Shown here: one piece after another, positions 1-64,000 of the stretch | Position numbering within the stretch: the stretch's first letter is position 1 | How the letters are laid out: every line of letters begins with the position of its first letter | Origin: Anaeromassilibacillus sp. An250 | Lineage (GTDB): Bacteria; Bacillota; Clostridia; Oscillospirales; Acutalibacteraceae | Length of the DNA stretch: 64,000 nucleotides | NCBI RefSeq assembly: GCF_002159845.1 | Contig: NZ_NFJK01000001.1 | Location: 248,001-312,000, forward strand | Direction of reading: 5' to 3' | The notes under the pieces: model-generated | What the model was told of the DNA's origin: nothing | Database searches by the model: none | The model's input: only the letters and a program-made list of their open reading frames with translations | Translations under genes and position numbers: made by a program

Positions 1-681
<681 letters not shown>

Positions 682-719
682 CTATTATATATTTTGTAGA
701 TTGTGTAACAGCTTCTATT

Positions 720-748
720 ATTTTACAATATGCATTCCGCAATGTAAA
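720..748 (-). promoter_or_regulatory. Probable sigma-A promoter of pyrH
   Basis: Read on the minus strand: -35 TTTACA (748-743), 17-bp spacer, -10 TAAAAT (725-720), giving a leader of about 45 nt before the TTG start of pyrH. Confidence 0.6.
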
Positions 749-829
749 GCATTTCCTTTGCATTTCACGCATTATTCACAAGTCCGCCATACTCTTGTCC
801 ACAGCCGCTTATTGTCCTGCGCAGAAAGA

Positions 830-975
830 AACGGACGCCGTCGTTCTTTGACAAAATTCCAGCAACAAGCTGGGACTGCCTCCAGGGGCCCGGTGCTGGA
901 ACACCCCCAAGCCCTTTACGTTCCCGCACTCGACATCCCACCTGAAAGGTGGCTTTTGTTGCGTTTGCCCTTGAT
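830..975. ncRNA. Candidate structured RNA (unidentified)
   Basis: The 355-bp gap between pyrH and the MerR gene has no convincing gene but is dense in perfect short hairpins: CCAGC/GCTGG around 873-887, GGTG/CACC around 891-905 and CCACCT-GAA-AGGTGG around 940-954. On the plus strand the last is followed by CTTTTGTTG, which resembles a weak intrinsic terminator. It does not match the signatures I know for tmRNA, RNase P RNA, SRP RNA or a T-box. A 6S-like or other small RNA is possible. Strand and ends are not settled; an inert GC-rich spacer cannot be excluded. Confidence 0.3.
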
Positions 976-1024
976 AAACATATAAAAGGGCGGCGGGATA
1001 ATCCCATACCTGCTTTCATGTATA

Positions 1025-1807
1025 TTATCTATCAACATAAACCTGCGCTTCATAATTCCATTGTAAAATTCCCGATACAACGATGAGTTGTACCGTAAAC
1101 CGTGGCTCTACGCCATATTCTGTTTGGGCTATGTGAATCAATTTGCGCAGCGTTTGCTCTCGATTTTCTTCTGTGCAGTTCGCGCATAGGTATTTCCCTT
1201 TTGGAAGCACCTTTATGCCGTCTATATTCACATAATCCATACAGACAGCAAAGAGCCTTGTCATTCCGTTTTCCGTGTATATGCCAGCTAAATCCTCAAA
1301 GGAAAACTGCTCTTTTAAGGCAGGCGTAACTTTGTCGTAGAAATGGCTGAGATAATTCCAAAGATTGTCAAGCGTTGGAACTTCTAAAGTATCTGAAAGC
1401 AAAATAACACGCTCTGGATAATCTTTGACAAAGGAGCTATTGAACTTTTGTTGCCTCTGCAATTTACTTTCATAGTCCGCCTTTGCCAACTGGATTTTTG
1501 ATTTGCTGTACTGGAGCGCCGCCATTTTTTCATCGGCCTTTTTTTCTGCTTGCGCTAAAAAATCGATAATTTTTTCAAGATCGTCATATTCTAAAACCGT
1601 CTTGATCTCCTGCAAAGATAAGTCCATCAGCTGCAAAGCCCGCACCGTATTTAGGCGGACAATGTCTTGTTCGGTATAATAGCGGTAATTCGTCCATTCA
1701 TCCTTTTTGCTTGGCTTCACTAATCCGATACGGTCATAGTGCCGCAGCGTTTCGTTCGTTGTATGGGCTGCCTTTGCTGCTTCCCCTATTGAAAAATAGT
1801 TCTTCAT
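1025..1807 (-). CDS. MerR-family regulator with C-terminal effector-binding domain
   Basis: 260 aa. Residues 1-75 are a MerR winged helix (FSIGEAAKAAHTTNETLRHY, then the NYRYYTEQDIVRL wing), followed by a dimerisation helix (about 80-125) and a C-terminal domain of roughly 130 residues like the GyrI/BltR ligand-binding fold. No metal-binding cysteine pair typical of CueR or ZntR is visible, so a small-molecule inducer is more likely than a metal. It is transcribed away from the ABC operon, and the operator sits in the shared intergenic region, so it probably controls both itself and that operon. SD AGGAG precedes the ATG. The inducer is unknown. Confidence 0.88.
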   Translation of the reverse strand: MKNYFSIGEAAKAAHTTNETLRHYDRIGLVKPSKKDEWTNYRYYTEQDIVRLNTVRALQLMDLSLQEIKTVLEYDDLEKIIDFLAQAEKKADEKMAALQYSKSKIQLAKADYESKLQRQQKFNSSFVKDYPERVILLSDTLEVPTLDNLWNYLSHFYDKVTPALKEQFSFEDLAGIYTENGMTRLFAVCMDYVNIDGIKVLPKGKYLCANCTEENREQTLRKLIHIAQTEYGVEPRFTVQLIVVSGILQWNYEAQVYVDR

Positions 1808-1822
1808 TTCTATTTTCTCCTA

Positions 1823-1853
1823 TTGACCTTTGTGTAACACAAAGGTTTATACT
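1823..1853 (+). promoter_or_regulatory. MerR-type promoter with 19-bp spacer and palindromic operator
   Basis: -35 TTGACC (1823-1828) and -10 TATACT (1848-1853) are separated by 19 bp, longer than the normal 17. The spacer region carries a perfect 9+1+9 inverted repeat, CCTTTGTGT-A-ACACAAAGG (1827-1845). This is the classical architecture that MerR regulators activate by untwisting the DNA. It drives the ABC operon and lies 16 bp from the regulator start. Confidence 0.85.
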
Positions 1854-1919
1854 TCATTCTAGCATAAGAGATTGCGAAAGACAATCCATATTGCAATGCT
1901 GTTTAGGAGGAATGGCTAC

Positions 1920-2771
1920 ATGATCGAACTTAAGCAAGTAACAAAGCAGTACGGGCAAGCAACCGTGCTAAAAAACATTACCCTTTCGATTGGCGAACCG
2001 GGTATCTATTGCTTGCTTGGCAGGAATGGCGCGGGCAAAACAACGCTTCTCAAATCCATCGCCGGGTATCAGAATATTACAAGCGGCTCGATTCAAGTTG
2101 ACGGTAAGACCATAACAACATCGACTTTGGATACAGGCGTGAGTTATATTGAAAACTTTGCAAAGCATTTTAATCTTCCGGTGCGGAAACTGCTGCGGAT
2201 TGCCTCGGAAGTGAACCCAAACTACGATGATGACTTTGCCTCGGAAATGATGGAACGTTTCGAGTTGGACGGCAAGAAGAAATTTCATCATCTTTCCCTT
2301 GGCATGAAAACGATGGTTTCAACGATTATCTGTTTGGCAAGTAATAAAGAGGTCATCCTTTTAGACGAACCTGTCCTGGGCTTCGATGCTATTATGCGTG
2401 TGGAATTTTACGATATGCTGACAGAGAGTTTTCAGAAACATCCGCGAATGATTATCGTATCCACCCACATCATCGAAGAAATCGCAAAGACCATTCAAAA
2501 ACTGATCATTATTAATAAAGGAAGCATCCGCTTCTTTGATACATTGCAAGCGGTTGAAACAAAAGCATTTTGTATCAGTGGGCTGCAAAAAGATGTGGAG
2601 GCCGCAACCCGAAATCTCAATATCATCGGTCAAGATGCGGTTGGAGGCCTTGTAACAAGTTATATTTTCGACAATCCTCCTGAACAGACGGCTTCCTTGG
2701 AAATCCAGCCACTGTCTTTGCAGGATTTCTTTATACAAATGGTGGGACATAAAGGAGGTGTAAAAAGATGA
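1920..2771 (+). CDS. ABC transporter ATP-binding protein
   Basis: 283 aa nucleotide-binding subunit of an export-type ABC transporter (BcrA/YtrB-like family). Walker A is GRNGAGKTTL (about residue 37), the signature is the non-canonical LSLGMKT, Walker B is VILLDEP, and the H-loop is in IVSTHI. The start at 1920 is chosen for AGGAGG 9 nt upstream; an in-frame ATG at 1872 lacks an SD. The stop overlaps the permease start (ATGA). It lies directly downstream of the MerR-type promoter, so it is probably inducible. The substrate is unknown; a role in envelope or antimicrobial stress is an inference from family and context. Confidence 0.88.
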   Translation: MIELKQVTKQYGQATVLKNITLSIGEPGIYCLLGRNGAGKTTLLKSIAGYQNITSGSIQVDGKTITTSTLDTGVSYIENFAKHFNLPVRKLLRIASEVNPNYDDDFASEMMERFELDGKKKFHHLSLGMKTMVSTIICLASNKEVILLDEPVLGFDAIMRVEFYDMLTESFQKHPRMIIVSTHIIEEIAKTIQKLIIINKGSIRFFDTLQAVETKAFCISGLQKDVEAATRNLNIIGQDAVGGLVTSYIFDNPPEQTASLEIQPLSLQDFFIQMVGHKGGVKR

Positions 2772-3415
2772 CGGCTATTTTTGCGATTGTAAAACGCTTG
2801 CTTGCAAGCAATAAAATCAGTTTCATCCTGACGGCTCTTGTGGTCCTTTGTGCCACATCCTCCGGCGATGTTGTTTTGAGCAATGGAAATTACACTTGGC
2901 TGCTTGCTGTATTGACCCCATTCTTTTTTGTCTTTTATGCTTTCAAAAAGCTCATGCATTTGGGAGCGAGCAAAAAAGATTACTATCTCGGTTGTCTCAT
3001 CAGCTATGGGATCCTAGCGTTTTGTATTTCCCTGGTCAATACAGTCATCCATCGGTTGATTGACCCCATATATCCCGCACAAACCGTTATTAATATGATG
3101 GACGTGTGTCAATGGACAGAAAATGGGATGATCGTTGCGGGATTGCAGCAAATGTTCTTTTTGCTGCTCGTTATGGTTTTTCTTCATATGCTATTGTCCA
3201 TGCAGACGCATTGGTATGGGTGGCTAACGGACGCGGTATTAATTGCAATTATTTGTATTTTTACGCCGATTGCACCATTACGCGCTATCCTGGCTGGACT
3301 TTTCCAGATAATCATGTTTAATAGCAATGCAGCCCTGCACATTTGTATTTGTCTGTTACTAAGCACCGCATTGTCTCTCGGAGGGCTTGTGGTCTTAAAA
3401 AGAAAAACTCTATAG
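2768..3415 (+). CDS. ABC transporter membrane subunit
   Basis: 215 aa hydrophobic protein with about six predicted transmembrane segments (for example 17-38, 41-60, 70-90, 115-135, 150-175, 180-205). It overlaps the ATPase gene by 4 nt (ATGA) with its own SD (AAAGGAGGTG), indicating coupled translation and a dedicated partner for the upstream ATPase. No recognisable motif gives the substrate. Probably a two-gene exporter (ATPase dimer plus this permease). Confidence 0.8.
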   Translation: MTAIFAIVKRLLASNKISFILTALVVLCATSSGDVVLSNGNYTWLLAVLTPFFFVFYAFKKLMHLGASKKDYYLGCLISYGILAFCISLVNTVIHRLIDPIYPAQTVINMMDVCQWTENGMIVAGLQQMFFLLLVMVFLHMLLSMQTHWYGWLTDAVLIAIICIFTPIAPLRAILAGLFQIIMFNSNAALHICICLLLSTALSLGGLVVLKRKTL

Positions 3416-3430
3416 ACAAGAGGGAGCGCC

Positions 3431-3880
3431 ATGATTCGGATCAAAGCAGTTGACGCACAAAATATATTGGATGTGTGCAAATTGACCAAAAGCCAAGATG
3501 GCATTGGTCCGGCAATAGGGAGATGTTCCTGTTGCAACGCAATTTCTATTGCGGAAGCAAAATATAACCCAGGAATGCACCCCCATGCAATCTATCACAA
3601 CAATGTGCTAATTGGCTTTTTCATGTACCAGCGTGCAGAAAATCAAGCTGATACAGCAACCATCTACCGCTTTATGATAGATGATCGATTCCAACAGAGA
3701 GGGCTTGAGGAAAAAGCCTTAGAGCATATCTTGAAAGGCCTAAAAATTCAAGGCGTTAAAAAAGTCGTTTTCATCATAAATAGCACAAACGGAAACGCGA
3801 AAAATCTATCCCTTTCTTTTGGTTTCCAGTTCACGGGGAAAATGGAGCATGGCGAATACTACTATGCATTAAAATTGTAA
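3431..3880 (+). CDS. GNAT-family N-acetyltransferase
   Basis: 149 aa, third gene of the MerR-controlled operon, 15 nt after the permease with SD AGGGAG. The C-terminal half looks like a GNAT fold: a central strand TATIYRFMIDDRFQQRG runs into the acetyl-CoA loop and is followed by NGNAKNLSLSFGFQFTG, the usual end of the domain. The N-terminus contains a CSCC cluster that is not typical. The substrate is unknown. In this operon a resistance or tailoring role is plausible but unproven. Confidence 0.7.
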   Translation: MIRIKAVDAQNILDVCKLTKSQDGIGPAIGRCSCCNAISIAEAKYNPGMHPHAIYHNNVLIGFFMYQRAENQADTATIYRFMIDDRFQQRGLEEKALEHILKGLKIQGVKKVVFIINSTNGNAKNLSLSFGFQFTGKMEHGEYYYALKL

Positions 3881-3911
3881 ATTTGATCTATAAACTGATG
3901 GAGGAACTACT

Positions 3912-4577
3912 ATGAAAAAAATGATTTCACTTGCATTGTGCCTTCTGTTGGGCTGTTTTGTTTTGGCGGGTTGCTCGAACAGCAGCGAACCATTTGAGGA
4001 AAAAAGCTATACGCCGGATACGCCGATCCATGAAATCCATCTTGATGTGCAGGACCGAGAAATCGAAGTGTCGTTGTCCGAGGACGAACAAGTCCATATT
4101 CAATATTACGAAAATAGTAAAGAGTACTACGATATTTCCGTTTCTGACGATAATGTATTGACGATGGCCAGCGCAAGCGATAAAGAATGGACGGATTATA
4201 TCGGAGGGAAGCCCTCCGCTGAAAATCGGAAAATATCGCTGCAGATCCCGGATGCACTTTTAGACACCCTGACACTATCTACAACAAACGAGGATATATT
4301 CCTCCCTGCACTGGCTGTAACCGGAAGTATCAATATTTCCTCCAACGGAGGGAATATTTCCTTTGGAAATTTAGATGTGGGTAGCGCTCTGACCCTAAAC
4401 GTTAAAAATGGAGATATTTCCGGCGCGATTGTAGGAAGTTATGATGATTTTTCGATCCAGTCCGAAATAAAAAAAGGGGAAAGCAATCTGCCGGACAAAA
4501 AAGATGGCGGGGAAAAAGCGCTGACTGTGTCCAGCAATAACGGCGATGTCAATATTGAGTTTGTAGATGATAAATAA
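3912..4577 (+). CDS. Lipoprotein with DUF4097-like beta-repeat domain
   Basis: 221 aa. A signal peptide ends in the lipobox LAGC (Cys about residue 20), so it should be lipid-anchored outside the membrane. The rest is rich in regularly spaced strands such as INISSNGGNISFGNLDVG and ALTVSSNNGDVNIEF, like the DUF4097/adhesin-type right-handed beta fold. It is the last gene of the ABC operon, 31 nt after the GNAT gene, and is followed by a strong terminator. DUF4097 proteins often sit with stress-responsive membrane genes; the specific role is unknown. Confidence 0.75.
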   Translation: MKKMISLALCLLLGCFVLAGCSNSSEPFEEKSYTPDTPIHEIHLDVQDREIEVSLSEDEQVHIQYYENSKEYYDISVSDDNVLTMASASDKEWTDYIGGKPSAENRKISLQIPDALLDTLTLSTTNEDIFLPALAVTGSINISSNGGNISFGNLDVGSALTLNVKNGDISGAIVGSYDDFSIQSEIKKGESNLPDKKDGGEKALTVSSNNGDVNIEFVDDK

Positions 4578-4584
4578 GTAAAGC

Positions 4585-4626
4585 AAAAATGGGCAAGAAA
4601 CCATGAGGTTTCCTGCCCATTTTTTG
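4585..4626 (+). terminator. Terminator of the MerR-regulated operon
   Basis: Perfect stem AATGGGCAGGAAACC-type arms (AATGGGCAaGAAACC / GGTTTCcTGCCCATT) with an ATGA loop and a T-run, 10 nt after the lipoprotein stop. Confidence 0.85.
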
Positions 4627-4717
4627 TCGCAACCTAATTATTAACCATTACGTTCGTCTGTTTTCAATCCTTCTTTACCGGCTGTTGGTTTGCCCTAGGC
4701 CCAGCCGAAGGAGCAAA

Positions 4718-5269
4718 TTATTCTGCATCCGGTTCCAACAAACCGTAGTCGCCATTCTTACGGCGATACACCACATTGATTTCCCCACTGCTTTCGTTGC
4801 GGAACATGAAGAACTGGTGGTCCAGCATATTCATCTGCAAGATTGCCTCATCCACACTGAGCGGTTTTACAAAGAAATGCTTGGTGCGCACAACGCGGTA
4901 CTCCGGTTCGGCTTCCATTTCCTCTGCTGCCGGCTCTTCCTCCGGGAAATCGATGAGATACTGGTCGATGGCGCCGGAATGCACCTTTTTGGCCAGCTTG
5001 GTCTTGTTCTTCCGGATCTGTCTTCCCAACGCGCTCATCACCTGATCGAGCGCGTCGTTCATTTCCAAGGCCGTGGACTCCGCGCGATAGATCATACCGC
5101 GCTGTTTGATTGTTATTTCAACCGTCTGACGGTTTTTCTCCAGGGTTACCACCACATTGGCATCGGCATCCTCATCAAAGATCCGATCGAAGCGGGACAG
5201 CTTTTTCTTAGCAAGCTCTTTAAAATTATCCCTCAAATTGACCTTTCTTCCGGTAATGGTAATCTTCAT
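4718..5269 (-). CDS. hpf: Ribosome hibernation promoting factor, long form
   Basis: 183 aa. The N-terminal S30AE domain (MKITITGRKVNLRDNF to about residue 100) binds the decoding centre; a charged linker (EEEPAAEEMEAEPE) leads to the C-terminal dimerisation domain (RTKHFFVKPLSVDEAILQMN), which joins two 70S ribosomes into 100S dimers. Both domains are present, so this is the long HPF of Gram-positives. The ATG at 5269 has SD AAGGAGATG; upstream in-frame codons run into a GC-rich leader and are not part of the protein. Expected to rise in stationary phase. Confidence 0.95.
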   Translation of the reverse strand: MKITITGRKVNLRDNFKELAKKKLSRFDRIFDEDADANVVVTLEKNRQTVEITIKQRGMIYRAESTALEMNDALDQVMSALGRQIRKNKTKLAKKVHSGAIDQYLIDFPEEEPAAEEMEAEPEYRVVRTKHFFVKPLSVDEAILQMNMLDHQFFMFRNESSGEINVVYRRKNGDYGLLEPDAE

Positions 5270-5530
5270 AGTAACATCTCCTTCTTCAATTCGCGCCGCT
5301 GACGCCGCCCGCGGGCCGCCGCTGCAAGGACGCACCGAAGGGTCTTCCTGTCATAGGCGTTCCGGCCGGAGCAACACCGGAACAGCGCGTGCTTCCATTT
5401 TGATGCTTTGGAGCGATCCAGGCGCCGAATGCGTCCGTGTAAGGGAGGGGTTCCCTTCCCCCATTTGCCTCGGAACCTTTCTCTATTTATAATATATCAT
5501 ATTATCTAAAAAAATGGAAGCATTTCATGA
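5270..5530 (-). other. Leader and promoter region of hpf
   Basis: No gene. Near 5485-5515 the minus strand reads as an AT-rich block with TATTATAAAT, a likely -10 region, leaving a transcribed GC-rich leader of about 200 nt. The leader contains a GTTCCGG/CCGGAAC hairpin around 5365-5390. The leader is unusually long and GC-rich for hpf. Confidence 0.4.
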
Positions 5531-6370
5531 CTAAATTGTTATCATTTTATGACGAGTGACATGGCAACCGACGTTCACCGCCACCGGAAGTCCGGCAATA
5601 TGGGTCGGAAACGGTTCGATATGGACGCACAGGGCGGTTGTATCCCCGCCAAACCCCTGCGGGCCAACCCCCAGGGCGTTGACCTCGTCCAGCATCCGCT
5701 GCTCGAGCTCTGCATAAAACGGGTCCGGGTTGGGTTCCGAAACAGGACGGCACAGGGCCATCTTCGCCAACAGCGCGCACTTTTCAAAGTCGCCGCCGAT
5801 TCCCACGCCGAGCACCATCGGCGGGCAGGGATTGCTCCCTGCGATGCGCGCCGTCTCCACCACAAAGCCGACAATGTCGTCCAGCGAAGCGGAAGGGGTG
5901 AACATCTTTATGCGGCTCATATTTTCGCTGCCAAATCCCTTGGGTGCGACCATTAGGGTCAGCTTGTCCCCTTCCACCAAACGCGTGTGCAAAACCGCCG
6001 GGGTGTTGTCCCCCGTGTTGCCGCGCCGGATCGGGTCCGCTACCACGGAGCAGCGCAGCAAGCCTTCCACGTAGCCCTGCCGTACGCCCTCGTTGACCGC
6101 TTGTTCGAAATTCCCTTGGATGTGGACCTCCTGGCCGATTTCCGCAAAGATCACCGCCATGCCGGTATCCTGGCAAACGGGGATTTGCAGTTCGCGCGCT
6201 GCGTCCATATTGCCGCACAGGTCGCTGAGGATGGCCTTCCCCAGCGAAGACGTCTCTTTTTCCGCCGCGCAACGGATGCATGCCTCCAGGTCCTGCGGCA
6301 ACACGCGGTTGGCCTCAATGCAGAGCTGCCGGACCGCGGCCGTAATCTGTGCTGCTTTGATCTCTCTCAT
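5531..6370 (-). CDS. Class I fumarate hydratase alpha subunit (or L-tartrate dehydratase alpha)
   Basis: 279 aa. Two-subunit Fe-S hydro-lyase, alpha part, interconverting fumarate and malate. Typical motifs are PVCQDTGMAVIFAEIG (first cluster cysteine), GNTGDNTPAVLHTRLVEGD, PKGFGSENMSRI and a second cysteine in SNPCPPMVLGVGIGG. No beta subunit follows: the next gene is hpf, on the same strand and beyond a 260-bp gap. The gene is paired with the upstream amidohydrolase (18-nt gap, SD GGAGAAAGGAAC). A tartrate-type specificity cannot be excluded from sequence. Activity requires a beta subunit encoded elsewhere. Confidence 0.85.
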   Translation of the reverse strand: MREIKAAQITAAVRQLCIEANRVLPQDLEACIRCAAEKETSSLGKAILSDLCGNMDAARELQIPVCQDTGMAVIFAEIGQEVHIQGNFEQAVNEGVRQGYVEGLLRCSVVADPIRRGNTGDNTPAVLHTRLVEGDKLTLMVAPKGFGSENMSRIKMFTPSASLDDIVGFVVETARIAGSNPCPPMVLGVGIGGDFEKCALLAKMALCRPVSEPNPDPFYAELEQRMLDEVNALGVGPQGFGGDTTALCVHIEPFPTHIAGLPVAVNVGCHVTRHKMITI

Positions 6371-6388
6371 GTTCCTTTCTCCTCCCGA

Positions 6389-7540
6389 TTACACCAATTT
6401 CCCGCCCGCAATGACCATCTTCGGCTTTGCCGCAATGGTCAACGGGTCCTGGTCAAAGAGCACCAGATCCGCATCCTTGCCCACCTCCAGGGAACCCAGA
6501 CGGTGGTCAAGCCCACAAATTTTTGCCGGATTGATCGTGATGGCCCGCAGGGCCTCTTCGTAATCCATGCCCTCGCGCACCGCCAAGCCCGCGCAGACCG
6601 GCAAATATTGAATCGGAATGACCGGATGGTCCGTGATAATCGCAGTTGGAACCCCCGCGCCGGAGAGAATTCCCGGCGTAGCCGGCGTTTGGTTGCGCAG
6701 CTCCGGCTTGCTCCGGTCGCAGAGGAAAGGGCCGGAGAGCACGCGCGTCCCGGTTTCCACAAGCCCGCCGGCAATCAAATGCGCCTCCGTCCCATGCACG
6801 ACCACATAGTCGAGCTGGAACTCCTTTGCAATGCGCACCGCTGTGAAAATGTCATCGGCACGATGCGCATGAAAATGCACTTGAATTTCCCTCCGGAGCG
6901 CAGGGAGCAGAGCTTCACACTTCATGTCGAATTCCGGCATATCGAAGTCCTCGTCTTTTTCCGCCCGCTCCAGCTCCCCCTGGTAGCGCTTGGCCTTGTA
7001 AAGCTGTTCGCGGATCAACGCCGCAGTGGACATCCGGGTCGAAGGGGCCTGGTTCTTTCCGTGGTAGACACTTTTTGGGTTTTCCCCCAACGCCATTTTG
7101 ATTGCAAACGGCGCTTTGACAATCATATGGTCGATGCAGCTTCCATAGGTCTTGACCGCAGCCATTTGCCCCCCTATGGCGTTGGCGCTGCCGGGACCGG
7201 TTACCACCGTGGTGACGCCGGCATGCAACGCCTCCTGGAAACAGCGGTCCACCGGGTTGATGGCGTCGATTGCCCGCAGCTGCGGCGTGACAGGGTCGGT
7301 CTCTTCGTTGCCGTCGTCCCCCTCAAAGGTGAGGCCGTCTTCCCACATGCCCAGATGGGTATGCGCGTCCACAAACCCTGGATACAGCCCCGCGCCCTGC
7401 GCGTCAATCACCTCTTCCCCCGGTTTTGGCTCCACGGGCATGCCGCCCAATTCTGCAATCTGGTTCCCCTCTGTGCGAAGGTAACCGTCCGCTATATCCG
7501 CGCCTGCCATTGTGTGCAAATGTGCATGGATGATCAGCAT
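6389..7540 (-). CDS. Metal-dependent amidohydrolase, imidazolonepropionase-like
   Basis: 383 aa, amidohydrolase superfamily TIM barrel. It shows the first metal site GFVDAHTHLG, the carbamylated-lysine region VKAPFAIKMALGENPK, histidines in QVHFHAHRADDIF and VVHGTEAHL, the acidic catalytic site AIITDHPVIP, and the closing strand LGSLEVGKDADLVLFDQDP. The natural substrate is unknown; this clade is usually annotated as aryldialkylphosphatase- or imidazolonepropionase-like and may act on cyclic amides or dipeptides. SD AAGGAGGAAAG precedes the ATG. It is co-transcribed with the fumarase alpha gene. Confidence 0.85.
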   Translation of the reverse strand: MLIIHAHLHTMAGADIADGYLRTEGNQIAELGGMPVEPKPGEEVIDAQGAGLYPGFVDAHTHLGMWEDGLTFEGDDGNEETDPVTPQLRAIDAINPVDRCFQEALHAGVTTVVTGPGSANAIGGQMAAVKTYGSCIDHMIVKAPFAIKMALGENPKSVYHGKNQAPSTRMSTAALIREQLYKAKRYQGELERAEKDEDFDMPEFDMKCEALLPALRREIQVHFHAHRADDIFTAVRIAKEFQLDYVVVHGTEAHLIAGGLVETGTRVLSGPFLCDRSKPELRNQTPATPGILSGAGVPTAIITDHPVIPIQYLPVCAGLAVREGMDYEEALRAITINPAKICGLDHRLGSLEVGKDADLVLFDQDPLTIAAKPKMVIAGGKLV

Positions 7541-7610
7541 GGAACTTTCCTCCTTATCACGAACAGGCGACCGCGGCCGCCTGAACCTATTTCCGAATTT
7601 GTATATTCTA

Positions 7611-7638
7611 CAAAAAAGCGGAGTGCATGCACTCCGCT
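7611..7638 (-). terminator. Terminator of the yab/divIC operon
   Basis: 22-bp perfect palindrome AGCGGAGTGC-ATGCACTCCGCT followed on the minus strand by TTTTTTG, 13 nt after the S1-domain gene. Confidence 0.85.
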
Positions 7639-7650
7639 AAAACAATGCCT

Positions 7651-8091
7651 TTATTTGGATTGGCCATAGCCGCCGTGCCTGGAAAAGCCGCCGCGTTTGG
7701 CTTCCATGGTGCGCTTCAGGTCGGACATCTTTTCGTCGCTCGCCTGCTTGAAGCGGGACATCATGTCCTCAAAGCTTGTCGGCTCGTTTTTCCGGCTCTG
7801 CCACTCGTAATTTCCCGGGCGGCCGGGACGTGGCGCAGGAGCGCTCTTGGGCGGGGGTGGAACAGCCCTCTTCATGGAAAGGCTCACCTTTCCTTCTTCG
7901 CTGATGTTCAGGATTTTCACCTTAACCATCTGATTTTCCGTGACGTAATCGCGGATCTCCTTGACGAAAGTGGGCGCAATCTCAGAAATATGAACCATGC
8001 CGGTCTTCCCACCGGGCAGTTCCACAAACGCGCCAAATTTCGTAATCCCTGTAACTTTCCCTTCCAGTACTGCTCCTACCTCAAGCTGCAT
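7651..8091 (-). CDS. S1 RNA-binding domain protein (YabR-like)
   Basis: 146 aa. One S1 OB-fold (residues 1-74: GAVLEGKVTGITKFGAFVEL, GMVHISEIA, VKILNISEEGKVSLSMK) followed by a basic, proline- and glycine-rich tail ending HGGYGQSK. It is last in the spoVB-to-divIC cluster, the position of yabR in Bacillus. It is thought to bind RNA or ribosomes; the precise function is not established. Confidence 0.88.
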   Translation of the reverse strand: MQLEVGAVLEGKVTGITKFGAFVELPGGKTGMVHISEIAPTFVKEIRDYVTENQMVKVKILNISEEGKVSLSMKRAVPPPPKSAPAPRPGRPGNYEWQSRKNEPTSFEDMMSRFKQASDEKMSDLKRTMEAKRGGFSRHGGYGQSK

Positions 8092-8145
8092 ATGTAAGTG
8101 TTTTCCTCCTTAAAATAGAGCCTTTCGCGCTAAACCAACCGGGGT

Positions 8146-8448
8146 TCAGTCTCCGGCGATATTCACAAACACACGCTCACCCGGTTTGGCATAGTCCAAG
8201 TCCTCGCGAGCCACCCGCTCGATATACTCCTTGGTTTCCTCCTCATCGGCATTTAGCGCATGTTTCATGTCCTCGTTTTTGATCTTCTGGGTTTCAACCT
8301 GCTCCTGCAGATCGGCCAACTCCTGGCTTTTTTCATTGATCTGCACCTGCTGATTGACCAATGCAAAGACAATATAGGCGGCAAAGGCAAAAATGGCTAA
8401 TTTAAGGAGCAGGCTTCCCCGCTGTTTTTTTCGTTTGATGACTTTCAT
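8146..8448 (-). CDS. divIC: Septum formation initiator, DivIC/FtsL family
   Basis: 100 aa from the start chosen. A short basic cytoplasmic tail (MKVIKRKKQRG), one transmembrane helix (LLLKLAIFAFAAYIVFALV) and an extracytoplasmic leucine-zipper coiled coil (about residues 38-70) ending in the conserved ARE-LDYAKPGERVF motif. It joins FtsL and DivIB in the divisome. An in-frame start at 8520 would add 24 residues read from inside yabQ; the start at 8448 has AGGA nearby and keeps the normal size. It overlaps the end of yabQ by 47 nt. Confidence 0.87.
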   Translation of the reverse strand: MKVIKRKKQRGSLLLKLAIFAFAAYIVFALVNQQVQINEKSQELADLQEQVETQKIKNEDMKHALNADEEETKEYIERVAREDLDYAKPGERVFVNIAGD

Positions 8449-8980
8449 AATCCTGGTTCCGCCCTCCCTTTCGGCCTTTTTGCCGCTTGTTTTTCTTTCC
8501 ATTGGATTTGTTAGCATCATTATACACTATCTTCCTGCGGGGTTTCAAGCGCTTTTTCCGCTTTGCATAGGATTTTTTTACTTTTCCTTCAATCCATTGC
8601 GCTTTCCTCCGAATCCAGTGCGCCAAAGCATGGAAAATGCACTTCAACGGACGGAAGAGGCAGAAGTCCAAAATCTTCCGGACGAATCGAACAACCCGGC
8701 TGCTGATGAGCCCAAAGGTCATGAAATACAGGCAAAAGCCGATGCCCTCCCCGGCGAGCAGATAAAACCGCACCTCCCCATAGGAGGCGGCCAACGCCAA
8801 CAGGAAGGTGACGATCCCCGCAACCGCCATAAACGCCAAATCCATCCAAAAGACATGGGAGGGCGTGCTCCGGATCATCGTCCGCACCATCTTCAACGCG
8901 TCGTAGAGGATTGCCAATGCAAAACCGGCCACCGTTGCGAGGATGAACCCCTGCATCTGTACCGCAAGCGAAATTTCCAC
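8402..8980 (-). CDS. yabQ: Spore cortex biosynthesis protein YabQ
   Basis: 192 aa. Four or so hydrophobic segments in the first 110 residues (AGFALAILYDALKMVR, LAFMAVAGIVTFLLALA, FYLLAGEGIGFCLYFMTFG), then a very basic tail (KKSYAKRKKRLKPRRK). This matches YabQ, a forespore/mother-cell membrane protein needed for cortex formation. The start is a GTG with SD GGGAG 9 nt upstream. It sits immediately after yabP (13-nt gap), as in Bacillus. The long basic tail overlaps the 5' end of divIC. Confidence 0.88.
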   Translation of the reverse strand: MEISLAVQMQGFILATVAGFALAILYDALKMVRTMIRSTPSHVFWMDLAFMAVAGIVTFLLALAASYGEVRFYLLAGEGIGFCLYFMTFGLISSRVVRFVRKILDFCLFRPLKCIFHALAHWIRRKAQWIEGKVKKSYAKRKKRLKPRRKIVYNDANKSNGKKNKRQKGRKGGRNQDYESHQTKKTAGKPAP

Positions 8981-8993
8981 GAGGATTCACTCC

Positions 8994-9278
8994 CTATTTG
9001 AACAGCTTGGCAAAAATTCCGCCTCCGGTGGCCTGGGGCTCTGCATAAGAGAGCGAAGAAATCTCTCCATCCAGCGTAAGCTCGCCCGTCTCCACGTTTA
9101 ATTTATTGATATGCAAATTTTTCCCCTTGACCACAAGCTCCCCAAGGTCCGTATAGGCCACGATGGTTTGCTCGTCGAAGCTGTCCACATTGGAAACCCC
9201 CGTCGCCGTGAAGGCTTTCCGGTTTTCCAAAATGACGCTGTGGGGCGTCTTCCCCACGATCTTCTTTTCCTCCGTCAT
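8994..9278 (-). CDS. yabP: Sporulation protein YabP
   Basis: 94 aa, YabP/YqfC family: HSVILENRKAFTATGVSNVDSFDEQ followed by LVVKGKNLHINKLNVETGELTLDGEISSLSY, the family's core. Required for late spore formation and conserved in spore formers. The ATG at 9278 has SD GGGAGGG; an upstream in-frame start lacks one. Clustered with yabQ and rqcP. Confidence 0.93.
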   Translation of the reverse strand: MTEEKKIVGKTPHSVILENRKAFTATGVSNVDSFDEQTIVAYTDLGELVVKGKNLHINKLNVETGELTLDGEISSLSYAEPQATGGGIFAKLFK

Positions 9279-9350
9279 GCCGATCCCTCCCATTGCATTT
9301 CTTTTGTCTATTTCTATGCGCAGGGAAGCGGGCATATGCGGAACAAAGCG

Positions 9351-9617
9351 TCAGGCGCGCGGCGCAGCCGGCTCGTCGGAGAGGACGCGGTACATCTCCC
9401 CCGCCTCTTCCTTGCGGGCGTACTCGTTGACGGAAACAACCTCCGCCTTGATGTTGCGCGAACCGAGCTGCAGCTCCAATACGTCCCCTTGCTTTACGTC
9501 GTAGGAGGCGCGTGCCACCTTACCGTTCACCAGCACGCGCCCAGCATCGCAAGCTTCGTTTGCTACGGTGCGGCGCTTAATAATCCGCGAAACTTTTAAA
9601 TATTTATCCAGTCTCAT
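9351..9617 (-). CDS. rqcP: S4-domain RNA-binding protein RqcP (YabO)
   Basis: 88 aa. An S4 domain starts at residue 1 (MRLDKYLKVSRIIKRRTVANE, then VLVNGKVARASYDVKQGDVLEL). RqcP works with RqcH on stalled 50S subunits in ribosome-associated quality control (alanine tailing), as shown for the Bacillus homologue. Gene order hup-rqcP-yabP-yabQ supports orthology. Confidence 0.93.
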   Translation of the reverse strand: MRLDKYLKVSRIIKRRTVANEACDAGRVLVNGKVARASYDVKQGDVLELQLGSRNIKAEVVSVNEYARKEEAGEMYRVLSDEPAAPRA

Positions 9618-9666
9618 TTAAAAACTCCTTTTCCCAGGCGCCATCACAGAGCGCCATGTGTTTTAA

Positions 9667-9722
9667 AAGAAAAAGGGCGCAACGCTCCAGGGCGATTTGC
9701 CCCGAGCCTTGCAGCCCTTGAT
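9667..9722 (-). terminator. Terminator downstream of hup
   Basis: Long GC-rich stem (AGGGCTGCAAGG.. pairing with ..GTTGCGCCCT, a few mismatches) followed by TTTTTC on the minus strand. It would separate hup from rqcP, or attenuate between them. Confidence 0.7.
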
Positions 9723-9741
9723 ACCCGAATACGGAACAAAC

Positions 9742-10017
9742 TTATTTGACCATGGCATCTTTAAATGCCTTGCCCGCCTTAAACGCCGGCACCTTGGAAG
9801 CCGGAATCGTGATCGGGGAATTGGTCCGCGGATCGCGGCCCTGGCGCTCGCTGCGTGCGCGTACCTCAAAGGTGCCGAATCCAACAATCTGTACTTTTTC
9901 CTCACAGGCGACTGCTTCGATGATCGTATCAAGAACCGCATTTACGGCGCTGTCCGCGTCTTTCTTAGACATACCGGTTTTTTCCGCAACAGCGGTAATC
10001 AATTCTGTCTTATTCAT
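9742..10017 (-). CDS. hup: HU-family nucleoid protein
   Basis: 91 aa, complete HU/IHF fold: MNKTELITAVAEKTGMSKKDA, the VQIVGFGTFEVRARSERQGRDP hinge and the arm tip NPxTG-like segment TNSPITIPASKVPAFKAGKAFKD. It bends and compacts DNA without strong sequence preference. SD GGAGGT precedes the ATG. The position between mazG and rqcP is common in clostridia. Confidence 0.96.
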   Translation of the reverse strand: MNKTELITAVAEKTGMSKKDADSAVNAVLDTIIEAVACEEKVQIVGFGTFEVRARSERQGRDPRTNSPITIPASKVPAFKAGKAFKDAMVK

Positions 10018-10109
10018 GAGATGTACCTCCGTGTTTTTTTATTATTCAACAGCCTTCCTTCAACCATAGTATGATTGAAAAGCTGTGAATTATTTCAGTA
10101 TTCTGCGGA

Positions 10110-10907
10110 TCAAGCTTGAGATTTCTTTGCTTCTTCCCAAAGCTTGTCTAATGCATCGATGCCCGCGGACTGCATATCGACCCCGCGCGCATTCGCCAAT
10201 TCTTCCACCTTCTGGAAACGGCGGATAAATTTTTCGCAGGCCTCACTGAGGGATTGTTCTGCGCTGACGTGAAGGAAGCGGGCCACATTGACGACCGAGA
10301 AGAGCAGGTCCCCCAGCTCCTCGGCGCAGGCATCCTCGCCCTCTGCGCGGATTGCTTCGCGCAGTTCAGCGGTTTCCTCCTCGACCTTGTCCAGTGCTCC
10401 AGAGACGTCCGGCCAATCAAAGCCGACCTTCGCCGCCTTCTGCTGCACTTTCTGGCTGCGCATCAACGCCGGCAATGCCTTGCTGACGCTTTGCAGCACT
10501 TCGGTCTGCGTCTTTTGCGCCTTTGTCTTCTTCTTGATCGCGTCCCAATTGGTGAGCACATCCTCTGTGCCGTCCACCGTTACGGAACCGAACACGTGCG
10601 GATGGCGTTCCACCATCTTTTTCGCTTCCCCGTCCACCACATCGGAGAAATCGAACCGGCCCTCTTCCTCTTCGATTTCCGAGTGGAAGAGCACCTGCAA
10701 CAGGACATCGCCAAGCTCCTCCTGCAACAGGACAGGGTCTTCGGTATCGATGGCTTCGACCGCTTCATAGGTCTCCTCAATGAAACAGTTGCGGATGCTT
10801 TGATGCGTCTGCTCGCGGTCCCATGGACACCCGCCGGGGGCGCGCAGGATCTTCATGATTTCCAGCAAGTCGTCCATACTGTATTTGTCTTTTCTTTGAA
10901 ACTCCAA
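10110..10907 (-). CDS. mazG: Nucleoside triphosphate pyrophosphohydrolase MazG
   Basis: 265 aa with two MazG modules. The first (about 12-125) has LRAPGGCPWDREQTHQS and the EExxD-type metal site EETYEAVEAI plus EELGDVLLQ; the second (about 165-255) has EEETAELREAI and EELGDLLFSV. It hydrolyses NTPs to NMP and PPi, cleaning up abnormal nucleotides. It lies between the SpoVB-like flippase and hup, equivalent to Bacillus yabN, but lacks the N-terminal tetrapyrrole methylase-like domain that YabN carries. Confidence 0.93.
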   Translation of the reverse strand: MEFQRKDKYSMDDLLEIMKILRAPGGCPWDREQTHQSIRNCFIEETYEAVEAIDTEDPVLLQEELGDVLLQVLFHSEIEEEEGRFDFSDVVDGEAKKMVERHPHVFGSVTVDGTEDVLTNWDAIKKKTKAQKTQTEVLQSVSKALPALMRSQKVQQKAAKVGFDWPDVSGALDKVEEETAELREAIRAEGEDACAEELGDLLFSVVNVARFLHVSAEQSLSEACEKFIRRFQKVEELANARGVDMQSAGIDALDKLWEEAKKSQA

Positions 10908-10989
10908 GTGTCTTACACCTCTGCTTCCGAAACCGTTCTACGAATCCAATCAACCCGTTGCCATCGGGCAAAAATGAACAAGTTCTATA

Positions 10990-12738
10990 TTACCTTATCC
11001 AACCATGATTTTCAAGTATTTTGGCAATTTTTTGTCCCTTCGGCAGCATCAGGACATCGCTTTTCTGCAAAGCCCTCGTCCAAAGCATGCAGGCGCCATA
11101 GACCACGACCGCCACAAACAACGCTAGAACAGTGGCAATACGGCTGCTTACCACCACGGAGGCAAATTTCTGCACCAGATAAGCGGACAGGACGCAAACG
11201 CCTCCCGAAAGGAAGGGCTTTACAAACAGCCCAATCCAGTTCAGCTTGATCTTGGCCTCCCGGCACAGCAGAACCAACCCGAACACCGTCAGGAAGAAAT
11301 AGCAGACCAGCGTGCCGATCCCTGCGCCCATCACATTGATCTCCGGGATTCCAACCAACAGGTAATTGAGAACCACTTTGATGACCAACCCCACAGAGAG
11401 CAGCTTAATGGGCAGGTCGACGCGCCCCACCGCCTGCAACATACTGTTGATCGGGGTATCCGTGGCGGCAAAAATTGCGCCGAGGCCCAGGAGGATCAGG
11501 ATTTTTCCCGTTATCTCATTATAGCCCAACAGCTGCGTAATCGGCCCGGAGAGGACGGAAAGCCCCAAGCCCGCCGGAATGGTAATCATCGCCACAACGC
11601 GCAGGACGGTTTCAATGCTGTTTTTGATCTTCTTCGGGTCGCCTGTGGTCCAGGCCGTGGTGACATTCGGAAGGGCTGACACGCCAAACGCCTGGGTGAT
11701 CGCCGGTACGAGCATAAACAGGGTCGTCGCATTGCCGTAACAGCCGAACAGGAACGTCGGGACGCGGTCCGTTTGGATGACGACTTCGCTCAACAAGCCG
11801 CTGTATTCCTGCAGCAACACCTCCGGATGAACGGACATAATATCGCGCAGACGGCGCTGTACAAACGTCGTATCTACCAGGCTGGAAAGATTGACCGCCA
11901 GAGCGCCCAGCGCCACCGGGATGGCCGTTCGTACCAGGCGGACCACCGTCTGCTTCATCGGATAGGGACGCGGCGAGCCGGCCAGCATCTCGTGCGTAAT
12001 CCCGTCCCCATTGCATTTATGGTAAATCCACAGGAAGACAAAGCCAAAAGCGGAGCCGACGGTCACGCCAAAAATCGCTCCCGCAGCGGCATAGGGCAGG
12101 GCGGCTGCTTTGGCGTATTCCACCGATTCCACCGGGATTCCATAGACCGTGCCGGAGGCCGCATATTCGTTTAATCCGTTCTGGATCACTAGATATGCGC
12201 CCGCCAACCCCAGTACCAGCTTGAACAGCGCTTCCACCACTTCGGAGAGGGCGGTGGGGTACATATTGCGCAGGCCCTCGTAATAGCCGCGGTAAATGGC
12301 CACCATGCTGCTGAATAAGATCGCAGGGGATAGCAAATAGATGGCGGGCAGCGCGTTCATATCCCCGCTGTCCGTTGCATAGGAGACGTATGGCTTCGCG
12401 CCGAAGAACATCAGGCAAAACGCCAAAAGGCCCAGCGCCAGAAAGATCGGGATCGACACTTTATGGATCTGCCGGATGTCCCGGAAGCGGCCCCTCGCAT
12501 AATTCTCCGATACCAGCCGGGCAATCGCAATGGGGAACCCCGCGGTGGCCAGGCTAAAAATTGGGTTATACAGGTTGTACGCCGTCGAAAAATACCCCAT
12601 GCCGACCGGCGTGATAATTAAATTCAGAGGAATTTTGAAAAGCGCGCCGATCACCTTTACAATCGCGACAGCGACTAGAAGGATCAATGCGCCGTGCAGG
12701 AAGCTTTGCTTCGTGGGGCCTCCCATCCGTTTTCCCAT
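10990..12738 (-). CDS. spoVB: Stage V sporulation protein B-like MOP flippase
   Basis: About 582 aa polytopic membrane protein with roughly 14 transmembrane helices, MATE/MOP (MurJ-like) superfamily. The N-terminus TKQSFLHGALILLVAVAIVK and the segment LNLIITPVGMGYFSTAYNLYNP match SpoVB/YtgP polysaccharide transporters. SpoVB is required for spore cortex peptidoglycan and may flip lipid-linked precursors. ATG at 12738 is preferred because it puts the first helix near the N-terminus; a GTG at 12780 with GGGAG and an ATG at 12753 are also possible. First gene of the yab cluster. Confidence 0.9.
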   Translation of the reverse strand: MGKRMGGPTKQSFLHGALILLVAVAIVKVIGALFKIPLNLIITPVGMGYFSTAYNLYNPIFSLATAGFPIAIARLVSENYARGRFRDIRQIHKVSIPIFLALGLLAFCLMFFGAKPYVSYATDSGDMNALPAIYLLSPAILFSSMVAIYRGYYEGLRNMYPTALSEVVEALFKLVLGLAGAYLVIQNGLNEYAASGTVYGIPVESVEYAKAAALPYAAAGAIFGVTVGSAFGFVFLWIYHKCNGDGITHEMLAGSPRPYPMKQTVVRLVRTAIPVALGALAVNLSSLVDTTFVQRRLRDIMSVHPEVLLQEYSGLLSEVVIQTDRVPTFLFGCYGNATTLFMLVPAITQAFGVSALPNVTTAWTTGDPKKIKNSIETVLRVVAMITIPAGLGLSVLSGPITQLLGYNEITGKILILLGLGAIFAATDTPINSMLQAVGRVDLPIKLLSVGLVIKVVLNYLLVGIPEINVMGAGIGTLVCYFFLTVFGLVLLCREAKIKLNWIGLFVKPFLSGGVCVLSAYLVQKFASVVVSSRIATVLALFVAVVVYGACMLWTRALQKSDVLMLPKGQKIAKILENHGWIR

Positions 12739-12873
12739 AGATAATCCTACCATCCCATCTCCATCTTTTTGCGGCTGCACCGCCGCTCTCCCGGGATAGA
12801 TCCCATCCGTTCATATATACGGTATCTATGGATGGATTAGACCTCCATCACCCTTGCACAACGCTAAGAACAC

Positions 12874-12899
12874 AAAAAGAGGGGTTTCCCCCTCTTTTT
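12874..12899. terminator. Bidirectional terminator
   Basis: AAAAAGAGGGG-TTT-CCCCCTCTTTTT: a symmetrical stem with an A-run before and a T-run after. It ends the zinc-ribbon gene on the minus strand and would block transcription from either side. Confidence 0.8.
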
Positions 12900-12927
12900 C
12901 ATCTACCTATTTCCTTAAATGCCGAAC

Positions 12928-13293
12928 TTACTGCGCATCGAATTTACTGCCGCACATATTGCAATAACATGCCTCCGCCGGGTTTTCCGCTCCGCACTTC
13001 TTGCAGATCACTTTACTGCGCAACGCAGAAATCTGATCGTTTACTGCATCCAACTGCTCATACAGGTCGTCGATGGTCGTGATGCATTCATCTGCCAAGT
13101 CCGCGGAATCATTTCCCGTCTTTTTGGCGTCATATATCACCCTGCCCAGGGCTTCAAAGCGCTTGGAAATTTCATTGTTCAGATCCGCCGCGCTCAGCCT
13201 CAGCTTGGAAATATCCACCATCTGGCCCGCTTTTTTGCCAACGGCATTGACTGCTTCTTTTGCATTCACGACGACATCTTCAAAAAGTCCCAT
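12928..13293 (-). CDS. Small helical protein with C-terminal zinc ribbon
   Basis: 121 aa. Residues 1-95 are mostly alpha-helical and coiled-coil-like (KEAVNAVGKKAGQMVDISK, then DLYEQLDAVNDQISALRSK). The end is a four-cysteine ribbon CKKCGAENPAEACYCNMCG. Such 'zinc ribbon domain' proteins are frequent in clostridia without a defined function. ATG at 13293 has GGGAG 9 nt upstream; the GTG two codons earlier is too close to the SD. Single-gene unit between two terminator-like regions. Confidence 0.75.
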   Translation of the reverse strand: MGLFEDVVVNAKEAVNAVGKKAGQMVDISKLRLSAADLNNEISKRFEALGRVIYDAKKTGNDSADLADECITTIDDLYEQLDAVNDQISALRSKVICKKCGAENPAEACYCNMCGSKFDAQ

Positions 13294-13409
13294 TTTCACA
13301 CGCTCCCTTTTTATGATAGTTTGCTCAATTATAGCACCAATTGATTCTGGAAATCAAGGGTTTCCCTAGGAATCTCTTCCAATGTGGATAAAATGCCTTT
13401 GTCCACTTG

Positions 13410-14381
13410 CTATTCCCCGTAAACGCCGCCCCCGATAAACTCCCGTAGTAGGGAAGTTTTCGGCACAAGCGCCTGCGAAATCGTTGTGAACCGCCGCAGG
13501 CAATCTGCCAGTTCACACGCCTGCGGATAATAGGGTTCCGAGGGATCCACGCGCTCCAAAAGCGGAAGCGCCTGCGCCCGCATCACGCACGGTTCATAGC
13601 AATGCAGGGAATTGATTGTGACATCTGCCTCCCCGCGATAGGGCTTGATGTATTTCCGCTCCCCGTCCATCACGGTATCCCACATATCCAATGTCCGGCC
13701 CGGCTGGGTGTTGCGGAACAGGGAATCCCGCACCAACCGGCGCACCAAGCGCACCTGGTTCGGTGAAAGGAACGCTTCGCCCTGCTCTTCAAAGCCCTGT
13801 TTAACGCTGATATATATTTTCAAAACACCGTCCTCCGGCAGATGCCGGCTGATCGCTGGATTGAGCGCATGGATGCCCTCGACCACCGCGATCTCCCGTT
13901 CCCCAAAGCGGATACGCCGGGTATAAGGGTGCGGGCAGTGATTCTCAAAATCAAAGACCGGCATATCGCAGGTGTTGGTCTCCATCAAATCGAGCAGGCA
14001 GCGTTCCAACAGCGGGACGTTCAATGCCTCCACCGACTCATAGTCATGCTGGCCGTTTTCCAATAGGGGCGCGTCCGATTCCCCTTTATAAAAGTTATCG
14101 AGCGAAATCACCTGCGAACCGATGCCGCATTCCCGCAAAGCGTCCAACAGGATGTGCGCGGTGGTCGTCTTTCCGCTGCTGGACGGCCCCGCCAGCATGA
14201 TGACCTTGCATAGGTCCGTAGAGGAGGCGATGGTTTCCGCGATCCTTCGGATATCCCGATGAAACGCAGCCTCTGTCCGGGCAATAAACGCAGAGGCATT
14301 GTGTTCCGCCTCATAATTGATGCGCTCCAGGTCGTTCTCATACCGATGATAAAGTTTGTCTTGCCCGCCAATATTCTTCAT
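13410..14381 (-). CDS. Uridine kinase-like nucleoside kinase
   Basis: 323 aa P-loop kinase: Walker A GPSSSGKTTTA near residue 65, ISLDNFYKGESDAP (substrate loop), a Walker B-like strand VVEGIHALNP, and an RLVRRLVRDSLFRN lid. It resembles the C-terminal half of the about 550-aa clostridial nucleoside kinases that also carry TGS/ThrRS-like N-terminal domains; here those are absent. The start overlaps hemZ by 44 nt, so translation is probably coupled. Confidence 0.83.
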   Translation of the reverse strand: MKNIGGQDKLYHRYENDLERINYEAEHNASAFIARTEAAFHRDIRRIAETIASSTDLCKVIMLAGPSSSGKTTTAHILLDALRECGIGSQVISLDNFYKGESDAPLLENGQHDYESVEALNVPLLERCLLDLMETNTCDMPVFDFENHCPHPYTRRIRFGEREIAVVEGIHALNPAISRHLPEDGVLKIYISVKQGFEEQGEAFLSPNQVRLVRRLVRDSLFRNTQPGRTLDMWDTVMDGERKYIKPYRGEADVTINSLHCYEPCVMRAQALPLLERVDPSEPYYPQACELADCLRRFTTISQALVPKTSLLREFIGGGVYGE

Positions 14382-15897
14382 AAATGGTTCTCACCTGTTC
14401 TTTTCTTGTAAGCATTTCCCCGTGGCGGCGGATGTATTCATACGGGTACTTGAAATTAAAAATGCGTTTGAGCTGGTCGGAATACGGGTCCCGCACCTTC
14501 GTGACCGCACCCGCACCGCATGCCAATATGGTATGCGTTTCATCCATGATATAGACATTGTAGAGGCTCTCTTTCCCCTGCTTCGCCCAACCCGTGTTTT
14601 CCAGGTTGCCCACCATCCGGCTTTGCCGGTACAGATAATACGGCGCATAGCCATGTTGGAGGAGCTGTGCATCGCCCCAATCCAACATATCCCCCGCCAG
14701 CGCAGCATCCCTGCTGAAGGGTTCGCTGTCGTCCTGGAAGATGCGCGCGGACCGCTTCAAGGAAAGCGTGTGTACGGTAATGCTCTCTGGATGGAGTGCC
14801 AACACGCCCTGCATCGTCTCCTGGAAACTCTCCATGGTATCCTCCGGGAGGCCGACGATCAAATCCATATTGATGTCATCGTATCCGCAGGCGCGGGCCA
14901 ACGAAAATGCTTCCAGCGTCTGCGCCGCCGTGTGCCGGCGTCCGATCGTCTCCAACACATGGTCGTTCAGCGTCTGCGGGTTGATGCTGATCCGCGTCAC
15001 CCCGCGCGGAAGCATGGCTTTCAGCTTCTCTGCTGTGATGGTGTCGGGACGCCCCGCCTCCACGGTAAACTCGCGGCAGGTGCTCATGTCAAACGCCGCC
15101 GTAATCGTGTCCAGCAACTGGGCCAACTGCTTCGCAGAAAGCGTAGTGGGCGTTCCACCGCCGATGTACACCGATTCCAGGCGGAGGCCAAGCCCCTTTG
15201 CCACCTCTGCCGTATGTTGGATTTCCACGCAGAGCAGTTCCAAATACTCTGGGATGAGCTTTGCGGTGCGCTCCACAGAAGACGACACAAAGGAGCAATA
15301 CGAACAGCGCGTGGGGCAAAACGGGATGGAAACATACAGGCTAAACGATTCGGGACGGGAAAGGGACAAAATCTTCTGCTCGTTCCCCATGGTGATGCGG
15401 CTCAACTCCGTTTTTTCCGCGCTCACCAGCCAGTCCTGCTGGAAGCTCTGCAAGGCCGCTTCCTCCCCCATGCGCTCTGCGAGGCTGCGCAACAGCTTGA
15501 TCGGGCGAACCCCCGTGAGGATTCCCCACTTTGGCGTGTATGCACAGGCCTGTGTAAGCAGCCCAAAGAGCAAGACGCCCATACGCCGTTCCAACTCCTT
15601 GAGATCCCCCGGGAAAGAGAGCGATGTGCGTTCCTCGGCTGTCCGCTCCCTTCCGCCAAAGAATAAACGGGCTTGCAGCCGGATGCCGCCTAACTCCGTT
15701 TGCATACCCGTGTAAGCACCCAATGTGCCGTAGTCCAGAATATGCGCCCCGTTCCCATCCGTTCCGCAGGGGATGGTTTCAATCCGATGATATGGAAAAA
15801 AGATGCGGCACAGGTTTTCCATCTCATAGTGGAAGGGATGCTCCGCAATGTAAAGCCGCATCACCGGGGCGCTTTGATACAATGTTCTTTCTGCCAT
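14338..15897 (-). CDS. hemZ: Radical SAM coproporphyrinogen III oxidase-like protein HemZ
   Basis: 519 aa. An N-terminal domain specific to HemZ (about 1-180) precedes a radical SAM barrel with the cluster motif CPTRCSYCSF, then GGGTPTTLS, TVEAGRPDTI, RISINPQTLND and MDLIVGLPEDT. HemZ oxygen-independently converts coproporphyrinogen or a related tetrapyrrole; its substrate in organisms without full haem synthesis is uncertain. It sits in the usual relA-MBL-hemZ neighbourhood. The ATG is 2 nt past the MBL stop region. Confidence 0.92.
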   Translation of the reverse strand: MAERTLYQSAPVMRLYIAEHPFHYEMENLCRIFFPYHRIETIPCGTDGNGAHILDYGTLGAYTGMQTELGGIRLQARLFFGGRERTAEERTSLSFPGDLKELERRMGVLLFGLLTQACAYTPKWGILTGVRPIKLLRSLAERMGEEAALQSFQQDWLVSAEKTELSRITMGNEQKILSLSRPESFSLYVSIPFCPTRCSYCSFVSSSVERTAKLIPEYLELLCVEIQHTAEVAKGLGLRLESVYIGGGTPTTLSAKQLAQLLDTITAAFDMSTCREFTVEAGRPDTITAEKLKAMLPRGVTRISINPQTLNDHVLETIGRRHTAAQTLEAFSLARACGYDDINMDLIVGLPEDTMESFQETMQGVLALHPESITVHTLSLKRSARIFQDDSEPFSRDAALAGDMLDWGDAQLLQHGYAPYYLYRQSRMVGNLENTGWAKQGKESLYNVYIMDETHTILACGAGAVTKVRDPYSDQLKRIFNFKYPYEYIRRHGEMLTRKEQVRTIYEEYWRARQTLSSV

Positions 15898-15901
15898 GAG
15901 G

Positions 15902-16519
15902 TCAGCCCTCTACAAACGGATTGTGCTTCCGCTCAAAGCCCAAAGTTGTCTCCCATTCATGCCCTGGATAGACATGATAATCCCCTTCCAAAGCGCAAAG
16001 GCGTTTCAGGGACGCGAGCAGCTGCGGATAACTACCCGTCGGGAAATCCGTCCGCCCGGCGCTCATCTTAAAGAGGGTATCCCCACTGAAAATAGCGCCC
16101 TCCACCACATAGCAGCAGCTGCCGATGGTGTGACCCGGCGTGTGCAGGACATGAATGCGCAGGTTTCCCAGCGGGATGACGTCGCCATCGGAGACCGTGA
16201 CGTCGGCCTTTAGCGGCGGAAGCGGACGGCCCGTCAGTTCAACGGACAAATTCAAGGCACTGTCCGTGAGGAACAGCTCGTCCTCCGCGTCGATGTACAA
16301 TTTCGCGCCGGTCTTCTTCTGAATCTCCGCAACGCCCGCAATGTGATCCCAATGGCCGTGGGTCAGCAAAATCGCCTGGACGTCCGCTTCCTCCACCGCT
16401 TTCAGGAGGCTGGCATTCACAAAGCCCGGGTCAATCACCGCTGATGCGCCGGTGGATTCATCTGTCAACATATAACAATTGGTGGGCAACGGCCCGCCGG
16501 TATATCTGGTTACTTTCAT
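15902..16519 (-). CDS. Metallo-beta-lactamase fold hydrolase (glyoxalase II-like)
   Basis: 205 aa. Metal ligands are in THGHWDHIAG, HTPGHTIGSCC, FSGDTLF and the C-terminal YPGHEWETT. This is the YqgX/GloB-like hydroxyacylglutathione hydrolase group that follows relA in many Firmicutes. The substrate in glutathione-free anaerobes is unknown. ATG at 16519 has GGAGAG 6-7 nt upstream; a start at 16573 would overlap relA without an SD. Confidence 0.88.
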   Translation of the reverse strand: MKVTRYTGGPLPTNCYMLTDESTGASAVIDPGFVNASLLKAVEEADVQAILLTHGHWDHIAGVAEIQKKTGAKLYIDAEDELFLTDSALNLSVELTGRPLPPLKADVTVSDGDVIPLGNLRIHVLHTPGHTIGSCCYVVEGAIFSGDTLFKMSAGRTDFPTGSYPQLLASLKRLCALEGDYHVYPGHEWETTLGFERKHNPFVEG

Positions 16520-16550
16520 AAGGAACTCTCCATTTCTATAACACAGCCGA

Positions 16551-18725
16551 TTACGCTCTACGCACCGAGACAATCCCGGAAATGTTCATCAAACGGCTGA
16601 TAATGGTCTGTAGATGGTCTCTTCCATTGATGGTGATGGTCACCGAGATGACGGCGCTGCCGTCCTTTGTCTCGCGTGAATTGAGGGAATGGATAAACAA
16701 ATGCATATTGAAAAGCTGTTGGGTGACATCCGCCAGCAAACCGGGGCGGTCTGTTGCCACGATTTCCAGTGTGGATTTGAACACCTCTTTGACCACGCCC
16801 TCCCAGTGCGCCTGAATCCAACGCTCCGGTTCCGGTGCGTCCCGGATCACCTTTGGCACATTGGAACAGCTCCGCTTGTGGATGGAAACGCCAAACCCGC
16901 GGGTGATAAACCCGATGATCTCATCGCCCGGCAACGGATTGCAGCAGCGGGAGAACTTGATGAGGCACCCCTCCATGCCGTCTACGATCACGCCGCCGAC
17001 CGGTTTTTTGTTTGTCCTAGGCTGTTGCTTGGGACGCTCCTCCTGCACCGCCGGCTTGTGGGATTTGATATATTCCTCCTTGAGCTTCGGCATGACCTTC
17101 CAAAGCTGGATGCCGCCGTAGCCAATGGCTGCATAGACGTCGTCCTCCGAAGTGCAATTCTGACGGCGGCCGATGAGTTCCAGGCAGCTCTTGAGCTCTT
17201 CGTCCGTCAGGTCGATGCCGTTGCGCCGGAATTCGCGCTCCAGCTCGGCCCTGCCCTCCACAATGTTCTCCTCACGGCGCTCCTTTTTAAACCACTGGCG
17301 GATCTTGTTGCGCGCCTCGCTGGTCTTCACAATCTTTAACCAGTCGCGGCTTGGTCCATGGCTTCCCTCTTTGGCCGTGAGAATCTCGATGATCTCGCCG
17401 TTTTTCACCTTATAGTCGATCGGCACGATGCGCTTGTCGACTTTGGCCCCCACCATGCGGTTACCAACCGCGCTGTGGATGGCATAGGCAAAGTCGATCA
17501 CGGTAGAACCGCTCGGCAGGCTGATCACGTCGCCCTTTGGGGTAAATACAAACACCTCTTCCGGCGCAAGGTCCGACTTAATCGTCCGCACCAGGTCGGT
17601 CGCATCGCCGCTGTCTTTTTGGTTCTCCAGCATCTGCCGGATCCAGGCCAAACGGTCGTCCAGCTTGTCCCCCTTGGTCACACCAAGTTTGTATTTCCAG
17701 TGCGCCGCGATGCCGTATTCCGCCGTATGGTGCATCTCCCAAGTCCGGATCTGCACTTCAAACGCAACCCCTTCTTTGCTGAGCACGGTTGTGTGAAGGG
17801 ATTGGTATCCATTGGGCTTCGGCGTGGAAATATAGTCTTTAAACCGGTTGGGGATCGGGCGGAACATGTCGTGAATCACGCCCAACACATTATAGCAATC
17901 GTTGATAGTATCGACGATGACGCGCACCGCATAGATGTCATAGATTTCATCCATACTTTTCCCCTGGATGAACATCTTCCGGTAGATGCCGTTGATGCTC
18001 TTGACACGGCCTTCCAGATACACATTGGGGATTTCCGGCGAGATGCGGTCGTAAATGCGCTTTTTGGTCACCTCAATAAACGCCTTCCGCTCCCCACTGC
18101 GCATGGCCAGGCCGCTTTCAATCTCCTGGTAAGCGATGGGGTCGAGATAGCGCAGGGAGATATCCTCCAGCTCCTCTTTGACCATGCGGATACCAAGGCG
18201 GTGGGCGATCGGCGCATAGACCTCCATATTCTCCAGTGCTTTGTCGCGCTGTTTCTGCGGCGCCATAAATTCAATGGTGCGCATGTTGTGCAGGCGGTCC
18301 GCCAATTTGATGATGATGACGCGGATGTCGTCCGCCATAGCGATCAGCATTTTCCGCAGGTTTTCCGCCTGCTGTTCTTCCCGGGAGGAATAGGGAATCC
18401 GGCCGAGTTTGGTGACGCCGTTCGTCAAATTGGCGATTTCATTGCCAAACATTTTGCGGATCTGCTCAAGGTCCACCGGCGTATCTTCCACCACATCGTG
18501 CAGTAGGCCCGCCGCAACCGATTCGGAATCCATACCCATCTCTACCAGGATGCAAGCCACCGCGATGGGATGGGAAATATATGGCGCTCCGGAGAGACGC
18601 TTTTGATCCCCATGCATCTGATAGGCCAATTGATAGGCTTTGTCGATCAGAGCTAGGTCATATTCCCGTTCGCTGTCCTGAATCAGTTTTAATAAGTCGT
18701 TATAGGTTCTGAGTTTCTCCGCCAT
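16551..18725 (-). CDS. relA: Bifunctional (p)ppGpp synthetase/hydrolase (Rel)
   Basis: 724 aa. HD hydrolase domain (about 25-180; GLLHDVVEDTP and AHRLGI), synthetase domain (about 200-330; YDIYAVRVIVD, KPNGYQSLHT, FEVQIRTWEMH), TGS (VFTPKGDVISLPSGST), a zinc-finger region with CxxC-type cysteines (KFSRCCNPLPGDEI, RSC) and a C-terminal ACT domain. HD residues are intact, so both synthesis and hydrolysis of the alarmone are expected. ATG at 18725 has a strong AGGAGG; it overlaps the recJ end by 26 nt. Confidence 0.96.
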   Translation of the reverse strand: MAEKLRTYNDLLKLIQDSEREYDLALIDKAYQLAYQMHGDQKRLSGAPYISHPIAVACILVEMGMDSESVAAGLLHDVVEDTPVDLEQIRKMFGNEIANLTNGVTKLGRIPYSSREEQQAENLRKMLIAMADDIRVIIIKLADRLHNMRTIEFMAPQKQRDKALENMEVYAPIAHRLGIRMVKEELEDISLRYLDPIAYQEIESGLAMRSGERKAFIEVTKKRIYDRISPEIPNVYLEGRVKSINGIYRKMFIQGKSMDEIYDIYAVRVIVDTINDCYNVLGVIHDMFRPIPNRFKDYISTPKPNGYQSLHTTVLSKEGVAFEVQIRTWEMHHTAEYGIAAHWKYKLGVTKGDKLDDRLAWIRQMLENQKDSGDATDLVRTIKSDLAPEEVFVFTPKGDVISLPSGSTVIDFAYAIHSAVGNRMVGAKVDKRIVPIDYKVKNGEIIEILTAKEGSHGPSRDWLKIVKTSEARNKIRQWFKKERREENIVEGRAELEREFRRNGIDLTDEELKSCLELIGRRQNCTSEDDVYAAIGYGGIQLWKVMPKLKEEYIKSHKPAVQEERPKQQPRTNKKPVGGVIVDGMEGCLIKFSRCCNPLPGDEIIGFITRGFGVSIHKRSCSNVPKVIRDAPEPERWIQAHWEGVVKEVFKSTLEIVATDRPGLLADVTQQLFNMHLFIHSLNSRETKDGSAVISVTITINGRDHLQTIISRLMNISGIVSVRRA

Positions 18726-20790
18726 AAGGTTCCCCCTCCTTCTGTAAAGCCCGCAATCCCGCCAAAATCTTGGAATCAAATAAATTGACTTTCCGTTGTA
18801 CCGGCTTCAAGGTCAACTTACAAACGCCGCCGGACCGCTGCTGTGACGTCAAGCCGTGCTCCGACAAAACATCTAACATCGTCAACAGCTTGCCCATATT
18901 CCCTCCGGGCGAAGCGCAGGTGCGATAAAAAAGCACCTCTTCGGGACCTTCATAACCGTTTTTCGCTCGTAAGAACCGATAGACATTGGCAAATTCCTCC
19001 CGGGTAGGGGTAAGACTGTCCACCTCTTGTTTGGTCATCGATTCGTTCCGCATCCATTTTTCGTACACCTGCACGCCGGTCAATACGGAGGCGCCGTCCA
19101 TCCCGGAGGGTTTACAGTCCCTGACGATGATGGAAAGCGTCTCTTTCCCATTAAAGGGCTTGGCGTCCAGCGTCACCGCCAAATCGAGAAGATCCCCCGC
19201 CGCATAGGGGAACATCTCCAAGGACACGCCAAACCGCATACAGCGCACCGCGTAATTCCCCTTTACCACCGTCAATCGGAGGTGCTTCCCGCCGCCAACC
19301 GGCGTAATGTCCTGCAAGCGGACGCCAAACAATCCAAAGAGCGGGGCAGGATTTCCCGTTCCAAACGGCTCCAGCAATTTTACACTGCGCGTCACTTCCA
19401 GGGTCAGCTGCTCCGGCTGCAAAATACAGTCGATGGTGAGCGTTGGCATGGGCATCTGCGGCGTATGAGCCGCGGCATAGGCATTGATCCTCTCGCGGAA
19501 CCGTTCGATGTTTTCCGGCCGGAGGCTCAGCCCCGCCGCCATGGGGTGCCCGCCAAATTTGGTGAGCAAATCCGAGCAGGAGCAAACCGCCTCAAATAGA
19601 GAAAACCCTTCGATGCTCCTGCCAGAACCTTTTGCTTCCGCCCCATTGACCGAGATCAAGATGCTCGGTTTTCCAAATCGCTCGGTAATGCGCGCAGAAA
19701 CAATCCCAATCACGCCCGGATGCCAATTTTCTCCCGCGACTACCAGAACGCGGTCATATAGCCGCTGTGGGTCTTTCTCTAATTCTTCTAAAACCCGCTC
19801 AAAGATATCGCTCTCAATCTGCCGCCGGTAATCGTTGCAATCGCAAACATCCCCCGCCAGTCCAGCCGCTTCCTCCGGATCTTCGGAGAGCAGGAGGCGG
19901 ACAGCGCGGTCCGGGGAAGCAATCCGGCCCGTCGCGTTGATCCGTGGCACAATGCCGAACGCCACATTGGCCGCCGTGAGTTCCCGGTTGTCCAGGCTGG
20001 CATTTTCCAAAAGGGCCCGCAAGCCCAGGCGGTCGGACCGGGACAAATGCGGCAAGCCGGCACGGACCAGAACGCGGTTCTCCCCCAGCAGGGGAACGAC
20101 GTCCCCAATTGTACCGATGGCGACCAGATCCGCATAATTTTCCAACAGGCCGGTCAAATCACAATCCGGCCCTTCCAAAGCCATAATCAATTTAAAGGCC
20201 ACGCCCACGCCGGCGAAATCCTTAAAGGGGCTGGGGCAATCCAGCCGGTGCGGGTCCACCACAGCGCAAGCGGCTGGGAGAACCTCGCGCGGCCGGTGGT
20301 GGTCGGTCACCACAACATCCATTCCAAGCTGTGCCGCATAGGCAACCTCTTCGACGGACGAAATGCCGTTGTCCACCGTGATAATCAGTTGAGTCCCCTG
20401 CTGGTGCAGCTGGTCAAGCGCCGCTACATTCAAGCCGTACCCTTCCCGCTCCCGTTCTGGGATATAGTATGTCACATCGGCCCCATTGGATTCCAAGTAA
20501 GAATACAGCATCGCCGTGGAGGTGACGCCATCTGCATCGTAATCTCCATAGACTGTAATTTTTTCAAAGCCATTGACCGCTCGCCAAACCCGCTCGACAG
20601 CGCGGTCCATATCCACCATTTGCATCGGGTCGGACAAAGAGATCTCCGATCCAAACATTGCTTCAATCTGTTCCGGCCCGGTCAACCCGCGCGTTTGGAG
20701 CAGCGCCCCCATCGCCGCCGGGACCTGATACCGCTGTGCAAGTGCTTCCGCCGCTTTCCAATCACACGGCAATACATTCCACTTCTTCAT
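18700..20790 (-). CDS. recJ: Single-stranded-DNA-specific exonuclease RecJ
   Basis: 696 aa, DHH phosphoesterase: VYGDYDADGVTST (motif I), VVVTDHHRPREVLP (motif III, DHH), then DHHA1 with GGHPMAAGLSL and a C-terminal OB/clostridial domain. It degrades 5' single-stranded ends in recombination and repair. The start ATG at 20790 follows GAGGTGG. It heads the recJ-relA-MBL-hemZ-kinase operon, which has overlapping or near-abutting genes throughout. Confidence 0.95.
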   Translation of the reverse strand: MKKWNVLPCDWKAAEALAQRYQVPAAMGALLQTRGLTGPEQIEAMFGSEISLSDPMQMVDMDRAVERVWRAVNGFEKITVYGDYDADGVTSTAMLYSYLESNGADVTYYIPEREREGYGLNVAALDQLHQQGTQLIITVDNGISSVEEVAYAAQLGMDVVVTDHHRPREVLPAACAVVDPHRLDCPSPFKDFAGVGVAFKLIMALEGPDCDLTGLLENYADLVAIGTIGDVVPLLGENRVLVRAGLPHLSRSDRLGLRALLENASLDNRELTAANVAFGIVPRINATGRIASPDRAVRLLLSEDPEEAAGLAGDVCDCNDYRRQIESDIFERVLEELEKDPQRLYDRVLVVAGENWHPGVIGIVSARITERFGKPSILISVNGAEAKGSGRSIEGFSLFEAVCSCSDLLTKFGGHPMAAGLSLRPENIERFRERINAYAAAHTPQMPMPTLTIDCILQPEQLTLEVTRSVKLLEPFGTGNPAPLFGLFGVRLQDITPVGGGKHLRLTVVKGNYAVRCMRFGVSLEMFPYAAGDLLDLAVTLDAKPFNGKETLSIIVRDCKPSGMDGASVLTGVQVYEKWMRNESMTKQEVDSLTPTREEFANVYRFLRAKNGYEGPEEVLFYRTCASPGGNMGKLLTMLDVLSEHGLTSQQRSGGVCKLTLKPVQRKVNLFDSKILAGLRALQKEGEPYGGETQNL

Positions 20791-21075
20791 TTTCCCATCC
20801 ACCTCGTATCTGCTAGGGCCCACCGTTTCCTGTGCGCACATGCACCGTATCCGTTGCCACACTTAGGATAATAACGCATTGCATCCTTGCATTCCGAAAG
20901 GCGCGAAATACACCATCTTGTGCATGCGCCCGGTCCACTAGGACCTCTCGTCATGAAAGCAAACGATCATTTTACAGAGTTTTATTGTACCATTTTGGCA
21001 ATTCTTATTCAATACCCATGGCCTGTGCTCCCAAATACTTTTCCAAACGGTTCTGGACTTTTCAGGAAAGCAGAG
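20791..21075 (-). other. Upstream region of the recJ operon
   Basis: No gene found. It contains the promoter at 20984-21012 and a leader of about 190 nt with no structure I can assign. Confidence 0.4.
20984..21012 (-). promoter_or_regulatory. Promoter of the recJ-relA operon
   Basis: Minus strand: -35 TTGAAT, 17-bp spacer, -10 TACAAT. Confidence 0.6.
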
Positions 21076-21115
21076 AAAAGGAGCAACCTGCCGTCAAACA
21101 GGCTTGCTCCTTTTC
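21076..21115. terminator. Bidirectional terminator after cdaR
   Basis: Arms AAAAGGAGCAA and TTGCTCCTTTT with an inner CTG/CAG pair. On the minus strand it ends the cdaA-cdaR unit. Confidence 0.75.
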
Positions 21116-21137
21116 ATAGGTCCTTGCATATCGCTTG

Positions 21138-22418
21138 TTATTCCATTTTTGCGCTCACACCAATATTGACCATATAGCTGCCATACACCCAGGAATTGGG
21201 TGCGCCCGTTACGGAAATCGTGACAGGGACTTCCGTCTGACCGGTAAATTGCTCTTTACCAGTCATATCAATCTGAGCCACCAGATTGTTTTCCGTAAAC
21301 GCCTCAATTTCATCCGGCGGGCCGACAGCGGTCACGCTGAGACTCTGCGTATATACGGCCGCTTCGTATCCCGCGGGAAGATTCTTGAAGGTAATCGTCT
21401 CCGGGTTGAGGGAAACAGTCCGGGTTGTAAAAGTGTCCAAATCGATGCTCACTTTGGCCGTATAAATATTACTGACGTTTTTAAATCCCGTCGGCAAACT
21501 GACATCCACATCAAATTCATTGCTTGTGGGGCTGATCGTCGAAAAATCAATGGCGGGCAACGTGAGCTCGGAAATATTTGCAAACGCATCCTCTGGCCCA
21601 GCCACTTCGATTTCCTTTGGTTCGACGGTCACGCGGCTTTCAAAGCCGGTAAGGTTGCTCGGTCTCCCCGAGAATTCCACCTGTAAGGGCAAAACCTTTC
21701 GGTACAACACATTGCATGTGACTTCGACCGATTCCATGCTCAAAGTAAGATTATCGCTCTTAATTTCATTTCCATCTGCATCTAGCATTACCAGCCGGCC
21801 TGTAAAATGTTTGGTCTCTGTCAAAGGCGTCTTGTCCTGCTCATAAGGGATGGTCACCTTTGCGACCTGATCGACCTCTTGTTTTGGGCCGGAAACCGTC
21901 ACGCTATCGCTAGAAAGGGTCGGCGTATTCAAATAGTACTGCGGGTCTACAGGCGGCGTAATCTGGCTGGTATCAATATTGAATACCTTTTCGCTGTAGT
22001 AATCCACAGTGACTAAAATGCTGGAAGGTTCAATCGAAACCACCTCATAGTTGGAGAGATTCCCCAATTTGGTGGCGGAAAGCTCCAATTTGTAGTTGCT
22101 TACTGGACCGGTCAAAGACGCTGCCTGTTTCGCTTCAATCTGCAAATCGGTATTTTTAACCTGGTTGACGGTCAGGCTGTTCCCTTTGATCGCCACTTTT
22201 GCCTTGGCGTTGATGGGGCTAAACACTTTTAGACCCGACTGCTGAGCCGAGTCCGACAAATTGACGACAATCGGCACATCTGTCACAGTACGTGGGATTT
22301 CCTCGGTATTGCGCGTGGCAAAAACAACCCAAATGACCAGCGCGACAAATACAGAGAAAATCAAAACAAATTTATTGTTATAGAATAAACTTCCTAAGCT
22401 AAATTTTTTATGGTTCAT
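21138..22418 (-). CDS. cdaR: CdaR, YbbR-domain regulator of diadenylate cyclase
   Basis: 426 aa. One N-terminal membrane helix (FVLIFSVFVALVIWVVFA, about 17-34) and an extracytoplasmic part with four YbbR-type beta repeats, each around 80 residues (for example VTVSGPKQEVDQVAKV, EVAGPEDAFANISEL, VTAVGPPDEIEAFTE). It binds and modulates CdaA. It overlaps the cdaA stop by 4 nt. In many Firmicutes glmM follows; here a terminator does. Confidence 0.92.
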   Translation of the reverse strand: MNHKKFSLGSLFYNNKFVLIFSVFVALVIWVVFATRNTEEIPRTVTDVPIVVNLSDSAQQSGLKVFSPINAKAKVAIKGNSLTVNQVKNTDLQIEAKQAASLTGPVSNYKLELSATKLGNLSNYEVVSIEPSSILVTVDYYSEKVFNIDTSQITPPVDPQYYLNTPTLSSDSVTVSGPKQEVDQVAKVTIPYEQDKTPLTETKHFTGRLVMLDADGNEIKSDNLTLSMESVEVTCNVLYRKVLPLQVEFSGRPSNLTGFESRVTVEPKEIEVAGPEDAFANISELTLPAIDFSTISPTSNEFDVDVSLPTGFKNVSNIYTAKVSIDLDTFTTRTVSLNPETITFKNLPAGYEAAVYTQSLSVTAVGPPDEIEAFTENNLVAQIDMTGKEQFTGQTEVPVTISVTGAPNSWVYGSYMVNIGVSAKME

Positions 22419-23308
22419 GATTTTCTTCCCCTCCTAATGGAAGGAATTCTGCTCGTACGTTTTTCACCGTTCGCATTTTCTTCCGGCAGAAGAAGCGCTT
22501 CCAGTGCGCTCTGCAACGTTTCACGCGTATAATTCCGCGTCAAAACCCCATTGACCGCAATGGAGATCTGTCCGGTTTCTTCGGATACGACCACGACGAC
22601 CGCATCGGAGTTTTCACTCATTCCGATCGCAGCGCGGTGGCGGGTGCCAAGATCGACGCTGACGGTATCGCTTTTGGTCAGTGGAAGGATACAGCCAGCG
22701 GCATAGATCACTCCGTCACGGATCACCATCGCCCCGTCATGTAACGGCGCTTTATTCCAAAAGATGTTGCCAATCAGCGGCACCGAAGGCTCCGCGTTGA
22801 CAATTGTACCTGTGTCAATGATGTCGCCAAGCTTTGTTTGCATTTCGAACACCATCAAAGCGCCTGTTTTGGATTTCTGAAATTTGCCAGACGCTTCCAC
22901 GACTGCGTTAAGGCATTTCCGTTTTTTCTGCAGGGCTTTTTCCGCTTCCTCCGAAGAGATCTGGAACCAATATTTCCCACCCAATTTGCTGCGGCCAATT
23001 TGCTCCAACGCACGGCGAATTTCTGGCTGAAAGATCACCAACAGGGCAATAATGGTAAAATTGAAAAAATAATCCAATAAGGTCCTCATCATGTTCAAAT
23101 GGATCACAACAGAGGCAGCATAGACCCCCATCAGGATGATGATTCCCTTGACCAGTTGCTCTGCCCGTGTTTCGCGGATCAACTTAATTCCATTATAAAT
23201 AATAAAGGAGACCAGCAATACATCCAATGCGTCGCTCAAACTGAAAGTATGGATCAACGCAACAAATGTATCCCAAAGCCCGGTAATAAAATCCATATTC
23301 TCTTGCAC
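22415..23308 (-). CDS. cdaA: Diadenylate cyclase CdaA
   Basis: 297 aa. Three N-terminal transmembrane helices (to about residue 95) and a DAC (DisA_N) domain with the catalytic DGA (APLHDGAMVIRDG) and RHR (GTRHRAAIGMSE) motifs. It makes c-di-AMP from two ATP, controlling potassium and osmotic homeostasis and cell-wall integrity. The GTG at 23308 has GGAAG upstream; ATG four codons later is an alternative. Confidence 0.95.
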   Translation of the reverse strand: MQENMDFITGLWDTFVALIHTFSLSDALDVLLVSFIIYNGIKLIRETRAEQLVKGIIILMGVYAASVVIHLNMMRTLLDYFFNFTIIALLVIFQPEIRRALEQIGRSKLGGKYWFQISSEEAEKALQKKRKCLNAVVEASGKFQKSKTGALMVFEMQTKLGDIIDTGTIVNAEPSVPLIGNIFWNKAPLHDGAMVIRDGVIYAAGCILPLTKSDTVSVDLGTRHRAAIGMSENSDAVVVVVSEETGQISIAVNGVLTRNYTRETLQSALEALLLPEENANGEKRTSRIPSIRRGRKS

Positions 23309-23427
23309 CCACTATCTTCCGCTTTTCACAAGCTCTCAATCTATTTTTAACGTTCGTATGCCTTCATATAATAAAAATATCCAATATAATATTATCACAA
23401 TTAATGGGATATGCAAATGCTTTTCCC

Positions 23428-24570
23428 CTATTTTCTATGAATTTTCATAACCGTGTTGGAGAACGCACGGATCTCATTCATATTATTAAAGGCGGACGGG
23501 CATACACGCACAGCCCCCTGCTGCAAAGTCCCAAAGCTCTCGTGAGCCCTAGGCGCACAGTGCAACCCCGCACGGACGGCGATCCCCGCCGCATTTAACC
23601 TCTGCGCTACAGCCTCGCTGTTGGCCTCCTTTATATTGAAGGAAAGCACAGGGGCAAAGTACGGCTCCACAGGCTCCGGTGTGTAAAGCTGAACCCCTTC
23701 CATCTTGGATAGGCTTCGGTATAATGCCTGGATCAGCCCCAGCTCATGCCGGTAGATCCGTTCAATCCCCTTGCTTTTCACAAAAGAAATCCCTGCACGT
23801 ATCCCGGCAATCCCCGGGATGTTGATGGTCCCACTTTCCAGGCGGTCGGGCATGGTCTCCGGTTGCTCCAATGAGATGGATGCCGTCCCGGTCCCGCCTT
23901 CCATCAACGTTTCCATGGACGCCCCATGCGGTGTAATCAAAATTCCCGTCCCCATGGGGGCATAGAGCCCTTTATGGGCAGCCACACAGAGATAGTCGAA
24001 TTGAAACTCCTGCATATCAACCGGCAGCACGCCCGCGCTTTGTGCGCAATCCACAGCAATCGGGACCCCATACTCGTGCCCCAGTGCAGCTAAACGCTCA
24101 ATGGGCAGACGAATGCCCCACACATTGGAAACATGCGTGCAGACGATCAATTTGGTATTGGCGCGCAGTGCCTTCCGGAAGGCGTCTACCGTAGCGTCGT
24201 TATCCCCAGGGACTACCTGCGCCTCTGTATAAGTGACGCCCCTCTTTTGGAGCGCTTGGAGAGGGCGCATGACGGCATTGTGCTCCAAATTGGAGGTGAC
24301 CACATGATCCCCGGATTTTAACACACCTTTTAAGACGAAATTGATCGCTTGCGTACAATTGAGTGTAAACACTACGCACTCTGGGCCTGGCGCGTGGAAA
24401 AATTCTGCCACAGCCGTCCGGCACCGGTACAGCTCTTCCGCTGTCTCCATGGACATCGTATGGCCTGCCCGGCCTGGATTTGCCCCGTATTTTCGCATCG
24501 CTTCGTCAACTGCACGAATCACCTGCGGCGGCTTTGGGTAGGTGGTCGCGGCGTTATCGAAATAAATCAT
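23428..24570 (-). CDS. Cysteine desulfurase-family aminotransferase (class V)
   Basis: 380 aa PLP enzyme: MIYFDNAATTYPKPP start, THVSNVWG, the Schiff-base lysine in VAAHKGLYAPMG, and a C-terminal catalytic-loop cysteine in GLHCAPRAHESFGT. This C-terminal form is the group annotated as 'cysteine desulfurase family protein' distinct from IscS/NifS proper. It is coupled (4-nt overlap) to the DUF3343 gene, a recurring pair thought to handle selenium or sulfur. SD GGGAGG at 24570; longer upstream starts are unlikely. Confidence 0.9.
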   Translation of the reverse strand: MIYFDNAATTYPKPPQVIRAVDEAMRKYGANPGRAGHTMSMETAEELYRCRTAVAEFFHAPGPECVVFTLNCTQAINFVLKGVLKSGDHVVTSNLEHNAVMRPLQALQKRGVTYTEAQVVPGDNDATVDAFRKALRANTKLIVCTHVSNVWGIRLPIERLAALGHEYGVPIAVDCAQSAGVLPVDMQEFQFDYLCVAAHKGLYAPMGTGILITPHGASMETLMEGGTGTASISLEQPETMPDRLESGTINIPGIAGIRAGISFVKSKGIERIYRHELGLIQALYRSLSKMEGVQLYTPEPVEPYFAPVLSFNIKEANSEAVAQRLNAAGIAVRAGLHCAPRAHESFGTLQQGAVRVCPSAFNNMNEIRAFSNTVMKIHRK

Positions 24571-24797
24571 CCCACGTCCTCCCTTTCCGTCCGGCCCAGG
24601 ACCCGAATGCCAGCTCGTGTCAAAATGGCCTCCGCCTCGTCGGTGCGGTTGGGGACATATATACTGTATCCGCATCCAGCGTTTTCATTGCTGTGCGGTG
24701 TTCTCTCTACATAGGACTTGATCCCGTGTTGAAAAAGCAGGTCTCGCCCCTTCATCGCGTATGTGATGGAGCTAACCATAAGCATAGGCTTGCCCAC
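24567..24797 (-). CDS. DUF3343 putative Se/S carrier-like protein
   Basis: 76 aa. MLMVSSITYAMKGRDLLFQHG, then the cysteine-containing TPHSNENAGCGYSIYVP, then the C-terminal AEAILTRAGIRVLG match DUF3343. GTG at 24797 with SD GAGGTG is preferred over an upstream start. The overlap with the desulfurase gene suggests a sulfur or selenium acceptor; this is an inference from the family and neighbour. Confidence 0.75.
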   Translation of the reverse strand: MGKPMLMVSSITYAMKGRDLLFQHGIKSYVERTPHSNENAGCGYSIYVPNRTDEAEAILTRAGIRVLGRTEREDVG

Positions 24798-24881
24798 AAG
24801 TATCACCTCTCTGTTTTTATTACCAGAGTATGCTACAAACAAGCCCTTTGACTATTTCCTTAGAAAGAACAACCTGCCCCT

Positions 24882-26054
24882 TTATTTTTCCAACAAGCAC
24901 ACCGCATGAGCGGCGATCCCCTGCTTTTCCCCTGTAAATCCGAGCCCTTCTTCCGTTGTAGCCTTCACGCTAACCTGCCCAAGTTCCATTCCACTCGCCT
25001 CAGCCAAACGGCTGCGCATCATCTCAATATAAGGCTTGAGCTTTGGTTCCTGGGCCAAAACCGTCGCGTCGATATTTACAATCCGGCAGCCGTGTTTCTG
25101 CAAGATATGGACCACCTGCCGCAGCAGCGCCAAGCTGTCTGCGCCGCTGTAAGCTGGGTCTGTGTCCGGGAACCATGTTCCAATATCGCCCAGCGCCGCT
25201 GCTCCCAGCAACGCATCCATCACGGCATGGGTCAATACATCGGCATCCGAATGCCCCAAAAGGCCTTTATCATAAGGGATTTCAACACCACCCAAAACCA
25301 GTTTCCGGCCGGGCACCAGCCGGTGGACATCGTAGCCGTGCCCAATTCGCATAGGATCGCCCCTTTCTTTCTTGAGGAGCGCCTCCGCCGCAGGGAGGTC
25401 CTCCGGGGTTGTAATCTTGATATTTGTATAACCGCCGGTGACCAAATGGACCATTTTTCCCAAATGCTCCACCAGTTGGCAGTCGTCCGTATAATCCGCG
25501 CCTTCTTGCGCTGCAACTTGCATCGCCTGTTCGTAGAGACCCCGTTCAAAAACCTGCGGAGTCTGCACCGCGCGCAGGGAGCTGCGATCCGGCGTAGAAC
25601 AAACAAATCCATCCGTATTCTGCATTTTAATCGTATCTTTCACCAACGTGCAAAGCGCGGCAGCTCCATAAGTCCGGGCATCCTGTACGGTGGCGTCGAT
25701 CTCCTCAGGGCGAATCAGCGGACGCGCCCCATCATGAATAGCCAAATACTCCGTTTCCTTTGGTACGGCAGCCAGTCCCGCAGCGACAGAGCGCTGCCGG
25801 GTCGCTCCCCCCGCTACAACGGCGCACAACTTTCCAATTGCATGCTGATCCGCTAAACACTGTACAGCTGCCTGATCCTCCGGGCGGCAAACTACAACGA
25901 TGCTGGAAATGCTCGCCGCCCGCTCAAAGGCAAGCAGCGTATGTACAATAACCGGCTTCCCCCCCAACAAAAGGAACTGCTTGGACATTCCCATCCCCAT
26001 GCGGCTGGAGTTTCCCGCCGCGACAAGGATGGCGCAACAAGACTCTTCCGGCAT
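24882..26054 (-). CDS. ispDF: Fused IspD-IspF of the MEP isoprenoid pathway
   Basis: 390 aa with two enzymes in one chain. Residues 1-230 are 2-C-methyl-D-erythritol 4-phosphate cytidylyltransferase ([32 protein letters not shown]). Residues 233-390 are MEcPP synthase ([44 protein letters not shown]). IspE is not encoded here. ATG at 26054 follows AAAGGAGGCGG; a longer start is not supported. Bifunctional IspDF is best known in some proteobacteria and scattered clostridia. Confidence 0.95.
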
Positions 26055-26365
26055 CTCACCGCCTCCTTTCTGCATAGGAACCATTATAGCTACAAAAACT
26101 ACCTGGTGCAACTACAATCCTGTTACCTCTACCAGGCTGATTGCAATCTTTTGTTCATTCTTTCAGCCTCTTGTACAAACCAGCTTTACAGAACCGGGCA
26201 TTTTACGTTATAATTAGAAAAGAAAATCTTGGAATCCAGGTAAATCGTAAATTTTTTGTGATTGGTATTCTGTGCAAGTGTGGCCTTCAAAAGGGCCTTG
26301 GCGCCAACAGATCCACACCTATTCAAAATCCTGCACTCCAAAATCATGTTTAAAGGAATGATCCT
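26055..26365. other. Divergent intergenic region, ispDF / thioesterase
   Basis: No gene. It holds the plus-strand promoter at 26185-26214 and a 5' leader of about 145 nt for the thioesterase. No riboswitch was recognised. Confidence 0.4.
26185..26214 (+). promoter_or_regulatory. Promoter of the thioesterase gene
   Basis: -35 TTTACA (26185-26190), 18-bp spacer, consensus -10 TATAAT (26209-26214). Confidence 0.6.
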
Positions 26366-26848
26366 ATGGAATCCAACATCCCTGCAAAACGTGTGGCAGA
26401 CTCTGAAGTCGAACAGGTACAAGCCATCATGCCTAACCATTTGAATGGGGCTGGCCGCGTATTCGGCGGACAGCTGGCCGCCTGGATTGATGTTGTAGGC
26501 GGAATCGTCGCGCGGCGACATTCCAATCGGAATGTCACAACCGCCGCAATTGATAATCTCCAATTTAAAGAAGCGGTTTATGCGAACAGTACAGTCGTCC
26601 TGCATGGGAAAATCACCTACGTCGGGCGTACCTCTATGGAAGTGCGCGTCGATAGTTTTGTGGAAAGCCTCTCCGGGGAGCGAAAACTTGTAAACACCGC
26701 CTATCTGGTGGAAGTCGCCTTGGATGACCAGGGCAACCCTACCGCTGTTCCCGGGCTGATTCTGGAGAATTTCCAAGATCGTGCCGAATGGGAAGCCGGT
26801 GAAAAACGCCGGGAACTTCGCCATCAGCGCCATCGTGAGGCATTTTAA
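26366..26848 (+). CDS. Acyl-CoA thioesterase, hotdog fold
   Basis: 160 aa. The hotdog helix and active-site region NHLNGAGRVFGGQLAAWID and the strand KITYVGRTSMEVRVDSF place it with the YkhA/BACH-type acyl-CoA hydrolases. It hydrolyses acyl-CoA to free acid and CoA; chain-length preference is not visible. Monocistronic between its own promoter and a strong terminator. Confidence 0.9.
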   Translation: MESNIPAKRVADSEVEQVQAIMPNHLNGAGRVFGGQLAAWIDVVGGIVARRHSNRNVTTAAIDNLQFKEAVYANSTVVLHGKITYVGRTSMEVRVDSFVESLSGERKLVNTAYLVEVALDDQGNPTAVPGLILENFQDRAEWEAGEKRRELRHQRHREAF

Positions 26849-26958
26849 AGCGATTGCCCATTTAAAACCGCGTCAAAGGGATATCTGTTTTCCAGGAGAG
26901 GACGGAATCCTTGGCCTCCCCCTGGAAATATGGAAAGGCCTTTGCCATTCAACATCTA

Positions 26959-27006
26959 TAAAAGCTCCCCTCGGATTCTCAAGAAAGAATCCGAGGGGAG
27001 CTTTTT
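26959..27006. terminator. Bidirectional terminator between convergent genes
   Basis: Long perfect stem (AAAAGCTCCCCTCGGATTCT pairing with its complement) with a 4-6 nt loop, A-run and T-run. It serves the thioesterase (plus) and the kinase (minus). Confidence 0.92.
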
Positions 27007-27022
27007 ACAACGAACGGCGCCT

Positions 27023-27649
27023 TTAATCGCCGAGTTTAATCTCCATATAAGCCTTTACTAGCGCCACACATTTTTCCCAGCCAAGGTCGCTGCTGTTGAG
27101 GCAAAGGTCGTAGTTATCTGCATTATGCCAATCGCGTCCAGTAAAATAGAGATAGTAATCCCCACGGCGTTTGTCCACTTTGCGGATATACCGTTTGGCC
27201 TCCTCTTCGTCCATATTTCCATGAACCATCATGGTCTTTTCTACGCAATAGTCAAACGGGGCGTGTACGTATACGCGCACAACGTTTTTGTAGTCTTTTA
27301 ATACAAAATCTGCGCACCGCCCAATAATCACACAGGATTCTTTCTCCGCTAAATCGCGGATCACCTTTGCCTGATAATTAAATAAATTCTGATCGGAAAC
27401 AAAATCTTCGCTATCTGGGGGAATCACTTCGCCTGTGTACGCACTTTTACGCGGCTTAAACAGACGCGGCGTTTTGAGCTTCTCATCCACCTCTGCAAAA
27501 AGGTGCTCATTGATCCCACTTTCGTCGGATGCAAGCCGCAACAACTCCATATCGTAATATTTGACGCCCAGATCCTCCGCCAACATTTTGCCGATTGTCT
27601 TGCCACCGCTTCCATATCCGCGCGCGACTGTAATCACAAACGGTTTCAT
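27023..27649 (-). CDS. Cytidylate kinase-like family protein
   Basis: 208 aa P-loop protein: ITVARGYGSGGKTIGKMLAEDLG (Walker A), YDMELLRLASDESG, VIIGRCADFVLKD, RRGDYYLYFTGRDW. This is the 'AAA/cytidylate kinase-like' group seen widely in clostridia, distinct from canonical Cmk, which lies elsewhere with rpsA. The nucleotide substrate is not established. Monocistronic. Confidence 0.83.
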   Translation of the reverse strand: MKPFVITVARGYGSGGKTIGKMLAEDLGVKYYDMELLRLASDESGINEHLFAEVDEKLKTPRLFKPRKSAYTGEVIPPDSEDFVSDQNLFNYQAKVIRDLAEKESCVIIGRCADFVLKDYKNVVRVYVHAPFDYCVEKTMMVHGNMDEEEAKRYIRKVDKRRGDYYLYFTGRDWHNADNYDLCLNSSDLGWEKCVALVKAYMEIKLGD

Positions 27650-27775
27650 CGAAACGCCCTCCCTGTGATGTAGAATGAAGCTTCCAAAAATTTGTTGTAC
27701 CCTCTATTCTTATTATAAAATATTACACATGAAATAACAAGGATTTCCAGAATGTTTTTGTGCGAATCCACATGC

Positions 27776-29956
27776 TCATTCTGATCCTTTTTTCTTCGCC
27801 GCTTCTAAGCTCTTCGCCCACGCGGCTGCAAATGCACTGACGCCTGGATCTTTCTTCTGGTTTTGATTTCTCAAATACTGTTGTACATCCCGTTTCGATG
27901 CACTGGACCGCTTTTCCCGGCTTTCAAAAAACTTATCCGCCTTGGAGCGGAAACCGCAGCGGCATGCGAATGTCTTATTGTCCCCCTCGCCAAAGAGTTC
28001 CATAAACTTATGGCAATTGGGGCAGCGCACCCGCGTCTCCGTCACAACATTGCGGCGATAGCCGCATTCCCGGTCCTGGCATACCAACATTTTGCCTTTT
28101 TTGGTGTTGACCATCAGCAGATGCTTTCCGCACTCCGGGCATATCTTCTGGGTCATGTTTTCGTGCACATAGGTCGCCTCGCTATTGGCAACCGTTTTGA
28201 CCAAAGCGGTCGCGTATCCCTTGATCTCTTTGATAAAAGCACCCCGATTTTCTTTGCCCTGGCTGATCCCTTCCAACCGCTGTTCCCAGCGCGCTGTGAG
28301 AAGAGGTTCCTTCAGATCCGGCGGCACAAGGCCGATCAGTTGCATGCCTTTCGACGTTGGAACCAGCGAATTCCCTCTCTTCTCTACATAAAAGGAACTG
28401 AACAGCTTTTCAATGATGTCCGCGCGGGTAGCAGGCGTTCCCAGTCCGCCGCCGATATATTCCTTCATCTTTTTATCCTCGATGAACTTTGAAGGATTCT
28501 CCATAGCGGAAAGGAGCGTCGCCTCTGTATAGCGGGCAGGCGGAGCGGTTTTCTGCGCTTTGAGTTGGATGTTTTTACACACAAAGGAATCCCCTTGGCG
28601 CAGGTTTGGAAGCACCTGCTCTGCGGCTTCTTCTTCGTCCTCTTCGATGCCTTTTTCGACCTTTTTCCACCCCAGCTCGATAATCTCACGGCCGGCCGCA
28701 GAAAACGACTCGCCCTCAGCGGTCAATTCCACACGGATTTTCTTAAAGTCATAGCTCGGATAGAAACAGGTCAGGAACCGTTTGACGACCAGCGTATAGA
28801 TCCTTCTCTCTTCCTGGTTCAAGCTGAGCAAATTGACCTGCTCCTCCGTGGGGATGATCGCATGATGATCGGTCACCTTCGCATTGTTGACGCACGCATG
28901 GGAAATGCTCTTCCGGGTACGGAATATCTCCCCTACAATGGGGCCAAACTCCCCGTGGTTCACCGCACGCAGGCGCTCCGGCAGCGTCGGTACAAGATCT
29001 GCAGTCAGATACCGGGAATCCGTGCGGGGATACGTAAGCGCTTTATGGGTTTCATACAGCCGCTGCATGATGTTTAACGTCTGCTTGGGGGAGTATTGGT
29101 ACAATTTATTTGCATCGCGCTGCAATTCTGTCAGGTCATAGAGCATCGGTGGCGGTGTCGAACCAAATGTTTTTTTTACTTCGGTGATGCGAAACTTCTT
29201 TTCTCGGATCTTCTCCGCGATGGCATCTGCCTTCTCCTTGTCTGAAATTGCGGTCTGATTCTTGCCATTGTGCCAAGTCACAAAGAAGTTTCCCAGGTCA
29301 GCGCGAACTGTATAGTAGTCTTTCGGGACAAAGCGGCGAATCTCCTCTTCCCGCTGAACAAGCAACGCCAAGGTCGGCGTCTGCACACGCCCCGCAGATA
29401 GCTGTGCGTTAAATTTGCAGGTCAGCGCGCGGGTGACATTGAGCCCGACCAGCCAATCCGCTTCTGCACGGGACTGGGCCGACATATACAGGTTATAATA
29501 CGCCTTTCCATCCTTTAAGTTTGCAAACCCCTCGCGGATGGCGCGATCCGTTTGGGAAGAGATCCACAGGCGTTTGACTGGCTTATGGAAGCCTGCTTTT
29601 TCCAAGATCCAGCGTGCGACCAGTTCTCCCTCCCGGCCGGCGTCCGTTGCAATAACCAAGGAGCCAACTTCCGGACTATGCAACAATTTTTTTACAACGC
29701 TATATTGCTTGCTCGTTTCAGGAATGACTTTCAATTCCATTTTTTCCGGCAGCATCGGCAGGGTATCCATGCTCCAAGTCTTGTACTGTTCTCCGTACGC
29801 CTCCGGTTCAGCCAGCTCCACAAGATGTCCCAACGCCCATGTCACAATATATTGCCCACCGGACAGATACCCATTGCCGCCCTGCCTGCATCCAAGCACC
29901 CGCGCCAGCTCTCTTCCGACAGACGGTTTTTCCGCCAATACCAATGTCTTTGCCAT
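27776..29956 (-). CDS. topB: DNA topoisomerase III
   Basis: 726 aa type IA topoisomerase. Toprim domain with AEKPSVGRELARVLG and ATDAGREGELVARWIL, the active-site tyrosine in LTYPRTDSRYL, and a C-terminal zinc-ribbon region (CPECGKHLLMV, CQDRECGYRRN, CPNCHKF, ACRCGF). It decatenates and resolves single-stranded DNA links. Housekeeping-type length with multiple zinc motifs; TopB paralogues are also common on integrative elements, but no mobile genes flank this copy. Confidence 0.94.
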   Translation of the reverse strand: MAKTLVLAEKPSVGRELARVLGCRQGGNGYLSGGQYIVTWALGHLVELAEPEAYGEQYKTWSMDTLPMLPEKMELKVIPETSKQYSVVKKLLHSPEVGSLVIATDAGREGELVARWILEKAGFHKPVKRLWISSQTDRAIREGFANLKDGKAYYNLYMSAQSRAEADWLVGLNVTRALTCKFNAQLSAGRVQTPTLALLVQREEEIRRFVPKDYYTVRADLGNFFVTWHNGKNQTAISDKEKADAIAEKIREKKFRITEVKKTFGSTPPPMLYDLTELQRDANKLYQYSPKQTLNIMQRLYETHKALTYPRTDSRYLTADLVPTLPERLRAVNHGEFGPIVGEIFRTRKSISHACVNNAKVTDHHAIIPTEEQVNLLSLNQEERRIYTLVVKRFLTCFYPSYDFKKIRVELTAEGESFSAAGREIIELGWKKVEKGIEEDEEEAAEQVLPNLRQGDSFVCKNIQLKAQKTAPPARYTEATLLSAMENPSKFIEDKKMKEYIGGGLGTPATRADIIEKLFSSFYVEKRGNSLVPTSKGMQLIGLVPPDLKEPLLTARWEQRLEGISQGKENRGAFIKEIKGYATALVKTVANSEATYVHENMTQKICPECGKHLLMVNTKKGKMLVCQDRECGYRRNVVTETRVRCPNCHKFMELFGEGDNKTFACRCGFRSKADKFFESREKRSSASKRDVQQYLRNQNQKKDPGVSAFAAAWAKSLEAAKKKGSE

Positions 29957-30080
29957 CGTTTGAACCCTCATTCTTTCTCTATCATTTTATTATGGAAACA
30001 CACCCCATCCATCTCTCCGCACACATTTCAGGGATGTAATGAATCTTTTTCTCGATGCGCATGATCGCACGCTATATAGA

Positions 30081-30108
30081 AAAAGGACATGAAAGCCACG
30101 TCCTCTTT
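30081..30108 (-). terminator. Terminator after the enzyme I homologue
   Basis: AAAGAGGACGTG-GCTTT-CATGTCCTTTTT on the minus strand, about 15 nt after the stop. Confidence 0.65.
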
Positions 30109-30122
30109 CTGCCAATCGTTTT

Positions 30123-31793
30123 CTATCCGTTGCAATATTTTTGGATAATCCGATCTTTATGCTTTCCAAGCGTTGTTTGCCGCACGATACGGCGCAATTC
30201 CAACACCGCAGATGGAGCGACAGAAAGCTCTTCCACCCCCATCGCAAGGTAAAATCGTAACAGTTCCGCATCTGCCGCCGATTCACCGCAGATGCTTGTC
30301 CAGATTCCATGCTTCTTGGCGTTTGCCACCGTCATATCAATCATGCGAAGTACCGCTGGATGCCGTGGATTATACAACGAAGCGATCGAATCATTCATTC
30401 GGTCTGTTGCGAGAATGTACTGTGTCAAATCGTTCGTTCCAATGCTAAAAAAATCCACCATCGATGCAAGACGGTCGCTCAGAATAACCGCGGCCGGTGT
30501 TTCGATCATAATCCCTATTTCAATCTTGTCAGCCACCGGAACTCCTTCTGCTTCCAACGACGCACGTGCTTGTTGCAACAATGCTTTCGCCTTTATAACC
30601 TCCTCTTCGGATGTCACAACCGGAAATAGAACCGCAGCTTTCCCATAGACGGACGCCCGCAAAATTGCCCGAAGCTGTGTCAAAAACAAATCCGGCCGGC
30701 GCAAGCTGAAGCGTATCGCCCGAAACCCCATAGCAGGATTGACGCGGTCTCCATAGCGCCACTGGCTGATCTCCGGCTCTTCGCTGACATCGAGTGTCCG
30801 GATGACCACGCGCTTCCCCTGCATCTTTTCCAGAACTTTTTTATAGGCTTGGAACTGCCCCTCTTCGGAACAATCCATATTGTTCCCCAAATAAAGGAAC
30901 TCTGTACGCAGTAGGCCGATTCCATCGGCGTCATTGTCCAAAACCTGCTGCACATCTTCCACATGCCCAATATTGGCATGGATGTCGATGCGATAGCCAT
31001 CCCGCGTCACAGAGGGACAGCCGCGCAATTCATGAAGCGCATGCAAATGCAAAAAGTATTCATATTGCTTTTCGCCATATTCTCTCAGCGCCATAGTATC
31101 TGGATTTAAAACGACGTCGCCTGTAAAACCATCCACAACCACGGTCTCTGCCTGGACCAAAGATTGATAGGAATCCTCCAAGCCAACCACATAGGGGATC
31201 CCTGCATTACGCAAAAGGATTGCGGCATGCGAGTAACGGGAACCGCTTTTCGATAAAAAAGCAAGCACTTTTCTGCGATTAAATGTAACCGCCTCGCTTG
31301 GTAAGAGCTCTTCCACAGCTACAATTCCCTTTTCCCGCATTCCATTCAACTGTTCTGCGTAATCCGGATTTAAATAGCGCAGCAAATGCCTAGCGACATC
31401 CCGAATATCCGTGTCACGCGCCCGCATGTACTCGTCTTCCATCTCAGAAAAAAACTGATAAAAATGCTGGGCGGTCATATAAACGGCCGACTCTGCTGTC
31501 ATATGATCGTGAAGAATGTGGCTTTGGATATGATCAAAAAATTCATGATCTTCCAAGAGCATAATATGACTTTTAAAAATCAACGAATCTTCGGCTCCAA
31601 ATTTATGTAGCGCTTGGCGATAGAGCTTGTTGATCTTCCGCTCTGCTGCCGTGCGCGCAGCATACAGGCGCTGAATCTCAATGTTTGCATCGGCAGCAGG
31701 CGGCATGTTTTTCATCTCTGCAGGATTCTGCCGGATGCAGAGCTTTCCGATTGCGATTCCCTTGGATGCTGCTACTCCGCAAATCGTTCGCAT
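30123..31793 (-). CDS. PEP-protein phosphotransferase (PTS enzyme I family)
   Basis: 556 aa. Domains: N-terminal HPr-interacting region, swivelling phosphohistidine domain (SKSGSRYSHAAILLRNAGIP), and C-terminal PEP-binding TIM barrel (GLLRTEFLYL, NPAMGFRAIRFSLRRP, FSIGTNDLTQYILATDR, ICGESAAD). The His-containing loop departs from the usual G-G-x-T-S-H, having S-G-S-R-Y-S-H, though the histidine is kept. HPr and sugar EIIs are not adjacent. It may be the general PTS enzyme or a regulatory relative. ATG at 31793 with GGGAGGTGG. Confidence 0.88.
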   Translation of the reverse strand: MRTICGVAASKGIAIGKLCIRQNPAEMKNMPPAADANIEIQRLYAARTAAERKINKLYRQALHKFGAEDSLIFKSHIMLLEDHEFFDHIQSHILHDHMTAESAVYMTAQHFYQFFSEMEDEYMRARDTDIRDVARHLLRYLNPDYAEQLNGMREKGIVAVEELLPSEAVTFNRRKVLAFLSKSGSRYSHAAILLRNAGIPYVVGLEDSYQSLVQAETVVVDGFTGDVVLNPDTMALREYGEKQYEYFLHLHALHELRGCPSVTRDGYRIDIHANIGHVEDVQQVLDNDADGIGLLRTEFLYLGNNMDCSEEGQFQAYKKVLEKMQGKRVVIRTLDVSEEPEISQWRYGDRVNPAMGFRAIRFSLRRPDLFLTQLRAILRASVYGKAAVLFPVVTSEEEVIKAKALLQQARASLEAEGVPVADKIEIGIMIETPAAVILSDRLASMVDFFSIGTNDLTQYILATDRMNDSIASLYNPRHPAVLRMIDMTVANAKKHGIWTSICGESAADAELLRFYLAMGVEELSVAPSAVLELRRIVRQTTLGKHKDRIIQKYCNG

Positions 31794-32015
31794 ACTGCCA
31801 CCTCCCATGCAATTGTGTTGCTTTGGTTGCAAACCACTTTATATTGTTTAATCTTATCGCAAAAAGGAGGACTGTGTCAACCTCTCACCTATCACACTTA
31901 TACACGGACACTCCCAGCAAAATCTTATCAATAAACTTCGTCCATAGTGTGTTTCAGCCGCGCTTTCCGTATAGAGAATGGTCAAGGGATCTGTCAGGGT
32001 AAACATCGGACAGGT

Positions 32016-33725
32016 ATTTCAACCCACACCCTCCACACGGAGGGTGACCGTAGAAAGAACGGAGCACTTTGAAGTGGTAGCAGATTTCAATCCACACCCT
32101 CCACACGGAGGGTGACCGTACTTTCGCAACGGCTTTGCGTGCAGTATACGATTTCAATCCACACCCTCCACACGGAGGGTGACGTTTACCCGGTCGGCGA
32201 TCGTTTTTGCCACCTCAATTTCAATCCACACCCTCCACACGGAGGGTGACGGAGCGCTTGCTACGCTATGCAATCCTGCGAGGATTTCAATCCACACCCT
32301 CCACACGGAGGGTGACACATACTCCAGCAGGGCAAACAGCCGCCCGGAGAATTTCAATCCACACCCTCCACACGGAGGGTGACAGTTTACTTCCCGTAAG
32401 ACTTTGCTGCTGTCCGATTTCAATCCACACCCTCCACACGGAGGGTGACACCAGCATAGCAGCGACAAGACACAACATACTTATTTCAATCCACACCCTC
32501 CACACGGAGGGTGACAAAATGCCATAGGGGAACAGGCATATTGGTCAGATTTCAATCCACACCCTCCACACGGAGGGTGACTTACGCGCACTGCTCACTC
32601 GCGCACTGATCCTGATTTCAATCCACACCCTCCACACGGAGGGTGACATAAGGAGTTATATAATATAACCACAGGAAACGATTTCAATCCACACCCTCCA
32701 CACGGAGGGTGACCAGCTCCATATTTTCCAAAGTTTTAGCAACGTTAATTTCAATCCACACCCTCCACACGGAGGGTGACTAGAGGGGACGCGAGAGATT
32801 ACAGAAATCAAACAAATTTCAATCCACACCCTCCACACGGAGGGTGACATGACTACACAAGAGTGGAAAAAAAGAATTTGGATTTCAATCCACACCCTCC
32901 ACACGGAGGGTGACTATATCCATTACACTCCTCCGTACTGTTTCCTCCAATTTCAATCCACACCCTCCACACGGAGGGTGACCATACTCCAGCAGGGCAA
33001 ACAACCGCCCGGAGAATTTCAATCCACACCCTCCACACGGAGGGTGACTTGCAGGTAGATCTACAATAGCCTGCCAGATATTTTATTTCAATCCACACCC
33101 TCCACACGGAGGGTGACGCTTTATTTTCCTATTGAATTGACAATTGATATGGTATTTCAATCCACACCCTCCACACGGAGGGTGACGCAGTTTTATCCGG
33201 TGTTTCAGGCTATAGCAGATATAATTTCAATCCACACCCTCCACACGGAGGGTGACTAAAAGTTAGTGCCAGTTTTGCGGGGTTTAAAGCATTTCAATCC
33301 ACACCCTCCACACGGAGGGTGACTTTGAGCACAAATAATGACCAAACAACGACCAAATTTCAATCCACACCCTCCACACGGAGGGTGACGGAGGGAGAGG
33401 AGGACACCTGATGGACATTTCTGATTTCAATCCACACCCTCCACACGGAGGGTGACAGGTGTTTGGACGATTGATGACTTTGTGTTACCTATTTCAATCC
33501 ACACCCTCCACACGGAGGGTGACTGGTGCTTTCGCTTTGCATATTACCCAGCATGCCAATTTCAATCCACACCCTCCACACGGAGGGTGACATCTTTTTC
33601 ATGGTTAACGCTCCTTTCAATTTTCCATTTCAATCCACACCCTCCACACGGAGGGTGACAATCTCTGTGCAGAAACACCGCCAAGGTTAGAGATTTCAAT
33701 CCACACCCTCCACACGGAGGGTGAC
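32016..33725 (-). CRISPR. Type I-C CRISPR array, 26 repeats and 25 spacers
   Basis: A 33-nt repeat, read on the minus strand as GTCACCCTCC-GTGT-GGAGGGTG followed by the TGGATTGAAAT tail, recurs 26 times with spacers of about 33-36 nt. The CACCCTCC/GGAGGGTG stem and the ATTGAAA-type 3' tag are hallmarks of type I-C repeats. The leftmost repeat (32016-32048) has a T-to-C change and marks the leader-distal end; the leader and cas2 lie to the right. All other copies are identical, so the array is well preserved. Spacers at 32317-32350 and 32983-33015 are nearly identical. Confidence 0.99.
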
Positions 33726-33900
33726 AGCAAATACAAACAATTATATCACATTTGTACATCTATCGATTGTACAATCTATCCTATAATCTAACACCGATCC
33801 ATTCGATATAGAAATATCGCCTCCTCTGCTATAAGAAAATCATCTCAAATTCCGTGCGAACCCCCTTGGACTTGTCTGTGCGCTTCCGGTTCGCACTTTC
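33726..33900 (-). promoter_or_regulatory. CRISPR leader
   Basis: A/T-rich stretch between cas2 and the first repeat, next to the leader-proximal end of the array. Near cas2 it has an inverted repeat TGCGAACC...GGTTCGCA (about 33856-33895), a feature often seen between cas2 and I-C arrays. It should hold the array promoter and integration signals. Confidence 0.75.
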
Positions 33901-34191
33901 CTAAACCATAAGAACACCTTCCGCTTCATACGTGGGTTTTGCTCCTATATGTTCCACTTTCGTTTTATAATTGTTTCCCAAGTAATAAAAGCGTAGACTG
34001 TCCTGTTTTGGATCGATGATCTGCTCTAAGATGTGCTTCACTTGGAAGCACTGTGCGGCATCCAAAATACATTCAAAAACCGAATTTTGAACCCGTTGGC
34101 CGTAGTTCACACACTGTTTTGCGACTTTTCGAAGCCGTTTCCTGCCTGCCGCTGTTTCTGTATTGACATCATAAGTGATTAAGACCAACAT
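33901..34191 (-). CDS. cas2: CRISPR-associated endonuclease Cas2 (type I-C)
   Basis: 96 aa ferredoxin fold: MLVLITYDVNTE with the catalytic-site aspartate, RRL-like RLRKVAKQCVNYGQRVQNSVFEC, and the C-terminal strand NNYKTKVEHIGAK typical of I-C Cas2. It forms the spacer-integration complex with Cas1. 9 nt after cas1 and directly beside the leader. Confidence 0.97.
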   Translation of the reverse strand: MLVLITYDVNTETAAGRKRLRKVAKQCVNYGQRVQNSVFECILDAAQCFQVKHILEQIIDPKQDSLRFYYLGNNYKTKVEHIGAKPTYEAEGVLMV

Positions 34192-34200
34192 AGCATTTCC

Positions 34201-35232
34201 TCATTTCCACAAAAACGGTGGGTATTCGTCCAAATCCCCACGCAAGCAACGATTGAGCAGCATTGCCTGCACATAGGGGACTAATCCCCATGGAATTTTT
34301 TCCTGCAAAAATGGATGCTGAATCTGTTCCTGCTTTTTTGTCTGCCATCCAGTTAGTACGGCTTTTCGCGTTTCATCATCCATTCGAACAGCTCCCGTCT
34401 CCTGTTGATAGAACCCTTTTTCTATGATCACACGATTGTTAATCAGAGACAGCACAAAGCGATCTGCAAAAATGCTGCGCAGTTCTTCCATTAAGTCCAA
34501 TGCCAAGGAGGTTCTGCCGGGCCTCTCCCGGTGCAAAAATCCAATGTATGGGTCCAATCCAACCGCTTCCAAGGCAGCGCAGCAATCATTGGCCAACAAT
34601 GTGTATACAAACGAAAGCAGCGCATTGACATTGTCCAGCGGCGGGCGGCGGTTCCTTCCATGAAAATAGAAGGCCTTTTTGTTTTGTAAGATGCACTGAT
34701 CGAATACACGGAAGTATTGTTCCGCCGCAGCCCCCTCGAATCCACGCAGTTGTTCATCGCTGGTGCATTCCCGTATGGAGGGCAATAAATCACTCATTTG
34801 TTTCGAAACTTGTTTTAGACCGGCAACATCCACGCGCATCGCGTGGTCACGCGTTGTACGTTCTAAAACCCAACGGCTATTAAACACTTTTCCAAAAACA
34901 AAGTTTCTCGCATAACGGGTCCGCGTGACCGGGTCGTCCGAGACACGCACCTGTTGGATGCGCAATAAAACATTTCCCTGAGCTTTTCCGCATGCCGCAG
35001 CTAAAAAGCGGCCATTGGGGGTTAGAAAGGCCAAACGGATTCCCCGATCAGTACATGCCCCCATCAACGCAGGGCTTGCTCCCTTATAGCCGAAATATAA
35101 GATCTGTTCTAGTGTATGCAAAGGAACGCGCAATACGGTTTCCTCTTCCCGGTAGACCACTACATTTTCTCCGTCGAGCGCCAAATAGGTGTCCGGTGAA
35201 GTCACAAACAGGGTGTTGAGCAGTTTTCTCAT
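34201..35232 (-). CDS. cas1: CRISPR-associated integrase Cas1 (type I-C)
   Basis: 343 aa. MRKLLNTLFVTSPDTYLALDGENVVV start, LPLH-type strand VPLHTLEQILYFGYKGASP, the alpha-helical catalytic part with the metal-binding glutamate in GFEGAAAEQYF, His in GFLHRERPGRTSLALDLMEE, and the C-terminal PFLW. It looks complete. The ATG overlaps the stop of the cas4 remnant (ATGA), the normal I-C coupling, so Cas1 expression originally depended on a transcript through cas4. Confidence 0.97.
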   Translation of the reverse strand: MRKLLNTLFVTSPDTYLALDGENVVVYREEETVLRVPLHTLEQILYFGYKGASPALMGACTDRGIRLAFLTPNGRFLAAACGKAQGNVLLRIQQVRVSDDPVTRTRYARNFVFGKVFNSRWVLERTTRDHAMRVDVAGLKQVSKQMSDLLPSIRECTSDEQLRGFEGAAAEQYFRVFDQCILQNKKAFYFHGRNRRPPLDNVNALLSFVYTLLANDCCAALEAVGLDPYIGFLHRERPGRTSLALDLMEELRSIFADRFVLSLINNRVIIEKGFYQQETGAVRMDDETRKAVLTGWQTKKQEQIQHPFLQEKIPWGLVPYVQAMLLNRCLRGDLDEYPPFLWK

Positions 35233-35384
35233 GGTTCTTCCCCCTGTAAATTGGATTCTATGTAGGTTTTTGCGGAGCGCCTTCCACAAAGCTTGGGCAA
35301 GCAAAGTTCCTTCAGAGAGCATGCATTGCAGCTTTTCGACGGCTTAACTTTTGGAGTATAGCGACGGTTATAATAGTCAAACAT
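35229..35384 (-). pseudogene. cas4: 3' fragment of cas4
   Basis: About 51 codons of the Cas4 C-terminus survive: YYNRRYTPKVKPSKSC plus the Fe-S cysteines CNACSLKELC and LPKLCGRRSA. The nuclease core and N-terminal cysteine are gone; upstream codons are antisense to the ECF S-component gene. In type I-C, Cas4 trims prespacers and selects the PAM side, so adaptation is probably impaired. The break lies near 35385. Confidence 0.9.
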
Positions 35385-35421
35385 GGACAATAAACACAAA
35401 AAGTCAGGAGGATTGATTACT

Positions 35422-36012
35422 ATGAATACGAAAACGGCTCGGATTGGAGCAAAAGACCTTGTTACAGTTGGCATTTATTCAGCCATCTATCTTGTCATTA
35501 CCTGTGCGCTGGCTTTTTTAAGCCTGATTCCAATTATGTATCCGCTAATGACGATTATCTGCCCGATTGTCGGAGGCATCCCCTTTATGCTCTTTCTGAC
35601 GAAAACAAAAAAATTTGGCATGATTACCATTATGGGCATTTTGATGGGCCTTGTCATGCTTTTGACTGGTATGGGATATTGGAGCCTTATTACAGGAGTA
35701 ATTGCTGGACTTTTGGCTGACCTTGTATGGAAAGCTGGAAGATATTCCAGCGCAAAAATGAGTATCGTAACAAATGGAGTATTCAGCCTTTGGTATATCG
35801 GCAACTATATGGCGGTATTTGTAACCAGAGAGGCTTACTTTCAGCACGCAGTTGAAAGCTATGGTCAGGCATGGGCCGATACGATTCAAACTTACCTGCC
35901 AAATTGGATGGCGGTTGTGCTGTTAATCGTTTGCTTTATCAGCGGACTTGTGGGTGGTTTGATTGGAAAGAGCCTGTTGAAAAAGCATTTCAAGAAAGCA
36001 GGAATAGCATAA
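35422..36012 (+). CDS. ECF transporter S component (MptE/Trep_Strep type)
   Basis: 196 aa, about six membrane helices. The sequence DLVTVGIYSAIYLVITCALAF, then FMLFLTKTKKFGMITIMGI and a helix-rich end, matches the Trep_Strep/MptE-type substrate-binding subunits of energy-coupling-factor importers. The substrate is unknown. ATG at 35422 follows AGGAGG; an ATG at 35383 lies across the cas4 breakpoint. Only about 37 bp separate the start from cas4 sequence, leaving no room for an obvious promoter. The stop overlaps the T gene (TAATG). Confidence 0.85.
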   Translation: MNTKTARIGAKDLVTVGIYSAIYLVITCALAFLSLIPIMYPLMTIICPIVGGIPFMLFLTKTKKFGMITIMGILMGLVMLLTGMGYWSLITGVIAGLLADLVWKAGRYSSAKMSIVTNGVFSLWYIGNYMAVFVTREAYFQHAVESYGQAWADTIQTYLPNWMAVVLLIVCFISGLVGGLIGKSLLKKHFKKAGIA

Positions 36013-36761
36013 TGTCCTGGGAATTGCTGAGTGCCTCAAAAAAATCAAAGGGAGTTACTCTCGATCCGCGCACAAAACTAATCGTGTTGATTACTATTTG
36101 CTTTTTGGTTCTCGGCGGCGAGGGCGGCGGTCTTGCGTTGGTTACAAAGCCAATGCTGACCGCTATCCCCATTCTGCTACTTTTCTGTTTTGGAAAAAAG
36201 AAAGCGGCTCTCGTTTGCGTGATCATTTATGTGACCTGCTATCTTGGGGAACAGTTTGTTGTGCCTGTGACTACCGGGGCTACAAATTTTGTTTTGCTCT
36301 TTTTGTGCGGCTTTATTTCCCGTGTGTTGCCAGGACTGGCAATGGGATATTACACCGTTCGTACAACAACAGTCAGTGAGCTTGTAGCCGCCATGCAACG
36401 TATTCATTTGACGGAAAAGCTGATTATTCCTCTGTCTGTTATGTTCCGCTTTTTCCCCACAGTGGGCGAGGAATACCATGCGATTGGTGACGCTATGCGG
36501 ATGCGGGGGATTCGGTTTGGCGGGAAGAAAACTGTCAAAATGCTGGAATATCGGTTTGTCCCGATGATGATTTGCTCTATTAAAATTGGTGAGGAATTGT
36601 CTGCGGCGGCTTTAACCCGCGGACTTGGAGCGCCAGTACGTCGTACTAATATCTGCAAGATCGGGTTTAAGGCATTAGATATAGTTCTCATTACATTTTG
36701 TGCTGTGCTTTTTATTCTGACCATCTTACGGAAAATTGGACTGCTGGGGGTGTTGGCATGA
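36012..36761 (+). CDS. ECF transporter T component (EcfT-like)
   Basis: 249 aa membrane coupling subunit. DPRTKLIVLITICFLVLG, then the cytoplasmic coupling helices with A-R-G-type motifs AMRMRGIRFGG and AALTRGLGAP, which grip the ATPases. It overlaps the S gene by 1 nt and the A gene by 4 nt, so the three subunits are translated as a unit. Confidence 0.9.
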   Translation: MSWELLSASKKSKGVTLDPRTKLIVLITICFLVLGGEGGGLALVTKPMLTAIPILLLFCFGKKKAALVCVIIYVTCYLGEQFVVPVTTGATNFVLLFLCGFISRVLPGLAMGYYTVRTTTVSELVAAMQRIHLTEKLIIPLSVMFRFFPTVGEEYHAIGDAMRMRGIRFGGKKTVKMLEYRFVPMMICSIKIGEELSAAALTRGLGAPVRRTNICKIGFKALDIVLITFCAVLFILTILRKIGLLGVLA

Positions 36762-38239
36762 TTGAATTTCAAAATGTTTCTTTTGCCTATGAAAACGGCG
36801 ATCATGCCGGGCAGCTTCATAACATCAATTTTACGATTCCGGACGGTCAGGTTGTCCTGCTCTGCGGTGAGTCAGGCTGTGGGAAAACCACATTGACCAG
36901 GCTGTTAAACGGACTTATACCAAGCTATTATGAGGGACGGCTTGAGGGGAGCGTTTTTATTGATGGGAAAAGTATTGTAGAAAAACCGTTGTACGAAATT
37001 GCTTCTCTGACAGGCTCGGTATTTCAAAATCCACGGAGTCAGTTTTTTGCCGTTGATACAAATTCTGAATTGGCTTTCGGATGTGAAAACTTGGGGATAG
37101 CGGAAAATGAGATTATCGCCCGGATGAAAAGAACAGTGGCGGAGCTGCATATTGAAACGTTGATGGACAGAAGTATCTTTGCGCTTTCAGGAGGAGAAAA
37201 GCAAAAAATAGCTTGTGCGTCGGCAGCCATGATGGAGCCGGAGGTTTTTGTATTAGATGAACCATCTTCCAATCTGGATATAAAATCTATTCGTGAACTT
37301 GCAGAAGTTATTACACTTTGGAAAAATCAAGGCAAAACTATTTTAATTGCTGAACACAGACTAAGTTATTTAATGGATTTGGCAGACCGCGTTCTTTACA
37401 TGAAAGACGGACAGATTGAGAATGACTTCTCAATAGCTGATTTCCGAAAAATCCCCCCGGATGAAATATCGCGTATGGGACTTCGTTCTCTTTACCCGGT
37501 GACATTCCACAATCATCACACTTTTACAGCAAAGAACAAAGACGAAATCATTTTATCCGATTTCCGATTTGCGTATGCTGAGAGTTTAGTGTTAAAAGTT
37601 GAACATCTTGTAATTCCACAAGGCAGCATTGTGGGGGTTATAGGCAATAATGGCGCAGGAAAAACAACTTTCGCCCGTTGCTTATGTGGTTTGGAAAAAA
37701 AGGCATCCGGGGCAATTACGATAAAGGGGAAAACTTACTTACGAAAAAAACGTCTCAATCAATGTTATATGGTGATGCAAAATCCAAGCCATCAACTTTT
37801 TACAGAAGATGTGTTGGATGAAGTTCTTTTGAGTATGGATGGAGACGAAGAAGAAAATCGGCCAATAGCAGAGAAAATTTTATCTGATCTAAATTTGACG
37901 CCATTTACTGAACGGCATCCTATGTCTTTGTCTGGTGGTCAGCAACAACGAGTGGCAGTAGCCAGCGCTGTGGCATCTGGCCGGGAAATCATGATTTTTG
38001 ATGAACCGACCAGCGGATTAGACTTTCGCCACATGGAGGAAGTCGCAAATGTGCTTAGAAAATTGCAAAAAGCGGGAAAAACATTGTTCATTATTACGCA
38101 TGACCCGGAATTGATAGAAAGATGCTGTGATTACTTCATTTTCATTGAAAATGGAGAAGTGAGTTGGCATGGCGGCTGGAATTTGCAAAATAAACAGCAG
38201 TTAGAATTATTCTTCGGGCCACAAAGGAAAAGGAGATGA
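36758..38239 (+). CDS. ECF transporter duplicated ATPase (EcfA-EcfA' fusion)
   Basis: 493 aa with two full ABC ATPase domains in one chain. First: Walker A GESGCGKTTLTRL, signature ALSGGEKQKIACA, Walker B VFVLDEPSSNLD. Second (from about residue 265): GNNGAGKTTFARC, SLSGGQQQRVAVA, IMIFDEPTSGLD. It energises the ECF importer encoded just upstream. Fused ATPases of this kind are usual for dedicated (group I) ECF systems. Confidence 0.95.
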   Translation: MIEFQNVSFAYENGDHAGQLHNINFTIPDGQVVLLCGESGCGKTTLTRLLNGLIPSYYEGRLEGSVFIDGKSIVEKPLYEIASLTGSVFQNPRSQFFAVDTNSELAFGCENLGIAENEIIARMKRTVAELHIETLMDRSIFALSGGEKQKIACASAAMMEPEVFVLDEPSSNLDIKSIRELAEVITLWKNQGKTILIAEHRLSYLMDLADRVLYMKDGQIENDFSIADFRKIPPDEISRMGLRSLYPVTFHNHHTFTAKNKDEIILSDFRFAYAESLVLKVEHLVIPQGSIVGVIGNNGAGKTTFARCLCGLEKKASGAITIKGKTYLRKKRLNQCYMVMQNPSHQLFTEDVLDEVLLSMDGDEEENRPIAEKILSDLNLTPFTERHPMSLSGGQQQRVAVASAVASGREIMIFDEPTSGLDFRHMEEVANVLRKLQKAGKTLFIITHDPELIERCCDYFIFIENGEVSWHGGWNLQNKQQLELFFGPQRKRR

Positions 38240-38242
38240 AAG

Positions 38243-38608
38243 ATGAAACTTCATGCGTCCGGGGAGGACTATCTGGAAAGCGTTCTCGTTCTCCAAAAGA
38301 AACTCGGTATGGTGCGTTCCGTGGATGTTGCCCGGCACATGGGAGTATCAAAGCCAAGCGTATGTGTGGCAGTAAACACTTTGAAAGACGGCGGCTTTCT
38401 CACGATGGACGAAGATCATTTTCTCCATCTGACCGATGTGGGCCGCGAGGTGGCTGAAAAAATCTATGAGCGCCACTGCTTCTTTACCGAGCAGCTTATC
38501 GCCGCAGGTGTTGACCCAAAAACTGCGGAGGCCGATGCCTGCCGGATTGAACACATTATCAGCGATGAGAGCTTTTCGCGGCTGAAAGAGGCAGCCGAAC
38601 AAGACTAA
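38243..38608 (+). CDS. DtxR/MntR-family metal-dependent regulator
   Basis: 121 aa. N-terminal winged helix (GEDYLESVLVLQKKLGMVRSVDVARHMGVSKPSV) and a metal-binding helix region with H-C-F and E-A-D-A-C-R-I-E-H, the DtxR dimerisation pattern; no SH3-like third domain. 3 nt after the ATPase stop, so it belongs to the ECF operon. This suggests metal-responsive control and possibly a metal-related substrate, which is an inference. Confidence 0.85.
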   Translation: MKLHASGEDYLESVLVLQKKLGMVRSVDVARHMGVSKPSVCVAVNTLKDGGFLTMDEDHFLHLTDVGREVAEKIYERHCFFTEQLIAAGVDPKTAEADACRIEHIISDESFSRLKEAAEQD

Positions 38609-38940
38609 AACCGAATAAGTAAACTATCCTGCCCCGCTAAACGGGGAAAGAAAAAAACCGTTGCGGGGCAGGTGGCTTTGTGCGCGCAATTTGCATTTTT
38701 ACCCCGGCGGCGGTTTTGAAATACATTTCAAGGCCGCCGTTCTCCATGCCCTTATGAGGATGACGACCCTGTGCTGAATGTTACGGCGGCTTTAGGAGGG
38801 AGCCGCCGTGAAGCACAGAGGGTTTCGACATAATCCGGCAGGAATTTACCTGCCAAAAAAAGCCTGTCCCCGGCAACGGGGATTTATACCCAAGAAGATG
38901 AACTATACGATGTAAGGCAGCATCAAAATACACCAGATGG

Positions 38941-38975
38941 CGTCTGGCTGGATTATATCCAGTCAGGCGTTTTTT
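38941..38975 (+). terminator. Terminator or attenuator in the leader
   Basis: CGTCTGGCTGGAT-TAT-ATCCAGTCAGGCG followed by TTTTTT, about 90 nt before the sigma-like gene start. Confidence 0.75.
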
Positions 38976-39019
38976 GTCATATCCTGCGGTTCTCCGTAGG
39001 GTGCCGATCTCCACCGCCC

Positions 39020-39057
39020 CCATTTCAATTCACCCGTCAACCCCTGAATTGAAATGG
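39020..39057 (+). repeat. Perfect 12-bp inverted repeat overlapping the SD
   Basis: CCATTTCAATTC (39020-39031) and GAATTGAAATGG (39046-39057) flank a 14-nt loop. The last two G are part of GGAGG, the SD for the ATG at 39067. Confidence 0.8.
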
Positions 39058-39066
39058 AGGACAAGT

Positions 39067-39567
39067 ATGTTTGATAAGAAAAGCGAATATGCCCTGAATA
39101 AACACGATCAGGACAGCATTATATACATAAGCGTCAGCGGACACATCCGGCTCACCCGCGCCGACTTTTCCAGTGAGGAAGAATTTCTGAAATGGAAAGC
39201 CTGGTCTGATGAGGATTATCACGAGAGAGAAAAAAGCGGCCGCAGCTTCAACGACAACCGCATGGATCTGAATGAGTGCCTGGATGTAATCGGTACAGTC
39301 CAGTCCGCAGAAGATGCATTTTTCTCGAAGCTCATTGAGGCTGATATGCAGGCCGTAAAGAAAGCTCTGACGGAGCGGCGGCTGGCTGAACTCAGGAGCA
39401 TTTTGAACGCCAAGCAGTACCGGCGTATTTGGATGTACTGTGCCGAGGAAAAGTCCGTTACGGAGATTGCAAAGCTCGAAGGAGTAACGAAAGCCAGCGT
39501 TTCCCGTTCGCTTGCCAGGGCAATCAAAAAAATTTCAAAAAAATTTCGTAGCGGGACTCAAAAATAG
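39067..39567 (+). CDS. Sigma-70-like regulator of conjugative-transposon type
   Basis: 166 aa. The C-terminal third is a sigma region 4-like helix-turn-helix (KSVTEIAKLEGVTKASVSRSLARAIKKISKKF). The N-terminal part is short and specific to the small sigma-like proteins found next to excisionase and integrase on Tn916/Tn1549-family elements. It probably controls element genes. ATG at 39067 with AGGA; longer upstream reading frames cross the hairpin and are not coding. Confidence 0.85.
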   Translation: MFDKKSEYALNKHDQDSIIYISVSGHIRLTRADFSSEEEFLKWKAWSDEDYHEREKSGRSFNDNRMDLNECLDVIGTVQSAEDAFFSKLIEADMQAVKKALTERRLAELRSILNAKQYRRIWMYCAEEKSVTEIAKLEGVTKASVSRSLARAIKKISKKFRSGTQK

Positions 39568-40055
39568 CTAACAAACGGCCTTAAAAAATGTGATAGGTGA
39601 AGGACACATTTTCCTCACCCTTCACAGAACCATGACAACTGAATATACGGTATTGCAGGTACGAAACCCGCGTGATGAGCGACATAAGGTGCGCCGCCAG
39701 GACGATAGCTTCAAGGAGGTGATGGGACAAGCTATCCGAGCGATCAACGCATACCTTAGACCCGGACAGGCACTCCGGGCGCGATGACAGCGCGGGGGTT
39801 AAAGATACTTTCTCACGACCTCCCACAGACTTGAGGGGGAACCCTGCGGCACACGCCTTGAACGATGCTGCGGAGTTATGACAGCCCTGCCAGGGGCGGC
39901 CTGTAATATCCCCACCGCTGGGGATGCGTGGCAAATACAGCGGGCTTGAAGTTACTGAAAAGTCAAGGCAGCCGCGCCGAAGTGCGCCGTATGTTACAAC
40001 GGCTCCAACCAGATCGGCGCGGTTGCTTTTTTGTTCTCGAAGGAGGCGAACAATT
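39568..40055 (+). promoter_or_regulatory. Control region upstream of the excisionase
   Basis: 488 bp without a supported gene. A 51-codon frame from 39632 has no SD and is left out. A stem CAGCCGCGCCGA/TCGGCGCGGTTG with a long loop, followed by TTTTTT (39968-40032), is an intrinsic terminator directly before the excisionase SD. A shorter CCCC/GGGG stem lies near 39910-39925. It may include transfer or recombination control sites; none could be proved. Confidence 0.5.
39968..40032 (+). terminator. Terminator/attenuator before the excisionase gene
   Basis: 12-bp G-C stem with a loop of about 33 nt and T6; the excisionase start is 24 nt further on. Confidence 0.65.
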
Positions 40056-40361
40056 ATGACTTCAAATTCGCCTGTTTGTTATGCGAATATTCCGTCCGGG
40101 ACTTCCGGGCGTACTCATACAGAAAGATACTCCGCTGTTCAGCCTGCGGGCTTTGGTAAGATCGGCATGACGATTGAAGAAGCTGCCGACTATACCGGCA
40201 TTGGACGCAACACCCTCCGCCGCCTTGTGGATTGGGGAAAAATTCCGGTCCTGCGGATTGGGCGTAAATCTATTGTCCGCGTGGATGTGATTTGCTGTTT
40301 CATGCAGATCAACGAGGGCCGCGACCTTCTGGACCGCAATCAGGTCCTTGCAGTGAAGTAA
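40056..40361 (+). CDS. xis: Excisionase / DNA-binding helix-turn-helix protein
   Basis: 101 aa. A MerR-like winged HTH (MTIEEAADYTGIGRNTLRRLVDWGKIPVLRIG) as in Tn916 Xis, preceded by about 36 variable residues. ATG at 40056 has AGGAGG; an internal ATG at the HTH would give the classical 65-70 aa Xis. It directs the integrase to excision. Immediately upstream of int, as in Tn916/Tn1549. Confidence 0.85.
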   Translation: MTSNSPVCYANIPSGTSGRTHTERYSAVQPAGFGKIGMTIEEAADYTGIGRNTLRRLVDWGKIPVLRIGRKSIVRVDVICCFMQINEGRDLLDRNQVLAVK

Positions 40362-40476
40362 ATATTGAAACCTTGAAATTTAGCAAGCGGTATGTTTGAT
40401 AGATTGGCCACCCTTTGCTATAATCAGGGTGACACATCACTACGGTTCCGTTTGCCAGCATAGAAAGGAGTTTGCT

Positions 40477-41781
40477 ATGGCAAAAGGATCTGTAAGAAAG
40501 AAAGGAAAGAAGTGGTACTATCGCTTTTATGTAGAGGATGCCAGCGGCAACCGTGTTCAGAAAGAATTTCCGGGAACGGAAAGCAAGAGTGAAACCGAGT
40601 CTCTGCTCCGTAAGGCGATGGAGGACTATGAAACCAAGATGTTTCTGGCGCAGGCCAAGAACATCACTTTGGGAGATATGCTGGATATGTGGGTGGAGGA
40701 AGAACTGAAACCCGGCTCGTTGAGTGATGGGACGGTGACGGCCTACATCAACACTGTTTCCCGTATCAAGAAGCACCCCATTGGTAAGCGCAAGCTCAAG
40801 ACGGTAACTTCCGACCATCTGCAAAGCTATATGGATTTGTTGAGCTTCGGAGGAACAAGTCCCGATGGAAAAACCGTTGAGGCTTTGAGCAAAGGCTCGC
40901 TGGGCCAGTATTCGGCAGTGCTTCAAAACTCCTTCCGGTTTGCGGTTTTCCCCAAAAGGCTGATTACCTTCAACCCGATGCAGTATGTGGTGAAACGGGT
41001 CAAAGACGATGAATATGAGCTGTTCACCGAAGATGGCACAGGCGACCTTCCCGTTGAAACGCCGACAATCTCCCATGAGCAGTATTTGGCACTGAATGAG
41101 CTTTTGAAGAAAAAGCATAATCCCGCGTTACTGCCTATCCAGATTGCCTATTTTGCCGGGCTTCGTATCGGCGAGGTGTGCGGGCTGACCTGGCAGGACA
41201 TCGACCTGAAGGAACAGTGTCTCACCATTCGCCGGAGTATGCGGTATGACTCCGTAAGGAAGAAAACGCAGATCGGCCCCACAAAGCGCAAGAAAATCCG
41301 TACTGTGGATTTCTGCGACACCCTGGCGGCCATCCTGCGGGAAGCCAAAAAGGAGCAAATGCTGAACAGCATAAAATATGGGCCGTTGTACTCTCAAAAC
41401 TACTATCGCATCGTCAAGGAAAAGAACCGCACATACTACGAGGTCTATTCCTTGCCCCGGACAGAGACACCCCCGGAAGATTACACCCAGGTTTCCTTCG
41501 TTTGCCTGCGTCCTGATGGAGCCTATGAAGCCCCTGCAACGGTCAGTAGCGTATGCCGATACTCCCGAAAGAAGATCGGGGATATGGATGACTTTCATTT
41601 CCATCTGTTGAGGCATACATATACGACCAACCTTCTCTCTCACGGGGCAGCACCCAAGGATGTGCAGGAGCTGCTGGGACATTCTGATGTAAGTACCACA
41701 ATGAACATTTACGCTCACGCCACCAGAGAGGCCAAGCGAACTTCCGCAAGGCTGCTGGATAAGGTTGTAGGGACAGCCTGA
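40477..41781 (+). CDS. int: Tyrosine integrase, Tn916/Tn1549 type
   Basis: 434 aa. An N-terminal arm-binding AP2-like domain ([19 protein letters not shown]), a SAM-like core-binding domain, and a catalytic domain with Arg in [21 protein letters not shown] in [11 protein letters not shown] and the nucleophile in MNIYAH. All catalytic residues are present, so it may be active. SD GAAAGGAG. A domain insertion of about 60 residues around [16 protein letters not shown] is unusual but seen in this family. Confidence 0.95.
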
Positions 41782-41787
41782 AAAAAG

Positions 41788-41873
41788 TTTCCCTCATTTC
41801 TTCTCGCAAGGGAAAAAATGAGGGAAAAGGGCCAAATCGAGATGGCGAAAACGCTGGAAACACCAGTGTTTTC
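41788..41873. repeat. Two hairpins at the right end of the module
   Basis: TTTCCCTCATTT/AAATGAGGGAAA (41788-41827) and GAAAACgCTGG/CCAGtGTTTTC (41847-41873) lie between int and the cas5 breakpoint. They may be the int terminator and end-binding sequences. Confidence 0.5.
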
Positions 41874-41894
41874 AAGGGGTATAGAAATTTTAAC

Positions 41895-42085
41895 TGAGAA
41901 AACTGAATTGGATTGATCACATGAATGCGGTCAATATGCCATCGCAATCCCGGATGCCAATAAACGGCTTCCAAAATGCCGCGTGCCGCCGACGGAGTCA
42001 TGACGTCATAGGAAACCCGTTCCACCTTCATTTCGGGTCTGGAAAAGCAAGCATACTTTCCCCAGACCTCCATTTGAATTGCCAT
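41895..42085 (-). pseudogene. cas5: 5' fragment of cas5 (type I-C)
   Basis: About 63 codons: [40 protein letters not shown] and [12 protein letters not shown] are the conserved Cas5c start, including the part that binds and processes the repeat. After residue about 62 the frame runs into the integrase module and reads nonsense, ending at 41543. Full Cas5c is 210-240 aa. SD AAAGGAGTG is intact. In I-C, Cas5 is the pre-crRNA nuclease, so processing should be lost. Confidence 0.93.
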
Positions 42086-42170
42086 CTCTTTCACTCCTTT
42101 CTCCAAAATAAACATCCTTTTCTCTCTGAATAATGCCTCACCTCTCTCCCTGCGAAAATGGCTTTTAACG

Positions 42171-44303
42171 CTACACAAACAGGGCTTTTCCCGCATCCGC
42201 CTCTAAGGAGAGGCCGGTACCCTTTGTGTCATACAGTCGAAGATTTGTTAAAACCGCAAGACCGTCCGCAACCACAACGAGATCGTTTGCCCGATAAAGC
42301 TCCTGAAAGTGCTGGTCATATACATTCACCATATAGCGGCCCGCTTTGCGCAGCAAACTCCGGGAGCACTCCCCTTGCTGCAAGCGCTGCGCCAGTCTTT
42401 TGGCCCTTTGCCCCAACGGGATAAAGACAGATTTTGTATTCTCTTCAATCAGGCGAAACTCCTTTGCAACCTGTGCAAATGGCAACATACATCCGTTTCT
42501 CCCCCGCTCAAAGGCGTCCACAATCTTTTTTCGGTCGAGCAGATCCCCTTTTAAGTTGTGAAGTGCGTCAAAATAAGCCTGTATCGCTTCTAAAGAAGCT
42601 ACATCGGAAAAGCTTAGTTGAATCTCATTTTTAAATATACTGACATTTTGCTGCATCCGGGGCGGGATCCGTTCTTCGGTCCGAAAGATATAGACCGCGC
42701 TCTCATCCACCGGACGTTTCCCTTCCCGATTGCATCTTCCGGCCGCCTGGATGATGGAATCCAGGCCAGCCTCTGCCCGAAACACGGTTGGGAAATCCAC
42801 GTCGACGCCCGCCTCAATCAACGAAGTGGCAACAACACGGCACACAAGCCCTTGCCGCAGTCTCCTGCGGATGTTGCGGAGCGTCCACCGGCGCATCAAC
42901 GGCGTCATCAGGGTGGAAAGGTGAAACCGTCCCCCGGCGGGCAACGCTTGGTAGAGCTCCGCCGCCTGTTTACGCGTGTTCACAATGGCCAAAACCTGTG
43001 TTTGCATAGCCATCTGTCCGGCCAATTTTTCTATGGTTAGCGTTCCGATATGTTTCAATTGGGTGCGGCGGAAAAAGTGGAACATCTCCTGCGTATTGGG
43101 ACAAAGTTCCTCTATTTTCGCCGTCTTCGGAAACAGTTTTCCCAAAGACGGCTGCGTTGCAGTGCACAACACCGCCGTTATGCCATACATCTCCACCAAT
43201 TCCCAAATGGCCCGCACACAGGGCGTCAAATAGTCCACAGGCAACATCTGGGCTTCGTCAAAAATGACGACACTATTGGCAATATTGTGAAGCTTGCGGC
43301 ATCGAGAGGTCCGGTTCGCGTAGAGCGATTCAAAAAATTGTACGCTGGTGGTAACAATGATCGGAGCATCCCAGTTTTCCGCGGAGAGACGCAGTTTCTC
43401 TGTCTTTCGGTCGTCGTCCCCCTGTTGGTCAAAGCTGACATTGGCATGATATTCCAACACATTTTCCGCTCCCACGATTGCGCGAAAGACCTTAGCGGTC
43501 TGTTCGATGATGCTGGTATAGGGGATAACATAGATCACACGGCTCAACCCATGCTGGACGGCATGCTGGAGCGCAAACGCCAAGGACGCGATCGTCTTTC
43601 CACCCCCTGTCGGAACCGTCAGGCTTTTCAGTCCACGCTTCCCTTTGCCCGCCTCTAAGCAACATTTCAAAATCTCCGTGCGTTTCCGGTTGATGGGGTT
43701 GACGTCCCCCTGTGGATGCAGCCAAGGGTCTATGTATTGCTTTAGGGCATCAAACAGTGACAAAATCGATGCATATCCGCCTCGCTGCACAGCGCCAGAC
43801 TGCATAAAGGCTTCCGTATCCAAAAAGTCGGCGTCCACCAGGGCAGAAAACAGCATGCGTGTGAAAAAAGCAATTCGGAACCCATTGGCCTCCGGTGGCC
43901 GGGATACCGCCTCCAAAGTGATTTCACGCCGATACGCTGCATAAGGATGCACTTGCTTTTTCAGACGCCCCTGCCAGGTGGGGAGCCCTGCCGGATCTCC
44001 TGGCCCGCCCCCGTCGGGAAGTCCCGCATGATGCCCGGCCGCACATAGCGACGCCGGTAACATCCGTAATCGAAACAATTCCTTCGCGCCCGCCGTGGAA
44101 TGATCCCCGCCGGTTCCCTCGTGTAAGAGATACTCCTGAAATTCCGCAGAATATTTTCCAATGTCGTGGGCCAAGCCAAGGACATAGGCATATTCTCCCG
44201 CTTCAAATACCTCTGAAAATCGTTTTGCGTATTCTGCTACATTGCGCAGATGCTCTTCCAGGGGTTGCAAACGTCCATCTGCGCTCTTGTGCGCAACAAT
44301 CAT
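42171..44303 (-). CDS. cas3: CRISPR-associated helicase-nuclease Cas3 (type I-C)
   Basis: 710 aa. The N-terminal HD nuclease domain has [17 protein letters not shown] and [10 protein letters not shown]. The helicase has Walker [15 protein letters not shown], motif [11 protein letters not shown], motif III ATQPSLG and motif [13 protein letters not shown]. It looks complete. ATG at 44303 follows GGGGAG; an upstream extension lacks an SD. Without Cascade (cas5-cas8c-cas7) it cannot be recruited, so it is probably a stranded remnant. Confidence 0.95.
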
Positions 44304-44562
44304 AATACTCCCCTTTCCACACTTGAAGGATCTTATAGATTGTATTCTAACGCAAAATAATTCCCACAAATAGATTTTATAGAATATTGCTCTTTTTTGT
44401 TTTACTATTTGCACTATTTTTAGATAAAAACATCAATTATGTACATACGATTCACTACACAAACAAAAAAGGTTTACAAATGGTACCACTCCATTCGTAA
44501 ACCTCTTGATCATCTATACCAAGACCGCAACAAAACAATCTGTGTTGAACTCTTTTACAAAA
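44304..44562 (-). other. Upstream region of cas3
   Basis: AT-rich 260 bp holding a minus-strand terminator at 44465-44503 and, downstream of it, the presumed cas3 promoter. I could not fix a convincing -35/-10 pair. Confidence 0.4.
44465..44503 (-). terminator. Second terminator between tRNA-Leu and cas3
   Basis: GGTTTACgAATGG/CCATTtGTAAACC stem with one mismatch, followed by TTTTTTG on the minus strand. It insulates cas3 from the tRNA transcript. Confidence 0.7.
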
Positions 44563-44563
44563 G

Positions 44564-44600
44564 AAAAAGGTCTAAATGCTTATTGCATTCAGACCTTTTT
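44564..44600 (-). terminator. Terminator of tRNA-Leu
   Basis: AAAAAGGTCTgAATGC/GCATTtAGACCTTTTT stem, 2 nt after the tRNA end on the minus strand. Confidence 0.85.
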
Positions 44601-44601
44601 G

Positions 44602-44692
<91 letters not shown>

Positions 44693-44890
44693 TATCCTTG
44701 CGGTGTTTTTGACTGCTTGGCTAGTATAGCATATCAAAAAACAAGTTGTCAAGCATTCTTTGCAAAAATTTGAAAGTTTTTTGACACCTTTGGGATAATT
44801 CGAGAAAAGGGTTGCAAATTTGTAACTTTTCGTGTATGATAAACGCAATCACATTACAAACTTGTAACTAATTTATGAACACGAAAGGAA

Positions 44891-46639
44891 ATGGCTATGC
44901 GATTCCCCTATCGATTTACTGGGAAAGGGTCCGCAGAGCAGCGCGTGGAGAAAAATCATGGGTTGACAAAACAACATATACAGTCTTTCGAGGCCTCGTG
45001 TTACGCTTTTCTTTATATTGTTGGCATACAATCCGTTCGTATTTTGAAGCGCTTGCGCCGCCGGACGCATCGTTTTTTCCTCCCAGCGACCAATTTGATA
45101 AAACGAGTCTATGCAAAAACCTTAGGGCGGCAGTTTGCCCGTTTGCGCAAGGAACTCCATTCGATTCGCGAAGGATTTACAATTGCGGGAAAACGCTTGC
45201 GCGACGCCAAACAGCAAAGCGTTGGGCAAGCTTTAAAGGAATCCGTCAAGGTTACCGGGAAAAGCTTTGTCCGGCATAAAAAATTCGTCTGCGGCATCTT
45301 AAACATCGCTGCCCCGCTTGGCGCCCTGGTACTGCTGATTTTCACCATTCAATATTGGAATAGTCTGAACTACGGGTTGGTCCTGACCTATGATGGCCAG
45401 GAAATCGCCACCATCCAAGATGAAAACATTTTTGAGCAGGCTACCGAAATGGTAAACCAGCGCATGATTCACGATGTGGAGGGTGAAGATACCCAAGTGG
45501 AGATCACTCCTTCGTTTAAGCTGTCTGTTGTAGACGAAAATCGCTATTCTGCAGCCAGCGCGGTCTGTGATCTGATTATTAAGCAATCTGATGGAATCAT
45601 TGAAGAGGCAAGTGGCCTTTATGTTGACGGCGAGTTGATAGGGGCTGTAAAAAGCAGCGCGGACCTTCGGTATATTCTGCAAAACATTCTGAATGCCGCA
45701 AAAGAGGGCGATACGGACGCAGAGGCCGCCTTTGCGCAGAATGTGGAAACCGTCAGTGGCTTATTCCCCACCAACAGCATTATGACCACAGAAGAGATGG
45801 AGAGCCTTTTGACCGGTACGGAAAAGGACGCTGTCCTTTACACTGTAAAAGCGGGCGATACCGCCACCTCGATTGCGCAGGATCACAATTTGACCTTGAC
45901 GGAACTGGCCAGCATCAATCAGTTCAGCGACATAGATGTTCTTCACGAAGGCGACCTTCTGAATATTGAAATGGCTGTCCCGAAGCTCAGCGTTAATATT
46001 ATGAAAAATCAGGAATATGACGTCGACATTCCTTATAAAACCATCACACAGAAGGACGACAGCCAATATACGGATTATTCCAAGGTCATCACTGCAGGCG
46101 TCAACGGCCGGCAACACTGTGTGGACCAAGTCACTTATCTCAACGGCGTTGAAGTTAAACGTGAGAACCTGAGCACAACGGTGCTCGAAGAACCGGTGGA
46201 TCAAGTGGTCGTCACTGGCACAAAGAAACGGCCCAAGACTGCGGAAGCGGGCGTCAGCACAGGCAGCATGATGTGGCCGGTACCCTCCCTGCATACGATT
46301 ACCACAGGGTTTGAGTACCGCTGGGGCAGCTTCCACAGTGGGATCGATATTTCCGGCAGCAGCGCATATGGAAAAACCATTGTTGCCGCGGATGGCGGAA
46401 CAGTCACAGCGGCTGGATACTCCGGGAGCTATGGACTGCGGGTTCAAATTAACCATGGCAATGGTTTGCAAACCCTATATGGGCATTGCAGCAAGTTACT
46501 CGTTTCTCCGGGGCAGAAGGTCGCGAAAGGGCAGGCGATTGCTCTTGTGGGAAGTACGGGGAATTCCACAGGTCCACATTGCCACTTTGAAGTCTACAAA
46601 AATGGATCGCGTGTGAACCCATTCAATTATGTAAATTAA
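44891..46639 (+). CDS. M23 endopeptidase with LysM and G5 domains
   Basis: 582 aa cell-envelope protein. A long basic cytoplasmic N-terminus (about 1-130), one membrane helix (IAAPLGALVLLIFTIQYW, near 140-157), a mostly alpha extracytoplasmic region, LysM (YTVKAGDTATSIAQDHNL, about 316-362), G5 (about 363-445) and an M23 LytM-type metallopeptidase (from about 460) with HSGIDIS and GPHCHFEV metal ligands. It is predicted to bind and cut peptidoglycan. The domain order resembles clostridial cell-wall hydrolases linked to growth or sporulation; the exact role is open. Confidence 0.92.
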   Translation: MAMRFPYRFTGKGSAEQRVEKNHGLTKQHIQSFEASCYAFLYIVGIQSVRILKRLRRRTHRFFLPATNLIKRVYAKTLGRQFARLRKELHSIREGFTIAGKRLRDAKQQSVGQALKESVKVTGKSFVRHKKFVCGILNIAAPLGALVLLIFTIQYWNSLNYGLVLTYDGQEIATIQDENIFEQATEMVNQRMIHDVEGEDTQVEITPSFKLSVVDENRYSAASAVCDLIIKQSDGIIEEASGLYVDGELIGAVKSSADLRYILQNILNAAKEGDTDAEAAFAQNVETVSGLFPTNSIMTTEEMESLLTGTEKDAVLYTVKAGDTATSIAQDHNLTLTELASINQFSDIDVLHEGDLLNIEMAVPKLSVNIMKNQEYDVDIPYKTITQKDDSQYTDYSKVITAGVNGRQHCVDQVTYLNGVEVKRENLSTTVLEEPVDQVVVTGTKKRPKTAEAGVSTGSMMWPVPSLHTITTGFEYRWGSFHSGIDISGSSAYGKTIVAADGGTVTAAGYSGSYGLRVQINHGNGLQTLYGHCSKLLVSPGQKVAKGQAIALVGSTGNSTGPHCHFEVYKNGSRVNPFNYVN

Positions 46640-46649
46640 AAAAAGAGAT

Positions 46650-46689
46650 GGCGTTCCTCCGAAAAAAGTCGGAGGGACGCCGTTTTTTT
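46650..46689 (+). terminator. Terminator of the M23 gene
   Basis: GGCGTtCCTCCG/CGGAGGgACGCC stem with A-rich loop and T7. Confidence 0.88.
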
Positions 46690-47060
46690 AGCTCTGGAAG
46701 GCTCTCAAAATGAATTCAGCCAAATAAATTATGTTAACCTCTGGATGCCTTCAATTTTTTGATACAACGAAAATCCGCTCTTTCTCCATTTTTTATTTAC
46801 AATCACAAACTTTGCCAGAATCCCTGCCTTCCCTTGACTTTTATCGCTAGGTGTATTATGATCTTTAGAAGTAAAGGTGCTGTTCTTGCCCCTTTTGCTT
46901 TGTGATAATAGAAGAATTTTACTTTAAAAATTTATAAATATTAACAGCCTTCCTCAGCATTAATTCTGCTATTTCTGTAAAAGCTAGTGATGCTTTTCTT
47001 TTATATAGCGCTGGGAAAGGCGGCAAATGGGATCCATCTTCCTATGCCGTCAATAGACGT
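46690..47060 (+). other. Intergenic region and leader of murA
   Basis: 370 bp without a gene. It contains the promoter at 46834-46862, then an AT-rich leader of about 190 nt. No riboswitch or structured element was recognised. Confidence 0.45.
46834..46862 (+). promoter_or_regulatory. Probable promoter of murA
   Basis: -35 TTGACT (46834-46839), 17-bp spacer, -10 TATGAT (46857-46862). Confidence 0.65.
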
Positions 47061-48374
47061 ATGTCGACTATGAGATTGGAGCGTGCCGCATTGGATAAAT
47101 TTGTTATTACTGGTGGCAATCGGCTTACCGGAGAGGTAACGATCAGCGGTGCAAAAAATGCCGCTATTGCAATTATTCCTGCTGCAATTCTTTCGGATGG
47201 AGTATGCCGAATTGAAAATATCCCGAACATCACGGATGTGAGTTCGATCACCCGCATTCTATATGATATGGGCGCACAAGTCCGTACAATTGATAAGTCT
47301 ACCCTTGAAATCGACCCCCGTAAAATTCACACCTGCGTAGCGTCTTATGAGCTTGCCAAGCACATCCGTGGATCGTATTATCTGCTTGGTGCCCTTTTGG
47401 GACGCTTTTCTCACGCGGTCGTAACCATGCCTGGTGGGTGCGATTTCGGTGTCCGCCCGATTGACCAGCACCTCAAGGGTTTTGCTGCTTTGGGCGCTTC
47501 CTATAAACTCGACGGCGGTATGGTGGACGTCCGTGCAGAACAGCTGAAGGGCAGCCACATTTATCTCGACGTGGTCTCCGTGGGTGCGACCGTCAATATC
47601 ATTTTGGCGGCGGTGCGCGCGAAGGGCATGACAGTAATCGAAAACGCCGCCAAAGAGCCACATATTGTTGATTTAGCCAACTTTTTGAATTCGATGGGCG
47701 CGGACATCCGAGGCGCAGGTACGGATGTTATCAAAATCTATGGCGTAGAGCATTTGAATGGGACCACCTATTCCATCATTCCCGACCAAATCGAGGCGGG
47801 AACGTATATGGTTGCCGCAGCTGCAACGAGTGGGGATGTCTTAATTAAAAACGTCATCCCCAAGCATCTGGAATCCATCACGGCGAAGTTGGAAGAGATG
47901 GGCGTCGAGGTGACCGAATATGACGATTCTATCCGCGTGCGACGGGAAGGCCCGCTCAATAAATGCAATATTAAGACCATGCCACACCCAGGCTTCCCTA
48001 CCGATATGCAGCCACAAATCGCGGTTTTGCTCTCAATTGCCAATGGGACCAGCATCATCAACGAAAGCGTTTGGGATAACCGCTTCCGTTATATTGAAGA
48101 ACTCAAGCGGATGGGCGCGCAAATTTCCGTTGATGGACGTTTGGCAGTGATCGAAGGGGTTGACCATCTTTCCGCCGCACCGGTAAAAGCGACCGATCTC
48201 CGCGCAGGCGCCGCCATGATCATTGCTGCATTGTGTGCCCAGGGGACTTCTGAAGTAGAGGATATCCAGCACATCGAGCGTGGTTATGAAAATATTGAGG
48301 AAAAATTCCGCAATCTCGGTGCGGATATCAATCGGGTGCATATAGCAGAACCGGTGATCGCACGGGCGATTTAA
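47061..48374 (+). CDS. murA: UDP-N-acetylglucosamine 1-carboxyvinyltransferase
   Basis: 437 aa. First committed step of peptidoglycan synthesis, adding enolpyruvate from PEP to UDP-GlcNAc. Landmarks: GEVTISGAKNAAIAIIPAA, the active-site cysteine loop MPGGCDFGVRPIDQH (the Cys that fosfomycin alkylates is present), and FPTDMQPQ. The reading frame begins with two Met close together; no strong SD was seen, so the exact start is uncertain by a few codons. Followed by walJ and rlmH on the same strand. Confidence 0.95.
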   Translation: MSTMRLERAALDKFVITGGNRLTGEVTISGAKNAAIAIIPAAILSDGVCRIENIPNITDVSSITRILYDMGAQVRTIDKSTLEIDPRKIHTCVASYELAKHIRGSYYLLGALLGRFSHAVVTMPGGCDFGVRPIDQHLKGFAALGASYKLDGGMVDVRAEQLKGSHIYLDVVSVGATVNIILAAVRAKGMTVIENAAKEPHIVDLANFLNSMGADIRGAGTDVIKIYGVEHLNGTTYSIIPDQIEAGTYMVAAAATSGDVLIKNVIPKHLESITAKLEEMGVEVTEYDDSIRVRREGPLNKCNIKTMPHPGFPTDMQPQIAVLLSIANGTSIINESVWDNRFRYIEELKRMGAQISVDGRLAVIEGVDHLSAAPVKATDLRAGAAMIIAALCAQGTSEVEDIQHIERGYENIEEKFRNLGADINRVHIAEPVIARAI

Positions 48375-48434
48375 ACAGAACCTGGAAGGCGGTCCGCAAA
48401 CGCGGGCCGTCCATTTTGTGTTGAAAAAGGTGGG

Positions 48435-49238
48435 GTGCAACCCTTGGCGAGATTTTGTCCGCTTTTTAGCGGAAGCAGCGGAAATTCGTATTACATAGGG
48501 TCTTCTCACGCGGGGATTTTGATCGATGCAGGACGTTCTGCAAAGCAGATGGTACAAATGTTGGATACCTGCGGGCTGGAACCCAAGGCCGTCCAGGCCA
48601 TCTTTATCACCCATGAGCATTCCGATCATATCAAAGGATTGCGTGTATTTGCATCCCGTTTTCATATTCCTGTATACGCTTCTGCTGGAACACTTTCGGC
48701 CCTGTTGCAGATGGGATGTCTGGAGGGGGATTTCCCTGTTGAGGAAATTTCTCCGGACGGCGTTATGTGCGCCGGTATGTTGATCCAGCCCTTCCGTACG
48801 CCGCACGACAGCGCAGAAAGCGTTGGATACCGGGTATTTACCGCAGATGGACGCAGCGCGGCCGTCTCGACGGATCTGGGCTATATGACGGATACCGTGC
48901 GGGCAGCGTTATGTGGAGCCGATTTGGTTGCCATTGAGTCGAACCACGATATTGGCATGCTGCAAAATGGACCTTATCCCTATCCTCTGAAACGGCGGAT
49001 TTTGTCGCGAACCGGACATTTGAGCAACCTTGCCTGCGCTGATGAGTTGTATAGCCTTGCTGAACGCGGGACAACCCGTTTTGTTTTGGCACATTTAAGC
49101 GCAGAAAATAATACGCCGGAACTTGCTTATCAGACGTCCGTCTGTTCCCTCTCCCTCTGTGGGATGAAAGAAGGAACGGATTATACGCTCTATGTAGCGC
49201 CACGTGAAAATAGCACGGGGAAAACCATTCTTTTTTGA
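48435..49238 (+). CDS. walJ: MBL-fold nuclease WalJ (YycJ)
   Basis: 267 aa. RFCPLFSGSSGNSYYIG start, metal site THEHSDHIKGL, TPHDSAESVGY and LVAIESNHD. YycJ/WalJ proteins are metal-dependent 5'-exonucleases linked to mismatch repair and cell-wall control. In Bacillus the gene is in the walRK operon next to rlmH; here walRK is absent but the rlmH neighbour is kept. The start is a GTG; a TTG three codons later is possible. Confidence 0.92.
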   Translation: MQPLARFCPLFSGSSGNSYYIGSSHAGILIDAGRSAKQMVQMLDTCGLEPKAVQAIFITHEHSDHIKGLRVFASRFHIPVYASAGTLSALLQMGCLEGDFPVEEISPDGVMCAGMLIQPFRTPHDSAESVGYRVFTADGRSAAVSTDLGYMTDTVRAALCGADLVAIESNHDIGMLQNGPYPYPLKRRILSRTGHLSNLACADELYSLAERGTTRFVLAHLSAENNTPELAYQTSVCSLSLCGMKEGTDYTLYVAPRENSTGKTILF

Positions 49239-49245
49239 GGGATCT

Positions 49246-49725
49246 ATGCTCAATATTCAACTGCTTTGTATCGGAAAATTGAAAGAATCCTATTGGCGGG
49301 AGGCTTGTGCAGAGTATGCAAAAAGGCTTTCCGCTTTTTGCCGTTTTTCCATTATCGAGTTGCCAGAAAGCCGCCTTCCAGAGACGCCCTCCCCTGCGCA
49401 GGTCACAGCAGCCCTTCAAACCGAAGGGGAAAAAATTTTAGCCGCTGTGGGAAACGCCCCGCTTATCGCGCTTTGTATTGAAGGGAAGGCCCTTTCTTCG
49501 GAAGCGCTCTCCCTTAAAATCGATTCCATGGCTGTAAACGGAGCCAGTAAGCTCTGTTTTGTCATTGGAAGTTCGTTTGGGTTGAGCGATTCTGTAAAAT
49601 GTGCGGCCAATTTGCGCTTATCTATGTCGCCCATGACCTTCCCGCATCAGTTGGCGCGTGTGATGCTCTGCGAACAGATTTATCGCGCTTTCCAGATTTT
49701 AAACCATGGGAAATACCATAAATAA
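49246..49725 (+). CDS. rlmH: 23S rRNA (pseudouridine1915-N3)-methyltransferase
   Basis: 159 aa SPOUT methyltransferase: IQLLCIGKLKESYWREA, IALCIEGKALSSEALS, FVIGSSFGLSDSVK (knot) and the C-terminal LARVMLCEQIYRAFQILNHGKYHK. It methylates helix 69 of 23S rRNA on assembled ribosomes. 7 nt after walJ. Confidence 0.97.
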   Translation: MLNIQLLCIGKLKESYWREACAEYAKRLSAFCRFSIIELPESRLPETPSPAQVTAALQTEGEKILAAVGNAPLIALCIEGKALSSEALSLKIDSMAVNGASKLCFVIGSSFGLSDSVKCAANLRLSMSPMTFPHQLARVMLCEQIYRAFQILNHGKYHK

Positions 49726-49830
49726 TTCCGGTTTGGCAGAAGTATGCTTTTGGGGAGGTTCTGGCCCGGCTCCATGTGATCTGCATCTTCACTTTCAGAC
49801 GGTCTTTCCTGTGACGGCTATTTATAAAAG

Positions 49831-49887
49831 GAAGCCTTTGCCATTTCCTGCTTCTATTGGGGGAATGGGCAAAGGCTTTCTTTTTTA
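49831..49887 (+). terminator. Terminator after rlmH
   Basis: GAAGCCTTTGCCATT/AATGGGCAAAGGCTTTC stem with loop and T6. Also between convergent rlmH and the feoB 3' part. Confidence 0.8.
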
Positions 49888-49896
49888 ATTTTTCTA

Positions 49897-50629
49897 TTAT
49901 GCCAAGCCAAGCATGCGCGCAGTTGTCGCCACTAAGAAACAAATCAACATCCCAATACCTGCTGGGACGGCAAAGGAAATGGCCGTCCATTTTAGGCTTT
50001 TTGTCTCCTTTCCAATAGTCATACAGGTCGTAGAACAGGGCCAGTGCATCAGCGAGAACAAAATGGTGCACACTGCGGTTAACCACGTCCATCCATTGTC
50101 GACCAAAAGCGCGTGCAATTGCGTGAGGTCACTGATATCTATGAGGCTCCCTGTCGCCATGTATGTCATAATAATAATGGGTACAACAATTTCATTAGCT
50201 GGGAACCCAAGAATAAATGCGAACAGGATCACCCCATCCAGTCCCAGAAGCTGTGCAAAGGGATCTAGGAAGGCGGCACAATACGCCAACAAACTTGCAT
50301 TGCCATATGGAATGTTTGCCAGTAACCAGATCAGCAACCCGGCGGGGGCTGCTACTACCGCCGCCCTGCCTAAGACAAACAAGGTCCGGTCGAAAATCGA
50401 GCGGACAATCACCTTCCCGATTTGCGGCCGGCGGTACGGCGGGAGTTCCAATGTAAACGAGGAAGGGATGCCTTTCAGAATAGTCGCAGATAGCAAGCGT
50501 GAAACCAAAAAGGTCATCCCGATTCCCAATACAATCACACCCATCAGGAGCAGGGTGGAAAGCACAGAACCACCTATTCCGGCTGTGCCAATAAAGAACA
50601 TGGAGATGATTGCAATAATAGTAGGAAAT
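49897..50629 (-). pseudogene. feoB: 3' part of feoB, cut off by the integrated element
   Basis: About 243 codons of the FeoB membrane domain: FPTIIAIISMFFIG, then GIPSSFTLELPPYRRPQ and GFPANEIVVPIIIMTYM, ending in about six helices. It begins exactly after the ATTT core at 50626-50629, in the same phase as the 5' part at 55461-56885, so excision would give one frame of about 717 codons. As it stands only a TTG at 50709 could start it. It encodes the C-terminal half of the ferrous iron channel. Confidence 0.95.
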
Positions 50630-50645
50630 GCACCACCAGACAAAC
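50608..50645. other. attL of the serine-recombinase element
   Basis: feoB sequence to the left, core AAAT (50626-50629, plus strand), and element arm GCACCACCAGACAAAC (50630-50645) to the right. The arm is the inverted partner of the one at attR. Confidence 0.8.
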
Positions 50646-50680
50646 GGCAAACTTTCGCTAAACAACGTATGGAATGTGTT

Positions 50681-52327
50681 TTATAGGGATTCTGTCCCAT
50701 TGGATGCAAGGTCTAAAAACACATGCAAGTTTTTGCCGTCCCACACAATCCTCTGCACTAGCAAATGAATCAAGCTGCGTTTTTCCTGCACAGACAGCGA
50801 ACGCAACAGACCTTTCAGGTCGGACAGGCTGCCTGCCAATCGTTCGATCTCTAAATGTAAGCCCGTGATGGAGTTGCGCTTCATTTGTAGCTGCTCGCGT
50901 TCCTGCAATAAGCTGGACCGTTCTTGCTCCAAAGCCTCTATCCGGTTGTTGACATGCTGTATGAATGCGGCGCCAACACCATCTTGTGAAAGCGTATGTA
51001 CCAGATGGCTAATTGCATCGTCACACCTGTGGAGCTTTGTTTCAATACAAGCTGGAGGGTCCTCCCGTGTTTGCTTTTGTAAGTCCCTTTTCAGAGCTTC
51101 CAGCAACTTATAAATTCCTGGGCTTTCCTCCGCGAGATTCACCAGATATGCAAATACCATAGCATCTGCCTGTGAGCCGCTGATGTTTTGACAATCGCAC
51201 AAGCAGACGCCACCGCGCAACTTATTGCCGCATATATAATCGAATTCACCGCCGGCCGTCCCTGGGTGGGAGCGCCTTTTGGCAAACATCCGGCTGCCAC
51301 ACTTGCCGCAAATAATCCTCCCAGACAGCAGAGAAGATTCATTATGTATGTTTGCGGGCTTTTTCCCAGTTGGAATGCTGTCCTGTAGGATGCCCTGGAC
51401 CGCGACCCACTTTTTCCCTGGAATTTTCCCTCTATGCCGCCCTATCGCGACGATCCATTGATCCATAGATTGGCGTGGCGCATGTTTCTTTTTGTAATCA
51501 CGCTTGTTATAGGCAAGCAACCCATATCTGCCCTTACAGTCTTTTTCTTCAAAACAGACATTTGCATGTTGTGCGGTAAAGTAGCTGAAAGCCTCTTTAT
51601 CCGCAATGCAATAGACAGGATTGTGCAAGATTTCTTTGATTCCGAGGAGGGAATACCACGTCCCGTTGCGGGATTGGATTCCTTGCCGGATCAAGTATTT
51701 GCTCACGCCGGTTAGACTATGTAACTCCAAATACTTTTCAAAGATCGTTCCCACAACCTGCAACTCGTCAGGAGATTCTTTCAACCTACAAGAGATCTTG
51801 ATCTTCCCATCTACAAGCATCTCCTGCTGTTTTTCAGAGCGGTAGCCTGTTGGAGGCGTCCCTCCCAACCAGCGCCCTGTGCGGGCCAACATGCACATAT
51901 TATCCCGCACACGCTCTGCAATGGTCTCACGCTCCAACTGTGCAAACACAGAGGCAATATACATCATTGCTTTCCCCATTGGCTTTGATGTATCAAATTC
52001 CTCCTTGATGCAGATAAAGGAAATATTTCGATCGTTTAGTTCCTCTATAAGCGCAGAGAAATCGCTGACACTACGGCTAATCCGGTCGAGCCGGTAACAA
52101 ACGATATAATCGGGTTTCCTTTCCCGAATATCCTGCAACATGCGTTGGAATTGCGGCCGAATGGTATCTTTCGCGGAAAAGCCCTCATCCTCATAGATTG
52201 TTATGGCATCTTCAACCACATCTGGAAATTTAGATCTAATATATTGTTTGCACATTTCAATTTGGTTTTCGACGCTTTCCCCTTTGCCTGTATAGACGGA
52301 TTTGCGGCTATAGATGAAAAAACGCAA
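50681..52327 (-). CDS. Large serine recombinase (site-specific integrase)
   Basis: 548 aa. N-terminal resolvase domain with the nucleophile in FFIYSRKSVYTG, YRLDRISRSVSDFSAL and ERETIAERVRDNM; a recombinase domain (about 165-280); a zinc-ribbon with CGKCGSRMF and ICGNKLRGGVCLC; and a coiled-coil C-terminus (KLHRCDDAISHL to EREQLQMKR). Complete and probably active. The TTG start has SD GGGGGTGA. Its end is 51 bp from attL, the usual place for a serine integrase gene. Confidence 0.95.
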   Translation of the reverse strand: MRFFIYSRKSVYTGKGESVENQIEMCKQYIRSKFPDVVEDAITIYEDEGFSAKDTIRPQFQRMLQDIRERKPDYIVCYRLDRISRSVSDFSALIEELNDRNISFICIKEEFDTSKPMGKAMMYIASVFAQLERETIAERVRDNMCMLARTGRWLGGTPPTGYRSEKQQEMLVDGKIKISCRLKESPDELQVVGTIFEKYLELHSLTGVSKYLIRQGIQSRNGTWYSLLGIKEILHNPVYCIADKEAFSYFTAQHANVCFEEKDCKGRYGLLAYNKRDYKKKHAPRQSMDQWIVAIGRHRGKIPGKKWVAVQGILQDSIPTGKKPANIHNESSLLSGRIICGKCGSRMFAKRRSHPGTAGGEFDYICGNKLRGGVCLCDCQNISGSQADAMVFAYLVNLAEESPGIYKLLEALKRDLQKQTREDPPACIETKLHRCDDAISHLVHTLSQDGVGAAFIQHVNNRIEALEQERSSLLQEREQLQMKRNSITGLHLEIERLAGSLSDLKGLLRSLSVQEKRSLIHLLVQRIVWDGKNLHVFLDLASNGTESL

Positions 52328-52530
52328 ACACTCACCCCCACAAGCTTATCGGACAAAGGCACTTGCATATCGGTCCCTCTAAGCTCTCTTTCTCCCTCAA
52401 TCCCCTCCCTATCCCTGTAATTTCTCCTTCCCTATTTATATCCGCCCCTTTCCAGCTTGATGCCTATTCATGGGGCCTTAACCCGTATAGAAACTGCACG
52501 TTCCAATGCAAACCGAAGGGCCTAATTAAG

Positions 52531-52572
52531 AAAAAACGCGCTTACAGGTTCAATACCTGTAAGCGCGTTTTT
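52531..52572 (-). terminator. Terminator of the malic enzyme operon
   Basis: Perfect 18-bp stem AACGCGCTTACAGGT/ACCTGTAAGCGCGTT with TCAAT loop, A-run and T-run; works on both strands. Confidence 0.93.
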
Positions 52573-52601
52573 ATGGATAAAACAATCTTTTTCTAATGCC
52601 A

Positions 52602-53774
52602 TTAAATACGGGCTACGCCGGATGCACGAGCCGCTTCTGCGACTGCTTTTGCAACTGCTTTGCCAACATTCCGATCCAGCGCGCTGGGGATGATGTAATC
52701 CGGGGACAGCTTGTCGTCGGTTACAAAAGACGCGATTGCTTTCGCTGCCGCAATCTTCATCTCATCGTTAATGTCGCTCGCACGTACGTCCAAAGCGCCA
52801 CGGAAAATGCCCGGGAAAGCCAAGACGTTGTTGATCTGGTTCGGGAAGTCGCTGCGTCCAGTACCCACCACAGCAGCGCCAGCCTCTTTTGCCAAATCGG
52901 GCATAATTTCGGGCACCGGGTTGGCCATCGGGAACAGGATGGGGTTGGGCGCCATAGACTTGACCATCTCCGGGGTCACGCAGCCAGGAGCGGATACACC
53001 GATAAACACATCGGCGCCTTTGAGGACTTCCGCCAAAGTCCCTTTGCGGCACTCTTTGTTGGTAATGGCAGCCATCTCTTCTTTTTCAGGATTCAGATTC
53101 TCGCGGCCCTGATAGATAGCGCCGTGACGGTCACAGAGGACAACGTCCTTCAGGCCCATTGCAATGAGCAGGCGGATAATTGCGATACCCGCAGCACCCG
53201 CTCCACTGGTAACCACGCGGATTTCATCAATCTTTTTGCCAGTCAGCTTCAAAGCGTTGAGCATAGCGGCCAGTGTGACTACAGCTGTGCCATGCTGGTC
53301 ATCGTGGAAAATCGGAATGTCGCAGCATTCCTTAAGTCTCCGCTCAATCTCAAAGCAGCGAGGTGCAGAAATATCCTCCAGGTTAATACCGCCAAAACTG
53401 CCAGCCAGCAGGCGGACTGTATTGACAATATCGTCAACTTCCTTGGAGCGGACGCACAGCGGAATGGCATCCACATCGCCAAAGGCCTTGAACAGCGCGC
53501 ATTTACCTTCCATAACCGGCATGCCGGCTTCCGGGCCAATGTCGCCCAAGCCCAAAACAGCAGTACCATCGGTGACCACCGCTACCAGGTTCGAACGGCG
53601 GGTCAGCTCATAGCTCATGTTAACATCTTTCTGAATTTCCAGGCAAGGCTGGGCAACGCCCGGGGTATAAGCCAAGGAGAGATCGTCACGCGTTTCCAGG
53701 GGAGCACGGCAGATCACCTCAATCTTACCTTTCCATTCCTTATGCTTTTTGAGAGATTCAGCAGCGTAATCCAT
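52602..53774 (-). CDS. NAD-dependent malic enzyme
   Basis: 390 aa short bacterial malic enzyme: malate + NAD to pyruvate + CO2 + NADH. Motifs: LSLAYTPGVAQPCLEI, AVLGLGDIGPEAGMPVMEGKCALFK, HDDQHGTAVV (metal and catalytic region) and the Rossmann loop VTSGAGAAGIAIIRLL. No phosphotransacetylase-like extension. ATG at 53774 matches the family start MDYAAESLKKHKEWKGK; an ATG at 53798 overlaps the upstream stop. It is the second gene of a two-gene operon inside the feoB element. Reads intact. Confidence 0.94.
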   Translation of the reverse strand: MDYAAESLKKHKEWKGKIEVICRAPLETRDDLSLAYTPGVAQPCLEIQKDVNMSYELTRRSNLVAVVTDGTAVLGLGDIGPEAGMPVMEGKCALFKAFGDVDAIPLCVRSKEVDDIVNTVRLLAGSFGGINLEDISAPRCFEIERRLKECCDIPIFHDDQHGTAVVTLAAMLNALKLTGKKIDEIRVVTSGAGAAGIAIIRLLIAMGLKDVVLCDRHGAIYQGRENLNPEKEEMAAITNKECRKGTLAEVLKGADVFIGVSAPGCVTPEMVKSMAPNPILFPMANPVPEIMPDLAKEAGAAVVGTGRSDFPNQINNVLAFPGIFRGALDVRASDINDEMKIAAAKAIASFVTDDKLSPDYIIPSALDRNVGKAVAKAVAEAARASGVARI

Positions 53775-53797
53775 TGTTTTCCAATCCTTTCCAATCA

Positions 53798-54751
53798 TTA
53801 TATTTCCAATTGAGAAATAACTTGCTTCAATGCATCAGCACTCTTGTGCAGCAGATCTTCCTCATCTTTGGTCAGCGGAGGAACGACAGCACGGCGAATT
53901 CCCTGCGCCCCCACCACAAACGGAAGGCTCAGGCATACATCGTTAATGCCATACTGGTTGTGAATCATAGCGGAAACCGTCATCACCGAATCCGTATCCC
54001 GCAGGATGCACTCGCAAATGCGGCGAACCGAAAGGGCAATTGCATAGAATGTAGCGCCCTTCAAAGCAATGACCTGAGCGCCTGCTGTGCGGACATCCTC
54101 TTCAATTTCCTTCAGTTCGGTTTTCCCGCAGCGGTTGTTCTGATCACAAATATATGTACAATATTTGCTCATTTCCATGCCTGCGATTGTGGTCAGGGAC
54201 CACGGGATCATAGAAGTATCACCGTGCTCGCCAAACACATAAGCATGAATATTCTTGGAATTAAGGCCCACATGCTCTGCAAGGCGGGAACGGAGACGTG
54301 CCGAATCCAACATGGTTCCGGAACCAAACACCTGGTTTTCAGACAGGTTGGTGTTTTTCAGGATAGCATACGTGATAATGTCCACCGGGTTGCTAACCAC
54401 TACATAAATCGCATCCGGAGCATAGCGGGTAATCTGCGGCATAACAGACTTGATGATGTTCACATTCGCTTGCGCCAGATCAATACGGGTTTGGCCGGGC
54501 TTCCGCGCCAAACCAACGGTGACAATAACCACATCGGAATCTACTGCTTCTTCATAGTCGCCCGCATGAATATTTACCGGTGCGCAGAAAGGCGTTCCCT
54601 GGAAGATATCCATAGCTTCGCCCTTGGCCTTTTTGTCGTTGATATCGATCAGCAAAATCTCAGAAGCCATGCCGTCAATAGCCAACGTATAGGCGATAGT
54701 AGCTCCCACGTTTCCTGTTCCCAATATGGTGATTTTCTTGCCTTTTTTCAT
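53798..54751 (-). CDS. Lactate/malate dehydrogenase family, possibly malate dehydrogenase
   Basis: 317 aa. NAD Rossmann fold ITILGTGNVGATIAYTLA, catalytic loop GLARKPGQTRIDLAQANV, NPVDIITY, DSARLRSRLAEH and the active-site histidine in VFGEHGDTSMIPW. Overall it resembles L-lactate dehydrogenase, but the loop residue before K-P-G is Arg where LDHs have Gln (position 102 in the usual LDH numbering). Arg there is the classical malate/oxaloacetate determinant, and the operon partner is malic enzyme. First gene of the operon. Confidence 0.88.
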   Translation of the reverse strand: MKKGKKITILGTGNVGATIAYTLAIDGMASEILLIDINDKKAKGEAMDIFQGTPFCAPVNIHAGDYEEAVDSDVVIVTVGLARKPGQTRIDLAQANVNIIKSVMPQITRYAPDAIYVVVSNPVDIITYAILKNTNLSENQVFGSGTMLDSARLRSRLAEHVGLNSKNIHAYVFGEHGDTSMIPWSLTTIAGMEMSKYCTYICDQNNRCGKTELKEIEEDVRTAGAQVIALKGATFYAIALSVRRICECILRDTDSVMTVSAMIHNQYGINDVCLSLPFVVGAQGIRRAVVPPLTKDEEDLLHKSADALKQVISQLEI

Positions 54752-54929
54752 ACAGTTTTACTCCCTTGAATAGTGATGCATGGGACGGTTTTGATCTGCC
54801 ATTTGCAAAAATTCGTCTTCTCCATAAAGAGCATCCTTTCGATTTTTCCATCCGGCAAAAAGCTTTAACCGTCATCTGGGAGAAAGCAAAACAGAAAGCC
54901 GCCTTCTCCCCCATGCTAATATATTAAAA
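54752..54929 (-). other. Untranslated leader of the dehydrogenase operon
   Basis: About 170 nt between the -10 box and the start of the dehydrogenase, with no recognised structure and no gene. Confidence 0.4.
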
Positions 54930-54958
54930 ATTATACACGACAATCTCGCCTTTGTAAA
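54930..54958 (-). promoter_or_regulatory. Promoter of the dehydrogenase-malic enzyme operon
   Basis: Minus strand: -35 TTTACA (54958-54953), 17-bp spacer, perfect -10 TATAAT (54935-54930). Confidence 0.75.
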
Positions 54959-54999
54959 GAATTTTCCCGAATATTCCACCATATTCGAGAAAATTCTTT
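54956..54999. promoter_or_regulatory. 19+6+19 bp palindrome overlapping the -35
   Basis: AAAGAATTTTCcCGAATAT (54956-54974), loop TCCACC, ATATTCGaGAAAATTCTTT (54981-54999): one mismatch in 19. It begins inside the -35 box and extends upstream, the position of an operator or activator site. No T-run follows on either strand, so a terminator is unlikely. Confidence 0.75.
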
Positions 55000-55114
55000 G
55001 GCCAGTGTACATTTCCGAACATAGGCTTCACCCCAAACCAAATGGGACTGCATAATGGCGCCAAGGGCCTGCACGCATACATACTAACCCACGCTACAGA
55101 AAGGAAGGAGTTTC

Positions 55115-55324
55115 ATGCGAAAAAACCATGTACAGAGAATCATAGGAGCCCCTCTCAGTGGAGAGGCCATCCGCTGTCTAATCAACAAGGTTAATGGGTT
55201 CTACTTTGAGATAATCGAGCGGAAGTTGAACCAATCCCGCCTTTCTTCCCGTCAAAAGATTGCCATTATCGATCAAATTCTCGCTTCTCTAAAGGCACAT
55301 GAAGGAAATAACGCAAGCAAGTGA
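55115..55324 (+). CDS. Small unknown protein of the feoB element
   Basis: 69 aa, basic and helical (IRCLINKVNGFYFEIIERK, then SSRQKIAIIDQILASLKAHE), no membrane segment. Strong SD GGAAGGAG supports translation. It is the only plus-strand gene of the element, 120 bp from attR. The family is not recognised. Size, charge and position would suit a recombination directionality factor, which is speculation. Confidence 0.65.
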   Translation: MRKNHVQRIIGAPLSGEAIRCLINKVNGFYFEIIERKLNQSRLSSRQKIAIIDQILASLKAHEGNNASK

Positions 55325-55443
55325 TGTTTCCCATACGCCTTTTCCTTTGTTCTCATTGCCTATTAATTTCCTAAACCTACGTCCCCAATGTGTTTGGCAT
55401 GTCCTAGATGCGCTGCGTCCTACCTCTGAAAGGATTTGTTTCC

Positions 55444-55484
55444 CCTTTGTGTGGTGGCGCAAATCGACCGTTGCACGGTACAAA
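55444..55484. other. attR of the serine-recombinase element
   Basis: Element arm CTTTGTGTGGTGGCGC (55445-55460), core AAAT (55461-55464), then feoB sequence encoding N-G-R. The arm matches the inverted attL arm in 13 of 16 positions. Confidence 0.8.
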
Positions 55485-56885
55485 GGAATTGGTGATCATC
55501 GCGATCAACCGTTCTCTGGGAGAATCAATGATCCGGCAGCCGACAATGCCTGCTGCGTTACATCCGAATCCCATACACATCGTTAATGCCTGTTTTCCGC
55601 AGGCATGCGCCTTTTTGAAGTACTTATCCAAATTAAATGCCACACGGGGAAGGTAGCCCAGGTCCTCCAATAAAGTGAACAAAGGGAAAAAAATAGCCAT
55701 CGGCGGAAGCATCACGGATACCACCCAAGCCAATACCCGGTAAACCCCTTCCACCAGCATGCTCCGCAACCAGGCCGGCACGCCTATGGCTATGAACCCA
55801 TCCATCAGACGGTCTTGCAACCAAAACAAACCTTCAGAAAGGAGTTCCGATGGATAATTGGCACCTGTGATCGTCAGCCAGAAGATCACGCCCAACAGAA
55901 GGAGCATGACCGGGAACCCCGTCCATTTGCTTGTCAAAATGCGGTCGATTTTTTGGTCGCGCAGCTCGCGCTTTGTTTTTTCATGAACGACTACGCCGGT
56001 GCAGACTTTTTCCGCTGTGCGGACAATGCTGGATACAATCTGGTCACGGAGGTCCTCCTGGGAGATGCCCCGGCTGTGTAAACACTGTTTTGCCTCTTGT
56101 AATTTTCGCACAATCTCTTCTTTTTCCAACAAATCAAACCCTAGCGCATCATTGAGGGAACGAAGTAGGGAATCGTCATGATCCAATAGACGCAGAGAGA
56201 GCCAACGCGCGTTCAAGGACTCCCCGTAGATCGTTGCCACAGAGGGCTGCAACATGGCTATGGCATCTTCGATGGGGCGGATATACGAAACTTGGATGGA
56301 AGATGGTGCGTCTTTGCCATCCAGTTGACGGCATACGGCGTCCATCAAATCGTCCAGCCCTTTGTGGGACCGTGCGGCCGCTGGAACAACGGGAACCCCT
56401 AAGCGTTCCGACATCCGTTCCAGATCGAGGCGGATTCCCTTGCGTTCTGCTTCATCCATCAAATTCACGCAGACGACCACCCGGTTGGTAATCTCCAATG
56501 CCTGCAAGACTAAATTCATATTGCGCTCTAGGCAGGTGGCGTCGCACACAACCACTACGGCGTCCGGATGCCCAAAGCACAAGAAGTCCCTTGCCACCTC
56601 TTCCTCCGCAGAATGCGCCATTAGGGAATAGCACCCGGGAATGTCCACCAGGATAAAAGGACGCCCCCGGTATGTACATGTCCCTTGCGCGTTGGTCACC
56701 GTCTTGCCAGGCCAGTTTCCTGTATGTTGGTTCATTCCCGTCAATTCATTGAATACGGTACTTTTCCCTACATTCGGATTCCCAGCCAAGGCGATCACAC
56801 GGTCCTCCCCGCTCTGCCTTTTTATCACCAATCCCATATCCACCGCTTTGATTCCTGTGGACCTGCTGGTCAGCCCCAATTTCAT
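55461..56885 (-). pseudogene. feoB: 5' part of feoB, interrupted by the element
   Basis: About 475 codons: G-domain with GNPNVGKSTVFNELTG, the switch NWPGKTVTNAQG, DIPGCYSL and NLMDEAE; then a helical spacer and the first membrane helices, ending at RLIAMITNSFVPCNGRF. From there the frame enters the element, adds about 19 foreign residues and stops at 55404. The product would lack the C-terminal half of the iron pore. ATG at 56885 fits the family start MKLGLTSRSTGI. Partner gene feoA lies upstream. Confidence 0.95.
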
Positions 56886-56960
56886 CACCCCATTTGTCAT
56901 TTGGATATACAACGGGAGGCGGGAAGCCTCTCCCCGCCTCCCGGCAAGCAGGCAGCAAGC

Positions 56961-57200
56961 TCATCCATTGCTCGCTACCAAAATATTGGAAGAATCCTCC
57001 GACCGCAGCGCGATCAACGCGCCGCGAATCCGATAAGCCACAGGGTCTCCTGCAGGGCTTTTTTGAACGCACTCGACCTCAGTCCCTTCAATTAGGCCAA
57101 TGTCCTGTAACCTTCTGCGCATACTTCCTCTGGACAGCAGCGATGCTACACGCGCACGCTCCCCCACCTGTAAATTGGCCAGGGAATCTATCTGAATCAT
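56961..57200 (-). CDS. feoA: FeoA, ferrous iron transport accessory protein
   Basis: 79 aa SH3-like FeoA: DSLANLQVGERARVASLL, RRRLQDIGLIEGTEVECVQKSPAGDPVAYRIRGALIALR. It supports FeoB. ATG at 57200 has SD GAGGTG at about 9 nt; a GTG four codons upstream overlaps the SD. Divergent from a DtxR-type regulator, so iron or manganese control is likely. Confidence 0.95.
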   Translation of the reverse strand: MIQIDSLANLQVGERARVASLLSRGSMRRRLQDIGLIEGTEVECVQKSPAGDPVAYRIRGALIALRSEDSSNILVASNG

Positions 57201-57301
57201 AAGTGTATTCACCTCAAAATAAGTATTAGGATGTGGAAACTTTCTTTCCTGCTGCTAATATATGCGCTATGGAAGGATATGTTCCAGGGGGAGGTGTGGG
57301 C

Positions 57302-57721
57302 ATGGATGTGCCGTCCAAATTCCATACGCAAAAGGGATACGAATTGGCCGAACAAAATAAGCTGACGGCCGCTATGGAAGATTATTTGGAGATGATTTGC
57401 CGGCTAAGCCGGGAAGAAGGATATACGCGCGTCCATCTTTTGGCCAAACATCTCAATGTCAAGCCGTCATCTGCATCCAAAATGGTGGATCATTTGAAAG
57501 AGTCCGGCCTTGTCCAGGCGGAGCGGTACGGATATATCCGTCCAACGCCGGAGGGAATCGCTCTGGGAGACTATCTCCTATACCGGCACAACCTGCTAAA
57601 CCAGTTCCTTTGCTATATCAATCATTCGGACAACGAACTGGAACAAGTGGAGCGTATCGAGCATTTTATCGATGAACGGACCATCCGTAACATTGCCATT
57701 TTTTTGGAAAGCGCCCTGTAA
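57302..57721 (+). CDS. DtxR/MntR-family iron- or manganese-responsive regulator
   Basis: 139 aa. Winged HTH (AMEDYLEMICRLSREEGYTRVHLLAKHLNVKPSSASKMVDHLKESGLV) and a dimerisation/metal-binding half (RHNLLNQFLCYINHSD.., EQVERIEHFI), two-domain MntR-like size. Divergent from feoAB with a 100-bp shared intergenic region, which makes feoAB the likely target. ATG at 57302 with GGGAGG. Confidence 0.9.
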   Translation: MDVPSKFHTQKGYELAEQNKLTAAMEDYLEMICRLSREEGYTRVHLLAKHLNVKPSSASKMVDHLKESGLVQAERYGYIRPTPEGIALGDYLLYRHNLLNQFLCYINHSDNELEQVERIEHFIDERTIRNIAIFLESAL

Positions 57722-57883
57722 ATCAGATCATTCTTCGTTTTTTAAGCGGTTCATGCTATAATAACTTCACCGGGAATGGTTTTGGTCAATGGCTTGCTGT
57801 TCCCCTTCCTCGTCCGATGGGAGGGCATGGAACCATGGTCGATCGTTCAGGAGTCCTGTTTTGGATAAGGTTCTTTGGCCTTT

Positions 57884-57896
57884 GATATGTTATAAT
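57884..57896 (+). promoter_or_regulatory. Extended -10 promoter of the HAD gene
   Basis: TG at 57888-57889 one base before TATAAT (57891-57896); no good -35. A similar TGC-TATAAT lies at 57754-57762. Confidence 0.45.
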
Positions 57897-57936
57897 AGAC
57901 TGGATGGGAAAATAAATTGCTAAGGAGGAAAGTGAA

Positions 57937-58548
57937 ATGATTCGAAATATTGTTTTTGATATGGGAAATGTGTTGATTGACTACCAACCGATGAAATATA
58001 CCCGGCGTTTTTTTCCGGACCCTTCTGAAGCTGCTCAAGTTTGTACGGAACTCTTTGGCGGCCCTGAATGGCCACTATTGGATCAAGGGACCATCGAACC
58101 GCAGGCTGCTCTCCGCCAGATCTGCGAACGGCTGCCAGCCTCCCTGCGTGCCCGTACAGAAGAGCTTTTTTGCCACTGGTTCGATCAACTGACCATCATC
58201 CCAGAGACCAACGCGCTCGGCAAACAAATGAAGGAAAACGGATACCGCCTATATATCCTCTCGAATGCCGCCTCCAGCTTTTATCAATACTGTTCCTGTA
58301 TCCCAATCTTCCCGCTGTTGGACGGCTGTATCGTCTCCGCCGACGAAAAGTTGGTGAAACCTGACCCAGCCATTTTTCAACTTCTTTGTGAGCGCTATCA
58401 TCTAATCCCAGAGGAATGTTTCTTCATTGACGACCGTCTCGAAAACATCGAAGCAGCAAGCAATTTGGGGATGGCGGTTCATCAATATCAAATGGATGCG
58501 GATGCTTTACAAAATGCGTTGCGCAAAGCTGGCGTATCTTTGAAATAG
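57937..58548 (+). CDS. HAD-family phosphatase (YihX-like)
   Basis: 203 aa, HAD subfamily IA. Motif I is VFDMGNVLID (Asp nucleophile, the D-x-G-N form of YihX-type sugar-phosphatases), motif II ILSNAAS, motif III with KPDPAIF, motif IV FIDDRLENIEAA. Probably removes phosphate from a sugar phosphate; the substrate is not known. SD TAAGGAGGAA. Confidence 0.9.
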   Translation: MIRNIVFDMGNVLIDYQPMKYTRRFFPDPSEAAQVCTELFGGPEWPLLDQGTIEPQAALRQICERLPASLRARTEELFCHWFDQLTIIPETNALGKQMKENGYRLYILSNAASSFYQYCSCIPIFPLLDGCIVSADEKLVKPDPAIFQLLCERYHLIPEECFFIDDRLENIEAASNLGMAVHQYQMDADALQNALRKAGVSLK

Positions 58549-58559
58549 TCCATCGTTCC

Positions 58560-58596
58560 ATGCGGCGGGGAAAATGAGCGGACCCGCCGCATTTTT
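58560..58596 (+). terminator. Terminator of the HAD gene
   Basis: ATGCGGCGGG/CCCGCCGCAT stem with A-rich loop and T5. Confidence 0.88.
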
Positions 58597-58849
58597 GCTG
58601 CCTAAAATTCCCTCTTAAATGCACATACGAAAAAGTCCACAATTTCATAAATAGGATGCTGAAAAGATTTTATCGTCTGATTTTTGAAAATAGAGTTCTT
58701 GCTGCTGTTCTTCCGATGCAAACATGGTACAATAAGAAAAGGTTAAGAAGAGGCAGGGCTTATAAAAATTTTACGGGAAAAACTCGTCTTTTTCCCTTCC
58801 AAATCCATCTATACTATATCCCCCAATTTACATGAAAGAGTTGTGATTT
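58597..58849 (+). other. Intergenic region before the MBOAT gene
   Basis: About 250 bp, AT-rich, no gene. GGTACAATAAG near 58724 may be a -10 region, but no matching -35 was found. Confidence 0.35.
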
Positions 58850-60319
58850 ATGGTCTTCTCCAATCTGTTTTTTTTATTTGTTTTTCTTCCCCTCAATTTG
58901 CTATTCTACTCCTTGGCAAAAACCATCCGCACGCGGAACATCATTATGCTCCTGTTTTCCCTATTCTTCTATGCATGGGGGGAACCCGTCTATGTATTCC
59001 TCTTAATTGGGATGGCCTTCGCCGATTGGTTCTTCGCCCGCTTAATCCAAATAGGTAGGGATCGAAGAAGTCCTGCTTTAGCCAGAGGCGCTTTGATCGG
59101 CTCCCTGGTGGTCAGCTTAGGGCTTCTCGGGGCCTTTAAATATACAGGCTTCCTTGCGGAAACACTCCATCAATTGACAGGGTTTCCCTCCGTCATCCCT
59201 CAAATTGCGTTGCCGATCGGCATATCATTCTACACATTCCAATTGATTTCCTATGTGGTCGACGTGTACCGCGGAGAAGTGAAAGCGCAAAAGAAATTTT
59301 GGCTGCTATTGATGTATGTCAGTTTGTTCCATCAATGTATTGCTGGGCCAATTGTCCGCTACCAGGATGTCAACCAGGAAATCCTCTCTCGAAGGGCGAC
59401 AAAAGCGGAGATCAGCCGCGGAATCAGCCGGTTTTGCACCGGATTGGCAAAAAAAGCGCTCCTTGCCAATAGCTGCGGCGCCTTAGCCGATACCCTGATC
59501 CTCTCCGATGCAGTTGCCTCAAATGCTGCTTCTCTTGCGCAAAATCTGGCCACTATACAAGCGCGCCCTGTGCTCTCCCTCTGGCTGGGGGTCTTTGCCT
59601 TCATGCTTCAGATTTATCTCGATTTTTCCGCCTACTCCGACATGGCCATCGGCATGGGACTGATGATTGGATTCCATTATAAGGAAAACTTCGATTATCC
59701 ATATCTCTCCCGTTCAGTCTCCGAATTCTGGCGCCGTTGGCATATCTCCCTTGGCTCCTTCTTCCGCGATTATGTCTACATCCCGCTGGGCGGCAACCGC
59801 CACGGTGTTCCCCGCACCATTGCCAACCTCTTTTTTGTCTGGTTCCTGACGGGATTGTGGCATGGCGCCAGCTGGAATTTTGTACTCTGGGGGCTTTATT
59901 TCTTCGTATTTATCGCAGCAGAACGTCTCTTCCTTGGGAGGATATTGGAACGTATCCCCGTCATATTTTCGCATCTTTACCTCTTGATTGTCGTGTTCTT
60001 TGGCTGGGCGATCTTCCGTTTCCGGCAACCGGTGTTACTGAACGCCGTATTGGGCGGCATGTTTGGCGCAAATGGGAACCCGCTGACCAATTTTGAATTC
60101 AACACCGTTTTCTTGAACTATGTATTCTTCCTGATTGCGGCGGTGATCGCCACCACCCCCTTGCTCAAGGCTTTGGGGGAGAGGTTCTCTTCCGGCGGCC
60201 TACGGACAGCTTATGCGTATAATGCACTGCAAATGTTTGTCCCTCCGCTTCTGCTTTTGCTCTCCACGGCCGCCTTAGTGGGCAACAGCTATAATCCATT
60301 CCTGTATTTCCAGTTTTAA
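58850..60319 (+). CDS. MBOAT O-acyltransferase (AlgI/DltB-like)
   Basis: 489 aa with about 11-12 membrane helices. Catalytic region LTGLWHGASWNFVLWGLYF with the MBOAT histidine; RYQDVNQEI, DFSAYSDMAIGMGLMIG and EFWRRWHISLGSFFRDYVYIPLGG are AlgI family landmarks. It transfers acyl (often acetyl) groups across the membrane to an extracellular polymer. The next gene encodes the usual DHHW/AlgJ partner. The polymer is not identified here. Confidence 0.94.
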   Translation: MVFSNLFFLFVFLPLNLLFYSLAKTIRTRNIIMLLFSLFFYAWGEPVYVFLLIGMAFADWFFARLIQIGRDRRSPALARGALIGSLVVSLGLLGAFKYTGFLAETLHQLTGFPSVIPQIALPIGISFYTFQLISYVVDVYRGEVKAQKKFWLLLMYVSLFHQCIAGPIVRYQDVNQEILSRRATKAEISRGISRFCTGLAKKALLANSCGALADTLILSDAVASNAASLAQNLATIQARPVLSLWLGVFAFMLQIYLDFSAYSDMAIGMGLMIGFHYKENFDYPYLSRSVSEFWRRWHISLGSFFRDYVYIPLGGNRHGVPRTIANLFFVWFLTGLWHGASWNFVLWGLYFFVFIAAERLFLGRILERIPVIFSHLYLLIVVFFGWAIFRFRQPVLLNAVLGGMFGANGNPLTNFEFNTVFLNYVFFLIAAVIATTPLLKALGERFSSGGLRTAYAYNALQMFVPPLLLLLSTAALVGNSYNPFLYFQF

Positions 60320-60333
60320 GGGGAGGTATATTC

Positions 60334-61692
60334 ATGAAAAAGAATCTTTCCTTCCACTCTAGGAAAATTTTGCTTTTTTTCCTATCCTTGGGCCTATTGA
60401 CCGTGATCTCATGGATCATCCCCTTGCGCCCAACCTATTCGGAGTTCGAAAAGCGGGAACTGACCAAATTCCCCTCTTTTAGCCTCCAGGCGCTCTTCGA
60501 CGGCAGCTACTTCGATCAAATCGACCTTTGGTTCTCCGATACTTTCCCTTTTCGCGATACATTCATCACCGGCAACAGCTATCTAAGACAGCTATACGGG
60601 CTTCATCCGGTACAGGTGAGCGGGGATGTGGAAGAGGGCGATGCCATTCCCTCCGCGCCTTCGCGGCCGTCTTCCTCCCCGGAATCCTCTTCCGCACCGG
60701 AAACGGCCGAGAGCACTTCTGCACCAGAGGAACCCTCTTCCGCACCGGATGTTTCTTCGGAAGCGCCGGCCCCAGAAAAAGATGTCACCGGGGAGGTCAC
60801 GCAGAGCCTTGGAGCCGTGCTGATCGTTGGGGACAGCGGTTATGAATACTACAACTTTTCCAAAGATGTAGCCGATCAATATATCGGGATGCTCAACCAT
60901 ACCGCGCAAACCCTTGAGGGCACAGCACAAGTTTACGACATGGTCATCCCCACCAGCATGGACATCATGCTGCCGGATAGTTTCCGGCAGGGCCTCAATA
61001 CCTCTTCACAAAAGGACGCCATTGCGTATATCAGCGGTTCCCTTACCCCTTCCATCAAGTCGGTACAGATCTACGATACGCTAAAGGCCCATTCGGATGA
61101 ATATATCTATTTCCGCACAGACCATCACTGGACCGCGCTGGGGGCATATTACGCCTATCGGTCGTTTGCAGATGTAAAGGGAACCACACCGTTGGAGCTT
61201 TCTCAATGCGAGAAAAAGGAGTTTAGCGGGTTCCTGGGAGCGTTCTATTCCGATACCAATAAGAATCCCGCCTTGGCACAGAATCCGGATACCGTGATGG
61301 CCTACGTCCCCCCGGGGAATATCAAGATGCAGTATACCGACCGAAACGGCAACACATACAATTGGCCGTTGATCTCGGATGTGACCGACTGGGCAACCTC
61401 CACCAAATACAGCACCTTCATCGGCGGGGACAATCCTTATACCATCATCCAGAATTCCGACCTGACAGACGGTTCCTCCTGCCTGGTGATTAAAGAATCG
61501 TTTGGAAATGCCTTTATCCCCTTCCTAGCAGCCAACTACCAAACGGTCCATGTGATTGATTACCGCTATTGGAACGGCAACATCCAGGACTTTGTCAAAA
61601 CAAACGGTGTGCAAGATGTCCTATTCTTGAACAACGTATCCGCTACCCGGAATTCTTCTCTGGTTGGAAAAATGGCCACCCTTACAAAATAA
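60334..61692 (+). CDS. DHHW/AlgJ-type surface protein, partner of MBOAT
   Basis: 452 aa. One N-terminal anchor (ILLFFLSLGLLTVISWIIPL), YSEFEKRELTKFPSFS, then FSDTFPFRDTF, a Ser/Pro/Glu/Ala-rich linker (about 105-150, repeats of SSAPE type), and an SGNH-like catalytic domain with VGDSGYEYYNF, FRTDHHWTALGAYY (DHHW) and the end IKESFGNAF. It is thought to complete polysaccharide O-acetylation outside the membrane. 14 nt after the MBOAT gene with SD GGGGAGG. Confidence 0.9.
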   Translation: MKKNLSFHSRKILLFFLSLGLLTVISWIIPLRPTYSEFEKRELTKFPSFSLQALFDGSYFDQIDLWFSDTFPFRDTFITGNSYLRQLYGLHPVQVSGDVEEGDAIPSAPSRPSSSPESSSAPETAESTSAPEEPSSAPDVSSEAPAPEKDVTGEVTQSLGAVLIVGDSGYEYYNFSKDVADQYIGMLNHTAQTLEGTAQVYDMVIPTSMDIMLPDSFRQGLNTSSQKDAIAYISGSLTPSIKSVQIYDTLKAHSDEYIYFRTDHHWTALGAYYAYRSFADVKGTTPLELSQCEKKEFSGFLGAFYSDTNKNPALAQNPDTVMAYVPPGNIKMQYTDRNGNTYNWPLISDVTDWATSTKYSTFIGGDNPYTIIQNSDLTDGSSCLVIKESFGNAFIPFLAANYQTVHVIDYRYWNGNIQDFVKTNGVQDVLFLNNVSATRNSSLVGKMATLTK

Positions 61693-61782
61693 TGGCCAGC
61701 ATGTATATCCATTGATCGAGGAGTAAAAAATAAAAGCATCTCTAGAATTGCAAATAATATAAATAAGTTTATTTTCAATCAC

Positions 61783-61811
61783 TTGACATTATCTAGATTA
61801 TGATATATAGT
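61783..61811 (+). promoter_or_regulatory. Promoter of the SGNH hydrolase gene
   Basis: Perfect -35 TTGACA (61783-61788), 17-bp spacer, -10 TATAGT (61806-61811). Confidence 0.8.
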
Positions 61812-61844
61812 ATTAAAAACTAGATGATGTTTAGAGGTGCTTTT

Positions 61845-62576
61845 ATGCCTAATAAGATCTGTGTATTTGGTGATTCGGTGGCAAAAGGTGTTGTCTTCGA
61901 TCACGTCAAACAGAAATATAGCCTTCTTAAAAATGGTTTTGCCGATCAATTGGCTAATATCTTCTCGCTTTCTGTGACCAACTATGCAAAATTCGGATGT
62001 ACGGTCACAAAGGGATTGGAACTTGTAAAGAAGCATCTGGACAAGATTCCGGACTATGACTATATCGTCTTAGAATTTGGCGGAAACGACTGTGATTTTG
62101 ATTGGGCTGAGGTATCCAAAGCGCCAACTGCTCCCCAACGGAGCAAAACGCCATTGCACTCTTTCATTGGCACTTATCGCGAGATGATCCGGCTAATCCG
62201 TGAAAATGGCGGCGTACCTGTGTTGCTTTCCCTGCCCCCAATTGATGCGGAGCGGTATTTCCAGTGGATTACACAGGGGTTGGATTCTGACGCCATCCTG
62301 CGTTTTTTGGGCGATGAAGCGCATATTTACCGTTGGCACGAAATGTACAATATGGCGGTATATCGCGTTGCAAACGAAGAAAACGTCCCGCTGATCGACA
62401 TCACCTCGGACTTTTTAGAGATGTGCCACTATCAATCCTGCTTCTGTGCGGATGGCATCCATCCTAACGAGAAAGGCCATGCCGCTATCACCAAGCAAAT
62501 CGTCCAATTTGTGCAGGCATCCCCAGAAAAAGCGCTGGCACATTCCCCCTCCGCCCAGTCGTTGGCCTGTGGTTGA
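61845..62576 (+). CDS. SGNH/GDSL-family hydrolase
   Basis: 243 aa, no signal peptide. Block I VFGDSVAKG, block III EFGGNDCDFDW, block V DGIHPNEKGH (Asp-His). It probably hydrolyses acyl esters. It follows the MBOAT/DHHW pair but has its own strong promoter and is cytoplasmic, so a direct link is uncertain. ATG at 61845 with AGAGGTG; an ATG at 61824 lies upstream without SD. Confidence 0.88.
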   Translation: MPNKICVFGDSVAKGVVFDHVKQKYSLLKNGFADQLANIFSLSVTNYAKFGCTVTKGLELVKKHLDKIPDYDYIVLEFGGNDCDFDWAEVSKAPTAPQRSKTPLHSFIGTYREMIRLIRENGGVPVLLSLPPIDAERYFQWITQGLDSDAILRFLGDEAHIYRWHEMYNMAVYRVANEENVPLIDITSDFLEMCHYQSCFCADGIHPNEKGHAAITKQIVQFVQASPEKALAHSPSAQSLACG

Positions 62577-62642
62577 CCCGATCTGGCCGAGGGGTAGGAA
62601 TTTTCTATCTTGCTTTTTTCCTCCTACATTCTTAATAAATCG

Positions 62643-62696
62643 AAGCACTCCTAACAGGCGGTTACACAAACGGCCCGTTGGGAGTGCTTTATTTTC
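62643..62696 (+). terminator. Terminator after the SGNH gene
   Basis: AAGCACTCC/GGAGTGCTT outer stem with an inner CGG/CCG part and TTTATTTT. Confidence 0.75.
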
Positions 62697-62719
62697 ATAA
62701 GTTCTGTACTCTTATCCAC

Positions 62720-62763
62720 AAAAGCGCCGCCTGTACAGATAAAAATCTGCACAGGCGGCGCTT
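62720..62763 (-). terminator. Terminator of purD
   Basis: AAGCGCCGCCTGT/ACAGGCGGCGCTT perfect stem; TTTTG follows on the minus strand, 7 nt after the purD stop. Confidence 0.85.
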
Positions 62764-62769
62764 GGTTCT

Positions 62770-64000
62770 TTATTTTACAATTTTTCCAATATCATGGCGA
62801 TAATGTGCGCCATCAAAATGAATTTTCTCTACCGCAGCATAAGCTTTCTGGAGCGCTTCATCCAAGGTTGCTCCCCTTGCTGTGATGCCCAACACACGGC
62901 CGCCGTTTGTGTAAAATTTGCCATTTTCCAGCTTGGTGCCCGCATGATAGACCACCGCGCCATCGACCTGTCCATTCTCATCCAAACCGGTGATCTCCAA
63001 CCCCTTCGGGTACGAGCCCGGGTATCCGCCCGAAGCCATCACCACGCAGGCTGCCGCCCCATCGTACCACTCGATGGGCTGCTCTTCCAAGCGCTCTTCG
63101 ATGACCGCCTGCATCACATCCACCAGATCGGTCTTCATTCGCGGAAGCACCACCTGGGCCTCCGGGTCGCCAAAGCGGGAATTGTATTCGATCACCTTCG
63201 GGCCGTCCGGCGTCAGCATCAGGCCGAAATACAGGCATCCCTTGAAGGGACGGCCTTCCGCCTGCATCGCACGGATGGTCGGCAGGAAGATGGTCTCCAT
63301 GCACGTCTGTGCCATCTCCTCCGTGTAGTGGGGGTTCGGGCTGATCGTTCCCATACCGCCTGTGTTCAGGCCCTGGTCGTTGTCTAAGGCACGCTTGTGG
63401 TCCTTGCTGGATACCATTGGCTTCACACATTTGCCGTCTGTAAACGCCAACACAGAGACCTCCGGGCCGGTGAGGAATTCTTCGACAACCACCTGGTTGC
63501 CAGATGCGCCGAACGCCTTGTCCTCCATGATCTTTTTGACAGCGTCCTTCGCCTCTTCCAGGTTCGCCGCAATCAGTACCCCCTTGCCCAGGGCAAGGCC
63601 GTCCGCCTTGACGACGATCGGAAACTGGTTGTTCTTCTCAATGTAAGCGACCGCCTCCTTGGGATCGCTGAACACCTCATACCGTGCAGTGGGAATGTGG
63701 TATTTCTTCATCAAATTTTTCGAAAAGACCTTGCTGCTCTCGATCTGAGCTGCTGCGGCATTCGGGCCAAAGGCCGGGATGCCCGCCGCCTCAAAGCGGT
63801 CCACCATGCCCGCTGCAAGTGGATCATCCGGTGCGACAAAGACCAAATCGATCTGGTTGTCCTTTGCAAAGGCGACCGCTCCATCCAAATCCATCGCGGA
63901 GATGCCCACACATTCGGCGTCCTTGGAAATGCCGCCATTGCCGGGCGCACAATAGATTTTGTCCACCTTCGGGCTTTCCTTTAATTTGCGGATAATCGCG
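62770..64000 (-). CDS. purD: Phosphoribosylamine-glycine ligase, 5' end outside window
   Basis: About 410 codons of GAR synthetase (ATP-grasp), second step of purine synthesis. It begins within AIIRKLKESPKVDKIY near the N-terminus, so only about 12-15 residues are missing. Motifs: APGNGGISKDAE, PIVVKADGLALGKGV, VVEEFLTGPEVSVLAF, NTGGMGTISPNPHY, EYNSRFGDPEAQVV. A GTG at 63966 is internal and not the true start. Confidence 0.97.
   Translation of the reverse strand, partial: AIIRKLKESPKVDKIYCAPGNGGISKDAECVGISAMDLDGAVAFAKDNQIDLVFVAPDDPLAAGMVDRFEAAGIPAFGPNAAAAQIESSKVFSKNLMKKYHIPTARYEVFSDPKEAVAYIEKNNQFPIVVKADGLALGKGVLIAANLEEAKDAVKKIMEDKAFGASGNQVVVEEFLTGPEVSVLAFTDGKCVKPMVSSKDHKRALDNDQGLNTGGMGTISPNPHYTEEMAQTCMETIFLPTIRAMQAEGRPFKGCLYFGLMLTPDGPKVIEYNSRFGDPEAQVVLPRMKTDLVDVMQAVIEERLEEQPIEWYDGAAACVVMASGGYPGSYPKGLEITGLDENGQVDGAVVYHAGTKLENGKFYTNGGRVLGITARGATLDEALQKAYAAVEKIHFDGAHYRHDIGKIVK

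Follow-up and report, generated by a model that had tools for sequence, protein, structure and literature searches.

The 44-bp palindrome that reaches into the -35 box of a cargo promoter in the window (the whole 64,000-nucleotide stretch of DNA analysed here) is best read, albeit tentatively, as the variant that one lineage has made of an older, functional region upstream of a promoter, with phased A/T tracts. Comparison with related loci shows the region upstream of the -35 to be probably old; the near-perfect symmetry is present only in the window's copy and appears to be new. The element that carries the palindrome splits feoB and is a more interesting find than the palindrome itself.

Results

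The mobile element (50630–55464, no strand assigned) measures 4,835 bp with one of its two ATTT core copies counted in. It lies between a 5' part of feoB (55461–56912, minus strand; PF02421 and PF07670), whose frame continues inside the element to 55404, and a 3' part (49897–50629, minus strand; PF07664 and PF07670), with core copies at 50626–50629 and 55461–55464. When the feoB flanks are joined, they form one reading frame of 2,181 bp that contains a single stop, the interruption falling within PCNGRFPT, between F and the second P. A large serine recombinase with a TTG start is encoded at 50681–52327 on the minus strand (PF00239, PF07508 and PF13408). The initial annotation had proposed a mobile element with a recombinase, and this was borne out, the cargo and a serine recombinase lying between the two feoB parts. 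Among genomes of the same genus, feoB lacks the insert in G002 and G003 (720-aa frames) and is contiguous with two frame breaks in G001.

Related loci were collected by a genome scan with an alignment of four recombinases, which matched 187 relatives, the best 80 being kept. A feoB piece is present in 59 of these best 80 of 187 loci, and in 54 of them the 3' end of the recombinase gene lies at most 700 bp from it. In the 21 of 80 loci that have no feoB piece, recombinase identity is 38–43% in 16 and 57–78% in five (L087, L091, L095, L098 and L141). Relatives with different cargo lie next to feoB pieces in many Clostridia and make up a candidate family of skin-like elements. At four loci (L088, L117, L125 and L139) the recombinase gene points with its 3' end towards a feoB 5' part that is on the other strand, about 2.1 kb away in the case of L117; in these the element or a flank is inverted relative to the others. 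Locus L065 holds a feoB element (2426–15209) in which no more than about 35 residues of the feoB 5' part survive at the far junction and whose interior has sugar ABC transporter-like and dehydrogenase-like genes, the names being our reading of the genes. At L066 (9089–17244) lactate dehydrogenase (LDH), fumarase-like and heterodisulfide-reductase-like genes, named from their translations, sit beside the feoB 3' part and the recombinase, i.e. another organic-acid cargo.

Around ATTT in the window, the attP dyad pairs at 19 of 24 positions. In the 10 elements with both ends, window included, the attachment dyad at its best offset has 15–21 of 24 pairs and lies above all 200 shuffles in 8 of the 10, L097 and L126 being the exceptions. 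This dyad is the palindrome that the family tends to keep, and by eye it is unlike the 44-bp sequence. Titles and opening lines of abstracts among the literature matches listed name no feoB-splitting element, and no paper in the literature searched brings feoB, a serine recombinase and integration together; most subscription journals lie outside the scope of both statements.

The cargo operon of the initial annotation proved to consist of two genes: an L-lactate dehydrogenase of the malate/lactate dehydrogenase superfamily (53798–54751, minus strand; TIGR01771 at 354 bits, above the cut-off, with PF00056 and PF02866) and a malic enzyme (52602–53798, minus strand; PF00390 and PF03949), the latter followed 3' by a terminator-like hairpin from the terminator scan (52532–52572, minus strand). 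The promoter scan placed TTTACA-17-TATAAT, which reads into these two genes, at 54930–54958 on the minus strand, matching 11 of 12 consensus positions and ranking joint best of the 18 promoter-like sites in 48000–62000. Because 16.6 such sites are expected in shuffles of this interval, the match alone is weak proof of a promoter, and conservation in the relatives is the better evidence: CTTTACAA...TATAMT and the GGGGGAG leader start are kept in four of four relatives (L073, L121, L146 and L154). The claimed consensus promoter therefore holds as a near-consensus one, of sigma-A type and conserved.

The leader start of the operon (54875–54917, minus strand) has GGGGGAG in all five copies and GGGGGAGAAGGCG in four of five. 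A strong 5' hairpin is predicted in three of the five (-18.6 to -20.7 kcal/mol in the window, L146 and L154) and is weak in L073 and L121. Rfam gave no match at the window's leader; over 49500–57300 the only match was below threshold, at the terminator hairpin (E<=1), and seven relatives yielded four tRNAs only, all in L073.

The palindrome occupies 54956–54999 (inverted-repeat search, no strand assigned). Its arms, 54956–54974 and 54981–54999, are 19 nt each and 95% complementary, are separated by a 6-nt spacer (54975–54980) and have their sole mismatch at 54967/54988, so that both the position and the geometry of the 19+6+19 bp inverted repeat described earlier are exact. The reported overlap with the -35 was likewise confirmed and amounts to the TTT of the hexamer (54956–54958). 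The stem has 24% G+C and a longest T run of 3. When the 363-bp intergenic region was shuffled 400 times with dinucleotides preserved, its score of 16 was never equalled (best shuffle 10), and six shuffles of the whole window reached a maximum of 11. The palindrome is less exceptional against real sequence than against shuffles, as long inverted repeats are not rare here: five in the window score at least 14, the others being judged mostly terminators; 104 do so in the 1.30 Mb formed by the 80 related loci and the window, 62 of the 104 without a run of five T; and a score of at least 16 is reached in 8 of the 347 upstream intergenic regions of the 80 recombinase loci.

The combination of LDH (79–89% identity) and malic enzyme (at least 90%) was found as cargo in five of the best 80 loci (L073, L083, L105, L121 and L146). 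A further locus, L154 (89%), has the operon and no feoB piece in its 10-kb stretch. Since the sequences of L083 and L105 begin inside the LDH gene, the promoter region can be compared only in L073, L121, L146 and L154. The palindrome is present in none of these four (0 of 3 feoB elements, L073, L121 and L146; 0 of 1 for L154) and is absent from four remoter LDH loci (L155–L158, 63–80% identity). Loss of the palindrome in related elements, which the initial annotation had named as a refuting result, is therefore what we see, 0 of 4 keeping the symmetry, and the view of it as a characteristic operator of the element is not supported. With up to 3 mismatches the palindrome occurs in 1 of 398 genomes drawn from the same family, namely its own, in one copy, and its own genome has no second core within the same limit. 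A search for the half-site elsewhere in that genome, also proposed earlier, returned four further matches that differ from it at 2 or 3 positions and do not form dyads, against two matches for the reversed control pattern. Viral contigs held no LDH relative and no exact palindrome core. We also considered an inserted small repeat and rejected it, the palindrome being single-copy in the genome and the intergenic regions of the relatives being alike in length and related in sequence. Across the -35 of L146 lies another inverted repeat, a perfect one of 10 bp, and in L073 and L121 weak dyads touch the -35 with a score of 6, a value attained by most shuffles.

The proximal arm upstream of the -35 (54959–54974, minus strand) is identical at 12, 10, 7 and 9 of 16 positions in L073, L121, L146 and L154, respectively (p <0.0001, 0.004, 0.095 and 0.022), and the distal arm (54981–54999, minus strand) at 11, 10, 12 and 2 of 19 (p 0.004, 0.023, 0.010 and 0.86). 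Aligned in this way, the proximal arm shows its relatedness to the other copies more clearly than the distal one. When the region was cut 28 bp from the -35, the inner part gave 19/28 (L073) and 17/28 (L121) and the outer part 9/22 and 7/22, respectively, a cut that assigns six distal-arm bases to the proximal side; the reading of the distal arm as the window's own, which rested on it, was dropped once the exact borders showed that the distal arm resembles three relatives. In the window's register 18 of 19 positions pair in the window, as compared with 9/19 in L073, 6/19 in L121, 8/19 in L146, 0/19 in L154 and about 5 in shuffles. The window's pairing was reached by 0 of 5000 shuffles and that of L073, the sole relative clearly above shuffles, by 106 of 5000.

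The palindrome reads GAATTTTCTC GAATATGGTG GAATATTCGG GAAAATTCTT, a 10-bp repeat of A/T tracts. Over the 50 bp upstream of the -35 (54959–55008, minus strand), where a shuffle test places these tracts in helical phase, A/T steps recur with a period of 10–10.75 bp to an extent reached by 10 of 2000 shuffles in the window and by 37 (L073), 6 (L121), 48 (L146) and 285 (L154, weak) of 2000 in the relatives; the statistic was picked after the 10-bp GAAT repeat had been seen in the window, and the real test is that in the relatives, which are homologues. Other 50-bp segments were mostly unremarkable, with exceptions at -25 in the window and in L154 (p 0.01 each) and at -100 (p 0.05) and -75 (p 0.028) in L146. 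Of 75 control promoters, 3 reached p<=0.025 and 13 reached p<=0.1. Within the 44 bp alone the phasing is weak (257 of 5000 shuffles, and 236 of 5000 of those that keep the symmetry). On these grounds the phasing at about one helical turn in all four feoB-element copies (window, L073, L121 and L146) counts as support rather than proof.

With respect to possible regulators, CodY was rejected as a reader of the palindrome, the window's own genome having no PF06018 match (as a control, 2 of 14 genomes matched). Rex is a usual regulator of NAD-linked dehydrogenases, and the host has a Rex-type N-terminal domain (PF06971, 81.9 bits, above the cut-off). Its operator is reported as an 18-bp dyad, TTGTTAAN4TTAACAA (PMC8457756); Rex was rejected at the palindrome, whose best fit is 9 of 14 consensus positions. 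A Rex-like match of 11/14 lies at 54912–54930, just behind the -10 (12 of 300 shuffles as good). A match of 11/14 also lies behind the -10 in L121 (9 of 300 shuffles as good), the LDH promoter region of L154 has one of 10/14 (28 of 300), and in those of L073 and L146 the best are 9/14 and 8/14, no better than shuffles. Control of the operon by Rex through a site other than the palindrome is possible, judging from these matches. An iron regulator of the feo locus was discarded too: in the stretch from feoB to a DtxR-type gene, nothing but a hairpin and a 75% dyad was found, neither of them like the palindrome in sequence.

A 69-aa protein (55115–55324, plus strand), candidate recombination directionality factor, is encoded divergently from the cargo operon, at the feoB 5' end of the elements. 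It belongs to a small family that carries no curated name. Its relatives show 32–50% identity (tblastn), and at E<1e-3 its profile matched 26 of the best 80 recombinase loci, 8 of which had served as seeds for the profile; the matches in L144 and L149, which have no feoB piece, may be spurious. The structure model is a two-helix hairpin (mean pLDDT 81), and because it has no helix-turn-helix, the protein as modelled is an unlikely reader of the palindrome. The initial annotation had named it, along with the recombinase, as an exception to the lack of an obvious regulator in the element; it is also present in elements without the palindrome. As a DNA-binding regulator it was rejected in that the window's protein has no Pfam or NCBIfam match; members of its family give weak matches to Pfam Unstab_antitox (best 6e-4, 3 of 16 members) and PHROGs (best 0.0051, 2 of 16). 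The best solved chain is 2rno_A, a putative DNA-binding protein (E 0.52), with no fold match at E<=0.001.

That an inverted repeat is kept in position ahead of the 69-aa gene could not be established: among 27 regions a score of 13 is reached only in the window and L072, against 20 of 347 in the background. The repeat of L072 (2118–2166) is a different one, with 20-bp arms, 2 mismatches and no T run, 99 bp upstream of the gene. The sigma-E motif is ATA-N17-CATACAAT. It is found in full upstream of the 69-aa gene in L072, L073 and L146 (0 of 300 shuffles each) and in part in L121, L153, L125 and L106 (1–5 of 300); upstream of the window's own gene 113 of 300 shuffles did as well, and most of the 27 regions were not significant. 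That the sigma-E -35 contains ATA is also stated for Clostridioides difficile (PMC3789822). The host genome has SpoIVA and SpoIIID.

Discussion

In our preferred reading, to which we give somewhat less than an even chance, the promoter would operate via its -35 and -10 boxes, which are conserved, together with phased A/T tracts upstream, the tracts acting as UP-element-like or curved-DNA help to RNA polymerase. The symmetry would be recent: a quasipalindrome template switch, or a few substitutions, would have produced it from an ancestor that was already symmetric in part. It need not be read by any protein, and any operator role would be private to this host. The ancestral state of the symmetry is seen in no close relative. 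Template switching that makes the arms of inverted repeats alike has been published (PMC7202029, PMC8604942). Here a template switch and stepwise substitutions are equally possible, the single copying event being less obvious because the distal arm also resembles three relatives. The derivation of both arms from related sequence weakens this reading and strengthens that of an operator, since stepwise gain is what selection for an operator would give, and the 10-bp repeat over the -35 of L146 could mean operator turnover.

The close rival is an operator: one dimer, or two, of a protein encoded by the host would bind the palindrome over the -35 and repress or activate the LDH–malic enzyme operon, in this lineage only. 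We consider this possible but doubtful. The position over the -35, a symmetry that no local shuffle attained and the related origin of both arms, from which the symmetry may have been gained stepwise, all argue for it, as do the dyads touching the -35 in other LDH-type elements, although the weak ones of L073 and L121 score no higher than most shuffles. Operators in single copy do exist: a TetR site of Clostridium thermocellum is described as a palindrome that has no second copy in the genome (PMC8457756). The operator is, however, absent from every comparable relative and has no second core in its own genome; moreover, Pfam and NCBIfam recognise no regulator gene in the element, CodY is not in the genome, and Rex, which is, fits the palindrome poorly.

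A different proposal, unlikely in our judgement, makes the element a skin-like one that is excised in development: feoB would be split while growing cells express the LDH–malic enzyme cargo, and in the mother cell the 69-aa protein, which may be the excision factor, would make the recombinase excise the element and so restore FeoB for sporulation. The palindrome, placed between the element's two control regions, would couple the divergent promoters in this lineage. In C. difficile, feoA and feoB are entered in a mother-cell table with 0.05 each, and feoA with a sigma-K promoter (PMC3789822). The idea of a feoB element that is excised during development is thus to be taken as a live hypothesis rather than as a result.

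It is improbable that the palindrome works as RNA, that is, that transcripts reading through in the feoB direction would fold, stall, terminate or be cleaved at it and so shield the cargo promoter. Read in the feoB/LDH direction, the stem is paired throughout, with G-U at the mismatch (-26.1 kcal/mol, z -6.8), and on the other strand the mismatch is C-A (-20.3 kcal/mol), but any transition mismatch gives G-U on one strand or the other. Furthermore, the stem of low G+C is followed only by UUUAC, with no U run, which makes a poor intrinsic terminator; the palindrome is absent from the list of terminator-like sites, and the hairpin is not kept in the three relatives that also lie inside feoB and are exposed to read-through in the same way.

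Chance, meaning a selectively neutral inverted repeat in a region without a role even as an upstream promoter element, is a very remote explanation: equally strong repeats do exist in the upstream regions counted above (8/347), but both arms resemble the relatives beyond shuffles in most comparisons, and the A/T phasing lies at the same position in four feoB-element copies. Least credible of all is a binding site for the element's own 69-aa protein or recombinase, to which the location inside the element, flanked by the divergent 69-aa gene on one side and by the cargo operon on the other, lends some appeal, as the 69-aa family also occurs in elements without the palindrome, its model has two helices and no helix-turn-helix, and the presumed sites of the recombinase are at the element ends and of other sequence.

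The palindrome thus illustrates that an eye-catching promoter dyad can be lineage-specific while its relatives share the promoter, the phased A/T tracts and the leader start. If the hypothesis of excision is true, widespread feoB-splitting cargo elements would extend programmed gene interruption, as in sigK, gerE and spsM, to iron transport, and the feoB elements, if they are a real family, would combine exchangeable metabolic cargo with a candidate directionality factor.

Among known upstream promoter regions are UP elements and those with phased A-tracts (curved DNA). The preferred reading of a promoter-upstream region shares with them A/T tracts about one turn apart that immediately precede the -35 in a near-consensus promoter; it differs in that the region here is also a near-perfect 44-bp palindrome, and its promoter-boosting activity is putative. 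Phased A-tracts had no match in the literature searched. In relation to the Rex operator system (PMC8457756), the host has the Rex-type domain and the cargo includes a dehydrogenase, and it is the palindrome itself that is mismatched. As in the quasipalindromes perfected by template switching (PMC7202029, PMC8604942), an imperfect repeat of the relatives (9/19 in L073) became near-perfect; unlike in those, the switch here is putative, and both arms still resemble the relatives.

Elements within genes of spore formers include gin in gerE, yin in yabG and SP-beta in spsM, of which gin and SP-beta are reported to rearrange during sporulation (PMC5595907, PMC10747680, PMC4191935); the element described here differs from them in its target gene, feoB, and in its cargo. 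In the skin element of C. difficile, the 72-aa CD1234, described in its source as having no database relatives, is a directionality factor under sigma-E control (PMC5025042). Like this skinCd (recombinase CD1231 and CD1234; PMC5025042), the feoB element splits a gene and encodes a large serine recombinase along with a small protein for which databases hold no relatives, whereas it splits feoB rather than sigK, carries metabolic cargo, and has a putative excision in which the role of the 69-aa protein is likewise putative.
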